Assembly: GCA_030950395.1 (NCBI GenBank)
Contig: JAUZRP010000053.1
Coordinates: 1 to 50,889, forward strand
Length of the DNA: 50,889 nucleotides
Source: Desulfonauticus sp.
GTDB lineage: Bacteria; Desulfobacterota; Desulfovibrionia; Desulfovibrionales; Desulfonatronovibrionaceae
Direction: 5' to 3'
Part shown: piece after piece, positions 1 through 50,889 of the stretch
How positions within the stretch are numbered: position 1 is the stretch's first letter
Layout of the letters: each line of letters opens with the position of its first letter
The notes under the pieces: model-generated
The model's input: the letters and a program-made list of their open reading frames with translations, nothing else
What the model was told of the DNA's origin: nothing
Database searches by the model: none
Position numbers and translations under genes: made by a program

Positions 1-540
1 TACGCTCAACGCTTGCTCTTACCTCTACCTCTTCGCTCGCTATTCAATTGACAATGAACAATCAAGGGACATCCCTTTTAATACTTTCTCGCCCCTTGTC
101 AAGTCTTTTTTTCTCAATCAACTCTTTTTTCCCAAAAAAAACTACTAACTCCCAAACAGCGAAACAAACAACTTACTCATCTCTAATCTTTTGTCAATAC
201 TTTTTTTCATTATTTCAAAAATTATTATTAAAACCTTATAATTGCTAACAATTGCCTACACACAGATTCTTTCGACATTTTTACACCTTATTCTCGCCGA
301 CATTGTCGAAAACTATGGGCTTTTGCCAACCTTCCAGGATAATTCTCCCCAAAAAAACTAAAGATGAGGCGAAATACTACCAAAACAGGAATTTATTTTT
401 TTTAAGTGTGCAAAATTTGATACAAGAGTTTATCTTACATCTGCTAGCTCTTCAGGGAAATGCTTAATTTACTCTGGCATCTTATTTGCTTTATTTTCAT
501 AACTGTTTACAATGATAAAAAAACAAAAAAGGAGTTAGGT
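1..540. other. Leading intergenic stretch, no gene identified
   Basis: No convincing gene was seen. The open frames here have low-complexity translations and no ribosome binding sites. A short palindrome (AAGGGA-CA-TCCCTT) lies near position 64-77, and a TTCGACA/TGTCGAA inverted repeat lies around 271-310. The first 60 bases resemble other phrase-like intergenic sequence in this window. The promoter of the downstream five-gene unit should lie in this stretch, but no clear -35/-10 pair was found. Confidence 0.5.
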
Positions 541-1185
541 ATGAAAAAATTGTTTATGGCAGGTATTCTTGGAGCAATCTTAGTGTTTGGGGCAAATCTT
601 GTTTTTAGTAAAAACCAGTCAGGTCAAAACGTACAAAACTATGTGCTTAGTTTACCTAAACAGCCTTTATCTCAACAAGAAATTAGAGATTTGATGCACA
701 TGAGAGAAGAAGAAAAGTTAGCTAGAGATGTTTATTTAACTCTTTACCAAAAATGGGGTTTTAGAATTTTTAATAACATTTCCCAAAGTGAAACCTGGCA
801 CATGCAAATGGTAAAATTTCTAATTGATAAATATGGTCTTAACGATCCAGTAAAAAACGACCAAGTAGGAGTATTTACCAGCTCTCAAATGGCAAAGCTG
901 TATAAAGAACTGGTAAAAAGAGGCCTTTCTAACAAAATAGAAGCTCTAAAAGTGGGGGCATTAATTGAAGATTTAGATATATATGATCTAGATGAGGCCA
1001 TAAAAAAAAGTGACAATACAGATATAAACTTTGTCTATTCCAGACTCAGAACAGGCAGTACAAATCACATGCGAGCCTTTATAGGCTGGCTTACAACCTA
1101 TGGCGTAACTTACAAACCACAGTACATATCGCAAGAAGAGTTTAACATTATAATCCAGCAAAAAAGAGGTGGCAAAAGGTGGTAA
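541..1185 (+). CDS. Exported DUF2202 ferritin-like protein
   Basis: A 214-residue protein of the DUF2202 family, which has a ferritin-like four-helix fold. Residues 1-23 form a signal peptide or N-terminal anchor, so the protein should act outside the cytoplasm. Likely metal-ligand motifs are EEEKLARDVY (about 56-65), SETWHM (83-88), EDLDIYDLDE (143-152) and a TNHM segment near 174. The spacing is as expected for a di-iron or similar centre, although binding is not proven. I chose the ATG at 541 because AAGGAG lies just upstream and a signal peptide follows; an in-frame extension back to 460 has no such support. The gene overlaps the next one by 7 bases, so they are probably translated together. 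What it does for the ABC system is unknown; it may handle metal or oxidative stress. Confidence 0.85.
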   Translation: MKKLFMAGILGAILVFGANLVFSKNQSGQNVQNYVLSLPKQPLSQQEIRDLMHMREEEKLARDVYLTLYQKWGFRIFNNISQSETWHMQMVKFLIDKYGLNDPVKNDQVGVFTSSQMAKLYKELVKRGLSNKIEALKVGALIEDLDIYDLDEAIKKSDNTDINFVYSRLRTGSTNHMRAFIGWLTTYGVTYKPQYISQEEFNIIIQQKRGGKRW

Positions 1186-1844
1186 TATTAAAAAATGTTT
1201 ATAAAAGTTATAAAACAGGTGAAGTGGTAACAGAAGTCATTAAAGGCCTTAACCTAGAAATCAAACAGGGAGAGTTTGTGGCCATTATAGGACCCAGTGG
1301 GAGTGGAAAATCTACCATCTTAAATATGATAGGGGGGCTGGACACCCCAAGCAAAGGAGATATCTTTGTCGATAACCAGGACATTGCCAAACTCAGTGAT
1401 GCTGAACTGAGTAAGTTTAGAGCTAAAAAACTCGGATTTATCTTCCAGGATTTTAACCTCATTCCTGTTTTTACCGTAAGAGAAAACATCAAATTTGTGT
1501 TGGACGTTATTAAACATTCTAACGAAGATATAGAGCACCTCCTCCAAGAAATAGGCATACTTGAGCATATCGACAAATTCCCCGATCAACTTAGTGGTGG
1601 CCAAAAACAAAGAGTGGCAGTGGCAAGAGCCTTGGTCGGCAAACCCAAATTAATCCTAGCTGACGAACCCACTGCTAATTTAGATAGTAAATCCGCGCAA
1701 AAAGTTATAGAAATTATGAAAAAAATGCAAAAAGAGTTTAATACGACCTTCATCTTTTCTACTCACGACACAAGACTTACCAGTGAAGTGAGTAGAATAT
1801 TGGAACTTGAGGACGGAAAAATAGTGAGGGATATAAAAAAATGA
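1179..1844 (+). CDS. ABC transporter ATP-binding protein, LolD/MacB type
   Basis: A 221-residue ATPase of the LolD/MacB/FtsE class, which powers mechanotransmission-type ABC systems at the inner membrane. It shows Walker A GPSGSGKST (38-46), the Q-loop in FIFQDFNL, the signature LSGGQ (138-142), Walker B LILADE (158-163) followed by PTANLD, and the H-loop histidine near 196. The start is GTG, overlapping the end of the DUF2202 gene by 7 bases. The stop overlaps the permease start as ATGA. The neighbouring FtsX-type permease, LolA-like carrier and beta-barrel suggest movement of a lipoprotein, lipid or hydrophobic compound across the envelope, not metabolite import. It is probably not the housekeeping LolD, because no LolC/E pair is seen nearby. 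Confidence 0.93.
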   Translation: MVILKNVYKSYKTGEVVTEVIKGLNLEIKQGEFVAIIGPSGSGKSTILNMIGGLDTPSKGDIFVDNQDIAKLSDAELSKFRAKKLGFIFQDFNLIPVFTVRENIKFVLDVIKHSNEDIEHLLQEIGILEHIDKFPDQLSGGQKQRVAVARALVGKPKLILADEPTANLDSKSAQKVIEIMKKMQKEFNTTFIFSTHDTRLTSEVSRILELEDGKIVRDIKK

Positions 1845-3052
1845 AATCATTTAAAATAGCTTACAGAAATCTTTTGAGGATGAAAAGAAGAACGTTCCTT
1901 ACTGCTTCTTTAATAGCAGTAGGAGTAGTTTTTGTTTTATTATTTGTATCCTTTAGTGGAAGTTTTAAAAACTATATGATCTCCCAAATTACAGACAGTA
2001 TGTTGGGACATATTCAAATCCACAAAAAAGGTTACGTTTCTAGTCTAGACAGTTTACCTCTTGATAAAAACCTAAAAGCTAAAATTGTAAAAAAGATAAC
2101 AGAAAAATTACAGTCTATGCCTGAAGTGGTGAGTTTTTCTAAAAGGCTTAAATTTGGAGCTATGATTAGCAATTTTACCACCTCCACCAATGTGCGACTA
2201 AACGGGATTTATCCAAAACAAGAAATGAAGACCCTCCCTCTTTTAAAAAACAGAATAAAAGGGAGAGTTGACCTCAAACCAGGAGAAATTATCATCCCTG
2301 AACTGATCGCCAAAGGTATGAAGCTAAAAATTGGAGATACTGTGGTCTTAGTGGCCACCAATGCCAAAGGTTCTATGAATGCCAAAACTCTAAAAATAGC
2401 AGGTATTGTAGGCATACTTTCAGGACCTGGAGGAAAAGACGGTTATATCCACATCCAAGATGCAAGGGAGCTCTTGCGAGCAGACAAGGGAGAGATAAAC
2501 GAAATTATAATCAGAACCAAAAATATTAGTCAGGTAGATGCAACAACTCTAAAACTAAAAAAATGGATTAAAACCATTGCCAAACCAAAACTAGAAGTGC
2601 ATAGTTGGAAAAAATTAACTCCTTTTATCAACATTGCCAAAATGATCGATCTAATGTCCATATCCATTCAAATTGTACTTATTTCTCTTGTTTTGATCTC
2701 CATTTTAAATGTAATGATCATGAGTGTTTACGAACGCATAAAAGAAATCGGCACTCTAAAAGCCATTGGAACTCCCAAAAGTTTTATTGTCTCTATGTTC
2801 GTCAACGAAGGAATTTTGCTGGCTATTTTAGGAGCTATCATAGGCACAGCTTTAACCTTTGTACTTATTTTGTTGGTAGGAGACGTTAGATTTTCTTTTG
2901 GAAGACAAGATAACCTGCTTCTTACACCACAAATTACTGTCTATGACGTAATGTTTGTCTGGATATTGGTGATCTGTATTTCTATTGTAGCCTCTATTTA
3001 TCCCAGCATAAAAGCAGCTAATTTAAAACCAGTAGAAGCTTTAAGGAGTTAA
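1841..3052 (+). CDS. ABC transporter permease, FtsX/MacB/LolC type
   Basis: A 403-residue inner-membrane permease. One transmembrane helix lies near residues 18-38 and is followed by a large periplasmic domain (about 45-270). A block of three helices then falls near 275-300, 325-352 and 372-392. This is the four-helix MacB_PCD plus FtsX layout. The stretch MSVYERIKEIGTLKAIG is the conserved cytoplasmic coupling segment of the family, and the C-terminal PSIKAANLKPVEALRS is typical. The gene overlaps the ATPase by 4 bases and is followed after 4 bases by the LolA-like gene. Its substrate cannot be read from the sequence. The absence of a MacA-like adaptor gene argues against a MacAB efflux pump and for a lipoprotein or lipid role. 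Confidence 0.92.
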   Translation: MKSFKIAYRNLLRMKRRTFLTASLIAVGVVFVLLFVSFSGSFKNYMISQITDSMLGHIQIHKKGYVSSLDSLPLDKNLKAKIVKKITEKLQSMPEVVSFSKRLKFGAMISNFTTSTNVRLNGIYPKQEMKTLPLLKNRIKGRVDLKPGEIIIPELIAKGMKLKIGDTVVLVATNAKGSMNAKTLKIAGIVGILSGPGGKDGYIHIQDARELLRADKGEINEIIIRTKNISQVDATTLKLKKWIKTIAKPKLEVHSWKKLTPFINIAKMIDLMSISIQIVLISLVLISILNVMIMSVYERIKEIGTLKAIGTPKSFIVSMFVNEGILLAILGAIIGTALTFVLILLVGDVRFSFGRQDNLLLTPQITVYDVMFVWILVICISIVASIYPSIKAANLKPVEALRS

Positions 3053-3056
3053 AATT

Positions 3057-3776
3057 ATGAAAAAAATATTTTGTATCCCGTTAACTATTTTTATCTTTTA
3101 CTCGCTTGCCTTTGCTAAAGATGATATTTTGAGCAAAATAGATAGAAGATTAAATCCAGAGAGTTTTGAAAGTTATAGAAAGCTTATAAACATAGAACCA
3201 GATGGGACCAAAAAAGAATTTATCTTATACACAATAAAAAAAGGTAAAGACAAAGTAGCTTCTTTGTTTCTTTCTCCCAAAAGTGATCAAGGAAGATCTA
3301 CTCTTCGGCTTGGAGAAAATATGTGGCTTTACATCCCTGGCATCGCCAAACCTCTTAGAATTGCCTCTATGCAAAGCGTAACTGGTGGTGTATTTAACAA
3401 TAGTGACATTATGAGAGTAGATTTTTCTGTAGAATATACAGTTGTCTCTCAAAAAAAAGAAGAAAACTACTTAATTTTAGACTTAAAAGCCAAAAATGAC
3501 AGTGTAGCCTATGAAAAGCTAATAATGAAAGTAAAAAACGACCTACCAGTACAAATACAATGTTATGCGGGTGGGATATTGATTAAAACAATAACCTACT
3601 CTAAAATAAAAGATTTTGGCAATGGAATTGTTCGTCCTGCAATTATGGAAACTACTTCCCCCCTGCAAAAAGGATATAAAAGCGTTATTGTGTTTGCCAG
3701 ACTAAAGCCAAGAAAACTAAAAGATAGTTATTTTACCCTTGATTTTCTGCCCAAACTAGAAGATATTAGAAAGTAA
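3057..3776 (+). CDS. Periplasmic LolA-like protein (outer membrane lipoprotein-sorting family)
   Basis: A 239-residue protein with a signal peptide (about 1-20, ending near LAFAKD). The rest looks like the LolA_like family (Pfam PF17131): a half-open beta-barrel fold carrying hydrophobic cargo. Supporting stretches are FLSPKSDQGRSTLRLGEN, the MWLYIPGIAKPLRIA block and the region ending at TSPLQKGYKSVIVF. It is expected to act in the periplasm, taking cargo from the adjacent ABC permease and passing it to the outer membrane. The start is the ATG 4 bases after the permease stop. It is not the housekeeping LolA: such paralogs usually accompany RND or ABC exporters. The assignment to family is good; the cargo is unknown. 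Confidence 0.82.
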   Translation: MKKIFCIPLTIFIFYSLAFAKDDILSKIDRRLNPESFESYRKLINIEPDGTKKEFILYTIKKGKDKVASLFLSPKSDQGRSTLRLGENMWLYIPGIAKPLRIASMQSVTGGVFNNSDIMRVDFSVEYTVVSQKKEENYLILDLKAKNDSVAYEKLIMKVKNDLPVQIQCYAGGILIKTITYSKIKDFGNGIVRPAIMETTSPLQKGYKSVIVFARLKPRKLKDSYFTLDFLPKLEDIRK

Positions 3777-3830
3777 CCAAAATATCCTCTGTAAAAATTT
3801 TCTTTATGGAAATATAAAAATCAGTAAAAG

Positions 3831-4865
3831 ATGAAAAAAATAATTTTATTTTTAAGTTTTTTAATCTTAATCCAAACTGAATTTGCTTTTGCTCAAAATC
3901 AAGATTACGATTTTAATCTAGATGAATTTGAGAAAAAAAGCTTTGACTGCAGAGGCTACCTTAGTCTTAATCCAAAAATAACTGTAGATAATAAAGAACA
4001 ACGGCTTTATAGCGCTATAAACGAATTGCAAATAGAACCAAGTTATAAAAAAGATTGGATCAATTTAAAAGCCAATTTTTCCTTTTTTGCTATGCTTTAT
4101 TCAAAAGAAGATAATGATTATAAATTTATTATCAACAATTTATATCAAACTTTTGGAGAAGACTTTAGTCTTTCCCTGGGCAAACAATCCTTAAAATGGG
4201 GCAAAGGATATATCTACAATCCTATAGCATTTCTGGATAGAGTAAAAAATCCTTTAGATCCTGAAAGTGTGCGAGAAGGATATTATCTGCTCAAATTACA
4301 GTACATTCAAACGCCTGAGGGAGATATTTTGCAAAATCATTCTTTTACTTTTGTTTATATGCCAAGTAGTTATGATCTTAATAAGGATTTTTACACAAAA
4401 GAGCACTCTTACAATAATGTTGCTTTTAAATATTATGCTCTAATCTTGGATACAGATATAGACCTAATTTACATGCAGGAGGAAAAAGTCAATAAGTATG
4501 GAATTGATCTTTCCAAAAATCTATCAGAAGAGCTCGAAGTACACGGGGAACTTAGTTATTTTAATGAACAAAATGAATATTTAATTGGGTTCAAATATGC
4601 AGCTCCATATGATCTTACCCTCACCACTGAATATTACAAAAAACAAGGAGACAACTTTATCTATAATAAACTCTCCCAAAAAGACGCTTTTGGCATCATT
4701 TATTCTACTGCTTATGTTAGCTATCAAAAAAATTTGGATCAAAATAAATATCAGGTTATTTTTAGCTTTAAGTACGATTTTAAAAATGGATTTGTAGTAG
4801 AATCTATAGCCACTAAAAGTAGTCAGGACAAAAGCCTGGGACTAAAAACTACTTATTATTTTTAG
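3831..4865 (+). CDS. Outer-membrane beta-barrel protein, DUF1302/porin-like
   Basis: A 344-residue protein with a signal peptide (cleavage near AFA-QNQD, about residue 21), alternating hydrophobic strands rich in Tyr and Phe, and a C-terminal phenylalanine (TTYYF), the usual signal for barrel assembly. The segment LGKQSLKWGKGYIYNP (116-131) followed by NPLDPESVREG resembles the conserved entry of DUF1302-type outer-membrane proteins. That family is known to travel with LolA-like DUF1329 proteins and RND exporters. Here it closes an operon with an ABC transporter and a LolA-like carrier, so it may be the outer-membrane end of the same route. No strong ribosome binding site precedes the ATG; the gap to the previous gene is 54 bases. 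Family assignment is tentative. Confidence 0.72.
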   Translation: MKKIILFLSFLILIQTEFAFAQNQDYDFNLDEFEKKSFDCRGYLSLNPKITVDNKEQRLYSAINELQIEPSYKKDWINLKANFSFFAMLYSKEDNDYKFIINNLYQTFGEDFSLSLGKQSLKWGKGYIYNPIAFLDRVKNPLDPESVREGYYLLKLQYIQTPEGDILQNHSFTFVYMPSSYDLNKDFYTKEHSYNNVAFKYYALILDTDIDLIYMQEEKVNKYGIDLSKNLSEELEVHGELSYFNEQNEYLIGFKYAAPYDLTLTTEYYKKQGDNFIYNKLSQKDAFGIIYSTAYVSYQKNLDQNKYQVIFSFKYDFKNGFVVESIATKSSQDKSLGLKTTYYF

Positions 4866-4898
4866 CCGCTGCAGACACTTCTATCCCCAAAATTAGGC

Positions 4899-6272
4899 CT
4901 AAAATTCCATACTTCCTAAACAACGATAAAAACTTAACACGTCTCTCACATTACTTACACCAGTAAGATACATCATCAATCTGTCAAAACCAAGGCCAAA
5001 GCCGGAATGCACTACTGTGCCAAAACGACGCAAATCCAAATACCACCAATAATCTTTTTTATCTAACCCACATTCTTCCATTCTTTTTTCTAAAATTTCC
5101 AGCCTCTCTTCTCTTTGACTGCCTCCAATCAGCTCTCCCACTCCAGGCACCAGAAGGTCCATAGCAGCAACGGTCTTTTGGTCGTCATTTAATCGCATGT
5201 AAAAGGCTTTAATTTCTTTGGGATAATTATAGACAAACACTGGTTTTTGAAAGTGCGCTTCTGTTAGATAGCGTTCGTGCTCAGTTTGCAGATCTCGTCC
5301 ATACTCCACAGGATATTCAAATTTTCTCCCAGATTTTTTTAAAACTTCAAGAGCCTCTTGATAACTAATTTTGGCAAAAGGTTCTTTTAAGGTAAGTTCC
5401 AGGCGTTGGGTTAAATTTTTATCTACAAACCTGACAAAAAGAGACAAGTCTTCTGCACAGTGCTCCAAAACGTAATTCACCAGCCATTTAACCATTTCTT
5501 CAGCCAATTCCATTACGTCATTTAGATCTGCAAAGGCTATTTCTGGCTCCACCATCCAAAATTCTGCAGCATGTCTTGGAGTATCGGATTTTTCAGCCCT
5601 AAAGGTGGGACCAAAAGTATAAACACTTCCCAGGGCACAGGCCATAATCTCTGCTTCCAATTGGCCTGAGACAGTTAGATAGGCTCTTTTTTTAAAAAAA
5701 TCTTTGGAAAAGTCTATTCTTCCCTGGATATTGGAAAGATCCAAGGCAGTGACCGTAAAAGTTTCTCCTGCACCTTCACAATCTGAACCTGTAAGAATGG
5801 GGGTATGGATATAACAAAATCCTTTTTGATGAAAAAATTTGTGAATGCCAAAGGCTAATTCTGAACGAATCCTAGTAATAGCCCCATATTTATTAGTTCT
5901 TGGTCTAAGATGGGCAATGGTTCGCAAAAATTCATCACTATGCCGTTTTTTTTGTAAAGGATACTTATCAGCAGGAGCATCCCCTAAAATCTCCAGTTTT
6001 TCTACCTGAAGCTCCCATTTCTGCTTTTTGCCAGGAGAGGCAACAACATCGCCAAAAATCGCCACAGACGCTCCTGTGGTAAGTCTTGAAAGTTCTTGCC
6101 TGGAAACTTTATCCCAGGATAACACGGCCTGAACATTGCTCAAACAAGAGCCATCATTTATCTCTAAAAAAGAAAACCCCTTGGAATCTCTTCTGGTCCT
6201 AATCCAACCTTTAATAATGACGTCTTTTTTAGGCTCATCTAGCAAAAGCAACTCTTTGACCATCAAACGCAT
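4899..6272 (-). CDS. asnS: Asparagine--tRNA ligase
   Basis: A 457-residue class II aminoacyl-tRNA synthetase that charges tRNA-Asn in the cytoplasm. An N-terminal OB-fold anticodon-binding domain (about 18-95, GWIRTRRDSKGFSFLEIND) precedes the catalytic core. Motif 2 is FRAEKSDTPRH (224-234) and motif 3 is GFGLGFDR (about 424-431). The Asn enzyme, not the Asp one, is indicated by the overall pattern and length: no GAD insertion is present. The ATG at 6272 is supported by GGAGG six bases upstream. The gene converges with the beta-barrel gene, with only 33 bases between stop codons. No clear terminator is visible between them. Confidence 0.96.
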   Translation of the reverse strand: MRLMVKELLLLDEPKKDVIIKGWIRTRRDSKGFSFLEINDGSCLSNVQAVLSWDKVSRQELSRLTTGASVAIFGDVVASPGKKQKWELQVEKLEILGDAPADKYPLQKKRHSDEFLRTIAHLRPRTNKYGAITRIRSELAFGIHKFFHQKGFCYIHTPILTGSDCEGAGETFTVTALDLSNIQGRIDFSKDFFKKRAYLTVSGQLEAEIMACALGSVYTFGPTFRAEKSDTPRHAAEFWMVEPEIAFADLNDVMELAEEMVKWLVNYVLEHCAEDLSLFVRFVDKNLTQRLELTLKEPFAKISYQEALEVLKKSGRKFEYPVEYGRDLQTEHERYLTEAHFQKPVFVYNYPKEIKAFYMRLNDDQKTVAAMDLLVPGVGELIGGSQREERLEILEKRMEECGLDKKDYWWYLDLRRFGTVVHSGFGLGFDRLMMYLTGVSNVRDVLSFYRCLGSMEF

Positions 6273-6479
6273 TCCTTACCTCCCATAAAAGTTAATTGGC
6301 CTTAGTCCTTCGAAAGCGACAAATACAAACCCAACTGCCAAATACCAAATCTCCAAGGGCAAATACTCAAACTGCCCTACTAATATTTCTCCTCTTAATC
6401 ATAGATTACAGTTCACCGGTCACAGCTTACCAACTACGCCCATAGCCCAATCACCAACCACCAATTACTAATTACGAAC
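6273..6479. repeat. Intergenic degenerate repeat sequence between priA and asnS
   Basis: This stretch carries phrase-like, repeated short words. Read on the minus strand, 6475-6438 begins GTAATTAGTAATTG and continues with GTGATTGG-type words and CTATGG. A second copy at 22364-22401 (plus strand) matches it at about 31 of 38 positions. No gene is apparent. The asnS promoter should lie in this region. Confidence 0.5.
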
Positions 6480-8774
6480 CTAAAGCATACTTACTGGATC
6501 TAAATCCAGGACCATCTGGAGCCTAGCCTGTCTATCTTTTAGGGCCAAAGATAGTTGTTTTTTTAGTTGCAGAAAAAAAACTTTTATCTCCTGCCAGCTT
6601 GAGCTTTTTAACAGCACCTGAAATCTCTTCCTGGACTGTAAGTAAGAAATAGCTGCTGGCACAGGGCCCAAAACTTGACCAGAAAAATTTTGCTTTAGCC
6701 TAACACAATCTGCTTTTAGTCTGGCTAAAAACTCATCCTGTTTATGCCAGTTTTTAAAAAAACTTATTCTAATAAGCGCCAAATTGCTAAAAGGTGGATA
6801 AAAGAACAATTTCCTTTTTTGAAGCTCGTACTGATAAAAGCCCTCATAATCACTTTTGAGGACAAATTTCCAAATATCGTGAGACATATTTCTGGTTTGG
6901 ATATACACTAGCCCTTTTTTTTCGCGTCGTCCCACTCGTCCACACAATTGGACCAAAAGCTGAAACATTCTTTCTGTTGCCCGGTAATCAGGAAAATTCA
7001 GACCCAAATCTCCATCCAATACAATTCCCAGCTTTACTTGAGGAAAGTCATGTCCCTTGCCCAGCATTTGTGTGCCTATTAAAATTTGGGCCTTGCCCAA
7101 AGAAAATTCTGTTAAAACGCTCTTTAATCTTTGTTTACTGCCAGCAACGTCTCTATCCAACCGTAAAATGGACGTTTGAGGTAATTTTTCATTTAAAAAT
7201 TCTTCTAATTTTTCCGTGCCTTCTCCATAAAATTTAAAACAAACAGACTGACATTTAGCACAAAGAGGAGGATAATTTAAATTAAATCCACAATAATGAC
7301 AAATTACTTTATTACAAGAAGCATGATAAGTAACACTAACATCACAATGAGGACATTTTAAAACCTCTCCACAGGCTTCACAATATAAAACAGGCACATA
7401 CCCTCTTCTGTTGTGTAAAATAACCACCTGTTCCCCTGCCTCCACTACCTTTACCAGTTCTTGCCACACCCTGGGAGAAAACAGGCCTTCATTTTTTTTT
7501 GTCCGCAGATCTTCTAACACAATTTCTGGCAAAACACTGGGGCCATATCTATTTTTTAACGAGTGAAGCGAAATTTGTTTTTTGGTGCCAGCATAATAGG
7601 TTTTTAGATCCGGCGTAGCAGAGCCAAGCACTAAAGTGGCTCCAGTTTGTCGAGCTAAAAAATAGGCTATTTCCTTGGCCTGATAATAGACACCACTTTC
7701 TTGTTTATAACTCTCTACGTGTTCTTCATCTACTATAATTAAACCAGGATCCAAAAAGGGCAAAAATAGACTAGATCTCGTCCCTATCACCAAACTAACG
7801 TTATTTTTTACTTTGTAAAAAATTTTTTGTTTATCAAGTTCTGCAGATTTACCTGTATAAAGATAAATGTGAGCATAAGAAAAAAATTGCTTTACTCGTT
7901 GAAACATTCCCCAAGCCAAAGCCACTTCTGGCAAAAGGAAGATTGCACTTCTGCCCTGGTCTAAACATTGTTTTATTAAATGAAAATAAATGTGCGTCTT
8001 GCCGCTTCCAGTCACACCATAAATCAAATGAAGACTAAATTCTTTTTTTTCTAAACTTTCCTGGATCTCACAAGCAATCTTTTCTTGCTCAGGGCTTAAA
8101 GTATAGGAGGCAGCCTTTGGTGGTTGTGGAGTTGGGGCAGTTTTAAACTCAATAAACCCCTCTTTTTGTAATTTATCAAGAGTCATGCGAATACCTGAGC
8201 CAAATAAAGATTTTAATTCCATTAAAGAATACTCTTCTTGAGCCAAAAGATTTAATACAGCCTGTTTTTTAGCCCCTCTAGTTTTTAGAGAGGATATACC
8301 TTGTTTTAGAGAAATAAGCAGGTCCTGATGATCAACAAAATCAATTTGTTCTTGTTTCCAGGCTTCTAAAAAGCACAAATATAATTTTTTATCACTTAAG
8401 ACTGCATCTAGATTATGAGGTTTGTGTTTAATCCAGACTTTAGACGGTTTTTTTTTCATCCAAGAAGGCAAGACGTGTCCCAAAACCATAGGAAAAGAGA
8501 CCAAATAACGCTTGCTCATATCCTGTAACAACTGAAAAGAGGTTTTAGATAGTAATTTTTTTTCCAAAGGCAATAAAATCGTTTTATAAGAAAAATCCTG
8601 TTTATCAACAGTGGCTAGGCCGGTTACGAGGCCACAACACTTTCGATTGGAGCTACCCAAAGACACCAACACCCTATCCCCAGGAGAAAAAAAACTTGAA
8701 TCCAGTTCTTTGGGCAATAAATAATCTAGCTCAAGATAAGGAGGGACTAGCAAAGATACTTTTAGAGCGTGCAT
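6480..8774 (-). CDS. priA: Primosomal replication restart helicase PriA
   Basis: A 764-residue superfamily 2 DNA helicase that reloads the replisome at stalled forks. An N-terminal DNA-binding domain (1-110) is followed by a winged-helix linker. The helicase core has Walker A GVTGSGKT (253-260), Walker B DEEH (349-352) and the LVLGSATP block. A zinc-binding insertion (about 465-515) has eight cysteines arranged as CEACG, CPHC, CHYCG and CAKC. The C-terminus (LDLDPVSML) is typical of PriA. The ATG at 8774 has only a weak ribosome binding site, and the gene starts 24 bases after the upstream unknown gene, so the two may be co-transcribed. Confidence 0.96.
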   Translation of the reverse strand: MHALKVSLLVPPYLELDYLLPKELDSSFFSPGDRVLVSLGSSNRKCCGLVTGLATVDKQDFSYKTILLPLEKKLLSKTSFQLLQDMSKRYLVSFPMVLGHVLPSWMKKKPSKVWIKHKPHNLDAVLSDKKLYLCFLEAWKQEQIDFVDHQDLLISLKQGISSLKTRGAKKQAVLNLLAQEEYSLMELKSLFGSGIRMTLDKLQKEGFIEFKTAPTPQPPKAASYTLSPEQEKIACEIQESLEKKEFSLHLIYGVTGSGKTHIYFHLIKQCLDQGRSAIFLLPEVALAWGMFQRVKQFFSYAHIYLYTGKSAELDKQKIFYKVKNNVSLVIGTRSSLFLPFLDPGLIIVDEEHVESYKQESGVYYQAKEIAYFLARQTGATLVLGSATPDLKTYYAGTKKQISLHSLKNRYGPSVLPEIVLEDLRTKKNEGLFSPRVWQELVKVVEAGEQVVILHNRRGYVPVLYCEACGEVLKCPHCDVSVTYHASCNKVICHYCGFNLNYPPLCAKCQSVCFKFYGEGTEKLEEFLNEKLPQTSILRLDRDVAGSKQRLKSVLTEFSLGKAQILIGTQMLGKGHDFPQVKLGIVLDGDLGLNFPDYRATERMFQLLVQLCGRVGRREKKGLVYIQTRNMSHDIWKFVLKSDYEGFYQYELQKRKLFFYPPFSNLALIRISFFKNWHKQDEFLARLKADCVRLKQNFSGQVLGPVPAAISYLQSRKRFQVLLKSSSWQEIKVFFLQLKKQLSLALKDRQARLQMVLDLDPVSML

Positions 8775-8798
8775 AATGCTTTTGATTTAGATAAACGG

Positions 8799-9515
8799 CT
8801 AGGGTAAAATAGAAAGGTAGTTTAGAATCTTTTGACAACAAGGCGGTACAATACTGCCAATAGAACTATAACGTTTTTTAAACCTAACCAAATCAAAACT
8901 TACTCGGGGAGGACTATTAATCCCTCCCCATCTAATCTTAAAACTTTCCCTAGACATGATACTGCCAGCTGTTGGCAAATAATAATTGCCTAGGTAAACA
9001 AATTTATCCCATTTTAGCACATTGCTACCAACTTTTAGTCCCAAAGGATAAAACAATTCATTGGCTAAATAAAGACAAAAATTAGCATCACCTATCTGAA
9101 GAGCTGCTTTTCCTTGCCAAAACACATATTTTTTTTTGCTAAAGTCTATACCCCTCGCTTGCCATGTTTTGGGAGAAGATAAAAAATAATCCAACAAACT
9201 GGCCTTTGATGGGTTATTGAAAGTACTTGCCACTACCTTAAAAGCGTGACGCAAACAGGCTCCTACGACCTTTAGTTGTTGATTTTCCCTTAAAATCCAT
9301 TCTTCTAAGGAATTATGCTCAAACTTCCAAATTCTAGTAGAAAGAGGCAATTTGTTCCACCTAATTTCACATTCTACAGCCCGTAAACTACCGTAACTGA
9401 CTAGGTATTGGGCTTTGAGTCTATTGAAATCTGGAAAAAAAGCCTTACTCTGAGTTATCAATAAGCTCTCGAATAAACAGAAAATAAAAATAATCCTCTT
9501 TACTCTCCTTCTCAA
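8799..9515 (-). CDS. Exported protein of unknown function upstream of priA
   Basis: A 238-residue protein that I do not recognise. A basic N-terminus (MRRRVKR) followed by a hydrophobic stretch (residues 8-25) ending near SKA-FFP looks like a signal peptide, so the protein is probably periplasmic or on the outer membrane. The rest alternates short hydrophobic strands with basic residues (for example LKAQYLVSYGSLRAVECEIRWN) and has a plausible beta-rich, LolA/VioE-like or DUF3108-like pattern, but no diagnostic motif. It is preceded by a 145-base gap after galU and followed closely by priA. It is a real gene judging from its codon pattern, length and signal sequence. Function is open. Confidence 0.7.
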   Translation of the reverse strand: MRRRVKRIIFIFCLFESLLITQSKAFFPDFNRLKAQYLVSYGSLRAVECEIRWNKLPLSTRIWKFEHNSLEEWILRENQQLKVVGACLRHAFKVVASTFNNPSKASLLDYFLSSPKTWQARGIDFSKKKYVFWQGKAALQIGDANFCLYLANELFYPLGLKVGSNVLKWDKFVYLGNYYLPTAGSIMSRESFKIRWGGINSPPRVSFDLVRFKKRYSSIGSIVPPCCQKILNYLSILP

Positions 9516-9616
9516 CTTTAAAACAACTCCCTTACTACTCCAAAGTTAACTTCCCCAACAAACAAAGATAAAACGAATTTTTCGCAACTAAAGCTAGCTA
9601 AATTAGGTAAACAAGA

Positions 9617-9644
9617 GTTTTTTAGCTTTTTGAACCTAAAAAAC
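9617..9644 (-). terminator. Possible terminator after galU
   Basis: A 9-bp perfect but AT-rich stem (GTTTTTTAG / CTAAAAAAC, loop of 10 bases) lies 16 bases past the galU stop on the minus strand. No strong T run follows it. It may end the ftsH-folP-glmM-galU transcript, but the stem is weak. Confidence 0.3.
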
Positions 9645-9660
9645 ACTTAACCTTCCTTAG

Positions 9661-10548
9661 TTAACACGACCCGCCCTGATCTTCTAGCAAATTCTTAAGG
9701 CTTTGTTTTAGTTCTCTGGACAATTTTTGGTCCTGAAGACCAAAATAAATATTGGCAGTTAAATAATCTACCCAATCTCCTATATCAAACCTTATGCCGC
9801 TTATCTTTAGAGCCAGCAAACGATTTTCTCTGGCCAAAAATTTTAATGCATCTGTTAGCTGATATTCTCCTCTTAGGTCTGGCTCTATTTGCTCTAGATA
9901 GTCAAAAATATCTGGCGTGAGCACGTATCTACCCACTACAGCCAAACGCGAAGGAGCATGCTCTGGAGCAGGTTTTTCGTGCAATTTTTTTACTCTAAAT
10001 AGACCTGGAGCAATTTCTTCTCCCCCAATAATCCCGTAATTAGACACCTTTTCTAAAGGCACCTCCATTACTCCAATAACAGGCATTTGCTCTGTTTTGG
10101 CCACTTCTATTAATTGTTTGATGGCTGGTTCTTGACTAAAAACAAGATCATCCCCTACGAGCACTGCAAAAGGTTCTTTTTTCACCACTTCCCGCGCGCA
10201 CAACACTGCATGTCCCAAACCGAGCTGCTCTTTTTGTCTAACCGAAATAATATTGACCATTTCCGCCACAGCCTTGACCTGCTCTAAAAGTTCTTCTTTT
10301 CCAGCCCGTTTTAAAACCAATTCCAAAGAAAGATTACGATCAAAGTGATCCAACAACACTTTCTTGCTTCTACTGGTGACAAAAACAACATCTGTAAGAC
10401 CTGCCAGCATGGCCTCCTCTACCACATATTGCACAGCAGGTTTGCGGTACACAGGCAACATTTCTTTGGGTAAGTTTTTGGTTGCAGGTAAAGACCTTGT
10501 GCCCCAGCCAGCAACAGGAATGACCACTTTTTCGACGTTTATTTTCAT
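9661..10548 (-). CDS. galU: UTP--glucose-1-phosphate uridylyltransferase
   Basis: A 295-residue nucleotidyltransferase making UDP-glucose for LPS and other glycans. The N-terminus has the signature VIPVAGWGTRSLPATKNLPKEM shortened to its key parts: GWGTR (nucleotide-binding loop) and K-EM-P. Further landmarks are the QKEQLGLGHAV block, FAVLVGDD (metal-binding Asp), VIGVMEVP, GEYQLTDAL and FDIGDWVDYL, all typical of GalU. I start it at the ATG at 10548, which has GGGAG eight bases upstream. A TTG five codons earlier would overlap that ribosome binding site. It follows glmM by about 100 bases in a ftsH-folP-glmM-galU cluster devoted mostly to envelope precursors. Confidence 0.95.
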   Translation of the reverse strand: MKINVEKVVIPVAGWGTRSLPATKNLPKEMLPVYRKPAVQYVVEEAMLAGLTDVVFVTSRSKKVLLDHFDRNLSLELVLKRAGKEELLEQVKAVAEMVNIISVRQKEQLGLGHAVLCAREVVKKEPFAVLVGDDLVFSQEPAIKQLIEVAKTEQMPVIGVMEVPLEKVSNYGIIGGEEIAPGLFRVKKLHEKPAPEHAPSRLAVVGRYVLTPDIFDYLEQIEPDLRGEYQLTDALKFLARENRLLALKISGIRFDIGDWVDYLTANIYFGLQDQKLSRELKQSLKNLLEDQGGSC

Positions 10549-10650
10549 ACTCTTATCTCCCAAACATAGTTTAATTATTTACTGTAAAAAGTTTTAATGT
10601 CCAATTGTTCTGTAAACGTTAGGACCAAAGCCATGTTCAAGGCTGAAATA

Positions 10651-12000
10651 TTAGGCTAAAGTCTTTTCAACTATTTCCACAAGATATTCTATATACTTAT
10701 CAACCAAATTAGAATCTTGGGCCTCTACCATCACCCGTAAAACAGGCTCTGTGCCTGAATAACGCAAAAACACTCGACCGTTACCCTGCAATTCTTTAGT
10801 CACTCTTTGCACGGCTTGCTCAATCTCTGGACATTCAGCAAGGGGTCTTTTGTTGGTTACGTGCACATTTTCCAAGCGCTGCGGGAAAGGCGTGAGCAAT
10901 TTGCCCAAGATAGACATAGATTTTCCTGTTTGCAACATAATCTTTAGCAACTGCAAAGCAGCCACTAAACCATCACCTGTAGTAGTAAACTGAAAAAACA
11001 CAATGTGTCCAGACTGCTCTCCTCCTAAGGTATATCCTCCCCTTAACATCTCTTCTACAACAAACCTATCACCTACTTTGGTTCTAATAAGCTTTCCCCC
11101 TTGCTCCTGCATAAATATTTCCAGAGCCATATTACTCATTACTGTGGCCACCAAAGTTTTTTGCGAAAGCAAGCCATTTTGCATCAAATAATGGGCACAA
11201 ATGGCCATAATCTGATCCCCATCTAAAATTTTGCCTTCATCATCCACTACAATTAGCCTATCTCCGTCTCCATCCAGACAAAATCCTATATCAGCCCCGT
11301 GTTCTTTTACCAAAGCAGCAGTAACTTCTGGATACAATGCTCCACATTTTTTATTAATGTTCAAACCATTTGGACTCACACCTGTCGTTATTACCTTTGC
11401 TCCCAGCTCTTCAAATAATAAAGGAGCTACCTTATAAGTAGCACCATTTGCACAGTCCAAAACTATTTTCAACCCATCCAAAGTCAAATCAGCAGGAAAG
11501 GTATTCTTTAAAAATACGATGTACCTGCCCGAACTATCTTCTATTTTTTTTGCTCTACCCAGCAAATCCGACTTGGGAGTATCCCATTCTGTATCAGGAG
11601 AAAGCACAAGTTCGTTAATCTGCTCTTCTATTTCATCAGAAAGTTTAAACCCTCTGGCGTCAAAAAATTTAATGCCATTATCCATATAAGGATTGTGGGA
11701 AGCAGATATGACCACACCTACATCAGCCCGCATATTTTTGGTTAAAAAGGCAATAGCAGGAGTAGGCATAGGACCCACCAGGTACACGTCCATACCTGCA
11801 GCACAAAACCCAGAAGTTAAAGCAGTTTCAAAAATATATCCAGACAACCTTGTATCTTTACCTATTACAACTCTATGTCTTCTTAGGCCATTTCTAAAAA
11901 TCTGCCCAGCAGCAAGCCCAACTCTAAGAGCTATTTCAGGAAGCATAGGGAAAATATTGGCCTGTCCCCTGATGCCGTCTGTTCCAAATAACTTACCCAT
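10651..12000 (-). CDS. glmM: Phosphoglucosamine mutase
   Basis: A 449-residue alpha-D-phosphohexomutase that converts glucosamine-6-phosphate to glucosamine-1-phosphate, feeding UDP-GlcNAc for peptidoglycan and LPS. The start [12 protein letters not shown] is the family hallmark. The phosphoserine loop is SASHNP (99-104, catalytic Ser near 101), the metal site is DGDGDR (about 243-248), and the sugar-binding GGEQSGH and phosphate-binding [14 protein letters not shown] segments are present. Length matches GlmM. GGAGG lies nine bases upstream of the ATG. It sits 36 bases after folP, the common glmM-folP neighbour arrangement. Confidence 0.97.
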
Positions 12001-12036
12001 TAACCACTTCCTCCTTTATTTTATAACCATCTTTAG

Positions 12037-12900
12037 CTATTGGTTATTTTCTCTACCAACCCCGGTTAGCACTTTTACCATCTTTAAAGTGTTGTATGTT
12101 TCCTTTACTTCGTGCACTCTATGAATAGTTACGCCCCGTTCTGCCATAAGGGCTGTGGCCACCTGGGTGGCTATTTGTCTTTTATTTACGGGCAGACCCA
12201 ATAATTTTTCCCACAACGATTTATTGGAAAGCCCTAAAAATATTGGCCTATTAAAACCAAAAAACTCTCGTATGTGTTTTAAAATTGTTAAATTATGCTC
12301 TAGCAACTTACCAAAGCCTATGCCAGGATCTAAAACTATATTTTCTTCAGGAAATCCTCGTTTACATAACACGTTCATTTTCTTCTCAAAAAATGCCTTA
12401 ATCTCCCCTATAACGTCGTCATAATGAGGACTATCCTGCATGGTCTCTGGCCTTCCCAGACTATGCATCAATACATAACCAGGCTTATATTCCAATAAAA
12501 CGTCTAATAATTCAGGATCAAATTCCCACGCGGACACATCGTTTACGATCTGCACCCCCATCTCCAGAGCTTCTCTGGCCACTTCAGCCTTATAGGTATC
12601 TATGGATATTATGGCCTCAGGATAATGTTGGAAAATCTCTTTTATTGCAGGAAGGACTCTTTTTTTTTCTTCTTCTTTAGAAACTCTTTTAGAATAAGGT
12701 CTGGTACTCTCCCCCCCAACATCAATAATATTCCCACCTTCTTTTATAATTTGCCTAGCTCTAGCCAGGGCAGAGTCAATATCAACATACTTGCCCCCGT
12801 CATAAAAAGAATCTGTAGTGACATTTAACACTCCTACAATTAAAAAGGGGGTAGTGTCCAACCTACCCCCCTTAATATTCCATGTTAAGTTCTCCGCCAT
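12037..12900 (-). CDS. folP: Dihydropteroate synthase
   Basis: A 287-residue TIM-barrel enzyme of folate synthesis that joins p-aminobenzoate to dihydropterin pyrophosphate. Visible motifs are LNVTTDSFYDGG (25-36, usually LNVTPDSF, so Pro is replaced by Thr here), VGGESTRP (61-68), SIDTYK, DPGIGFGK and a C-terminal RVHEVKET segment that binds phosphate. An AAGGAGG ribosome binding site precedes the ATG. It lies only 14 bases after ftsH and is surely co-transcribed with it. The Pro-to-Thr change lies in the first pterin/pABA loop; the loop is known to matter for sulfonamide binding, so a mild effect on drug affinity is possible but not shown. Confidence 0.96.
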   Translation of the reverse strand: MAENLTWNIKGGRLDTTPFLIVGVLNVTTDSFYDGGKYVDIDSALARARQIIKEGGNIIDVGGESTRPYSKRVSKEEEKKRVLPAIKEIFQHYPEAIISIDTYKAEVAREALEMGVQIVNDVSAWEFDPELLDVLLEYKPGYVLMHSLGRPETMQDSPHYDDVIGEIKAFFEKKMNVLCKRGFPEENIVLDPGIGFGKLLEHNLTILKHIREFFGFNRPIFLGLSNKSLWEKLLGLPVNKRQIATQVATALMAERGVTIHRVHEVKETYNTLKMVKVLTGVGRENNQ

Positions 12901-12914
12901 AGTTATTGACCTCC

Positions 12915-14804
12915 TTAGGAAATTTCAAAGTCTTCGTCTTCTGCACTCTTGTGCTCTGATTGGTCATTCTGGCTATGTTTGTCTGTTTCTGTATGAGTCT
13001 CTCCTGGTGGCGGCAATTCTTCTCCTTTTAGAATTTTATCTACTTCTTCTCCGCTTAAAGTTTCACGCTCTAAAAGGGCATTGGCTAATCTGTGCAGAGT
13101 ATCTAAATTTTCTTCAACAATAATTCTTGCTCTCTGGTATGCTTTTAAAACTATACTTTTTACTTCATTATCTATTAATCTAGCAGTCTCTTCGCTATAA
13201 TTTTTACTATGCACCAGATCCCGACCCAAAAAAACTTCCTGCGAATTATCCCCCCAGGCCAAAGGCCCTATGTTTTCACTCATTCCCCATTCACACACCA
13301 TTCTTCTGGCCATCTTACTGGCTCTTTCTATATCGTTTCCAGCCCCTGTAGTCATCTCTCCAAACACAATCTCCTCTGCTACTCTACCTCCCATTAACAC
13401 GGCTAGTGTAGTTTCTAAGTATGTTTTGGAGTAAGTGTGTCTATCGTCTATCGGCAATTGCATAGTAATCCCAAGAGCTCTACCTCTAGGGATAATAGAG
13501 ACCTTGTGTAAAGGATCGGCCTTAGGTAAAGATTTGGCTACCAGAGTATGTCCTGCTTCATGATAAGCCGTGGTCTTTTTTTCTTCTTCACTTAAAATAA
13601 CACTTCTTCTTTCCTTACCCATCAACACTTTATCTTTGGCTTCTTCAAAATCTGTCATGTCCACCTTATCTTTATTTAACTTAGCAGCGTGAAGAGCTGC
13701 TTCGTTCACAAGATTCTCCAGATCTGCGCCAGAAAACCCAGGAGTACCTCTGGCTATAACTTCAAGATCTACGTCATCGGCTAGAGGAATCCTTCTCGCA
13801 TGCACCTGTAAAATCTTTTTTCTGCCATTTAAATCTGGATTAGGAACAACCACCTGCCTGTCAAACCTGCCAGGACGTAACAGGGCAGGATCAAGCACGT
13901 CTGGACGGTTGGTAGCAGCAATAAGAATAACTCCTTCGTTTACCTCAAAACCATCCATTTCTACTAAAAGCTGATTCAAAGTTTGTTCCCGCTCATCATG
14001 TCCACCACCCAGTCCAGCTCCTCTCTGACGGCCAACAGCATCTATCTCGTCAATAAAAATCAAACAGGGAGCATGGCGTTTGGCCTGAATAAACAGATCC
14101 CGAACTCTGGCAGCTCCCACGCCCACAAACATCTCTACAAACTCTGAACCAGAAATAGAAAAAAAAGGTACTCCTGCCTCGCCTGCAACTGCCTTAGCCA
14201 AGAGAGTCTTACCCGTGCCAGGAGGGCCTACTAGTAAAACTCCTTTAGGAATTCTACCGCCCAGACGGGTAAATTTTTTGGGATTGCTTAAAAAATCTAC
14301 TACTTCCTGAAGTTCTTCTTTGGCTTCTTCCACACCAGCCACGTCTTTAAAGCTCACTTTTATTTCTTCTTGAGTAATCATCTTGGCTTTAGAGCGACCA
14401 AAAGATAGGGCCCTGCCTCCTCCCCCCTGCATCTGACGCATAAAAAATATCCACACCCCTATCAGTAAGATCATAGGAAACCAGGAGATAAAAACAGAAA
14501 CATACCACGGCGTCTCTTCCTGAGGCTTGGCTTCTATCTGGACTTTATTTTTGAGCAATAAGGGAATTAAATTAGGATCATTTACCCTATAAACCACAAA
14601 TCTTTTATTATCTATAAGCACTCCATTTATCTTTTCCTTTTGGAGTTGGACAGCAACCACTTCCCCGTGCTCAACCTTTTCTATAAAATCAGAATAACTA
14701 AGCTGTAACAACCCTGTTTGAGGTTGATTAAACAGATTAAACAAAACCACCATCACTAAAGATATAAAAATCCATAAAGCAAAATTTTTAGAAAAATTAT
14801 TCAT
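12915..14804 (-). CDS. ftsH: ATP-dependent zinc metalloprotease FtsH
   Basis: A 629-residue inner-membrane AAA protease for membrane-protein quality control and regulated proteolysis. Two transmembrane helices (about 8-26 and 103-123) flank a small periplasmic domain. The AAA module has Walker A GPPGTGKT (193-200), Walker B IFIDEID (249-255), the FVG pore loop in EMFVGVG, and the SRH region ending in RPGRFDR. The zinc site is HEAGH (415-419). The last 25 residues are an acidic, polar tail ([20 protein letters not shown]). GGAGG lies just upstream of the ATG. It is the first gene of the ftsH-folP-glmM-galU run. Confidence 0.97.
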
Positions 14805-15164
14805 TTAGCCTCCATTTAGTGGTGCTTACGGATTACATTTACAAACACTTGCCGGAAATTTGATAAAAACAATTTGATCTAACTCTTGTTTTGGACAATG
14901 TCCCTAAATCATTTCTCTTTTATTGTCTATTTTCCATTTTCCAATTGGCGAAGGTTAAAAGAGACAGTAAATAGTGGCCGAAGGCCAAGGCGGACTAAAT
15001 ATGCCCCCATTCTTTGAACCAAAATTTGTAATTTTAGGATTCTAGCCAGCCTGTGTAACTGTTGGGCCCATTGTCCTTTAGCCCTACCAAAATAACCTTG
15101 CAAAAAATATTTTTTTTGTTAAAGAAACAAACTTGCTAATGACAACCTCAACAACTTCCCTTGC
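14805..15164. other. Intergenic region between ftsH and selC
   Basis: About 360 bases without a protein gene. It should hold the minus-strand promoter of the ftsH run and the plus-strand promoter of selC. A weak plus-strand candidate is TTGCAA at 15098 with a TAAAGA 16 bases on. A small GGCC-GAA-GGCC hairpin lies near 14978. Nothing else was recognised. Confidence 0.4.
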
Positions 15165-15258
15165 GGAAGCGTATCGTCACCGGTGTGGCGCCTGGACTTC
15201 AAATCCAGTGGGCGGCCGAAAGGTCGCCGGTAGGTTCGACTCCTATACGCTTCCGCCA
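15165..15258 (+). tRNA. selC: tRNA-Sec (anticodon TCA)
   Basis: A 94-base tRNA with every hallmark of bacterial selenocysteine tRNA. The long acceptor stem is GGAAGCGT pairing with ACGCTTCC, with discriminator G and an encoded CCA. The anticodon loop is CTTCAAA within the stem CTGGA/TCCAG, giving anticodon TCA that reads UGA. A long variable arm (GGCGGCC, GAAA loop, GGTCGCC) and the T loop TTCGACT follow. It implies that the genome also codes for SelA, SelB, SelD and selenoproteins, none of which is in this window. The last 16 bases overlap, antisense, the end of argH, whose final codons and stop are encoded by the tRNA acceptor/T-arm region. Confidence 0.97.
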
Positions 15259-16655
15259 GTCTCTTTTAGCCATTGCTTTAAATTCTCTATTTGTTTCTCT
15301 ACAGAATTCTTTCCTGTACCTCCATAAACCTGCCGACGTTCCACAGCCTTCTCATAGTCCAGCACTTCAAAAACGTCTTCGTAAATTTTAGAACAAAACT
15401 CTCGCATTTCTTCTAAAGACAAATCTTCTAAACCCACATTTTTCTTTTCTGCATAACGCACCAAATTCCCCACCAACCGATGAGCATCTCTAAAAGGAAT
15501 ACCTTTAGCCACCAGGTAATCAGCCAATTCTGTGGCATTTAAAAAACCTTTTTTTACAGCTAAGAGCATATTTTCCCGTTTAAATTCTAACCTGGCCAAC
15601 ATACCTTTGGCCAATACCAGAGACAAAAATATGGTATGATGGGTGTCCAAAATCAGCCCTTTATCCTCTTGCAAATCCCTATTGTAAGTAAGCGGCAATC
15701 CCTTTAAAACAGTAAGCAAAGCCATCAAATTGCCATAAACCCTACCGGTTTTGCCCCGCATTAGTTCGGCCACGTCAGGATTTTTTTTCTGAGGCATAAT
15801 AGACGAGCCTGTAGCAAATTCTTCAGGCAAGGTCACAAAGTCAAAACAGGGATTTGCCCACAAAATGATCTCTTCACAAAACCTGCTCAAATGCATTTGA
15901 ATGACACTGGCACAAAACAAAATCTCTAAAAGAAAATCTCTATCTGAAACAGCATCCATACTATTATCAAATACTTTGGGAAACCCAACCTCTGAAGCTA
16001 CAAACTCAGGATCCAGGTTATAACTGCTGCCAGCCAGCGCGGCTGCTCCCAAAGGAGACACCTTTACTCTAGTTAAAGCATCGTCTAAACGCTCTACATC
16101 CCTTTTAAACATCCAGGCATAGGCTAACAAATGATGAGCCAAACTAACCGGTTGGGCAGGCTGAAGATGAGTAAACCCAGGCAAAATAAAATCTTTGTGC
16201 CTGGAGGCCACATCCACAAACGTCCTGATCAAAGCCAGAAGTTCTTTTTTCCACAACTCTACCATGTGCGAGACAAACAAACGCACATCTAAGGCCACCT
16301 GATCATTTCTGCTTCGTCCTGTATGTAATTTTTTGCCCACCTCTCCAATCAGATCGATCAAACTTTGCTCAATATTCATATGCACATCTTCTAAAGACCT
16401 CTTCCACTCAAACGTTCCTCTATCTATTTGCGACTCTATCTTTTTCAACCCTTCTATAAGCTTTTCCAATTCCTCAGTAGACAAAATACCTATCTTGGCC
16501 AACATCTTGACGTGAGCAATAGAGCCAAGAATGTCTTCTTTGTAGAGATATTTGTCAAATTCTACAGATTGAGTGTACTCTTCCACTAAGGGCAAAGATG
16601 CCTTTTCAAAACGCCCTCCCCACAATTTCTTAGAATTATTATTTTTATCTGTCAT
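15243..16655 (-). CDS. argH: Argininosuccinate lyase
   Basis: A 470-residue fumarase/aspartase-superfamily enzyme that splits argininosuccinate to arginine and fumarate, the last step of arginine synthesis. It begins KLWGGRF, has the HTGRSRNDQ active-site segment near 100-110, [10 protein letters not shown], and the superfamily signature [11 protein letters not shown] with the catalytic serine in its mobile loop. Length is normal. The ATG lies inside the end of argG (11-base overlap), so translation is coupled. Its last four codons (Gly-Gly-Ser-Val) and stop lie on the strand opposite the selC 3' end, an unusual arrangement. Confidence 0.97.
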
Positions 16656-17844
16656 CCTGTTTTACCCCCAACAATCTAAGACCCTGTAAACGAATAAACC
16701 CTGCAGCATCCTGTTGGTTATAAACGTCTTCTGCCTCAAAAGTAGCCAGCTCTTCCCTATACAGACTATTGGGAGATCTGCGGCCAAGGATGTAAACTCC
16801 TCCTTTATAAAGTTTTAGCCTTACCTCACCTGTAACTTTTTCCTGAGCCTTATCCATAAAAGCTTGTAAAGCCTCTCTTTCCGGAGAAAACCAAAAACCA
16901 TTATAAACTATCTCCGCATATTTCGGCACCAAACTATCTCGCAAATGCATAAGCTCCCTATCCAGACAAAGCCCTTCCAAATCCCGATGCGCCAGATAGA
17001 TAATGGTCCCCCCTGGAGTCTCATATACACCTCTAGACTTCATGCCCACAAATCTATTTTCCACTATATCAATCCTGCCAATTCCATGCTTGCCTCCAAG
17101 CAGATTCAATTGTTTTAATAATTCTGCAGGACTCATCCTCTGACCATTTAAACTAACAGGATTGCCCCTTTCAAATCCAAGAGTGATTATTTCTGGCTGA
17201 TCTGGAGCCTGCTCTGGAGGCGTTGTCAATAAATACGTGCCAATCCCTGGCTCCTTCCAGGGATCTTCTAATTCTCCACCTTCAAAAGATATATGCAGTA
17301 AATTTCTATCGCAACTATAAGGTTTTTCTTTCGTCACAGGCACAGGGATACCATTGGCCCGAGCAAACTCTAACAATGCCTGTCTGGAATTCAAATCCCA
17401 CTCTCTCCAAGGGGCAATAACTTTTATGTCTGGGGCAAGAGCCATGGCTGTTAATTCAAAACGTACCTGATCGTTGCCTTTTCCTGTAGCCCCATGAGCT
17501 ATGGCCCAAGCTCCTTCTTTTTGGGCAATCTCCACCAAGCGTTTAGCAATTAACGGTCGGGCAATGGAGGTACCCAAGAGATAACGTCCTTCATAAATAG
17601 CTGCGGCCCGAAACATGGGAAAAACAAAATCTCTGACAAACTCTTCTTTTAAATCCTCTATATAGGCCTTAATAGCTCCTGTTTGCAAAGCTTTTTGCTC
17701 TAATCCTTCTAACTCTTCTTCCTGACCCAGATCAGCAGTAAAAGTGATAACGTCGCATTCATAAGTTTTGATTAACCACTTTAAAATTACAGAGGTATCC
17801 AACCCTCCTGAATAAGCCAAGACGACTTTTCTCGTTTCTCCCAC
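16645..17844 (-). CDS. argG: Argininosuccinate synthase
   Basis: A 399-residue ATP-dependent enzyme that joins citrulline and aspartate. The N-terminal PP-loop is AYSGGLDTS (about 9-17). Other conserved stretches are [10 protein letters not shown]-like [25 protein letters not shown] and [19 protein letters not shown]. The start is GTG, with GGAG six bases upstream. It overlaps argH by 11 bases and follows argF after 115 bases. Together with argF and argH it completes the citrulline-to-arginine branch. Length equals the family norm. Confidence 0.97.
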
Positions 17845-17959
17845 CTCTAACTCCTTTATTTTATTTTTTTAAGCGTATAAAAGACACTGCGAAAATAACC
17901 TTGCAATAACAACGCCCCCCATTCCCGCTTGATAAACCTTGAACCACACATGCGTCCCC

Positions 17960-18856
17960 TTAACTAAAAAGTAGTTCTAAAATAGCCTTTTGCATGTGCA
18001 GCCTATTTTCGGCCTGATCCCAGACCAAACAAAATTTACTTTCCAAGACTTCATCTGTAATTTCTTCTCCTCTATGGGCAGGCAAACAATGCATTACCTT
18101 TGCATCTGGATCAGCTAAAGCAAGCAATTCTTTATTGAGCTGAAAATCTCTAAAAACTATCTTTCTTGCCTCTTCTTCATCTTCCTGTCCCATAGACGCC
18201 CACACATCTGTATTGATGTAATTCGCTCCTCTTACCGCCTCTTTGGGATCGTGGGTGCAAAAAATCTTTGCCCCTTTATTTAAGGCATTATCCAAAACTT
18301 CAGCATCAGGTTCATAACCTTGAGGGCAAGCGATATTTAACTGAAAAGGAAAATAAATTGCAGCATTTATCCAAGAATTGGCCATGTTGTTGCCATCCCC
18401 TACCCAGGCTATTTTTAAGTGGGAAAAATCAGGGGTGCGCTCATAAATAGTTAATAAATCACTCATCACCTGACAGGGATGGAATTTGTCTGTTAAGGCA
18501 TTGATCACCGGAATATAAGAACACAAAGCAAAAGCTTCCAGACTGCTCTGGGCAAAGGTTCTAATAATAACTCCATCCACATATCTGGATAACACTCTGG
18601 CAGTATCAGTGAGAGGCTCACTTCTCCCCAATTGACAATCCCTAGGCGTCATAAAAATAGTACTCCCTCCTAAATGCCGCACCGCCACCTCAAAAGAAAC
18701 CCTGGTCCTGGTAGAGGATTTGGAAAAAATCAAAGCCAGAACTCTATCTTGCAACAAATTAGAATGCCATTTTGCATCCTTTATTTCTTTCGCCCTTTTC
18801 ACCAACCTCTGAGCTTCCTCTCGCTCTAAATCCAAAATAGATAAAAAATGACGCAT
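17960..18856 (-). CDS. argF: Ornithine carbamoyltransferase
   Basis: A 298-residue transcarbamylase making citrulline from ornithine and carbamoyl phosphate. The carbamoyl-phosphate site is SSTRTRVSFE (47-56); the HPCQ segment is present (KFHPCQVMSDLL), and the ornithine-side motif is HCLPAHRGEE (about 256-265). These separate it from aspartate transcarbamylase. A GGGGGA ribosome binding site sits ahead of the ATG. It starts only 9 bases after the M16 peptidase stop, so the transcript likely runs M16-argF-argG-argH. No ArgR box was recognised near it. Confidence 0.97.
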   Translation of the reverse strand: MRHFLSILDLEREEAQRLVKRAKEIKDAKWHSNLLQDRVLALIFSKSSTRTRVSFEVAVRHLGGSTIFMTPRDCQLGRSEPLTDTARVLSRYVDGVIIRTFAQSSLEAFALCSYIPVINALTDKFHPCQVMSDLLTIYERTPDFSHLKIAWVGDGNNMANSWINAAIYFPFQLNIACPQGYEPDAEVLDNALNKGAKIFCTHDPKEAVRGANYINTDVWASMGQEDEEEARKIVFRDFQLNKELLALADPDAKVMHCLPAHRGEEITDEVLESKFCLVWDQAENRLHMQKAILELLFS

Positions 18857-18865
18857 AAATCCCCC

Positions 18866-21469
18866 TTATGGTACTAGCTCTACTAGATAGGCTTTATTCA
18901 ATTGTAAATACTTGTTAATAACCGATTTTACTTCTTCTAAAGAAACTTTATCTACCTTTTCTACCATTTGTTCGTTAAAATCCAGGCTAAGCCCATTTAC
19001 CCAAAGATTTGCTTTTTCTCTGGCTCTACTCAATAAAGCCTGTCTGTCTCTATAATAACTCCCTTTATATACATTTTTGGCTCGCTCCAAATCAGAAGGG
19101 GAAATACCCTGAATCTGCAAATTATCTATGGTGGCATAAAAACCATCCAAAGCTTTTTTCTCCCAACCTTTATAAGTGCCAATATAAAAGGCTAAAAATC
19201 CCATCCCAGGCGTCTGCCACAAAAAAGAAGTAACACTATATCCAAGTCCCTGTTTATCCCTTAGAGTGCGAAACAAAATCCCAGACTGACCGCTCAAAGC
19301 CCTATTCAACGCAACCAAAGAGGGTGTGTCCTTACCTTTCAGTCCACAAACCGGAAAAAGTAAAAGAAGGTGGCTCTGATTCCTATCTGTCATGGACAAT
19401 TTCAACTTATGCTTATCTCCCCAACAAAAATGAGCCTTCACCTTGAGCTTAGGATGTAAAGCAGCCTTTAACCTCTGAACAAAGTTATCCAGAGCCTCTT
19501 CATCTACTTTACCGCACACAGAAATTATAAAAGGACATTGGGTTTGCTCCTGCCAAAAATCCTGTATCTCCTGAGAGGAAAAAGAACTGATCTTTTGTTC
19601 TTCCCCTAAATGGTAATAAGAGTAAGGACCATCTTTAAACAAAAAAGGAAATAGCTCTCTAAATAACAAACCTAAGGGTTCGTCTTTTCTCTCTTCTATA
19701 CTGGCCTGCTGTTCTTGAATAGCCTTTTTTACTTCTGAGGATAAAAACGTTGGTTCTAAAATAATTTGTTCCAGTAAAGAAAACATATCCTTACTATACT
19801 TCACAGGGAATTTAGCTTTAATAGAAAAAGAAACTCTACCTGCAGAGGCACTAAGTTCACTCGTCCTTTTGGCCAAAAAATCCTGAATTTGAAGATAAGA
19901 AAGCCCTTTCGTGCCTCTTAAAAGACTCTTGGCAGTAAGAGCTGCTAACCCTTGCCTATCTTTACTCAATAAAGCATCTCCACCTTGCCAGGCAATATCA
20001 ATGGCTGTATAAGGCAAAGTATTGTCATACTCCACCACCAAGGCCCGGCCATCGCCCAGATCCAGATATCTGGTGCCCGAATACTCTTGCTTTACTTGAT
20101 CTACCTGCTTGTTGCCGTGATAAACCAACAACCTGGAACGCAAATCCATCGCGCTCACGTCCACCTCTTGAGGAACCAACAACCCTGCATACAACTTTGG
20201 GATTTGAACATATTTATAAAATACATATTTCAAATCTTTTATCTGCACAGCCTTAATACCATTTATATAGCCTTGTTCAGCCAAAAAACTACCTTGAAAA
20301 AATTGGAAAAATCCCAGTTTATAGGCTATACCACTCAAAGTCTCTTTGGCCTCAAACAAATCATTTTCCATATTATCTTTTGCTTCTTTTAATTTCTGCT
20401 CAGTTACCTGCTTCCAATCAAAATTGGTAAGTTCCTGAATAAATTTTTGCCAAAACATATCCAATTTGTCAGGATCTAAAACAATACTAAAATAAAGACT
20501 GCCTACCCTGTCCATAGTAAAACTGGAGCAAGAAATATCATCCACCAGACCAAGTTCGTATTTAAATTTCCGGTAAAAAATAGAAGATTCATCTCCACCT
20601 AAAATATAAGCCAATATATCTAAAGGTATTGCATCTTTAGAATGCAAAGATGGCCCAGGAAAGGCCACATCTAAATATATCTTATTCCAGGGACCTTTAC
20701 TAATTTCTACTACAGGACCTTTTAGAGAAGGAGTAAAACTTTTTGAATAAAGTTCATAAGGATGACTATTTTTAAGATGACCAAAATACTTCTCTACCAC
20801 TGGCAATACTTCTTTTGGAGTCACTTTTCCACATACCACCAAAAGCATGTTTACGGGTTGATAATGCTGTTTAACATAATTTTTTAAATCTAGAGACGTG
20901 ATTTTTTTCACCGTGTCTTTATAACCAATAATAGGTCTGGCATAAGGTGTAGCAGCAAAAACACCTTTTTGCATCATTTTAAACAATTTTTGACCAGGAT
21001 TATCTTCTCCGCGCTCCAATTCCGCCAACACCACACTTTTCTCACTCTCTAAGGCCTTGGGATCAAATATGGAGCCAAAAATCATATCTTCCAATACATC
21101 CAGCCCTACTTTCCAATGAGCTTCTGGCAAGTCTATAACATACACAGTATAATCAAAACTTGTCGCCGCATTAAGATAGCCACCCAAACTTTCTATTGTC
21201 CTGGCAATTTCTCCTGGTCCTCTTTTTTGAGTGCCTTTAAACACCATGTGTTCCAAAAGATGGCTTATGCCAGCCTGCTTTGGATCCTCATAAACAGAAC
21301 CTGTTCGCACAAATAAACGTAACGATACTAAAGGGAAACGATCATCCTCCTGCACCAAGACCTGCATGCCATTGGGCAAGACCATTAATTGGGCAGCCTG
21401 TGCCCAACTACTACTCAAACTAACCAACATACTCATAAAAAACACCCACCATAAATATCTTTTTAACAT
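18866..21469 (-). CDS. M16 family zinc metallopeptidase, two-unit, exported
   Basis: An 867-residue pitrilysin/insulinase-family protein. A signal peptide (about 1-25, ending near AQA) directs it to the periplasm. The first unit carries the inverted zinc motif HLLEH (about 70-74) with a downstream Glu-rich helix (EKSVVLAELERGEDNPG). The second half repeats the M16 fold (from about 460) but lacks HxxEH, as is normal for the inactive partner unit of such fusions. It should degrade peptides that enter its clamshell chamber; the natural substrate is unknown. I start it at the ATG at 21469, which has GAGG nine bases upstream; a TTG three codons earlier abuts that site. It probably heads the transcript with argFGH. 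Confidence 0.92.
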   Translation of the reverse strand: MLKRYLWWVFFMSMLVSLSSSWAQAAQLMVLPNGMQVLVQEDDRFPLVSLRLFVRTGSVYEDPKQAGISHLLEHMVFKGTQKRGPGEIARTIESLGGYLNAATSFDYTVYVIDLPEAHWKVGLDVLEDMIFGSIFDPKALESEKSVVLAELERGEDNPGQKLFKMMQKGVFAATPYARPIIGYKDTVKKITSLDLKNYVKQHYQPVNMLLVVCGKVTPKEVLPVVEKYFGHLKNSHPYELYSKSFTPSLKGPVVEISKGPWNKIYLDVAFPGPSLHSKDAIPLDILAYILGGDESSIFYRKFKYELGLVDDISCSSFTMDRVGSLYFSIVLDPDKLDMFWQKFIQELTNFDWKQVTEQKLKEAKDNMENDLFEAKETLSGIAYKLGFFQFFQGSFLAEQGYINGIKAVQIKDLKYVFYKYVQIPKLYAGLLVPQEVDVSAMDLRSRLLVYHGNKQVDQVKQEYSGTRYLDLGDGRALVVEYDNTLPYTAIDIAWQGGDALLSKDRQGLAALTAKSLLRGTKGLSYLQIQDFLAKRTSELSASAGRVSFSIKAKFPVKYSKDMFSLLEQIILEPTFLSSEVKKAIQEQQASIEERKDEPLGLLFRELFPFLFKDGPYSYYHLGEEQKISSFSSQEIQDFWQEQTQCPFIISVCGKVDEEALDNFVQRLKAALHPKLKVKAHFCWGDKHKLKLSMTDRNQSHLLLLFPVCGLKGKDTPSLVALNRALSGQSGILFRTLRDKQGLGYSVTSFLWQTPGMGFLAFYIGTYKGWEKKALDGFYATIDNLQIQGISPSDLERAKNVYKGSYYRDRQALLSRAREKANLWVNGLSLDFNEQMVEKVDKVSLEEVKSVINKYLQLNKAYLVELVP

Positions 21470-21831
21470 AACCAGCAACCTCGTTGAAAACTAAAAATAG
21501 AAAGTTTAAAACCTTGTTTTTTAAAAGTCAAAAAAATTAAGAACAAAAAATTAAAATATAATGACAAAAATTCAAAATTAAAAATTCAAAATTTGTGTTT
21601 TATTTTAAAAGATATGAAAAATTTTTTTAATTAATTGTAACAACTAATTTGAATTATTTAAAACAAAACCTATGTCTAATATATCTAACTGCTTAAAATA
21701 ATTCTTAGACTTTGGATCAATAAAATAAAAAAATAGGAAAAATTTTAGTTCCAAAAACTTTTTGCACCCAATTTAATCCATCATTTAAGCAAAATCTAAA
21801 AAAATTTTAAACTATTATATCATCTATGATT
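21470..21831. other. Very AT-rich intergenic region
   Basis: About 360 bases of low-complexity A/T sequence with repeated words such as AAAATTCAAAATT around 21565-21600. No gene was seen. It separates the M16 peptidase from the PilZ gene, both on the minus strand, so the M16-arg promoter should lie in its left part. Confidence 0.4.
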
Positions 21832-22218
21832 TTATTCTTGTATTTTTTTCAATTCGTTAGGATCAAAAGCTGGTTTTATTAGTTCTTTTTCTATAATATC
21901 GGCATCAGGAGCATACAGACGAATCATGTTAAATAGATTTTTAAAAGATATTTCATCCATCTTTATAAAATCAAAAGCAGCTCCTATAGGAGTATAGCCT
22001 ACAAACTTTGCTACTACCTTCACTTCTATTCCTCCACCAGAAGATATTACTATTTTATAACATTCTCCAGGCGTTAAGGAAACTGCACTCTCTTTGAAGT
22101 CAAAAAGCACTCCCTTTAAACTTATATTGTCTGTTTGGGTAGCGATTTTTTTTCCTTCCACATAAATCCAGGCAGGTAACCTTAATGGAACCCGAGTTCT
22201 TCTTCTTTTGTCTTCCAT
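21832..22218 (-). CDS. PilZ domain protein
   Basis: A 128-residue protein made almost entirely of one PilZ domain, the small beta-barrel that senses cyclic di-GMP. The two binding motifs are visible: an RRRTR run near the N-terminus (residues 4-9, RxxxR type) and DNISLKG (about 31-37, D/NxSxxG type). With both intact, c-di-GMP binding is likely. I chose the ATG at 22218, with GAGGAG eight bases upstream, over an in-frame codon 24 bases earlier. It stands alone between AT-rich DNA and a region of hairpin repeats. Its output partner (motility, adhesion or secretion) cannot be read from here. Confidence 0.85.
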   Translation of the reverse strand: MEDKRRRTRVPLRLPAWIYVEGKKIATQTDNISLKGVLFDFKESAVSLTPGECYKIVISSGGGIEVKVVAKFVGYTPIGAAFDFIKMDEISFKNLFNMIRLYAPDADIIEKELIKPAFDPNELKKIQE

Positions 22219-22479
22219 AATGAGCTCTCCTCTTTTGGCCAAAACTAAAAAATTTTGTTTTTACAACCCACTTAATTTCTGAAAACCTAACACTGCTATT
22301 GGCTAGAAATAAGATATTAGTCAATTTAAGTCAAATAAATGCCGCCCTAATACATCAAAATTTGTAATTAGTAATTGATGATTCATGATTGGACCATAGG
22401 CCAAAGGCTATGGGAGGTTATAGATGAGGTAGAGGTTGTAAAGGCTGTAGATCTTGGAGTACGCGATAAATGAATTTGT

Positions 22480-22505
22480 AGGGGCAGAGCTAAGTATTTG
22501 CCCCT
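22480..22505. repeat. REP-like inverted repeat
   Basis: Arms AGGGGCA and TGCCCCT form a 7-bp stem around a 12-base loop, preceded by TTTGT. It has the look of short interspersed palindromes found in intergenic DNA of many genomes. No T run follows on either strand. Confidence 0.5.
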
Positions 22506-22527
22506 GATGGTTTTGTGTTTGGTGATT

Positions 22528-22557
22528 GTAGGTGCAAAAGAAAGGTTTTGCACCTAC
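22528..22557. repeat. REP-like perfect inverted repeat downstream of the TRAP operon
   Basis: Arms GTAGGTGCAAAA and TTTTGCACCTAC form a perfect 12-bp stem around a 6-base loop. It lies 30 bases past the stop of the TRAP large permease gene on the minus strand. It is not followed by a T run, so it looks more like a repetitive palindrome or 3'-end stabiliser than a standard terminator. Confidence 0.65.
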
Positions 22558-22586
22558 GTTATAATTCTGGGAACACACTGTATTTT

Positions 22587-23915
22587 TTAATGAAAAACAA
22601 CTTTAGGAAGCCAGGTAATTATCTGAGGGAAAATAAAGCAAAGTATTAATCCCACAATCTGAAGCAAGACAAAGGGTATTATACCTTTATAAATATGTCC
22701 CATGGTCATCCCTTCTGGAGCAACTCCTTTTAGGTAAAAAAGCGCATAACCAAAAGGTGGGGTCAAAAAGGACATTTGCAAATTTACACAAACTATCATG
22801 GCAAACCAAAGGGGATCAAAGTGTAATTGATTTACGGCGATAGGAGTAAAAATAGGCACGCACAAAAGAAGTATCCCCAGCCAATCCACAAACATACCCA
22901 AAAGGAAAATAATGAGCATCATTATCCCCAAAATTACCCATTTGTTGGAACTTATTTTAAATAGAAGTTCTGTAAAAACATCACCCCCACCAAGTCCCAT
23001 AAACACAGAAGTATAAAAATTAGCTCCTACAAAAATCAACATCACCATACAGGTTATTTTTAAGGTGGCATAGCCTGCCTCTTTGAGCATGCTCAAATTT
23101 AAGCGTTTGTTAAATAGAGCTAAAATCAAAGCACCAACACAGCCCAAACCAGCGGCCTCAGTAGGAGTGGCGACACCAGCAGCTATGCTCCCTAACACGG
23201 CTAAAATAAGAAACAATGGCGGGAACATGGATTTTAGGACCATTAATAATTTTTGATTGAGAGAATATTTTTTAGCTTCTTCTTTGGGAATAGGAGGACC
23301 TGCCTCTGGATTGATAAAGGTGCAATAAATCCACGTATAGATGAGATATAAAACAGATAAAATCAAACCGGGTATTATGGCCGCCAAAAACAATTTTCCA
23401 ACAGACATTCCAATTAAACCACCATATACCACGAGCATTATAGAAGGAGGTATAAGGATACCCAAAGTACCTCCTGCAGTAATTACCCCTGCTGTGAGTT
23501 CTTTTTGATAACCTTTTTTTAGCATAGACGGAGCAGCCAAAAGACCCATTGCCACTACAGAGGCACCAATAATTCCTGTGGTAGCTGCAAACACAGTACA
23601 CACTACTATTGTTGCCAAAGCCAATCCCCCTCTAATAGGTCCCAAAACAATGTACATACTCTCATAAAGTTCTTCGGCAATGCCTGATTTGTCCAAAAAT
23701 TGAGCCATAAGAATAAATAAAGGTATGGCCACCAACACATAATTAGTCATCAGACCATAGGTTTTATTAGCCAAAATAAAAAGAGCACCAGGACCATATC
23801 CCAATATTCCAAATATAACGCCCAATCCACCTAAAGTTATGCCAAGAGGATGGCCTAAAAACACAGCCAAAAGCAAAACTACAAACATGGCTATAGAAAG
23901 AAATTCAGGGCTCAT
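22587..23915 (-). CDS. dctM: TRAP transporter large permease (DctM)
   Basis: A 442-residue inner-membrane protein of the DctM family with about 11-12 hydrophobic segments. Typical landmarks are VAIPLFILMAQFLDKSGIAEELY near 60-82 (key part PLFILMAQ), GGTLGILIPPSIMLVVYG, and GVATPTEAAGLG. It forms the ion-coupled permease of a tripartite ATP-independent periplasmic transporter, with the small subunit encoded just upstream (ATGA overlap). The position downstream of a lactate oxidation operon suggests a 2-hydroxyacid or 2-oxoacid substrate; this is an inference. Confidence 0.95.
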   Translation of the reverse strand: MSPEFLSIAMFVVLLLAVFLGHPLGITLGGLGVIFGILGYGPGALFILANKTYGLMTNYVLVAIPLFILMAQFLDKSGIAEELYESMYIVLGPIRGGLALATIVVCTVFAATTGIIGASVVAMGLLAAPSMLKKGYQKELTAGVITAGGTLGILIPPSIMLVVYGGLIGMSVGKLFLAAIIPGLILSVLYLIYTWIYCTFINPEAGPPIPKEEAKKYSLNQKLLMVLKSMFPPLFLILAVLGSIAAGVATPTEAAGLGCVGALILALFNKRLNLSMLKEAGYATLKITCMVMLIFVGANFYTSVFMGLGGGDVFTELLFKISSNKWVILGIMMLIIFLLGMFVDWLGILLLCVPIFTPIAVNQLHFDPLWFAMIVCVNLQMSFLTPPFGYALFYLKGVAPEGMTMGHIYKGIIPFVLLQIVGLILCFIFPQIITWLPKVVFH

Positions 23916-24418
23916 TCTATCTCCCTTCCTTTTATTTTTTGATAATAAGATTTTATTAATTCAGAAATACCTTGCAAAAACAACAAAACAAAGGCAATTG
24001 GCATAAAAGCTTTAAAAGGATAAATAGGTGGTCCCCAGGGGGATTGACTATGCTCAAGTCCCTGCCAAGATTGAAGGGCAAAAATAAAACTAGACTTTAT
24101 AGCCACAAGAGTAAAAGGAAGAAAAAAAACTATAAAGGTAATAATATCCAATATCCCCTGGGTTTTGGGACTAAGGTTAGAATACAGCACGTCTATACCA
24201 ATATGCATTTTATGTTTTAACGTGTAACCAAATCCCAACAAAAACATCACCGCATAAACCATATAACTAAATTCAAATCCCCACATGGTAGGACTATCAA
24301 ACACTTTTCTCATTATGACTTCAAATACTACCACAAATAACAGCACAAACGCGAGAATACTGGTTATCCTACCCACTATTTCATTTAATCTGTCTATAAA
24401 TTTGACTATTTTTAGCAT
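23912..24418 (-). CDS. dctQ: TRAP transporter small permease (DctQ)
   Basis: A 168-residue membrane protein with four transmembrane helices (about 17-37, 52-70, 88-110 and 130-150), the DctQ pattern. The segment RKVFDSPTMWGFEFSYMVY and the HIGIDVLYSNLSPK block are typical. AGGAG lies upstream of the ATG. The stop overlaps the dctM start. A hairpin lies in the 152-base gap between it and the binding-protein gene, possibly lowering expression of both permease subunits relative to the binding protein. Confidence 0.93.
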   Translation of the reverse strand: MLKIVKFIDRLNEIVGRITSILAFVLLFVVVFEVIMRKVFDSPTMWGFEFSYMVYAVMFLLGFGYTLKHKMHIGIDVLYSNLSPKTQGILDIITFIVFFLPFTLVAIKSSFIFALQSWQGLEHSQSPWGPPIYPFKAFMPIAFVLLFLQGISELIKSYYQKIKGREIE

Positions 24419-24524
24419 TGCTTTCTCCTAAAAAATTACCTCCAAAAAATTTTGGAAGATAACAAAAATTATCCCCACCCCACACTATGTTGTAAAATTA
24501 AACAATATTTCAATTTACTAAAAA

Positions 24525-24558
24525 ATTATGCAGCCAGGTGATAACCTGACTGCATAAT
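24525..24558 (-). terminator. Hairpin between dctP and dctQM, partial terminator
   Basis: Arms ATTATGCAG and CTGCATAAT, then after one mismatch CAGGT and ACCTG, form a stem of about 15 pairs with a GATA loop, 12 bases past the dctP stop. On the minus strand it is followed by a T-rich run (TTTTTAG). It could be a leaky terminator or a processing site that keeps the binding protein more abundant than the permease. Confidence 0.6.
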
Positions 24559-24570
24559 GTAATTTTGATC

Positions 24571-25653
24571 TTACTCGTAATGTTTCCCTTTGATATATTC
24601 TTCATAAGGATAAGCAGAAACTCCACTTCTTAAATCTTTCCACTGAGCATATTCTTTAATAAATTGCTCTTGCGAAGCTAAGACTTTATCCAAAAAGGGA
24701 TTTTCTTTTCTTAACTTATCCAAATATTTTTTGGTAACTTTTCTAAGCTCATTCAAAGACTTATCTGAAAGTTTATTAAATTTTACCCCATCTTTTTTAT
24801 ATTTTTCTATGGCCTTGGCATTATTAAACTCACTTCTGGCAATATCCCACAACTGGGTTTCTCTAGAGGCAATTTCAAGCACTTTTTTCAAATGATCAGG
24901 TAACTCATCATAGGCTTTTTTATTGACCTCAAACATCAATTGAACTGCTGTCTGATGCCAACCTGGCACCATAACGTTTTTGGCAATATCCTGAAATCCC
25001 ATAGGATAAGTAATAAAAGGTGTGGAAAACTCAGCAGAATCAAGTACTCCTCTCTCAAAAGCAAGATATATTTCTCCACCAGGCAAAGGAGTCACAGATA
25101 CCCCCATATCTTTTAAGATGTCAGCAGCCCAACCCACTGTCCTAACTTTCATACCTTTTAACTGGGAGACCTCAGTAATAGGTTTTTTGGTAAAAAAACC
25201 CATTTCCTGACCTGAATTCCCACCCATCAAAGGCACTAAACCATATTTACCGTAAAGTTCTCTAGCCAACTTCATTCCGCCACCATCCATAAGCCAAATA
25301 GTATATTCCACATTGTTCAAGCCAAAAGGAACAGAACCAAACGCAACAAAAGCCTGATTTTTACCTTTCCAATACCCTGGCCAATCGTGTCCCATTTCCA
25401 CTACGCCGTTTCTCACTGCATCAAAAACCTGAAAGGCTGGAACAATAGCTCCTGCAGGATAAACCTTAATCTTTAACTGACCTTGAGAGAGCTCATCCAC
25501 TACCTTGACAAAATGTAAAACAGTCTCGTGCCAAGGTATCCCTGTGGGCCAAGTAGTTACCAGTTTCCAATAATACGTCTTGGCCTGAGCCTGAATGTTG
25601 AGACATAAACACAACAACACCACACTAACCAAAGAAACCAATTTTTTAAACAT
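24571..25653 (-). CDS. dctP: TRAP transporter substrate-binding protein (DctP family)
   Basis: A 360-residue periplasmic binding protein. Residues 1-24 are a signal peptide ending at AQAK. The mature part has the DctP fold, with KVRTVGWAADIL-type KMRTVG (KGMKVRTVGW) near 165-175, holding the arginine that binds the substrate carboxylate, and GGEIYLAFERGVLDSAEF, the conserved dimer/ligand region. The stretch VPFGLNNVEYTIWLMDGGG resembles the TakP-like group that binds 2-oxoacids or lactate. With the neighbouring lactate oxidation genes, lactate or a similar 2-hydroxyacid is a reasonable guess. An AGGAGG ribosome binding site precedes the ATG. Confidence 0.93.
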   Translation of the reverse strand: MFKKLVSLVSVVLLCLCLNIQAQAKTYYWKLVTTWPTGIPWHETVLHFVKVVDELSQGQLKIKVYPAGAIVPAFQVFDAVRNGVVEMGHDWPGYWKGKNQAFVAFGSVPFGLNNVEYTIWLMDGGGMKLARELYGKYGLVPLMGGNSGQEMGFFTKKPITEVSQLKGMKVRTVGWAADILKDMGVSVTPLPGGEIYLAFERGVLDSAEFSTPFITYPMGFQDIAKNVMVPGWHQTAVQLMFEVNKKAYDELPDHLKKVLEIASRETQLWDIARSEFNNAKAIEKYKKDGVKFNKLSDKSLNELRKVTKKYLDKLRKENPFLDKVLASQEQFIKEYAQWKDLRSGVSAYPYEEYIKGKHYE

Positions 25654-25809
25654 AATCTACCTCCTATATTTGATTTTTATTTCTTTTTTTACAAACCACT
25701 CTAAAACATCCTGGCATTTTTTAGACAAAAACATTTTTACAATATTTTCAAATAATTAACTAATTACAATCTGACAAACTAATTTCAATTTTTGCAATTA
25801 CATCTTTTA

Positions 25810-27897
25810 TCAACCCTCTAACATCTCTACCACGTGCTTTACCTCAAGAGTAAGGCCTTTTTTCTCAGCAAATCCTTTTAATTGTAAGATACATCCAGGA
25901 CAATCCGTAACAATCAATTTCTGTTTTTTAGCTAATATTTTATCGATCTTATCAGATACTATTTCTTTAGATATTTCTGGGAATTTAAAAGAATAACTTC
26001 CCCCAAAACCACAACAAACCTCTTCTGCGCCATAATTTACAATTTTGGCACCTTTTTTTTCTAATACTGCTAAAGCATCTAAATGACCCTTATCTAGTCC
26101 TCTACACAAATGACAGGGTGCATGGTAAGCTAAACTCTGGCTGTGTTCAGATGCTGACAATAATATATGGGCATGAATAAAAGTAGAAAAATAGATAAGT
26201 TTTTGGCAAAAATTTAGTTTTTTATTATTTAACAACAAAGGATAGTTATTTTTCATATGCGAAGCACAAGAGGCACATAGGGTAATAATATAGTCATATT
26301 TATTCCAATCAAAGGCATTGATATTGTGGACAGCCACCTCTCTGGCCACGTCTTCTTCTCCCATAATATAGGCAGGCAGACCACAACATCCTTGCTCAAG
26401 TGGAAAATCAACTTCAATATCATGTCTAGACAAAAAATCTACTGCATTTTGAAGATGTTTTGGATAAACAAAATCCTGAAGACAACCAGCAAACAAAGCA
26501 ATTTTTAATTTTGGAGATTTTACTCGTCTTTTTATAAACACATCTCTAAAAGGTTTCTCTGCCAAAGCTGGAATTTTTCTAAATTCATTTGGATTTATTA
26601 AAGCTAAAGGAAGATGTCTGATATAATCAGAATCTTCTTTTACAGGCTTTTGCAAATATATCGCTGTTTTTAACAAAAAATGAAACAACTTTCTATTTTT
26701 TAAAATATTAACAAATTTACTGGTTATATTTTTATTCTCTTTTTTAGAACGCAATTTTAAAATTAACTTGGGAAGATCAATGTTGGCTATGCAGATATCC
26801 TTACAAGCATAACAATTTAGACAATTTTGAATCAAATCTTTCAGATACGGAACCTCATGATAAAAATATGTAAGAATAAGCCCAATAGCTCCTATATAAA
26901 CATGTCCATAAGCATGTCCGCCTATGGTTTTGTAAATAGGACAGACATTGGCACAACCACCGCACCGCACACATCTTAATACCTCTTTAAATATGGAATC
27001 TTTAGATAGATTTAATCTGCCGTTATCTAAAAAAATTATGTGAAGCTGTTTTTGTTTGTTTGCTGCGGATAAACACTCCACAGAGCCACTAATCCAAGAA
27101 ACATAAGAAGAAATAACTTGGGCTGTGGCATTTTTGGTCAGACCTTTTAAAATAGTCAAAGCATCTTCCAAAGAAAAGAGCAATTTATCTAACCCCACCA
27201 AAACCACGTGTATAGGGGGCAAGGTAGTCACTGCTCTAGCATTACCTTCATTTTCTATGATACCAATACTTCCAGTTTCTGCCAAAGCAAAGTTTGCTCC
27301 AGTTATGCCCATCTGAGCAGTTATAAGTTTTTGCCGTAATTTTACCCTGGCCAATTTGACCATTTCATCAATAGAATCAGGTTTTATTGGCACGTTAAAT
27401 TCTTTTGAAAAAAGGTCAGCCACTTGAGCTCGCGACAAATGAATAGCAGGCATGACCATATGAGAAGGCCCTTCTTGTCTCAACTGAATAATCCACTCTC
27501 CAAGATCTGTTTCCACTACATCAAAACCATAAGACCCTAAAAAATGATTCAAATCTATTTCTTCAGAGGTCATGGACTTAGATTTAACTATAAGTTTAAC
27601 TTTATTTTCTTTAGCGATATTCAAAATAATATTCTGTGCATCTTGGGCATCTTTAGCGAAATAAACTTTAGCACCTTTTTGCTCTGCACTTTTCTTAAAT
27701 TCAGCAAAAAGAGACTCTAAATTTTCTATGGCCAAGTCTTTTATCGCTGCAATCTGTTGTCTTAGCTCTGCCAAATTTATATCCTGAAAGGCTTTGTCTC
27801 TGGCTGGTTTGTATGAACTAACAAATTTATCCAGGACCTGTCTTTGAAAATTATTTTGCAGGCCTTTTTGAATTTTTGACTTGTAAATTTTATTCAC
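25810..27897 (-). CDS. LutB-LutA fusion: lactate oxidation iron-sulfur protein
   Basis: A 695-residue fusion. The N-terminal part (to about 300) is the LUD domain of LutB/LldF. Two [4Fe-4S] sites follow, CVRCGGCANVCP and CLNCYACKDIC. The C-terminal third is a LutA/GlcF-like cysteine-rich region with two CCG motifs (QGCCGLPA and EEVCCGFGG) and CASC/CPGC partners, binding a further unusual cluster. It should pass electrons from lactate oxidation. Sulfate reducers of the Desulfovibrio group carry the same fused form. I start it at the GTG at 27897, which overlaps the lutC stop by one base and has GGAG eight bases upstream; a longer frame runs 42 bases into lutC without support. It is the last gene of the operon. 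Confidence 0.92.
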   Translation of the reverse strand: MNKIYKSKIQKGLQNNFQRQVLDKFVSSYKPARDKAFQDINLAELRQQIAAIKDLAIENLESLFAEFKKSAEQKGAKVYFAKDAQDAQNIILNIAKENKVKLIVKSKSMTSEEIDLNHFLGSYGFDVVETDLGEWIIQLRQEGPSHMVMPAIHLSRAQVADLFSKEFNVPIKPDSIDEMVKLARVKLRQKLITAQMGITGANFALAETGSIGIIENEGNARAVTTLPPIHVVLVGLDKLLFSLEDALTILKGLTKNATAQVISSYVSWISGSVECLSAANKQKQLHIIFLDNGRLNLSKDSIFKEVLRCVRCGGCANVCPIYKTIGGHAYGHVYIGAIGLILTYFYHEVPYLKDLIQNCLNCYACKDICIANIDLPKLILKLRSKKENKNITSKFVNILKNRKLFHFLLKTAIYLQKPVKEDSDYIRHLPLALINPNEFRKIPALAEKPFRDVFIKRRVKSPKLKIALFAGCLQDFVYPKHLQNAVDFLSRHDIEVDFPLEQGCCGLPAYIMGEEDVAREVAVHNINAFDWNKYDYIITLCASCASHMKNNYPLLLNNKKLNFCQKLIYFSTFIHAHILLSASEHSQSLAYHAPCHLCRGLDKGHLDALAVLEKKGAKIVNYGAEEVCCGFGGSYSFKFPEISKEIVSDKIDKILAKKQKLIVTDCPGCILQLKGFAEKKGLTLEVKHVVEMLEG

Positions 27898-28472
27898 TAT
27901 GCTTGCTCCTGACTCAATAAAACAACGTGTACTTCCCAAGGCCCGTGTACACCCAAGGTAAGCACCCTTTCTATATCTGCAGTCCTGCTAGGGCCTGTAA
28001 TAAACGACACAAATCCACCACCTGAAAGATAGTTATTTAGATCTTGAGCACACTCTTCAAAATCCAAGACAATATCTTCGGGGTTTAAAAACACCACATT
28101 AATCTCAGAAAACATGGTCAAAATCCTAAGATCCTCTGAAAAGGATTTGACAATTAAGGTCCCAGTATTAGCTACTGCAAAATCCGCCCAAAACAAACCA
28201 AAATCAAGACCTCCAAGATACTGCCTAAAACTATTTTTAACGACCCAAAAATCATTATCTTGTTGTATTTTTTCTATGAGCTCCTCTGCTATGTTCCAGG
28301 TCCCAAGAATTTTCTTATCTAATTGTGGTTCTCTTTTATCTGGCACAATAGGCTTTTTTTCCTCTGGTTCAATGCTCTTTAGGTAGTCTATAACATCTGA
28401 TTCTTTTTCTAATTCTACCACAGTGGTAGAAGAGACCTTGGCCATTTGTTTAAATCTTTCTATGGGGTCCAC
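27897..28472 (-). CDS. lutC: LutC/LldG-type LUD domain protein
   Basis: A 191-residue protein with a single LUD domain. The C-terminal signature ADFAVANTGTL followed by FITGPSRTADIERVL and GVHGP is diagnostic for LutC (YkgG), the third component of the LutABC lactate oxidation complex. The N-terminus is a poorly conserved helical region. The start is GTG with GAGG about eight bases upstream, inside the previous gene (23-base overlap). The stop codon touches the GTG of the LutB-LutA fusion. The tight packing points to a single translationally coupled unit. Confidence 0.94.
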   Translation of the reverse strand: MDPIERFKQMAKVSSTTVVELEKESDVIDYLKSIEPEEKKPIVPDKREPQLDKKILGTWNIAEELIEKIQQDNDFWVVKNSFRQYLGGLDFGLFWADFAVANTGTLIVKSFSEDLRILTMFSEINVVFLNPEDIVLDFEECAQDLNNYLSGGGFVSFITGPSRTADIERVLTLGVHGPWEVHVVLLSQEQA

Positions 28473-29778
28473 AGCTTTTTTCCTCTTGCAAAATTTGAAT
28501 TGGATGTCTTACCATAATATCCACATTCCTGTGGCTCAACATATCAATTAATTGTAACATACACGCAGGACAGGACGTGGCTATTACTTTAGCCTCTGTT
28601 TTAATAATATTTTCTAGTTTTTTTAAACCTATCTCTTTTGATATTTCATAGTGTTTTAAGTTAAAACTACCGCCCATACCACAACAAGCATCACTATCTT
28701 GCATCTCAACCAATTCATATCTAGAATTTAATTTTATAATCTGTCTTGGCTCTTTATATATATTGAGGCTCTTTTTTAAATGGCAAGGGTCATGATAAGT
28801 TATTTTTATCTTTTGTTCTGAATTTATATGAGTTTTAAATTTCTTAGCTACATTGGTCTTTTGGATAAGAAACTCACTAATGTCCATCACTTTTGCAGAT
28901 ATGGATAAAATTTTTTCTTGTTGCTGCTCGTTAAACTCTTTTAAAAACATCGGCCATATTTTTTTTAGAGTAGAAGTACAACTAGCACATGGAGTTACGA
29001 TATAATCCAATTCGTCTACAGGGTATAAATTAATCAGTTGCGCCACCATTGATTTAAAACTCTGTAAATCTCCTGAAGATATAGCAGGTATACCACAACA
29101 AATCTGCGTATCTGGCACCAAGTATCCCATTTCTAACTCATCTAATATCTTTACAATGGACAAACCAATTTCTGGGAAAAATTTATCTACCAAACAACCA
29201 GCAAAAATACCTATCTTATTTTTCTCGCTAATACTTTGTTTTTGGGCCATCTGTTTATGAAAAGTATTTTTTTTGGGTGGGACAAAATGTCTATCTTTTA
29301 ACATCGTCAAAAAAGGTATCTTACAAGAAGCAGACCCTAAAGTAGGGTTTTGTTCTTGGACAAACAATTTTTGGGTCCTTGCAGCAATGTTAAAAATCGC
29401 CTCAAAAAGCCTGGGTTTGGCTACAATATCTCTTAAAATCAACCTCTCTACAAAAGAAAGTTTAAAAAATTTGGCAATAATTACCCTAGTTTTCAAAAAT
29501 ATTTTTACAACATCCACTCCACTAGGACAATTAGCAGCACACGAACCACACAAAAGGCACTTATTTACTATTTTGCTCACTTTTTCTGGGGAACTAATAA
29601 GTTCGTTTACCAGGTGAGATATAAGGACTAATTTACCCCTAGCTACATCTGGTTCCATAAAACTTGTTTTGTATAAAGGACATACGGCCTGACACATTCC
29701 ACATTTCATACATTTGATTAAATCATCATCCAATTGTTTTAAAAGACAAACCAACTCGATCAATTTCCTTTGCTTCAA
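28450..29778 (-). CDS. GlcF-like (Fe-S)-binding oxidoreductase subunit with CCG domains
   Basis: A 442-residue protein of the glycolate/lactate oxidase iron-sulfur subunit family. N-terminal [4Fe-4S] motifs are CMKCGMCQAVCP (about 23-34) and CLLCGSCAANCP. The C-terminal half has two cysteine-rich CCG domains (QICCGIPAI and DACCGMGGS) with CASC and CPAC. It should work with the FAD protein encoded just upstream, taking electrons towards quinone or HdrD-like carriers. The start is TTG, chosen because GGAG lies seven bases upstream and the frame leads into the first Cys cluster at normal distance. Homologous glcD-glcF pairs occur in the lactate region of Desulfovibrio. Confidence 0.92.
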   Translation of the reverse strand: MKQRKLIELVCLLKQLDDDLIKCMKCGMCQAVCPLYKTSFMEPDVARGKLVLISHLVNELISSPEKVSKIVNKCLLCGSCAANCPSGVDVVKIFLKTRVIIAKFFKLSFVERLILRDIVAKPRLFEAIFNIAARTQKLFVQEQNPTLGSASCKIPFLTMLKDRHFVPPKKNTFHKQMAQKQSISEKNKIGIFAGCLVDKFFPEIGLSIVKILDELEMGYLVPDTQICCGIPAISSGDLQSFKSMVAQLINLYPVDELDYIVTPCASCTSTLKKIWPMFLKEFNEQQQEKILSISAKVMDISEFLIQKTNVAKKFKTHINSEQKIKITYHDPCHLKKSLNIYKEPRQIIKLNSRYELVEMQDSDACCGMGGSFNLKHYEISKEIGLKKLENIIKTEAKVIATSCPACMLQLIDMLSHRNVDIMVRHPIQILQEEKSCGPHRKI

Positions 29779-29856
29779 CGTCCTTCTCCAAAATACTTTT
29801 TATTGGTCCAACTGCTATTTTTTAACTAAAAAAATCTTATCAGCTAAACTCCCTAA

Positions 29857-31245
29857 CTAAAATTGTCTAAAAACGAGTTTGCCCGGATTTAAAATGTTTT
29901 TTGGATCAACTGCTTTTTTTAATCTAGAGGAAAACACCAAAGTGCCTTTAGGAAATTCTTTTGGCATATATTTTAATTTGGCTATACCAATTCCATGTTC
30001 TCCTGAAATGGTACCTTCAAGAGTAAGACAGTTCTCAAAAAGCTCATCTATAGCCTGCTCCACCTTAATAAACTCTTCTTTATCCCTGATGTCTGTTAAG
30101 ATAGTAGGATGAAGATTGCCATCACCTACATGGCCAAAAATACCGAGTTGAAGAGAGTATTTTTGCTGAATATATTGAATAGCCTTTATCATTTCAGGTA
30201 TTTTGGATCTGGGCACAGTGACATCTTCCAAAATAGTAGATGGCCTAATTCTAGCCAAAGCAGGCAAAGCATCTCTTCTGGCCTGCCAAATGGCCTCTTT
30301 TTCCAAAGAATTCTTGGCGATTTTGATTAGCCTTGCCCCATTCTTCTTTAATATTTTCTCAATTTGGATGAACTCTTCTTCTACTTGCGACTTGTGTCCA
30401 TCTAGCTCTATCAAAAGCATAGCTTCCGCGTCTATGGGAAGGCCTGTTTTTCTAAACTGCTCTACACACCTAATAGTAAAATTATCCAAAAACTCTAAAG
30501 TACACGGAACAATTTTATGTCTAATAATATCAGAAACACTAAAAGATGCCTTTTCTATATCATCAAAAATCACCAACATAGACTTGGCAAAAGATGGCTT
30601 AGGAATAAGCTTTAAGGTGATTTCAGAGATAACCCCTAAAGTACCTTCAGAGCCCACCATAAAAGACGAAAGATTATACCCACTCACACATTTAACAGTT
30701 TTTGAGCCAGTTTTTACCAGTTCGCCAAAACTATCAAAAAAGGTCAGTCCCATGACATAATGCCCTGTAACGCCATACTTCAAACCTCTAAGTCCACCTG
30801 CATTCTCCGCCACATTTCCGCCCATGGTAGATACTTTTTGAGAACCTGGATCAGGAGGATAAAACAGGCCATACTTCTCAACTTCTTTAGCCAAATTAAA
30901 AGTGATCACTCCTGGCTCTACCCGGGCATAAAGATCGTCCAAATTGATCTCTAGAATTTTATTTAACCGGGTAGTGACGATAACAGCTCCCTTTTGCTTG
31001 GCAGGAATCGTGCCCCCGCTTAAGTTGGTACCAGAACCTCTCACGGTAATAGCATACCCCTCTTGGGATAAAACCCTAACCACCTTTCCTAATTCTTCCT
31101 GAGAGTTGGGGAAAACCACTACCTCGGGTATAACAGGCTCTAAACAAGTGGAGTCATAAGAATAAGTATGAAGAGTAGCTTCATCTGTAAAAACATCAGA
31201 ATATCTTAAAATGGCCTTTAACTTATTGACTAGCTTTATATCCAT
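29857..31245 (-). CDS. FAD-linked lactate/glycolate dehydrogenase (GlcD-like)
   Basis: A 462-residue flavoprotein of the GlcD/D-lactate dehydrogenase family (FAD_binding_4 plus FAD-oxidase C domains). The FAD-binding PP-loop region shows TVRGSGTNLSGG (about 61-72), and NVAENAGGLRGLKYG follows. The C-terminal domain has GHVGDGNLHPT and ISGEHGIG, typical active-site segments. It probably oxidises D-lactate (or glycolate/2-hydroxyacids) to the 2-oxoacid and hands electrons to the adjacent CCG protein. It is the first gene of the operon. The ATG at 31245 has a poor ribosome binding site and lies only about 22 bases after the predicted -10 box, so the mRNA leader is very short. Confidence 0.93.
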   Translation of the reverse strand: MDIKLVNKLKAILRYSDVFTDEATLHTYSYDSTCLEPVIPEVVVFPNSQEELGKVVRVLSQEGYAITVRGSGTNLSGGTIPAKQKGAVIVTTRLNKILEINLDDLYARVEPGVITFNLAKEVEKYGLFYPPDPGSQKVSTMGGNVAENAGGLRGLKYGVTGHYVMGLTFFDSFGELVKTGSKTVKCVSGYNLSSFMVGSEGTLGVISEITLKLIPKPSFAKSMLVIFDDIEKASFSVSDIIRHKIVPCTLEFLDNFTIRCVEQFRKTGLPIDAEAMLLIELDGHKSQVEEEFIQIEKILKKNGARLIKIAKNSLEKEAIWQARRDALPALARIRPSTILEDVTVPRSKIPEMIKAIQYIQQKYSLQLGIFGHVGDGNLHPTILTDIRDKEEFIKVEQAIDELFENCLTLEGTISGEHGIGIAKLKYMPKEFPKGTLVFSSRLKKAVDPKNILNPGKLVFRQF

Positions 31246-31266
31246 AGAATCTACACTCGTTTAAAA

Positions 31267-31294
31267 ATTATAAATTGGTCTATCCAATTACCAA
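31267..31294 (-). promoter_or_regulatory. Predicted promoter of the lactate oxidation operon
   Basis: On the minus strand TTGGTA (31294-31289, -35) is followed after 16 bases by a perfect TATAAT (31272-31267, -10). The start codon of the GlcD-like gene is 22 bases further on. A 17-bp palindromic operator fills the spacer. Confidence 0.6.
31273..31289. promoter_or_regulatory. PdhR/LldR-type (GntR-FadR family) operator
   Basis: The 17-base sequence AATTGGTCTATCCAATT fits the known PdhR/LldR consensus AATTGGTnnnACCAATT at all fixed positions but one. It lies exactly between the -35 and -10 boxes of the lactate operon, where a bound protein would block RNA polymerase. The gene next upstream codes for a FadR-type GntR regulator, the natural candidate to bind it. 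Confidence 0.7.
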
Positions 31295-31359
31295 CACAAC
31301 TTAAAGCTGTCAATAGGTATAAATAAAAAATAATTAATGGGCGAAAATTTACGGTAGAA

Positions 31360-31373
31360 GACAATTAATTGTC
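31360..31373. promoter_or_regulatory. Perfect 14-bp palindrome upstream of the lactate operon
   Basis: GACAATTAATTGTC is a perfect dyad 66 bases upstream of the predicted -35 box, in the 265-base gap between the regulator gene and the GlcD-like gene. It could be a second operator; it differs from the PdhR-type site. It may also be a chance AT-rich palindrome. Confidence 0.35.
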
Positions 31374-31510
31374 ATAAACAGTCAATAAAGATTAATAACA
31401 AACAAAAACTAGTTATTCAAAGTGAAGAAAAAATTGGTATGAAAATAGGATCAATTGCTAAGAGATGTGCTGGCAGGAGACTTTTTTTGCTAAAAGATCA
31501 TTTTATTGTT

Positions 31511-32215
31511 TTATAACTGCATTTTTTTACAAAACTCCATCACAAACAAAATATGTTCTTTCATTGCCTGAGCAGCTTCTTGAGGAGATCTGTTTTTTAT
31601 TCCTTCTAAAATAGACTTGTGTTGAGATGTAATCACAGGTAAATGAGCTGTCTCTTTAAGATAAAATCTATTTTCTTTAATTCCATAAAAAAGCAAATCG
31701 TAAAAGGCTTTCATAGTATAGACTTGAGCAGGATTTTGAGTGGCATAAGAAATGCTCATATGAAACGTTACATCTTCTTCTGAAGCCACTTTATCGTCTT
31801 CGTTTGCCAGCATCCTCTGATAGCTTTGTTCTAAAAGCTCTATGTCCTTTTTAGTGGCTCTTTTGGCAGCAATAGCGGCTGCATTAACCTCTAATCCCAA
31901 CCGCACCTCCAAAAGATCAGACAAGGAAACGTCTTCTGACAGTATTTGTCGCAAAGGATTTTCCATGTAGCCTTTTTTGGAAGATCGCACAAAAGTGCCT
32001 TGCCCCTGTCTTTGCTCTATAAGCCCCTGGCTGATTAATTTTTGCAAGGCGAGTTTTACAGTAGATCGACTCACTCCAAAACCCGTTGCCAGTTCTCGTT
32101 CTGGTGGAAGCTTGTCCCCTGGTTTTAAAATATTCCTAAAAATCATGTTTTTTAATTCTTCATAAACTTGATCGCTTATTCTCTTGGGTCTTATAGGTTG
32201 GATATTTATCTTCAT
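31511..32215 (-). CDS. GntR-family transcriptional regulator, FadR subfamily (LldR/PdhR-like)
   Basis: A 234-residue regulator. The N-terminal winged helix (about 10-75) has the GntR signature KPGDKLPPERELATGFGVSR followed by STVKLALQKL and GTFV. The C-terminal FCD helical domain (about 90-225) binds small carboxylates in this family, through metal-binding residues in the DVTFHMSI and H-rich segments (ITSQHKSI, KEHILF). It lies directly upstream of the lactate operon on the same strand, and a matching operator sits in that promoter, so it most likely represses the operon until lactate or a related acid is present. The ATG has GAGG upstream. Confidence 0.92.
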   Translation of the reverse strand: MKINIQPIRPKRISDQVYEELKNMIFRNILKPGDKLPPERELATGFGVSRSTVKLALQKLISQGLIEQRQGQGTFVRSSKKGYMENPLRQILSEDVSLSDLLEVRLGLEVNAAAIAAKRATKKDIELLEQSYQRMLANEDDKVASEEDVTFHMSISYATQNPAQVYTMKAFYDLLFYGIKENRFYLKETAHLPVITSQHKSILEGIKNRSPQEAAQAMKEHILFVMEFCKKMQL

Positions 32216-32253
32216 ACACTTTAACCTCTAAAAAACATCTATAAAAACACCCT

Positions 32254-32955
32254 CTACTCCTGTTTGCTTATCAAGGGCAAGGAAATCTGAAATATGGTCT
32301 GACTCTCCTTAGAATACAGTTTAACTTCACCATCCCAATGCTTAATAAGTTCTTGAGTTAAATATAATCCAAAACCTAAATGTCCATCTTTGGTGGTTAA
32401 AAAAGGCATAAAAGGTTTGTCAGTTTTTAACTCTGTAGGAGAACTAAGTTCAAATACGACCTTATTGTCTATAATTGTGACTTTAAAAGTTATATTAAAC
32501 AAACCATCCTTATCTTTTAGTTCCTCTAAAGAATTTATTAACCCTTCTTCCAGACAAAAAGTTAAAACATATGGAGCAATAGTTATTGTATTGTATAAAC
32601 CATCTCCTCCTACGTCTAATTCCACTCTATGTTTACAAAAAGAATCATTCTTCCAGTAAGCAACAAGCCAAGAAATAAAATCGTTTATATAAATTTGTTG
32701 GACAGATTCATTCACATAAAATTGCCTATCTCCTGCAATTTTATTTAATTTATCAAATTGTTTAATTACATTTTTACATGCCTGCAGCCTTTTTTCACTT
32801 TTAGGAGAAGATAAATCTCTATCTAATAAAGAGAAATTCATCTTTAATAAATGTAAACTATTGTTTATATTATGCAAAAAACCAGGTACCAATCTGCCCT
32901 CTCTTGCTGCAAGGTACAAAAAAACTAGTTTTATTATACTAGCGTAAGAATACAT
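32254..32955 (-). CDS. Orphan histidine-kinase-like ATPase
   Basis: A 233-residue soluble protein with a kinase-like core and no sensor. An H-box-like segment, PGFLHNINNSLH (about 24-35), and a helical dimerisation region are followed by a HATPase_c domain with N-box EEGLINSLEEL (about 134-144), an F-box-like FMPFLTTKDGHLG and G2 GFGLYLTQEL. The expected G1 DxGxG motif, which holds the adenine-binding Asp, is replaced by SSPTELK, so ATP binding may be weakened or lost. GAGG precedes the ATG. It is 38 bases upstream of the GntR gene on the same strand and may be co-transcribed. Its partner response regulator is not in the window. Confidence 0.8.
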   Translation of the reverse strand: MYSYASIIKLVFLYLAAREGRLVPGFLHNINNSLHLLKMNFSLLDRDLSSPKSEKRLQACKNVIKQFDKLNKIAGDRQFYVNESVQQIYINDFISWLVAYWKNDSFCKHRVELDVGGDGLYNTITIAPYVLTFCLEEGLINSLEELKDKDGLFNITFKVTIIDNKVVFELSSPTELKTDKPFMPFLTTKDGHLGFGLYLTQELIKHWDGEVKLYSKESQTIFQISLPLISKQE

Positions 32956-33285
32956 AATCTGCCCTCAAATATTCAAACAAGGCGCTTCTTTAGACAAAAA
33001 GAAAGTTATATTAATTTACAAAAATTTGACAATGGTCTAGTTATACTGAGACAAACGGCTAGAATAGCCCACTTTTCCAGCCAAACAACTAAAAAATCTT
33101 TATCTGGTGCAACTGCCAAAATAAGAATTTGTTTTTTTGGAGTAAATTTTCAAGTTATAACTATTTTAATTGAAAAAATTCTTATGAGTCTAAATCCAAC
33201 AGGGCAAAAAAATTTTGGGACATCCTCTTTAATACTTCGCCAGACTTAACAAAGAATTAACTCATAGCCACCACTAACTTCTAAA
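32956..33285. other. Intergenic region, no gene identified
   Basis: About 330 AT-rich bases between the PilZ gene and the kinase-like gene, both on the minus strand. The promoter of the kinase-like/GntR pair should be here, but I found no convincing -35/-10 pair or hairpin. Confidence 0.4.
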
Positions 33286-33855
33286 TTACAATCTTTGTTC
33301 CCGTAAAAGTTCTCTTTGCTCTTTAAACACAAACTGAACAATTTGCTCTCTATCAGATTCTCTTATATTTACGTATTCAAAGGCATAAACAGCTTTATTG
33401 TGCAATTCTTCTTTTCTGATAATCTTTCCTACCACTCCTATCACGACAGGAGGCAAAGAGGATAAAAAAATAGCAGCTTCCAGATACTCACCAGGTTCTA
33501 TTTTTTGATCGGTACTAAAGCGCAGACCAGCTCCGCTAATTTCAATAATTTCTCCCGCACCCGGGTAGTCCTGCTCAACATCCTTTTGACTAAAAAAGCT
33601 TAAAATCAAATCTAATTTGTTATCCATGTGCGACAAAAAATCTAACAGTTCCTGGGGCAAATAATTAGACTTAACACTACTTAAATCTGGCTTAGAGCTA
33701 CAATCAACACACCCCAAAAACAAGGGCATGGCATCTGCATAAGTTGGACGAAAGCGTATTTTTAGCCTTGTTTTGACTCTAGAAAATCTTCTACTCGTTT
33801 GTTCCATGTTAGTTTCTTTTTTATGAGAATGTGGTCTAAAAATCCTATTCTCCAT
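33286..33855 (-). CDS. PilZ domain protein with N-terminal extension
   Basis: A 189-residue protein. The first c-di-GMP motif is RRFSRVKTRL (about 22-31, RxxxR) and the second is EISGAGLRF (about 105-113, xSxxG). Between them lies an insert of about 60 residues (PLFLGCVDCSSKPDLSSVKS onward) that widens the usual spacing; this fits the YcgR-like PilZN-PilZ layout in some Deltaproteobacteria. The ATG overlaps the end of the ferredoxin gene by 11 bases, which suggests translational coupling; an internal ATG at 33807 is an alternative start just ahead of the RRFSR motif. It is the last gene of the ileS-lspA-lgt run. Confidence 0.82.
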   Translation of the reverse strand: MENRIFRPHSHKKETNMEQTSRRFSRVKTRLKIRFRPTYADAMPLFLGCVDCSSKPDLSSVKSNYLPQELLDFLSHMDNKLDLILSFFSQKDVEQDYPGAGEIIEISGAGLRFSTDQKIEPGEYLEAAIFLSSLPPVVIGVVGKIIRKEELHNKAVYAFEYVNIRESDREQIVQFVFKEQRELLREQRL

Positions 33856-34279
33856 TAATATCTATTTGAACTTGCATGGCCTTAACTGGACATATTTTGG
33901 TGCATCTACCACAAGCCGTACACTTTTGAGGATCAAATTCTATTAACCTTGTTTCTTTATTTAAATGCAAAGCACCCGTCAGACACAAACTCAAACACAA
34001 CCCGCAGTGCATACAAAGTCCTTCATCTCTGGCGATATTTTGGGCAACTTCCTGAATAGAAACGCCATTTTCCTGTAAATAAGAAAGGCCTTTTTGAAAA
34101 TCCTCCTCAGGGCCACTTAATTCGATAATCATGTGTCCCTCTTCTTTGGGAGTAATTCTGGCCTTTAAAATATTAAAGGTCAAATCAAATCTGCGTGCCA
34201 AATTACAAATCATGGGTTGCCTGGAGACTTTGGCTGCAAAATGTAAAGAAATTATCTTGGAAGGATACTTGGCATTCAT
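33845..34279 (-). CDS. NIL-domain ferredoxin, 2[4Fe-4S]
   Basis: A 144-residue cytoplasmic protein. The N-terminal half (about 5-80) matches the NIL domain known from the C-terminus of methionine ABC transporter ATPases (MetN). The C-terminal half is a bacterial ferredoxin with CMHCGLCLSLC (residue 89 onward) and CTACGRCTKICP (about 121-132), each followed by the usual Pro or equivalent position. NIL-ferredoxins are common in anaerobes and may link methionine or sulfur metabolism to redox reactions; the exact role is not known. The start shares one base (TAATG) with the stop of the upstream lipoprotein gene. Confidence 0.9.
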   Translation of the reverse strand: MNAKYPSKIISLHFAAKVSRQPMICNLARRFDLTFNILKARITPKEEGHMIIELSGPEEDFQKGLSYLQENGVSIQEVAQNIARDEGLCMHCGLCLSLCLTGALHLNKETRLIEFDPQKCTACGRCTKICPVKAMQVQIDINGE

Positions 34280-35202
34280 TAACGTTTTCCTTCTAATTTT
34301 ATTAAAAAGGCCTTAGCCCTTTTGGCTTCTATGGTTTTAGGAAATCTTTTTATTACGTCTTTTAACAGCAAAATAGCTGCTTTATTTTTTTGAATCTTAG
34401 CAAAAGCCATTGCCTGTTTCAACAAAGCAGAAGGGAGCTTGCTGCTTTTGGGATATTTATCTATTACTTCTTGATAGGCCAAAATTGCCCTTTTATAATC
34501 TCCCATTTGATAAAAACACTCTCCCTGCCAAAAATAGGCATTGGGCACCAATTTATGTTTGGGGTAAAGTTTGACAAACGATTCCCATAAAGTTTGAGCC
34601 AGATCATACTTACGCGCATAAAAGGCGTCTAGAGCCTGTTTGTACTGCTCCTCTGGAGTAGAGGCCTGCCCCAAAGCAGGGGAGGAAGAATTTTTAGAAC
34701 TAGTAGCATTTTGAGTTTGACCTGTCTGCTCCAACTCCACTCCCAACCTATTGCTCAAAGCCAAAAGCATACCTTCTAATTGTCCCACCTTTTTTTGCAA
34801 ATTGTCTATAGCAACAGTAGCATTTTGAGAAAATTTAGAAAACTTTTGCTGCTCTCTGTCTAATCTATCCACTTGTCCATTCAAAGAAGCAATTTTTATT
34901 CTCAAGTTTTGCATCTCGGCCCATAAATTAGCCTGAGTTGAACGCACAGGTGAAGACTCTTTTTGTAACTGAAGGGCAAAACTCTTTTCTGTTTCTTTTA
35001 ATTCTTTTTGTAACCTGGCAATTTCTTGCTTTAAGGCTTTATTTTCCTGTTCCAGACGGGATTGTTGGCTATACATTTCATAGCGCAAAGAAGATAAATC
35101 CTCTTTAGTTACACACGCCGCACTCAAAGCCAAAAGCAAAATTACACCTACCAACTTATACCAATTAACATTTTTTAATCCGCTTTCGCCCCACAAATAC
35201 AT
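34279..35202 (-). CDS. CpoB/YbgF-like lipoprotein with coiled coil and TPR repeats
   Basis: A 307-residue envelope protein. Residues 1-30 form a lipoprotein signal with lipobox LSAAC (Cys near 30). A long coiled coil (about 34-155; LEQENKALKQEIARLQKELK and the segment around NLQKKVGQLEG) is followed by a Ser/Thr-rich linker and tetratricopeptide repeats (about 185-307; PEEQYKQALDAFYARKYDLA, then YFWQGECFYQMGDYKRAILA). This is the layout of CpoB/YbgF, which links outer-membrane constriction by Tol-Pal to cell-wall synthesis. tol-pal genes are not nearby; here it follows lgt. The first 38 bases overlap the PLDc_N gene, so the exact start is less certain. Confidence 0.85.
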   Translation of the reverse strand: MYLWGESGLKNVNWYKLVGVILLLALSAACVTKEDLSSLRYEMYSQQSRLEQENKALKQEIARLQKELKETEKSFALQLQKESSPVRSTQANLWAEMQNLRIKIASLNGQVDRLDREQQKFSKFSQNATVAIDNLQKKVGQLEGMLLALSNRLGVELEQTGQTQNATSSKNSSSPALGQASTPEEQYKQALDAFYARKYDLAQTLWESFVKLYPKHKLVPNAYFWQGECFYQMGDYKRAILAYQEVIDKYPKSSKLPSALLKQAMAFAKIQKNKAAILLLKDVIKRFPKTIEAKRAKAFLIKLEGKR

Positions 35203-35377
35203 AAGCTAAACCTCCTATAACAGGCACAAACACTGCCAGTCCCAACCAAATCATTTTTTCTTGATAAGAATTGAAGTTGTTTTTGAAAATATGGTTAATT
35301 GCCCACAAATTCGGTAAAATCGGCAAAATTAACAACGGTAAGACATACACTAATTTGTCTGCAGGAATACCGAACAT
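35165..35377 (-). CDS. Small PLDc_N-like membrane protein
   Basis: A 70-residue protein with two transmembrane helices (about 8-28 and 42-62) and a basic tail (VGRKRIKKC). It fits the PLDc_N family, the small hydrophobic domain found at the N-terminus of cardiolipin synthases and as stand-alone proteins; the PNLWAINHIF and WLGLAVFVPVIGGLAYVFVG segments are typical. No catalytic HKD motif is present, so it is not itself a phospholipase. GAGG lies upstream of the ATG. It is squeezed directly after the lgt stop and overlaps the next gene by 38 bases. Confidence 0.85.
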   Translation of the reverse strand: MFGIPADKLVYVLPLLILPILPNLWAINHIFKNNFNSYQEKMIWLGLAVFVPVIGGLAYVFVGRKRIKKC

Positions 35378-36136
35378 CTAAGCACCTCGTCTAGATTTTC
35401 TTCTGTGCCAAAGTATAATAAGACCTATCCAAAAAACAAAAAAAGCAACGACCTGAGTAGCACTCAAAGGCCCAATCCATCCTCTATAGTCCCCCCGGAA
35501 AAACTCTATATTAAAACGAAAAATCGCATATAAAACCAAAAACAAACCAAACATCTGGCCTGTATTTAATTTTTTTCGCGCCAACATCAAAATAATAAAC
35601 GTTATTAATCCTGCCAAAGAATGATAAATCTGGGTAGGATGTAAGGGAACATACAAAGGAGCTAAAGATTTGGGATTGGTAAAGGTAATGGCCCAAGGCA
35701 CAGTAGTAGGCTTGCCATAACAACAGCCTGCACACAAACAGCCCATCCTGCCTACAGCCTGCCCCATAGCTATACCTGGAGCAACACAATCAGCCCAAGG
35801 CCAAAAAGGTTGTTGATACCTTTTAAAAAACCAAAAACTACTTATGGCCCCACCAATAGCCCCGCCAAGAAAAACCAACCCACCCTTCCAAAACATAAAC
35901 ATTTCTAAAGGGTGCTTTAAAAAATAATCCCAACAGATTAAAATATAAAACAATCTGGCACCAATAAAACCTCCTACAAGCACATAAAATCCTAATTCCG
36001 AGGTCAAAACGTGGTTTAAACCTCTTTTTTTGGCTTCTCTAGAGGTAATAGCCAAAGCCAATAAAACCGCGGAAGCAATAAAAAAACCATAAGAATAAAT
36101 GGTGATGGGACCAATTTTAACTAGAATGGGATGCAT
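35378..36136 (-). CDS. lgt: Phosphatidylglycerol--prolipoprotein diacylglyceryl transferase
   Basis: A 252-residue integral membrane enzyme with about seven helices, which attaches diacylglycerol to the lipobox Cys of prolipoproteins. Landmarks are GGFIGARLFYIL (about 54-65), the Lgt signature region GRMGCLCAGCCYGKPT (about 128-143; the more usual form is GRxGNFxNxE, and the Cys-rich variant also occurs in this family), and HPTQIYHSL. The ATG overlaps the end of lspA by 20 bases. Lgt and LspA perform successive steps, and the adjacent CpoB-like lipoprotein is a substrate of them. Confidence 0.95.
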   Translation of the reverse strand: MHPILVKIGPITIYSYGFFIASAVLLALAITSREAKKRGLNHVLTSELGFYVLVGGFIGARLFYILICWDYFLKHPLEMFMFWKGGLVFLGGAIGGAISSFWFFKRYQQPFWPWADCVAPGIAMGQAVGRMGCLCAGCCYGKPTTVPWAITFTNPKSLAPLYVPLHPTQIYHSLAGLITFIILMLARKKLNTGQMFGLFLVLYAIFRFNIEFFRGDYRGWIGPLSATQVVAFFVFWIGLIILWHRRKSRRGA

Positions 36137-36608
36137 GTTTTTTCCTTTTGTAAAAAGACAACATTAAACAAACCGTGCCACAAAAAATAGCCATATCTGC
36201 CACATTAAAAGCTGGCCAGTGATAGCTGGATATATAAAAGTCTAAAAAATCTATGACCTTCCCCAGACGAATCCTGTCAATCAGATTGCCTAAAGCTCCC
36301 CCCAAAATCAGTCCCAAGCCCACAAATAAAAAATAATCCTTTCTTGAAACCGTACGCAACAAGTGCACAATCAAAACTATGGCCAAAGCAGAAACAGCAA
36401 TAAAAAAATACGTCTGCCAGCTAATATCTGCCCTATTTAAAAAGCCAAAAGCTGCTCCCTTGTTTAGAATGTGCACCAAGTTTAAAAAACCTGGAACAAT
36501 TTCTTTGCTGGACCAAAGGGGAATATTGCGCTCTATCCAAAACTTACTGACCTGATCCAAAAACAACACCACTCCACCCAAGCCAAAGCATATCTTATAC
36601 TTATTCAT
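36117..36608 (-). CDS. lspA: Lipoprotein signal peptidase (signal peptidase II)
   Basis: A 163-residue aspartic protease with four transmembrane helices that cleaves the signal peptide of diacylated prolipoproteins. The conserved motifs are NKGAAFGFL (about 51-59), GALGNLIDRI (about 105-114, first catalytic Asp) and FNVADMAI (about 135-142, second catalytic Asp). AAGGGG lies ahead of the ATG. The order ileS-lspA is widespread in bacteria. It ends 20 bases into lgt. The gap to ileS is about 190 bases and holds nothing recognisable beyond low-complexity words. Confidence 0.96.
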   Translation of the reverse strand: MNKYKICFGLGGVVLFLDQVSKFWIERNIPLWSSKEIVPGFLNLVHILNKGAAFGFLNRADISWQTYFFIAVSALAIVLIVHLLRTVSRKDYFLFVGLGLILGGALGNLIDRIRLGKVIDFLDFYISSYHWPAFNVADMAIFCGTVCLMLSFYKRKKHASHSS

Positions 36609-36802
36609 TTAAACCCCTTTTTCTTACTTAAAAACATCGTTGTCTCTCTTGTTTCCCATAGCCTATAACTTCTTACTCATCAACTCCCTTTCACTGCCAA
36701 AAATCTATTTTAGGAACTCTTTAACTCTTAAACCTATCTATAGCCAGTCCTTAGCTGACACTACTTTTATTATTTCCAAAGTTAAACTATCTACCTTACT
36801 TC

Positions 36803-39616
36803 TTATTCTCCCATCAACTCCAATACCTTTGCGCATCTGGGACAGACATCTGGATACTTAGGATGCTCTCCTACCTGAGGATGATAAACCCAACATCTCT
36901 GACATTTTTGCCCACAAGCCTTTTCCACAGTAATTAATAAGTTTTCTATCTCTTGACTTGTAAAATAGTCATCTCTAGGCTTTTCTGAAAGAAACTCTAC
37001 TCGAGATACAATAAACACTTCTCTTAGTAACTCTTCCTGTTCCTTTAAATCCTGAGCAATTTGTTCAGGCAAAAACAAACCAATTTTACACTCTAGAGAA
37101 TGCCCCACAACTCCATTTTTTCTTTTAGGCTCTATAGCCTTAGTTACTTCTTCCCGCAGGCTATAAATCATATCCCAAAACAATTTTTCTTGCTCAGAAA
37201 AATTAAATCCTTCTGGAGTAGGCAAGTCAGTTCCAAACACACTTTGACCAGCTAGTTTTAATCCTTCTGGCAAATGTTGAAATATTTCTTCTGCTGTAAA
37301 ACTTAAAATAGGAGCAATATTTTTTAGAATTAAAAACAAAATATAATACAAAGCAGTTTGGGCAGAAAGCCTTTCTTTACTCTTAGAAGCACTAACATAC
37401 AATCTATCTTTTAAAACATCTAAATAAAAAGCAGACAACTCTGTAACACACAAATTGTGTAGCACATGAAAAACTTTATGAAATTCAAAATTAGCATAAG
37501 CCCTTTGCATTTTTAAATCAGCCTGGAGGGTCAAAAATAGTCCGTATCTATCCAAAGGAAGCATTTCTTCAAAAGACATTAAATCCTTTTGGGGTTGAAA
37601 ATCTTTTAGATTGCCTAAAAGGAAACGAGAAGTATTTCTAATTCTTCTGTAGGCATCCACCAAACGCTTTAAAATTTCATCAGAAATACGCACATCTTCC
37701 TGGTAATTAACAGAGGAAACCCAAAGACGCAGTATCTCTGCCCCATATTTTTTTATAATTTCTTCTGGGGCAATAACATTGCCAATGGATTTGGACATCT
37801 TGCGGCCTTCGCCATCTACCACATACCCATGAGTAAGCACCGCTCTATAAGGAGGCACGCCTCTTGTGCCAATACTAGCCAACAAAGAAGAATGAAACCA
37901 ACCTCTATGCTGATCTGATCCTTCCAGATAAAGGTCTGCAGGAAAGGCACATTCTGGCCTTTTTTCTAAAACAGCAGCAAAACTGGTCCCAGAATCAAAC
38001 CAGACATCTAAAATATCATCTTCTTTTTCAAACTCACTTTGTCCGCAATGGGGACATTTTAAACCCTCTGGCACCAATTCACTAAGAGGAGCTTCAAACC
38101 AATAATCTGCCCCTCTAGGATGATTTTCAAAACGCTTTACAACCTCCATTACCCAGTCGGCATCAAACCAGGCCTCTCCACAAGATTTACAAATAAGGGC
38201 TATAATAGGCACGCCCCAGGCCCTTTGTCTGGAAATGCACCAATCAGGTCTTTGCTCCACCATATTATAAATTCTATCTCTTCCCCAGGCAGGGATCCAC
38301 TGGACTTGTTCTTTTATGGCCTGTAAGGCTTTTTTCCTTAAATCGTTTGCCTCCATAGAGATAAACCACTGAGTGGTAGCCCTAAAAATCACTGGTTTTT
38401 TACATCGCCAACAATGGGGATAAGAATGGTTAATTTTAGTTTGAGTCAGCAAATTCCCTACTTCTTGTAATTTTTCTATAACCTTGGGGTTAGCAGAAAA
38501 TACATCCAGGCCTGCAAAAAATTCCACCTGAGGCAAAAACCTTCCCTGATCGTCCAAAGGAGACAAAATATCAAGACCATATCTAAGACCAGTCTCGTAG
38601 TCCTCTGGGCCATGCCCTGGAGCAGTGTGCACACAACCTGTCCCACTTTCTAAAGTCACGTACTCGGCCAACACCACAGGGGATTTGCGCTCGTAAAAAG
38701 GGTGTTTGGTTTCCAGCCCTTCTATTTGTTGACCAGAAATAGTCGCCACTTTTTCATAATCTTCCCACCCAAATATTTCTGCACACACCGCAAGCAGTCT
38801 TTCTGCCAATAAATAAAACTCTCCCTTGACCTTGACCCAAACATAATCAAATTCTGGATGCACAGCTATGGCCATATTATCAGGCAAGGTCCATGGAGTA
38901 GTAGTCCAAATCACCACGTAAGCATTACCAGAAATCTGGGGAAACTTTTCCGCTAAAGACTTTTTGTTTACAGGGAAACGCACATAAATAGAAACAGACG
39001 TATGCTCAGCATATTCCACTTCTGCCTCAGCCAAAGCTGTTTCACAGGAAATACACCAGTAAATAGGCTTTTTAGACCTCTTTACCCCACGCTTTTGCAT
39101 AAAACGCCCCAGTTCTCGGGCAGTAGCGGCTTCGTACTCTGGAGACATAGTTAAATAGGGCTCATCCCACAAACCAAATACTCCCAAACGCTTGAACTCC
39201 TCTCGCTGAATAGCCAGATATTTTAAGGCATATTCCCTGCATTTTTTTCTAATATCTACTACAGGCAATTCTTTTTTTTCTTTTTTTAACGTTTGCTCTA
39301 CTTTCAATTCTATGGGTAGCCCATGACAGTCCCAACCAGGCACGTACTCTGCCTTAAATCCGGATAAATTTTTAAATTTAACGATAATGTCTTTTAGAAT
39401 TTTATTTAAAGAGGTCCCCAGATGAATATGACCATTGGCATAAGGTGGACCATCGTGAAGAATATATCGGGGTTTATTGTTGTTTTTACTAATCATTTGT
39501 TGATAAACATCAATTTCTTGCCAAAACTTAAGCATTTTGGGTTCATTTTTGGTCAAATTAGCCCGCATGGGAAAACTGGTTTGGGGTAAATTTAAGGTGT
39601 CTTTATAATCGCTCAT
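36803..39616 (-). CDS. ileS: Isoleucine--tRNA ligase
   Basis: A 937-residue class I aminoacyl-tRNA synthetase. It shows the HIGH-type signature [16 protein letters not shown], the editing (CP1) domain with [16 protein letters not shown] and [12 protein letters not shown], the KMSKS loop [11 protein letters not shown] and a C-terminal zinc module ([11 protein letters not shown] and CPRC). The zinc module marks the bacterial-type enzyme. I chose the ATG at 39616 ([11 protein letters not shown]) because GGAGG precedes it and the homologous N-terminus begins here. An in-frame start at 39712 would run through the predicted promoter and gives an unrelated hydrophobic leader. Confidence 0.96.
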
Positions 39617-39684
39617 CTTATAGATGCCTCCTCTGATATATCCTAGAAATACAAAAATTAAAAAGTGTGTTTGGAATGCAGACA

Positions 39685-39712
39685 AGTCTAGAGGAGTTCT
39701 TAAAATTGTCAA
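39685..39712 (-). promoter_or_regulatory. Predicted promoter of ileS
   Basis: On the minus strand a perfect TTGACA (39712-39707) is followed after 16 bases by TAGACT (39690-39685). It lies about 70 bases upstream of the chosen ileS start and supports that start. It would drive ileS and perhaps lspA and lgt. Confidence 0.5.
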
Positions 39713-40081
39713 TAAAGTTTAAAACCTGTTTTAAAAATATCTAGTTAAAAATAACTAGCCAAATCTACCCCAAGATAAAAAACATATTTTTCTTATTTTT
39801 GCCAACAAACTGTAACCTTTTTTATGGTATGGGCAAATAAATTTTGCAACATGTAAACTTTATGACCAAATTACTAACTTTCATTTTTACCCATAGCTCC
39901 CAAAAAATCTTTTTTGTAGCTATGAAGTATTTCTCTCCTAAATTGTACCTTAACGCTAATCCACATCTTACTAAGCAAAAATTTTGCTTTTTGAGCCTTA
40001 GGTCGTTTACCCAATTTACGATTTTCCTTCTCAAACATTATTCAGCGAGAAAAAATTTTAATCCATAAATAGGAGAAAAAA
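39713..40081. other. Intergenic region between divergent ileS and the PHP-glycosyltransferase gene
   Basis: About 370 AT-rich bases between two genes transcribed apart. Short open frames here have no ribosome binding sites and look like chance. It contains one copy of CTTAACGCTAA at 39949-39959. Confidence 0.5.
39949..39959 (+). promoter_or_regulatory. CTTAACGCTAA motif, upstream of the PHP-glycosyltransferase gene
   Basis: A copy of the near-palindromic 11-mer CTTAACGCTAA, oriented towards the plus-strand gene that starts at 40082. The same word occurs upstream of two other genes in the next 5.5 kb. No clear inverted partner is seen at this site. Confidence 0.4.
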
Positions 40082-42436
40082 GTGATAAAAATTGACTTAC
40101 ACGTGCATTCTATAGGTTCTAATCAGCCAGCAGGTTTTTTTTCTGAGAAATTTGGTCTGGCCGAAAGTTACACGTCCCCTCTTTATCTCTACAAAATTTT
40201 AAAGCAACGAGGCAAAACTCTAGTCACTATTACAGATCATGATTCTATAGATGGATGCCTGGAGATCGCCCATCTTCCTGACACCTTTATCAGTGAAGAG
40301 GTAAGTGCTTATTTCCCAGAAGATAAGACCCTAATCCATGTCTTAACCTTTGATATTAACGAGGTTCAACACAAAGAAATTCAAAAATTAAGATATAATA
40401 TTTACGAGTTGGTAGATTATCTTCAGGAACAAGATATTTTATATTCTATTGCCCATCCCCTATACGACATGACTGGCACTCTATGCAAAGCTCATCTAGA
40501 AAAAATGCTCCTTTTGTTTGATATCTGGGAAATCCAAAACGGATCCAGATCCAGACTTGGCTCTGAGGTAATAAAAAAATTTATAGATAATCATCCTTGG
40601 AATAAAATTTTACAACTAGCAGATAAATATGGTTTTTTAAAACGTCAGCGTCAAAAAATCAGTTTTACTGCCGGCACTGATGACCATGCTGGTCTAGACG
40701 CAGGCAAAACTTATACCCTTGTGAAGAAAGGACACACTTTAGAAGATCTAAAAAAAGCTTTGCGCTCGCAAAAAACCATACCTCAAGGTATCTATGGATC
40801 ACCTGTAAGATTGGGACACAATATAATGAAAATCATCTACACTGGTGTCTCCAATAATTACAATCTTGGACAATTTCAGGACATTCTGGATAGAATTTTT
40901 AAAAATGGAGATGAACCTCCTAAAAGTATTTTTAGCAAAATGGCCAACGCTCCTCTGGCCATAATCAAACGCAAAAAAACAGACAAACTATTAAAAGACG
41001 TGCTTGATTTAGACATAGAAATTTTAAACAGCAATTTTGTCTATTATAAATCTTATTATTTTGTAAACTATCTCATCCCGCAAGCCATAAAAAAGATCAT
41101 AAATGGAGAAATCTCTCTTCAAAACATTTCTTCCTATTTAGGACTAAGCGCTCTTTCTCTATTGCCCCTGGCCACCTATACCTCTGTTTACTATCACCGG
41201 GCCCACGAAAAAGAATTTGCCCGCAAAATAAGTCAGGAGCTGAACGGCACAAATTTAAATACAGGCAAAACCATTTGTTTTACAGATACATTTTTTGACA
41301 TCAACGGAGTTGCCAAAACCTATCAAAACATCTGGCATCTTGTGCAAAAACACAGTTTAAATTTCAAACTGGCGTTATGTAAAGAAGAACCAAACGTTAA
41401 TTTGAGAAAAAATCCCTACTTAAAAATCTTTAAACCTGCTTTATCCTTTCCTCTACCAGAATATCCAGAAATAACAGTAAACATGCCCAGTTTTTTAAAA
41501 GTCCTCAATTACGTGGAAAAAGAAAATTTTGAAGTTGTATATGCTGCCACTCCAGGGATATTGGGCATTACAGCCCTACTCGTGGCCAAAATTTTAAAAC
41601 TGCCTTTTGTTACCACGTTTCATACTGATTTTGCAGCTTACGTATATAAATTTACCAATGACTTTATGGCCAGAGAAATCACCTGGAATCTTCTCTCCTG
41701 GTTTTACAACAGAGCCACCAGAGTCCTTGTGCCTTCCAATCATTGCAAAGAAGTCTTGATACAACATGGAGTAAGGCCTCGCCTTATAGAAACCTTTCAA
41801 CGAGGAGTAAATCTGAAAAAATTTAATCCTGCGTATAAAAATAAAAACTTTTTTAAACGATTTATTCCTAATTACAAAAATGAACCCATTATCCTGTACG
41901 TAGGCAGGGTATCTAAAGAAAAAGAAATAGACGTATTTCTAAAAGTTGCCAATCTATTTCAAGACAAACCAGTGCATTTCGTAATTGTTGGAGATGGTCC
42001 GTATCGAAAAGAGGCCCAAAATCAGGCTCCACAAGTGATTTTTACTGGTTATCTAGAAGGAACAGACCTGGCCACCGCCTATGCTTCCAGCTTCTTACTC
42101 TTATTTCCCAGCACCACAGAAACTTTTGGCAATGTTATTTTAGAAGCCTATGCCTGCGGAATACCTGTTTTGGTCTCTGACCAAGGGGCCTCAGCAGAAA
42201 ACGTAATTCCAGAAAAAACAGGTTTTATTGTCCCTCAAAACAACCCTCATACCTATGCCAGTTTCATTAATCAACTTCTCGCCAACCAACCCCTGCATCA
42301 GACCATGAGTAAAAACTGTCTTGAATTTGCAAAATCAAAAGAATATGAGGACCTGCTTTTACAGATGATTGAAAAAATCTCTCTGGACCAACTCCGCGTT
42401 CACAATACGGACCAAGCTTTAGTGCAAGCAGTATAA
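40082..42436 (+). CDS. PHP-domain / GT4 glycosyltransferase fusion protein
   Basis: A 784-residue two-part protein. The first ~270 residues are a PHP phosphoesterase domain with metal-binding motifs DLHVHS (5-10), ITDHDSIDG (about 50-58), AHPLYD and a GTDDHAG segment. A linker of about 120 residues contains a hydrophobic stretch (LGLSALSLLPLATYTSVYY). From about 405 on it is a GT-B, family 4 glycosyltransferase (FTDTFFDINGVAKT, FHTDFAAYV, YVGRVSKEKEID, ETFGNVILEAYACGIPV with the EX7E motif). It may glycosylate a lipid or other envelope molecule, with the PHP part acting on a phosphorylated intermediate. The GTG start is preceded by AGGAG. It stands alone with its own upstream region. Confidence 0.9.
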   Translation: MIKIDLHVHSIGSNQPAGFFSEKFGLAESYTSPLYLYKILKQRGKTLVTITDHDSIDGCLEIAHLPDTFISEEVSAYFPEDKTLIHVLTFDINEVQHKEIQKLRYNIYELVDYLQEQDILYSIAHPLYDMTGTLCKAHLEKMLLLFDIWEIQNGSRSRLGSEVIKKFIDNHPWNKILQLADKYGFLKRQRQKISFTAGTDDHAGLDAGKTYTLVKKGHTLEDLKKALRSQKTIPQGIYGSPVRLGHNIMKIIYTGVSNNYNLGQFQDILDRIFKNGDEPPKSIFSKMANAPLAIIKRKKTDKLLKDVLDLDIEILNSNFVYYKSYYFVNYLIPQAIKKIINGEISLQNISSYLGLSALSLLPLATYTSVYYHRAHEKEFARKISQELNGTNLNTGKTICFTDTFFDINGVAKTYQNIWHLVQKHSLNFKLALCKEEPNVNLRKNPYLKIFKPALSFPLPEYPEITVNMPSFLKVLNYVEKENFEVVYAATPGILGITALLVAKILKLPFVTTFHTDFAAYVYKFTNDFMAREITWNLLSWFYNRATRVLVPSNHCKEVLIQHGVRPRLIETFQRGVNLKKFNPAYKNKNFFKRFIPNYKNEPIILYVGRVSKEKEIDVFLKVANLFQDKPVHFVIVGDGPYRKEAQNQAPQVIFTGYLEGTDLATAYASSFLLLFPSTTETFGNVILEAYACGIPVLVSDQGASAENVIPEKTGFIVPQNNPHTYASFINQLLANQPLHQTMSKNCLEFAKSKEYEDLLLQMIEKISLDQLRVHNTDQALVQAV

Positions 42437-42580
42437 ATCTCTTTGCCAGAGCTAAGCATTAAAAATAGTAATAGCGACCCATGATAAGCAGTAGCTTAGG
42501 CTAGCTAAATAGAAAAAAGGGGTGGAAGGGCAATTTGTCATTCTTGAGCCTTTAATCAGGCAGCTTTTTACAAATGCTCC

Positions 42581-43759
42581 TTACAAGCCCACGCGTAAAA
42601 TCAGATCCGTAATCGGACCTCTGGATCGAGGACCAGTTAATACCAAATGCCCATAATTGGGTTGTCCTTTACACAGTTTGGTCACCCAATTAAGACCATT
42701 GTTATCTTCGTTTAAATAAGGATTATCCACTTGATTGGTATCTCCACAAATAAATACTCTGGTATTTTCTCCACATCTGGTCAAAACAGCGCGCATCTCG
42801 TTTCGACTTAAGTTCTGCCCCTCATCTATCAGTAAAATGGCGTTCTCTATGTTCATCCCACGCACAAAATTAAGGGGCAAAATTTCTAATTTTTTGGGAT
42901 TAAATTTTTCCCCATCTTCTTTAAACAACTTATTGGCTGGCCTAATCTCGTGCAACTTTTCAATCAAATCTTTAATAGGCCTTATAATGGGCTCCATTTT
43001 ATCGTCTACAGATCCAGGCCTAAACCCCAGCTCTTTTCCAATTTCAATGCAAGGTTTTAAAATAAATATTTTTTTATAAGGGGAATCTTTTTCTTGAAGC
43101 ACAAGATGAAAAGCAGCAGCTAAAGAAAGAATCGTCTTCCCATAACCTGCTTTGCTTTGCAAAGTAACAATATCCAGCGTATTGTCTAATAATAGCTCAA
43201 AGGCTAAATTTTGATAAATATTTTTAGGCACTATGCCCCAAACTTTATGTTGATAATCAATCACCTTTACTGAATCCACTTTGTGATAAACCGGTTTTCC
43301 ATTCTCCCAGACAAAAGAATTGGGCACAATATCATCGGGCTCACTAATACCTGTCCACATTTCACTCACAGATTGATACGGCTTGGAACTCTTAAACTCC
43401 TGCGTGCTAATGCCTCGTTTTTCTGCTTTAAACTGTAAAAGCACATCATTGGTAACCAAAATAGGCTCAGAAAGATCGTGAGCTAAAATTTCTTCTATAA
43501 TCAATTCGTCTGCATATACGTCTTGACTATAATCAACATTTTGTAAACGCAAAACTTGCAACCATTCTCTATGTTCCATAAATAAATGGCTAATTTGACT
43601 AATGATAGCCTGCAGCCTGGACTTAGCCTTTAACTTGTCCAACTCACAAATAACGCTATAGGGGATATATACCTCGTTTTCCTGACCATTACGCAAAATA
43701 AGAATACTCTCTGGATTATCCAAAAGCACATTGGTATCTAAAATATATTTTTTATTCAT
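42581..43759 (-). CDS. PIN-PhoH fusion ATPase (PhoH2/YlaK type)
   Basis: A 392-residue protein. The N-terminal PIN ribonuclease-like domain (about 1-130) carries DTNVLLDNP (8-16) and later acidic residues including VTND. The C-terminal PhoH ATPase domain (about 180-392) has Walker A SKAGYGKT, with Ser where Gly is usual in the first position, Walker B LLIDEGQN and ICGDTNQVD. PhoH2 proteins are known as RNA-unwinding ribonucleases related to toxin-antitoxin systems, but no antitoxin gene is adjacent here. AAGGGGG lies ahead of the ATG. A pair of inverted TTAGCGTTAAG motifs lies just upstream, one in the gap and one within the end of the next gene. Confidence 0.92.
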   Translation of the reverse strand: MNKKYILDTNVLLDNPESILILRNGQENEVYIPYSVICELDKLKAKSRLQAIISQISHLFMEHREWLQVLRLQNVDYSQDVYADELIIEEILAHDLSEPILVTNDVLLQFKAEKRGISTQEFKSSKPYQSVSEMWTGISEPDDIVPNSFVWENGKPVYHKVDSVKVIDYQHKVWGIVPKNIYQNLAFELLLDNTLDIVTLQSKAGYGKTILSLAAAFHLVLQEKDSPYKKIFILKPCIEIGKELGFRPGSVDDKMEPIIRPIKDLIEKLHEIRPANKLFKEDGEKFNPKKLEILPLNFVRGMNIENAILLIDEGQNLSRNEMRAVLTRCGENTRVFICGDTNQVDNPYLNEDNNGLNWVTKLCKGQPNYGHLVLTGPRSRGPITDLILRVGL

Positions 43760-43779
43760 TTTTCCCCCTTAATATAAAG

Positions 43780-43830
43780 TTAGCGTTAAGTGCGAATAAT
43801 TTTCCTCTTCTTAGTTCGTCTTAACGCTAA
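43780..43830. promoter_or_regulatory. Inverted pair of 11-bp motifs upstream of the PhoH gene
   Basis: TTAGCGTTAAG at 43780-43790 and its exact reverse complement CTTAACGCTAA at 43820-43830 are separated by 29 bases. On the minus strand the near copy lies 20 bases upstream of the PIN-PhoH start codon, next to a TATATT that could be a -10 box. The far copy lies inside the last codons of the glycerophosphodiesterase gene. It looks like a two-site operator or a long hairpin. Confidence 0.45.
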
Positions 43831-44727
43831 ATAATCGTAGTTTTGATCTGGTAAAAAATTTTTTTGTGGTTCATGTTTTTGAAATAATTGGACAGTCCAA
43901 TTTTTTGTTTCCTGAATAACGTCAGTAAAAATACCACTCCCTCCTTTAGTAAAAATTTCTCTGGTTCGGGTTAAAGAATTGATCGTAAAGACCAAACAAT
44001 AAAGACCTTTGTTAGAAAATCTCTGTAAAGTGCGAAAATCGGGTAAAACGTTTGTATGATAAGCCATAGCTCCCAGCTCCAAAGTCAAATCCAAGGGATT
44101 GGGATGCTGTCCAGACCAAAGCACTGCTGTGGCAATTTGCGGAGCAAGAGTTTTCACAATTTTTAAGTACTTGAGATAAAAAGAAGAAATCAAAACATCT
44201 GTTTCCATTTCCAGATCAAAAATAACATCCAATACTTTTTTCACCACAAAGTCGTCGTCCCAGATACTGGAAAGATCTTTTATCTCTACATTTACTCCCA
44301 CTCCATAGCTCTTGGCCAAAAGCAAGACATCTCTCAAAAGGGGGATAGTTTGAGGGGTAAGACAGCCTTGAGTTGTCTTTTTTGCGTCCTGTTGAAAAAA
44401 CCAAGAGGAACAATCCAAACACTGCAATTCAACATAAGAAAATTGAGCCAATTCACAGTGAATTCGCTCAGGATAAACTTGTTTTACGTTGGTAGTACGC
44501 TCCAGGGTTTGATCGTGAAAAACCACGACCTGAGCATCTCTGGTGAGCTGAACGTCCAATTCCCAATATCTGGCACCGAGGAAAAAAGCCCTTTGAAAAG
44601 ATAATAATGTATTTTCCGGAGCTAAAGAACTAGCCCCCCGATGAGCTATAAAAAAAGGCGGGTTAGACTTAAACAACACGCTCCCTTTTATGCCGTTTTT
44701 TTCACTTATAATCACATCTTGAAACAT
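43786..44727 (-). CDS. Glycerophosphodiester phosphodiesterase family protein
   Basis: A TIM-barrel hydrolase of about 313 residues that splits glycerophosphodiesters to glycerol-3-phosphate and an alcohol. Motifs are IAHRGASSLAPENT (catalytic His and the Glu metal ligand), ELDVQLTRD, VVVFHDQTLERTT (second catalytic His) and VNVEIKD. No signal peptide is seen from the chosen start, so it is probably cytoplasmic. The start is uncertain: an ATG at 44727 gives a normal lead into the domain but has no clear ribosome binding site; an ATG at 44784 and a TTG at 44844 lie upstream in frame. The gene ends 26 bases before PIN-PhoH and may be co-transcribed with it. Confidence 0.88.
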   Translation of the reverse strand: MFQDVIISEKNGIKGSVLFKSNPPFFIAHRGASSLAPENTLLSFQRAFFLGARYWELDVQLTRDAQVVVFHDQTLERTTNVKQVYPERIHCELAQFSYVELQCLDCSSWFFQQDAKKTTQGCLTPQTIPLLRDVLLLAKSYGVGVNVEIKDLSSIWDDDFVVKKVLDVIFDLEMETDVLISSFYLKYLKIVKTLAPQIATAVLWSGQHPNPLDLTLELGAMAYHTNVLPDFRTLQRFSNKGLYCLVFTINSLTRTREIFTKGGSGIFTDVIQETKNWTVQLFQKHEPQKNFLPDQNYDYLALRRTKKRKIIRT

Positions 44728-44932
44728 TTTTATGACATAAAAAAGGCAATTGAACGACAATACCCCAAAGGATATGTTGGACATCAAATAATATCCCCAA
44801 AAATGATTAAAACCAATGTTCAAACCCAAAAACTGGATGCTCAAACATCCTGTTTTCCCTATTTAACCCGCCTTACCTATCTGCTACATCTTCCCGTCTT
44901 CACTATCACTAAGTTTAAAGTCCACAAAAAAC

Positions 44933-44961
44933 TTGTCATTTTAAAAATTATAAGCTAATAA
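44933..44961 (+). promoter_or_regulatory. Possible promoter of rpmE
   Basis: TTGTCA (44933-44938) is followed after 17 bases by TAATAA (44956-44961), about 46 bases before the rpmE ATG. The -10 box is weak. Confidence 0.3.
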
Positions 44962-45007
44962 AATTTCTCTTAAGCCAATTTTTAGAAGATCAGGAGGTTA
45001 GGTAAAC

Positions 45008-45229
45008 ATGAAAAAAGACATCCACCCTAAACTATATGATACTACAGTGGTTTGTTCTTGCGGTTATTCCTTTCAGACCAAGTCTACGGCAGGGGAAAAA
45101 GTCCTGGTAGAAATTTGTTCCAATTGTCATCCATTTTTTACTGGTCAGCAAAAATTTGTCGATACTGCTGGAAGGATTGATCGTTTCCGCCGCAAGTATG
45201 CAAAATTTCAAAAGTCAGAAGAGAAATAA
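45008..45229 (+). CDS. rpmE: 50S ribosomal protein L31, zinc-binding form
   Basis: A 73-residue ribosomal protein bridging the subunits. The C+ (zinc-binding) form is indicated by CSCG near 17-20 and CSNC near 37-40, followed by HPFFTG, a hallmark of L31. An AGGAGG site lies ahead of the ATG. It heads the plus-strand group rpmE, DUF1385, prfA, prmC, lpxC, although 175 bases separate it from the next gene. Confidence 0.97.
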
Positions 45230-45304
45230 CCCATCAAAGTATAACAAATTGCCTCTGTCAAAACTTTTCTACATTTTTTTGCAAGAACTTTGCTTAGTTA
45301 GAGG

Positions 45305-45352
45305 CTAGTGTTAAGCAGAAAGGATTGCATTTAAATAGAGACTTAACGCTAA
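45305..45352. promoter_or_regulatory. Inverted pair of 11-bp motifs upstream of the DUF1385 gene
   Basis: CTAGTGTTAAG at 45305-45315 and CTTAACGCTAA at 45342-45352 form an inverted pair with two mismatches and a 26-base spacer, like the pair at 43780-43830. The near copy ends 52 bases before the DUF1385 start codon. Confidence 0.45.
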
Positions 45353-45404
45353 GAGGGGTTATTTAAATCTAAATTGTAAAAACTCAGGTTAGGGTCAACG
45401 ATCT

Positions 45405-46322
45405 ATGTCTAAAGAATTAGTAGGCGGTCAGGCTGTTATAGAAGGCGTTATGATGCGCTTTCAGGATACTTTATCTATTGCCGTTAGAACTCCCAGGGGA
45501 GATATCCTCGTGCATACCAGAGATTGGTGGCGTTTGACCCAAAAAGACTGGCAAAAAAGAAAGTTTATTCGGGGTTTTTTTGTGTTATTGGAAACACTAG
45601 TAAACGGCATCAAAGCTCTTAATTTTTCGGCCCAACACGCTTTGGACGAAGAAGAAGAGATGAGCCCTCGGGCTATATTTTTTAGTATGGTGCTAGCTAT
45701 TGGCTTTGCCATCTTGTTGTTTGTAGTTTTACCTCATCTTTTTTCCATTTTTTTAAATAAAGAAGGTCTGTGTGGGAATATAAATTCTCTTTCTTTTCAT
45801 CTCTGGGATGGGGTAGCCAAGTTTGTTTTGTTTTTGGCTTATGTTATAACTATTTCCTTTATTCCAGACATAAGACGGGTCTTTGAGTATCATGGAGCAG
45901 AGCACAAAACCATTTATGCCTATGAAAATGCTTTAGACTTGACTTACGACAACATAAAACCATTTAGCCGTCTTCACCCTAGATGTGGCACGTCTTTCTT
46001 ACTATTCGTCTTGGCCATTTCTATTTTAATATTTTCTATTGTGGTGCCTTTAACTCTGCAGGCAATTAATGTTTCTAATTTCTGGCTAAAGCATGTTATT
46101 GCTTTAGGTCTTAAAATTCTTTTAATGATTCCTATTAGCGGTCTTGCTTACGAACTAATTAAGATTGCAGGAAAAAATGAAAATTCCTTGTGGTGTAAAA
46201 TACTTTGTTTGCCAGGACTTTTTTTTCAGCTCTTCACCACCAAAGAACCGGATGAAAAACAGGTAGAAGTTGCTATTGCAGCCTTAAAAGGAGCTATACA
46301 ACGAGGGGAACATGTTAGCTAA
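45405..46322 (+). CDS. DUF1385 family membrane protein
   Basis: A 305-residue inner-membrane protein of the DUF1385 family (similar to B. subtilis YqhQ). The N-terminus [12 protein letters not shown] is the family hallmark, and four or five hydrophobic helices (about 100-125, 140-160, 200-225, 235-255) follow. [16 protein letters not shown] and [12 protein letters not shown] are conserved polar stretches with His, Glu and Cys that look like a metal or active site. Its biochemical role is unknown. It is commonly found beside prfA and rpmE, as here, and overlaps prfA by 11 bases. Confidence 0.93.
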
Positions 46323-47382
46323 ACTAGAATCTCTTGAACGCAAGTTTTTGGATTTAGAAAAAGAGTTAAGTTCACCTGAAATTTTTCAAAATCAGGAAAA
46401 GTATAAAAAGCTCTCCAAGGCCCATGCAGAGCTTCAGGAAATCGTCCAAACCTACCGTGAATACAAAACAGTTTTAGATCAACTCCAGGAAAGCCAAGAG
46501 CTTTTAAAAGATGGCGATCCTGAAATAAAAAAATTAGCTGAGGAAGAAATTAAAAACTTAAAAACATCTAAATCAGATCTGGAGCAACGATTAAAAATAC
46601 TTTTAATACCAAAAGATCCTCTAGACGAAAAAAACATTATCTTAGAAATACGCGCAGGCACAGGCGGAGAAGAAGCAGCCCTATTTGCTGCCGATTTATT
46701 CAGGATGTACTCCAGATATGCGGAAAATAAAGGCTGGAAAGTAGAAATAATGGAAGCCCACGAAACAGGTACCGGAGGCTTTAAAGAAGTTATTGCCAAT
46801 ATTTCAGGCAAACAGGTTTATAGCAGGTTAAAATTTGAATCCGGTGTCCATAGGGTACAAAGAGTGCCCGCAACAGAATCCCAGGGACGAATTCACACCT
46901 CAGCAGTAACTGTGGCTATCTTGCCAGAAGCAGAGGAAGTGGACGTCCACATAGAACCCAATGAATTACGAATTGATGTGTTCAGGTCTTCTGGTCCTGG
47001 AGGACAAAGTGTTAATACCACAGACTCAGCAGTCAGAATTACGCATCTTCCCACTGGTCTTGTGGTCACCTGCCAAGATGAAAAATCCCAACACAAAAAT
47101 AAAGCCAAAGCCCTAAAAGTGTTAAGAGCCCGTTTGCTCCAGCTAAAACAAGAAGAACAAAAAAAAGAACTCGACCAAAGCAGAAGAGCCCAAGTAGGTA
47201 GCGGAGATAGGTCCGAACGTATCAGGACCTACAACTTTCCTCAAGGAAGAGTAACAGACCACAGGATTAATCTAACTATTTACAATCTTGATGCCGTGTT
47301 AGAGGGAGAACTAGACCAAGTAATAGATCCCCTAATCCAACACTTTCAAACAGAAGCCTTACAAAAAGAAGCATCCCTGTAG
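46312..47382 (+). CDS. prfA: Peptide chain release factor 1
   Basis: A 356-residue class I release factor that ends translation at UAA and UAG. The domain 3 GGQ loop is in [17 protein letters not shown] (about 223-239). The anticodon-like PxT tripeptide appears as [10 protein letters not shown] (P-A-T), which marks RF1 rather than RF2 (SPF). The [11 protein letters not shown] block is also typical. The ATG lies within the end of the DUF1385 gene. It is followed 9 bases later by prmC, which methylates the GGQ glutamine of this protein. Confidence 0.97.
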
Positions 47383-47391
47383 TAAATTGAT

Positions 47392-48234
47392 GTGACCTAT
47401 AGAGAAGCCTTAACTTACGCCAGTACTTTATTAAAACAGGCCAATATTCCAAACCCTGCCCTAGAGGCAAGCCTGCTTTTAGGCTTTGTTTTAAACCAAT
47501 CCAAAGAATACATCTACACCCATCCATTCCACACCTTATCCCCAGAGCAAAAACAAACCTTATGCTCTTTGATCCAAAAAAGAATCCAAAAAACACCTCT
47601 TGCTTATTTGCTTGGTTCCAAAGAATTTTACGGCCTTAATTTTAAAATAAATCCACACGTGCTCATACCTCGTCCAGAAACAGAGTTGATTGTGGAGGAG
47701 GTAAAAAAACATTTTCTCCCCACCCAAAATTTTATCTTTTGTGATTTGGGATGCGGAAGTGGATGTATAGGTCTAACCATTGCCAAAGAATTTCCAAATT
47801 CTAAAGGTGTGCTGCTAGACATTTCCAAACAGGCTTTACAATTGGCTAAAAATAATTCCCTGAGCCTAAATTTAAAAAACCACATCTTATTTGTGCAGTC
47901 AAACCTAAAAAAAATTGCTTTTCGCAAACCTTTTGACCTCATCGTAAGCAATCCTCCTTATATTGCTACAAAAGAACAACATGCTTTGCCTGAAGACGTA
48001 AGACTCTTTGAACCTCGTCTAGCTCTATTGGCAGGAAAAACAGGTCTGTTATTTTATCCATTTTTAAAAAAATTAGTAAAAAAACACTTAAAACCAGGAG
48101 GTATCTTTGTGGCTGAGTTTGGATCTGGACAAACCCAGGCTATTCAAAAAATGTTTTCAAATTTTGCTAACCTCTCCATTATTAAAGATCTAGCCAACAA
48201 AGATAGGCTCGTACTCATCCAAAAATCGATCTAA
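47392..48234 (+). CDS. prmC: Release factor glutamine methyltransferase
   Basis: A 280-residue SAM-dependent enzyme that methylates the GGQ glutamine of release factors. The SAM-binding motif is DLGCGSGCIGLTIA (about 119-132) and the catalytic motif is NPPY in IVSNPPYIATKEQ (about 183-195). The N-terminal helical domain (1-90) is the release-factor-binding part. The start is a GTG, because the ATG one base away in another frame stops at once; no ribosome binding site is obvious, so it is probably coupled to prfA, whose stop is 9 bases upstream. Confidence 0.96.
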   Translation: MTYREALTYASTLLKQANIPNPALEASLLLGFVLNQSKEYIYTHPFHTLSPEQKQTLCSLIQKRIQKTPLAYLLGSKEFYGLNFKINPHVLIPRPETELIVEEVKKHFLPTQNFIFCDLGCGSGCIGLTIAKEFPNSKGVLLDISKQALQLAKNNSLSLNLKNHILFVQSNLKKIAFRKPFDLIVSNPPYIATKEQHALPEDVRLFEPRLALLAGKTGLLFYPFLKKLVKKHLKPGGIFVAEFGSGQTQAIQKMFSNFANLSIIKDLANKDRLVLIQKSI

Positions 48235-48396
48235 ACAAAGGAAAGAAAAATACCTAAACATTTCAAAAAAACAACAAATTCAAAAAAAAACAACAAACCT
48301 TTTAATTCAAACAGAGTAAAAGTCTTTTTATATCAACATGTTACAGTAGGCATATTTTTTGAATAAGGAGGAAACAAAAATTTTAAGGAGTTACTG

Positions 48397-49317
48397 GTGA
48401 GACAAAAAACCTTAAAAAAAGAAATAAAATGCACAGGCATTGGTTTACATAAAGGGGAAAAAGTCCATTTAACCTTAAAGCCAGCCCCAGAAGACCATGG
48501 TATTGTTTTTTGGATAAAACAATACCACCAAACTTTTGTGCTCAAACTCACTCCCTCTGCTGTTACTGAAACCACTTTAGCCACTTCTATTGCCAAAGAC
48601 AACGTTCAATTGGCCACGGTAGAGCATCTTTTGGCAGCTATTCAAGGGTTAGAAATTGACAATTTAATTATAGAAGTAGAAGGGGATGAAGTGCCTATTA
48701 TGGATGGCAGTGCCACTTCCTTTGTATTTTTAATGCGTTCCGTGGGTATCAAAAAACAAAGTGCTCCCAAAAAAGTCCTGGCTCTAAAAAAAGAGGTAAA
48801 TTTTAAAGATGGTAAGAAAAGAATTTTGGCCCGTCCCTATCCAGGCCTAAAAATTAAATATCACATTGAGTTTCCTCATCCTTTGATCGGCAAACAAACC
48901 TTTGTTTATGAAAATTCTCCTGAAAACTTCATAAAACAACTGGCCAAAGCCAGAACTTTTGGATTTTTAAAACAAGTAGAATTATTACACCAATTAGGCA
49001 AGGCCAAAGGTGGCTCTTTGGACAATGCCATTGTGTTAGACGAATACGGAGTGATTAATGCTGAAGGGCTGCGCTTCAAAGATGAATTTGTCCGTCATAA
49101 AATTTTAGATTTTCTAGGAGATATCCTTTTAATTGGTTTACCCTTACAAGGTTATTTTGAAGTGTACTGTTCTGGACATAAATTTAATAATGAGTTTATA
49201 CGTTTTTTAAATTCGAACCGGGATCTTTATCTAGAAGAAAAAGTACTCCAGGACCTTATTCCTGTCCCCACAAAGCAGGAAAAATGGCTCAAGGCCAAAG
49301 AACCTGCTTTAGCTTAA
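48397..49317 (+). CDS. lpxC: UDP-3-O-acyl-N-acetylglucosamine deacetylase
   Basis: A 306-residue zinc amidase that commits UDP-acyl-GlcNAc to lipid A synthesis in the cytoplasm. The N-terminus has KCTGIGLHKGEKV. Zinc ligands are the His in TVEHLLAA (about 79) and the His and Asp in RHKILDFLGD (about 232-241). The catalytic His is in GHKFNNEF. PIMDGSA is also characteristic. The GTG start has AAGGAG upstream; a second AAGGAGG lies 24 bases earlier. It shows the organism makes lipid A, as a Gram-negative with an LPS outer membrane. Confidence 0.96.
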   Translation: MRQKTLKKEIKCTGIGLHKGEKVHLTLKPAPEDHGIVFWIKQYHQTFVLKLTPSAVTETTLATSIAKDNVQLATVEHLLAAIQGLEIDNLIIEVEGDEVPIMDGSATSFVFLMRSVGIKKQSAPKKVLALKKEVNFKDGKKRILARPYPGLKIKYHIEFPHPLIGKQTFVYENSPENFIKQLAKARTFGFLKQVELLHQLGKAKGGSLDNAIVLDEYGVINAEGLRFKDEFVRHKILDFLGDILLIGLPLQGYFEVYCSGHKFNNEFIRFLNSNRDLYLEEKVLQDLIPVPTKQEKWLKAKEPALA

Positions 49318-49332
49318 ACCACCTAAACATAC

Positions 49333-49362
49333 AAAGGGGCAGCTAAAATACTGCCCCCTTTT
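49333..49362 (+). terminator. Intrinsic terminator after lpxC
   Basis: GGGGCAG (49336-49342) pairs with CTGCCCC (49351-49357) around an 8-base loop, followed by CTTTT. It lies 18 bases past the lpxC stop and ends the prfA-prmC-lpxC transcript. Confidence 0.8.
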
Positions 49363-49400
49363 ATTAACTCCGCCCTTAACAACCACTAATTACAAATTTG

Positions 49401-50528
49401 CTATTTAGCGAGCTCTCTATTTTTTATTATAATCCAAGCACCTATTAAAGCAGTAAATGGAGCGGTTAATACCAAACCAAAGCTTCCTGCAATGGTTTTT
49501 ATAATCTCTGCAGATACATAAACCAAATTTAACATATTAAAAACAGGCACTCCCTGAGCCATAAAAAACATAAGCATAGTAAGATACCCCCCACAATAAG
49601 CGAGCAGCAACGTAGTAACCATGGTTCCAAATACGGCTCGTCCCACCCTAAGCCCGGATAAAGCTAATTGCCAGTATCTAATCTCAGGTTTTTTACAAAA
49701 AATTTCTTCCATGCTAGCTGCTATATCCATTGCAATATCCATAACAGCACCAGATGCTGCCAAAAAAATAGTTCCGATAAATATTTCTGTAAGTCGTAAA
49801 TGAGCAAAACCTGCATACAAAAGAGGCTCAGAAAAGGGCATCACTGCCCCGTGTATTTTGGCCTTGTGCGTAATCCACAAAGCAAGCACACAAGTAGTGG
49901 CAATACCTAAAAGCGAACCTAAAAAAGCAGCCAATCCTTTTCGGGTAGGACCTGCGACCAAAAAAACAATACTTGTTGTTAAGATAATCACTACCCCCAG
50001 AGAAAGCAAAATAGGATTTACTCCATCAAGAATATAAGGAATAAGTATCTTCCCCAAAACTAGAGCAGAAAACACAAACGACAGCAAGGCCTTAACTCCC
50101 ACCCAACCACCAAATAAAACTACAGACAAAGCAAACGCTAAAAAGAGATACAATTCCAAATCAATGCGGTAAATATCTTGGGGATTAATGTAAACAATTT
50201 CATTATTATGATTCAAAGAAATAACTACCAAGGCCAAATCACCGGGTTGAAATATTTTATCTCTATCCACATAACCCATTAGTTGATTAGTAGCTTTAAA
50301 AATTTTTCCTTTATAGGGACCATTTAAAATTTTCAAAACTACTTCCTGGGTACCTATCTTAATGATGCCTTTTTGATGAATATCTGAATTATCTACTTTT
50401 AACACTTCCCCTTTACAACGAATTGCCTTTTGAGATGTAGCCCTTATTTCATACTTATTAGGCCAAAAATAAAGCACCACACATAAAATAGCAAAAAATA
50501 AGGCTACATACTTATCTTTTTTGGGCAT
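49401..50528 (-). CDS. YibE/F family membrane protein
   Basis: A 375-residue inner-membrane protein. After an N-terminal helix (about 6-24) comes an extracytoplasmic beta-rich domain (about 40-130) and then seven or eight transmembrane helices. The region AASGAVMDIAMDIAASMEE is diagnostic of the YibE/F family, and GLRVGRAVFGTMVTTLLLAY follows. The function is not established; transport or lipid roles have been suggested. I start at the ATG at 50528 (MPKKDK), which has GGAG nine bases upstream; an in-frame TTG five codons earlier overlaps that site. It converges with lpxC. Confidence 0.9.
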   Translation of the reverse strand: MPKKDKYVALFFAILCVVLYFWPNKYEIRATSQKAIRCKGEVLKVDNSDIHQKGIIKIGTQEVVLKILNGPYKGKIFKATNQLMGYVDRDKIFQPGDLALVVISLNHNNEIVYINPQDIYRIDLELYLFLAFALSVVLFGGWVGVKALLSFVFSALVLGKILIPYILDGVNPILLSLGVVIILTTSIVFLVAGPTRKGLAAFLGSLLGIATTCVLALWITHKAKIHGAVMPFSEPLLYAGFAHLRLTEIFIGTIFLAASGAVMDIAMDIAASMEEIFCKKPEIRYWQLALSGLRVGRAVFGTMVTTLLLAYCGGYLTMLMFFMAQGVPVFNMLNLVYVSAEIIKTIAGSFGLVLTAPFTALIGAWIIIKNRELAK

Positions 50529-50570
50529 ACAATTTCTCTCCAAATAAAATTATAATTAAAGAGGAGGGGC

Positions 50571-50593
50571 GGGAAGGCCCAGAAAGCCTTCCC
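50571..50593 (-). terminator. Hairpin after the alkaline phosphatase gene
   Basis: GGGAAGGC and GCCTTCCC form a perfect 8-bp stem with a 7-base loop, 6 bases past the stop of the minus-strand alkaline phosphatase gene. The downstream T run is poor (CCTCTTT), so termination may be partial, allowing read-through into the YibE/F gene. Confidence 0.5.
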
Positions 50594-50599
50594 TGAAAA

Positions 50600-50889
50600 T
50601 TAATTGAGAGCCAATGCGATATGTTTAGTACGGGGGGACTCTACAAAATATACTTTGGGCTTAATTCCCATAACCTGCATAATTTTTTTGGCAATATCTG
50701 TATTGTCATAATAGCCATTAAATAAATTAGCACCTACACCTATAGCTGAAGTAGGAACAGGAACACCAGTGTGTTTGTAAGAAGTCCATCCTATTCCTGC
50801 TTTATTATTTAAAAGATGAGTTATAGTTACAGTTAACGGATCGTATCCTCCATACAAAAGATACGTTTGAGGATCGTGTTTATCAATAT
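50600..50889 (-). CDS. Alkaline phosphatase, C-terminal part (cut by the window edge)
   Basis: An open frame runs to the end of the window without a start; about 96 residues are visible. KHTGVPVPTSAIGVGAN (His metal ligand in HTG, then the VP-A-G-GA block) followed by FNGYYDNTDIAKKI is the C-terminal active-site region of PhoA-type alkaline phosphatases. The upstream codons (…DPQTYLLYGGYD) continue the frame, so the gene extends beyond 50889. The enzyme would release phosphate outside the cytoplasm; its signal peptide lies outside the window. Confidence 0.85.
   Translation of the reverse strand, partial: IDKHDPQTYLLYGGYDPLTVTITHLLNNKAGIGWTSYKHTGVPVPTSAIGVGANLFNGYYDNTDIAKKIMQVMGIKPKVYFVESPRTKHIALALN

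Follow-up and report, generated by a model that had tools for sequence, protein, structure and literature searches.

Four adjoining genes, encoding an ABC ATPase, a permease, a PF17131 carrier and an outer-membrane barrel, form a conserved core at the locus described here; the core has four members and not five, and the DUF2202 ferritin-like protein encoded beside it is an occasional accessory. We consider it fairly probable that the core is an envelope-spanning exporter, an ATP-driven equivalent of AmeABCD and similar RND systems.

Locus layout and conservation of the core

The locus lies in a 50,889-nucleotide stretch of DNA from Desulfonauticus sp., referred to as the window, which is one whole contig (G000:C122) whose end cuts off the region 5' of position 541. 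Coordinates and Pfam matches placed all five open reading frames of an earlier, sequence-only reading on the plus strand, overlapping or closely spaced as that reading had described. The gene for the exported DUF2202 ferritin-like protein (541 to 1185; 214 aa; PF09968, 1.6e-57) overlaps by 7 nt that of the ABC ATPase (1179 to 1844; GTG start; ABC_tran, 3e-38), which in turn overlaps by 4 nt the gene for an FtsX/MacB-type (type VII) permease (1841 to 3052; 403 aa; FtsX, 1.1e-15; MacB_PCD, 4.8e-15). A spacer of 4 nt leads to the gene for the periplasmic LolA-like carrier (3057 to 3776; PF17131, 5.9e-35), and one of 54 nt to that for the outer-membrane barrel, a remote DUF1302 relative (3831 to 4865). 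The barrel ends in ...TTYYF, and thus has the C-terminal phenylalanine attributed to it earlier. On its 3' side lie convergent genes for a class II tRNA synthetase, predicted from its sequence to be of the asparaginyl type, and then a PriA-type helicase.

The conservation of this arrangement was assessed around relatives of the carrier. One scan of 84,980 species returned 495 carrier relatives, and the loci of the best 80 were examined for neighbouring genes. The ATPase and permease genes were located upstream of the carrier in 50 of the 51 loci with room for them, the barrel gene followed the carrier in every locus with room (66/66), and the complete four-gene set was kept in order in 40 of the 41 loci whose sequence extended far enough in both directions; the order is therefore conserved far beyond chance. 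In the host order the carrier family is patchy (18 of 247 genomes at E < 1e-70, including that of the window), the tight family of the window carrier shares 53-59% identity, and ATPase, permease, carrier and barrel were encoded in this order on one strand in all 19 other same-order copies examined. These data bear out the proposal that the ABC genes, the carrier and the barrel make up one conserved unit in which the barrel gene stays beside the ABC genes.

Altogether 76 distinct complete modules of the same order and strand were recovered. Their genes are closely spaced, the median gaps being 7, 83 and 1.5 nt; of these, the 7 and 83 nt values are approximate, since they run to where the alignment match begins. 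According to record titles the hosts include Desulfobacterota, Campylobacterota, Bdellovibrio, Beta- and Gammaproteobacteria, Stygiobacter and Elusimicrobia, many of them being metagenome assemblies for which the binning was taken as deposited. No match to the locus was found in a plasmid collection. A second ABC architecture, with the gene order carrier-permease-permease-ATPase-barrel, was identified at L083, L087 and L088, with similar arrangements at L086 and L090; its barrels are related to the module barrels and its ATPase is the sister of the module ATPase in the tree.

ATPase, permease, carrier and barrel

The ATPase scored best against LolD among NCBIfam models (235 bits, below the cut-off of 307.75), and the permease reached 130.6 bits against LolCE, below the cut-off of 362.45. 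In trees rooted on FtsEX, the module ATPases (support 99/96) and the module permeases (95/86) each formed a clade of their own, apart from the LolCDE, MacB and FtsEX of their hosts, with long FtsX, MacB and C74 branches in the permease tree whose exact placement is unsure. Clustering with housekeeping LolCDE or FtsEX, named in the sequence-only reading as the outcome that would count against it, was thus seen in neither tree. The permease model (pLDDT 85) aligned best with LolC/LolE (Z 26-30) and has the type VII ABC fold. As the sole permease of the unit, the protein is probably a homodimer.

LolA is recruited to LolC through the Hook and the Pad (PMC9457489). The Hook, a hairpin spanning roughly residues 168-182 in E. 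coli LolC, was missing from all 24 module permeases and found in 13 of 14 housekeeping sequences. A separate LolC/E gene was present in each of 13 genomes searched, 11 of which carry the module; the LolC/E protein exceeded the family cut-off in 12 of the 13, and module permeases matched at about 1e-27 to 1e-38. As the window genome also encodes its own PF03548 LolA, the module is not the housekeeping Lol system. It shares with LolCDE-LolA/LolF a type VII ABC ATPase and permease and a LolA-fold carrier, but differs in the missing Hook, the single permease, the separate clade, a barrel where LolB would stand, and its coexistence with the host's own Lol system. MacAB-TolC likewise has an FtsX/MacB_PCD permease of the type VII ABC class; the module, however, encodes ATPase and permease in separate genes, has no TolC, has an OprD/AlgE-like barrel, and includes no MacA-type membrane-fusion protein among its products.

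The carrier matched PF17131 well above the gathering score (121 versus 30 bits) and has a signal peptide and no lipobox. A hydrophobic N-terminus was found in all 76 module carriers and a lipobox in none of them. The closest solved structure is 3buu/NE2245, and the carrier has the LolA fold. Profile comparison showed that module carriers are related to the carriers encoded beside DUF1302 genes in the host order (97.5%, E 8.9e-12).

No Pfam or NCBIfam family was found for the barrel: a set of 45 barrels gave weak Porin_O_P matches in four cases together with chance matches, and none to DUF1302 (PF06980) at E up to 0.5. In contrast, the barrel profile aligned with DUF1302 proteins of the order over 342 columns reaching the C-terminus (hhalign 98.8%, E 5.6e-17), so the earlier description of the barrel as DUF1302-like stands at the profile-profile level but not at that of the family models. 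Alignment of the 45 barrels, from which that of L094 was excluded for its unresolved start codon, revealed the signature GKxxxKWGKGYAWNPVAFxxRPKDPxDPExxREGY with a nearly invariant WGKGY core, and a C-terminal phenylalanine was present in 83 of 88 barrels. The AlphaFold2 model has 18 strands (pLDDT 90.5), and its best structural matches were OprD/Occ porins (Z 22-24) and AlgE (Z 21-22). Omp85, FadL/TodX and TolC were absent from the structural matches listed, which does not by itself exclude Omp85. In several same-order genomes DUF1302 genes adjoin PF17131 genes (for example G029:C7, G045:C7 and G040:C1), and large neighbouring ORFs, together with the AmeABCD precedent, suggest that these loci may hold RND pumps. 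They resemble the module in their carrier superfamily and adjoining related barrel, but differ in the putative RND-type pump and in a carrier and barrel that are only remotely related to those of the module.

DUF2202, neighbouring genes and the origin of the window copy

The DUF2202 protein scored 194 bits against a gathering score of 22 and belongs to the same family as MJ0754 (PDB 3q4n/3q4o; 8e-65). The sequence-only reading had included it in a five-gene unit as an attached metal protein. None of the 19 other same-order copies has DUF2202, and of the 80 further loci only three have it nearby, an outcome that the reading itself had named as counting against it; this part of the reading therefore falls, and DUF2202 is an occasional accessory outside the conserved core. 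The three loci are L094 (Bdellovibrio), where the gene directly follows the barrel, L165, where it also lies after the barrel, and L166, where it is found ~3.4 kb upstream; among the 80 loci and the window, it adjoins the module only in the window and in L094. At the level of whole genomes the two were not associated (of 345 in the phylum, 4 carried both versus ~3.6 expected), and no module genes were detected around 19 other DUF2202 genes, the loci of which were short. Three occurrences in ~537 kb of module flank nevertheless compare with 0.013 expected, a rough figure based on the gene density of one phylum; with the density raised tenfold, P remains 3e-4. The L094 protein has a lipobox-like sequence, and those of the window and L166 have none. 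DUF2202 may belong to a metal or oxidative-stress regulon located at the same site. No paper on DUF2202 or on NE2245 was found in the literature searched.

Neighbour clustering and Pfam counts over the module loci revealed no biosynthetic gene that regularly accompanies the module and could identify its cargo. Genes for metal, arsenic, sulfur and redox functions are scattered near module copies. ECF sigma, zf-HC2 anti-sigma and Metal_resist genes lie directly upstream of some copies, mostly in one genus; the 3' side of L094 carries DUF2202, a Metal_resist-like protein and an ECF sigma; and Cation_efflux, ArsP, ArsB and rhodanese genes occur near several copies. The ECF and metal-type neighbours point to stress control of the module in some lineages.

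The window copy grouped with those of L094 and L102 (Campylobacterales) in both trees (support 100/99), joined in the permease tree by L126 and L136 (Sulfurospirillum, Campylobacteraceae), and neither its ATPase nor its permease grouped with the copies of its own order. No module copy was found in two genomes of the same genus. Because of this grouping outside its own order and the lack of a copy in the two same-genus genomes, the window copy was probably acquired by horizontal transfer.

Proposed export route and its alternatives

One of the closest known systems combines related kinds of carrier and barrel with a different pump. AmeABCD of Castellaniella defragrans consists of the HAE3 RND protein AmeD, the DUF1302 protein AmeA, the DUF1329/LolA-fold protein AmeB and AmeC, and when it is deleted both dye efflux and the tolerance of monoterpenes are reduced (PMC6394551). 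Like the module, it joins a barrel of a related family and a LolA-fold carrier to an inner-membrane exporter, with a full route for hydrophobic compounds proposed; it differs in its RND pump, DUF1329 carrier and extra periplasmic AmeC, where the module has an ABC pair and PF17131. For P. putida, DUF1302 and DUF1329 proteins are predicted to form a complex, and growth on Tween20 requires the pair (PMC10866462), so that this relative may transport in either direction. Borrelia BBJ23-29 is a gene cluster that encodes a homodimeric MacB-like ABC transporter together with a LolA-like protein and an outer-membrane barrel, and export of a non-polar ligand has been proposed (PMC13078400). We liken it to the module as an analogue that shares these three kinds of component; it differs in that its barrel is of the Omp85 type, it includes two TPR proteins, and it is plasmid-borne and found in spirochaetes.

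By analogy with these three systems, we favour export of a lipid or another hydrophobic compound, with the direction argued from the type VII ABC class. The permease, probably as a homodimer, and the ATPase would form a mechanotransmission ABC machine of the Lol/MacB type that passes the molecule to the dedicated PF17131 carrier; the carrier would traverse the periplasm and dock on the DUF1302-like 18-strand barrel, which would let the molecule into the outer membrane or across it. The RND pump would thus be replaced by a Lol-like ABC transporter that lacks the Hook. As the Hook is missing, hand-over from permease to carrier needs another contact, or may not happen as proposed. The remote kinship of carrier and barrel with PF17131 and DUF1302 proteins, together with ABC clades distinct from the housekeeping ones, makes the earlier phrase of an ABC engine in place of an RND pump a fair reading. 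The claim that no such system had been described is true of the exact four-gene set, for which no paper was found in a search that covered few subscription journals, but AmeABCD and Borrelia BBJ23-29 are described analogues. Overall, the earlier interpretation survives for the four genes and not for the fifth.

A second, specialised Lol pathway is an unlikely alternative to this exporter. It would deliver certain lipoproteins to the cell surface or the outer membrane, where the barrel would do the work of LolB by accepting or flipping them, and would fit the LolC/LolE-like permease model, the LolD score of the ATPase, the LolA fold of the carrier and the lipobox-like sequence on the module-adjacent DUF2202 of L094; a similar role has been proposed for Borrelia BBJ23-29 (PMC13078400). 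However, the ATPase and permease fall outside the LolCDE clades and below the NCBIfam Lol cut-offs, none of the 24 module permeases has the Hook, DUF2202 of the window and L166 lacks a lipobox, the unit has no conserved lipoprotein gene, and the RND cousins of its carrier and barrel handle small hydrophobic compounds.

We regard a role in metal or metalloid tolerance as quite improbable. Here the module would export a metal complex, a metallophore or a metal-damaged lipid with DUF2202, Metal_resist and ECF sigma as partners, and the excess of DUF2202 in module flanks, the 3' genes of L094, the ECF sigma, zf-HC2 and Metal_resist genes upstream of copies mostly from one genus, and the Cation_efflux, ArsP, ArsB and rhodanese genes are consistent with it. 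Most module copies, however, have no such neighbours, none of the four core families is to our knowledge a metal binder by itself, and CpxP/Spy/Metal_resist proteins together with ECF factors can report general envelope stress. To a non-transport role we give very little credence: the type VII ABC fold is also that of FtsEX and BceAB, and the ATPase and permease could form a signalling complex like these that passes only force or a signal to the periplasm, with carrier and barrel as envelope-structure factors, but the permease clade is distinct from FtsX, and a LolA-fold carrier and a pore-type barrel, neither of them part of FtsEX or BceAB, are fixed partners in 40 of the 41 testable loci.

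Few complete routes have been described by which lipids and hydrophobic compounds traverse the periplasm, and how they do so is still debated ground. The exporter proposed here may represent a widespread, as yet unnamed transporter class, a suggestion we make tentatively, in which a Lol-like ABC extractor lacking the Hook, served by a dedicated carrier and a porin-type outer-membrane exit, would bring a lipid or hydrophobic toxicant, rather than lipoproteins, to the cell surface, under ECF-sigma/metal-stress control in several lineages. Engine, shuttle and exit are encoded together in many genomes, so that one could delete, purify and reconstitute the whole route together. The module also suggests that the LolC Hook is not the sole way of loading a LolA-fold carrier, and that LolA-fold carriers and DUF1302-like barrels constitute an exchangeable back end for RND or ABC engines.

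Related ABC architectures and copy number

A second ABC architecture was identified at three of the loci around carrier relatives (L083:8086-13355, L087:7356-12605 and L088:2526-7773), where a PF17131 carrier is encoded together with two permeases, an ATPase and a DUF1302-related barrel. This barrel carries the motif GRQAVTWG, and the ATPase of the second architecture is the sister of the module ATPase. Two genomes carry the carrier family twice, each copy with a permease and a barrel: G216, on contig C1 (at 873033 and 3869677), and G131, on contigs C81 and C83. Analysis of a further locus, L098:4377-10058, revealed a divergent ATPase and permease (~30% identity), the only such case among the testable loci, and a barrel with a shortened N-terminus; the engine at this locus is possibly decaying or replaced.

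Genomic surroundings in the window

The tRNA synthetase gene at 4899-6272 has orthologues in three relatives (G001:C8, G002:C29 and G005:C39), each separated by no more than 300 bp from a contig end; that end is on the flank where the window has the module. In these genomes, this flank of the gene may hold a repeat, for example an rRNA operon. Judging by the translations of 22587-32215, TRAP transporter genes precede a set of iron-sulfur, LUD-type and FAD-oxidase ORFs with a GntR-type regulator, and the whole looks like a lactate-utilisation locus. Judging by its translation, the single ORF at 40082-42436 combines a PHP-type domain at the N-terminus with a glycosyltransferase at the C-terminus.

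ECF sigma factor and Metal_resist genes beside the module

At five loci, mostly from one genus, g22 (L071, L073, L075, L077 and L079), the module ATPase gene is directly preceded by genes for an ECF sigma factor, a zf-HC2 anti-sigma factor and a Metal_resist/CpxP-like protein, in that order. In a Bdellovibrio MAG (L094:9757-11633), the genes after the module encode a DUF2202 protein, in which LASC forms a lipobox-like sequence, together with a Metal_resist-like protein and an ECF sigma factor. The upstream trio resembles a CnrYXH-type sensor set.
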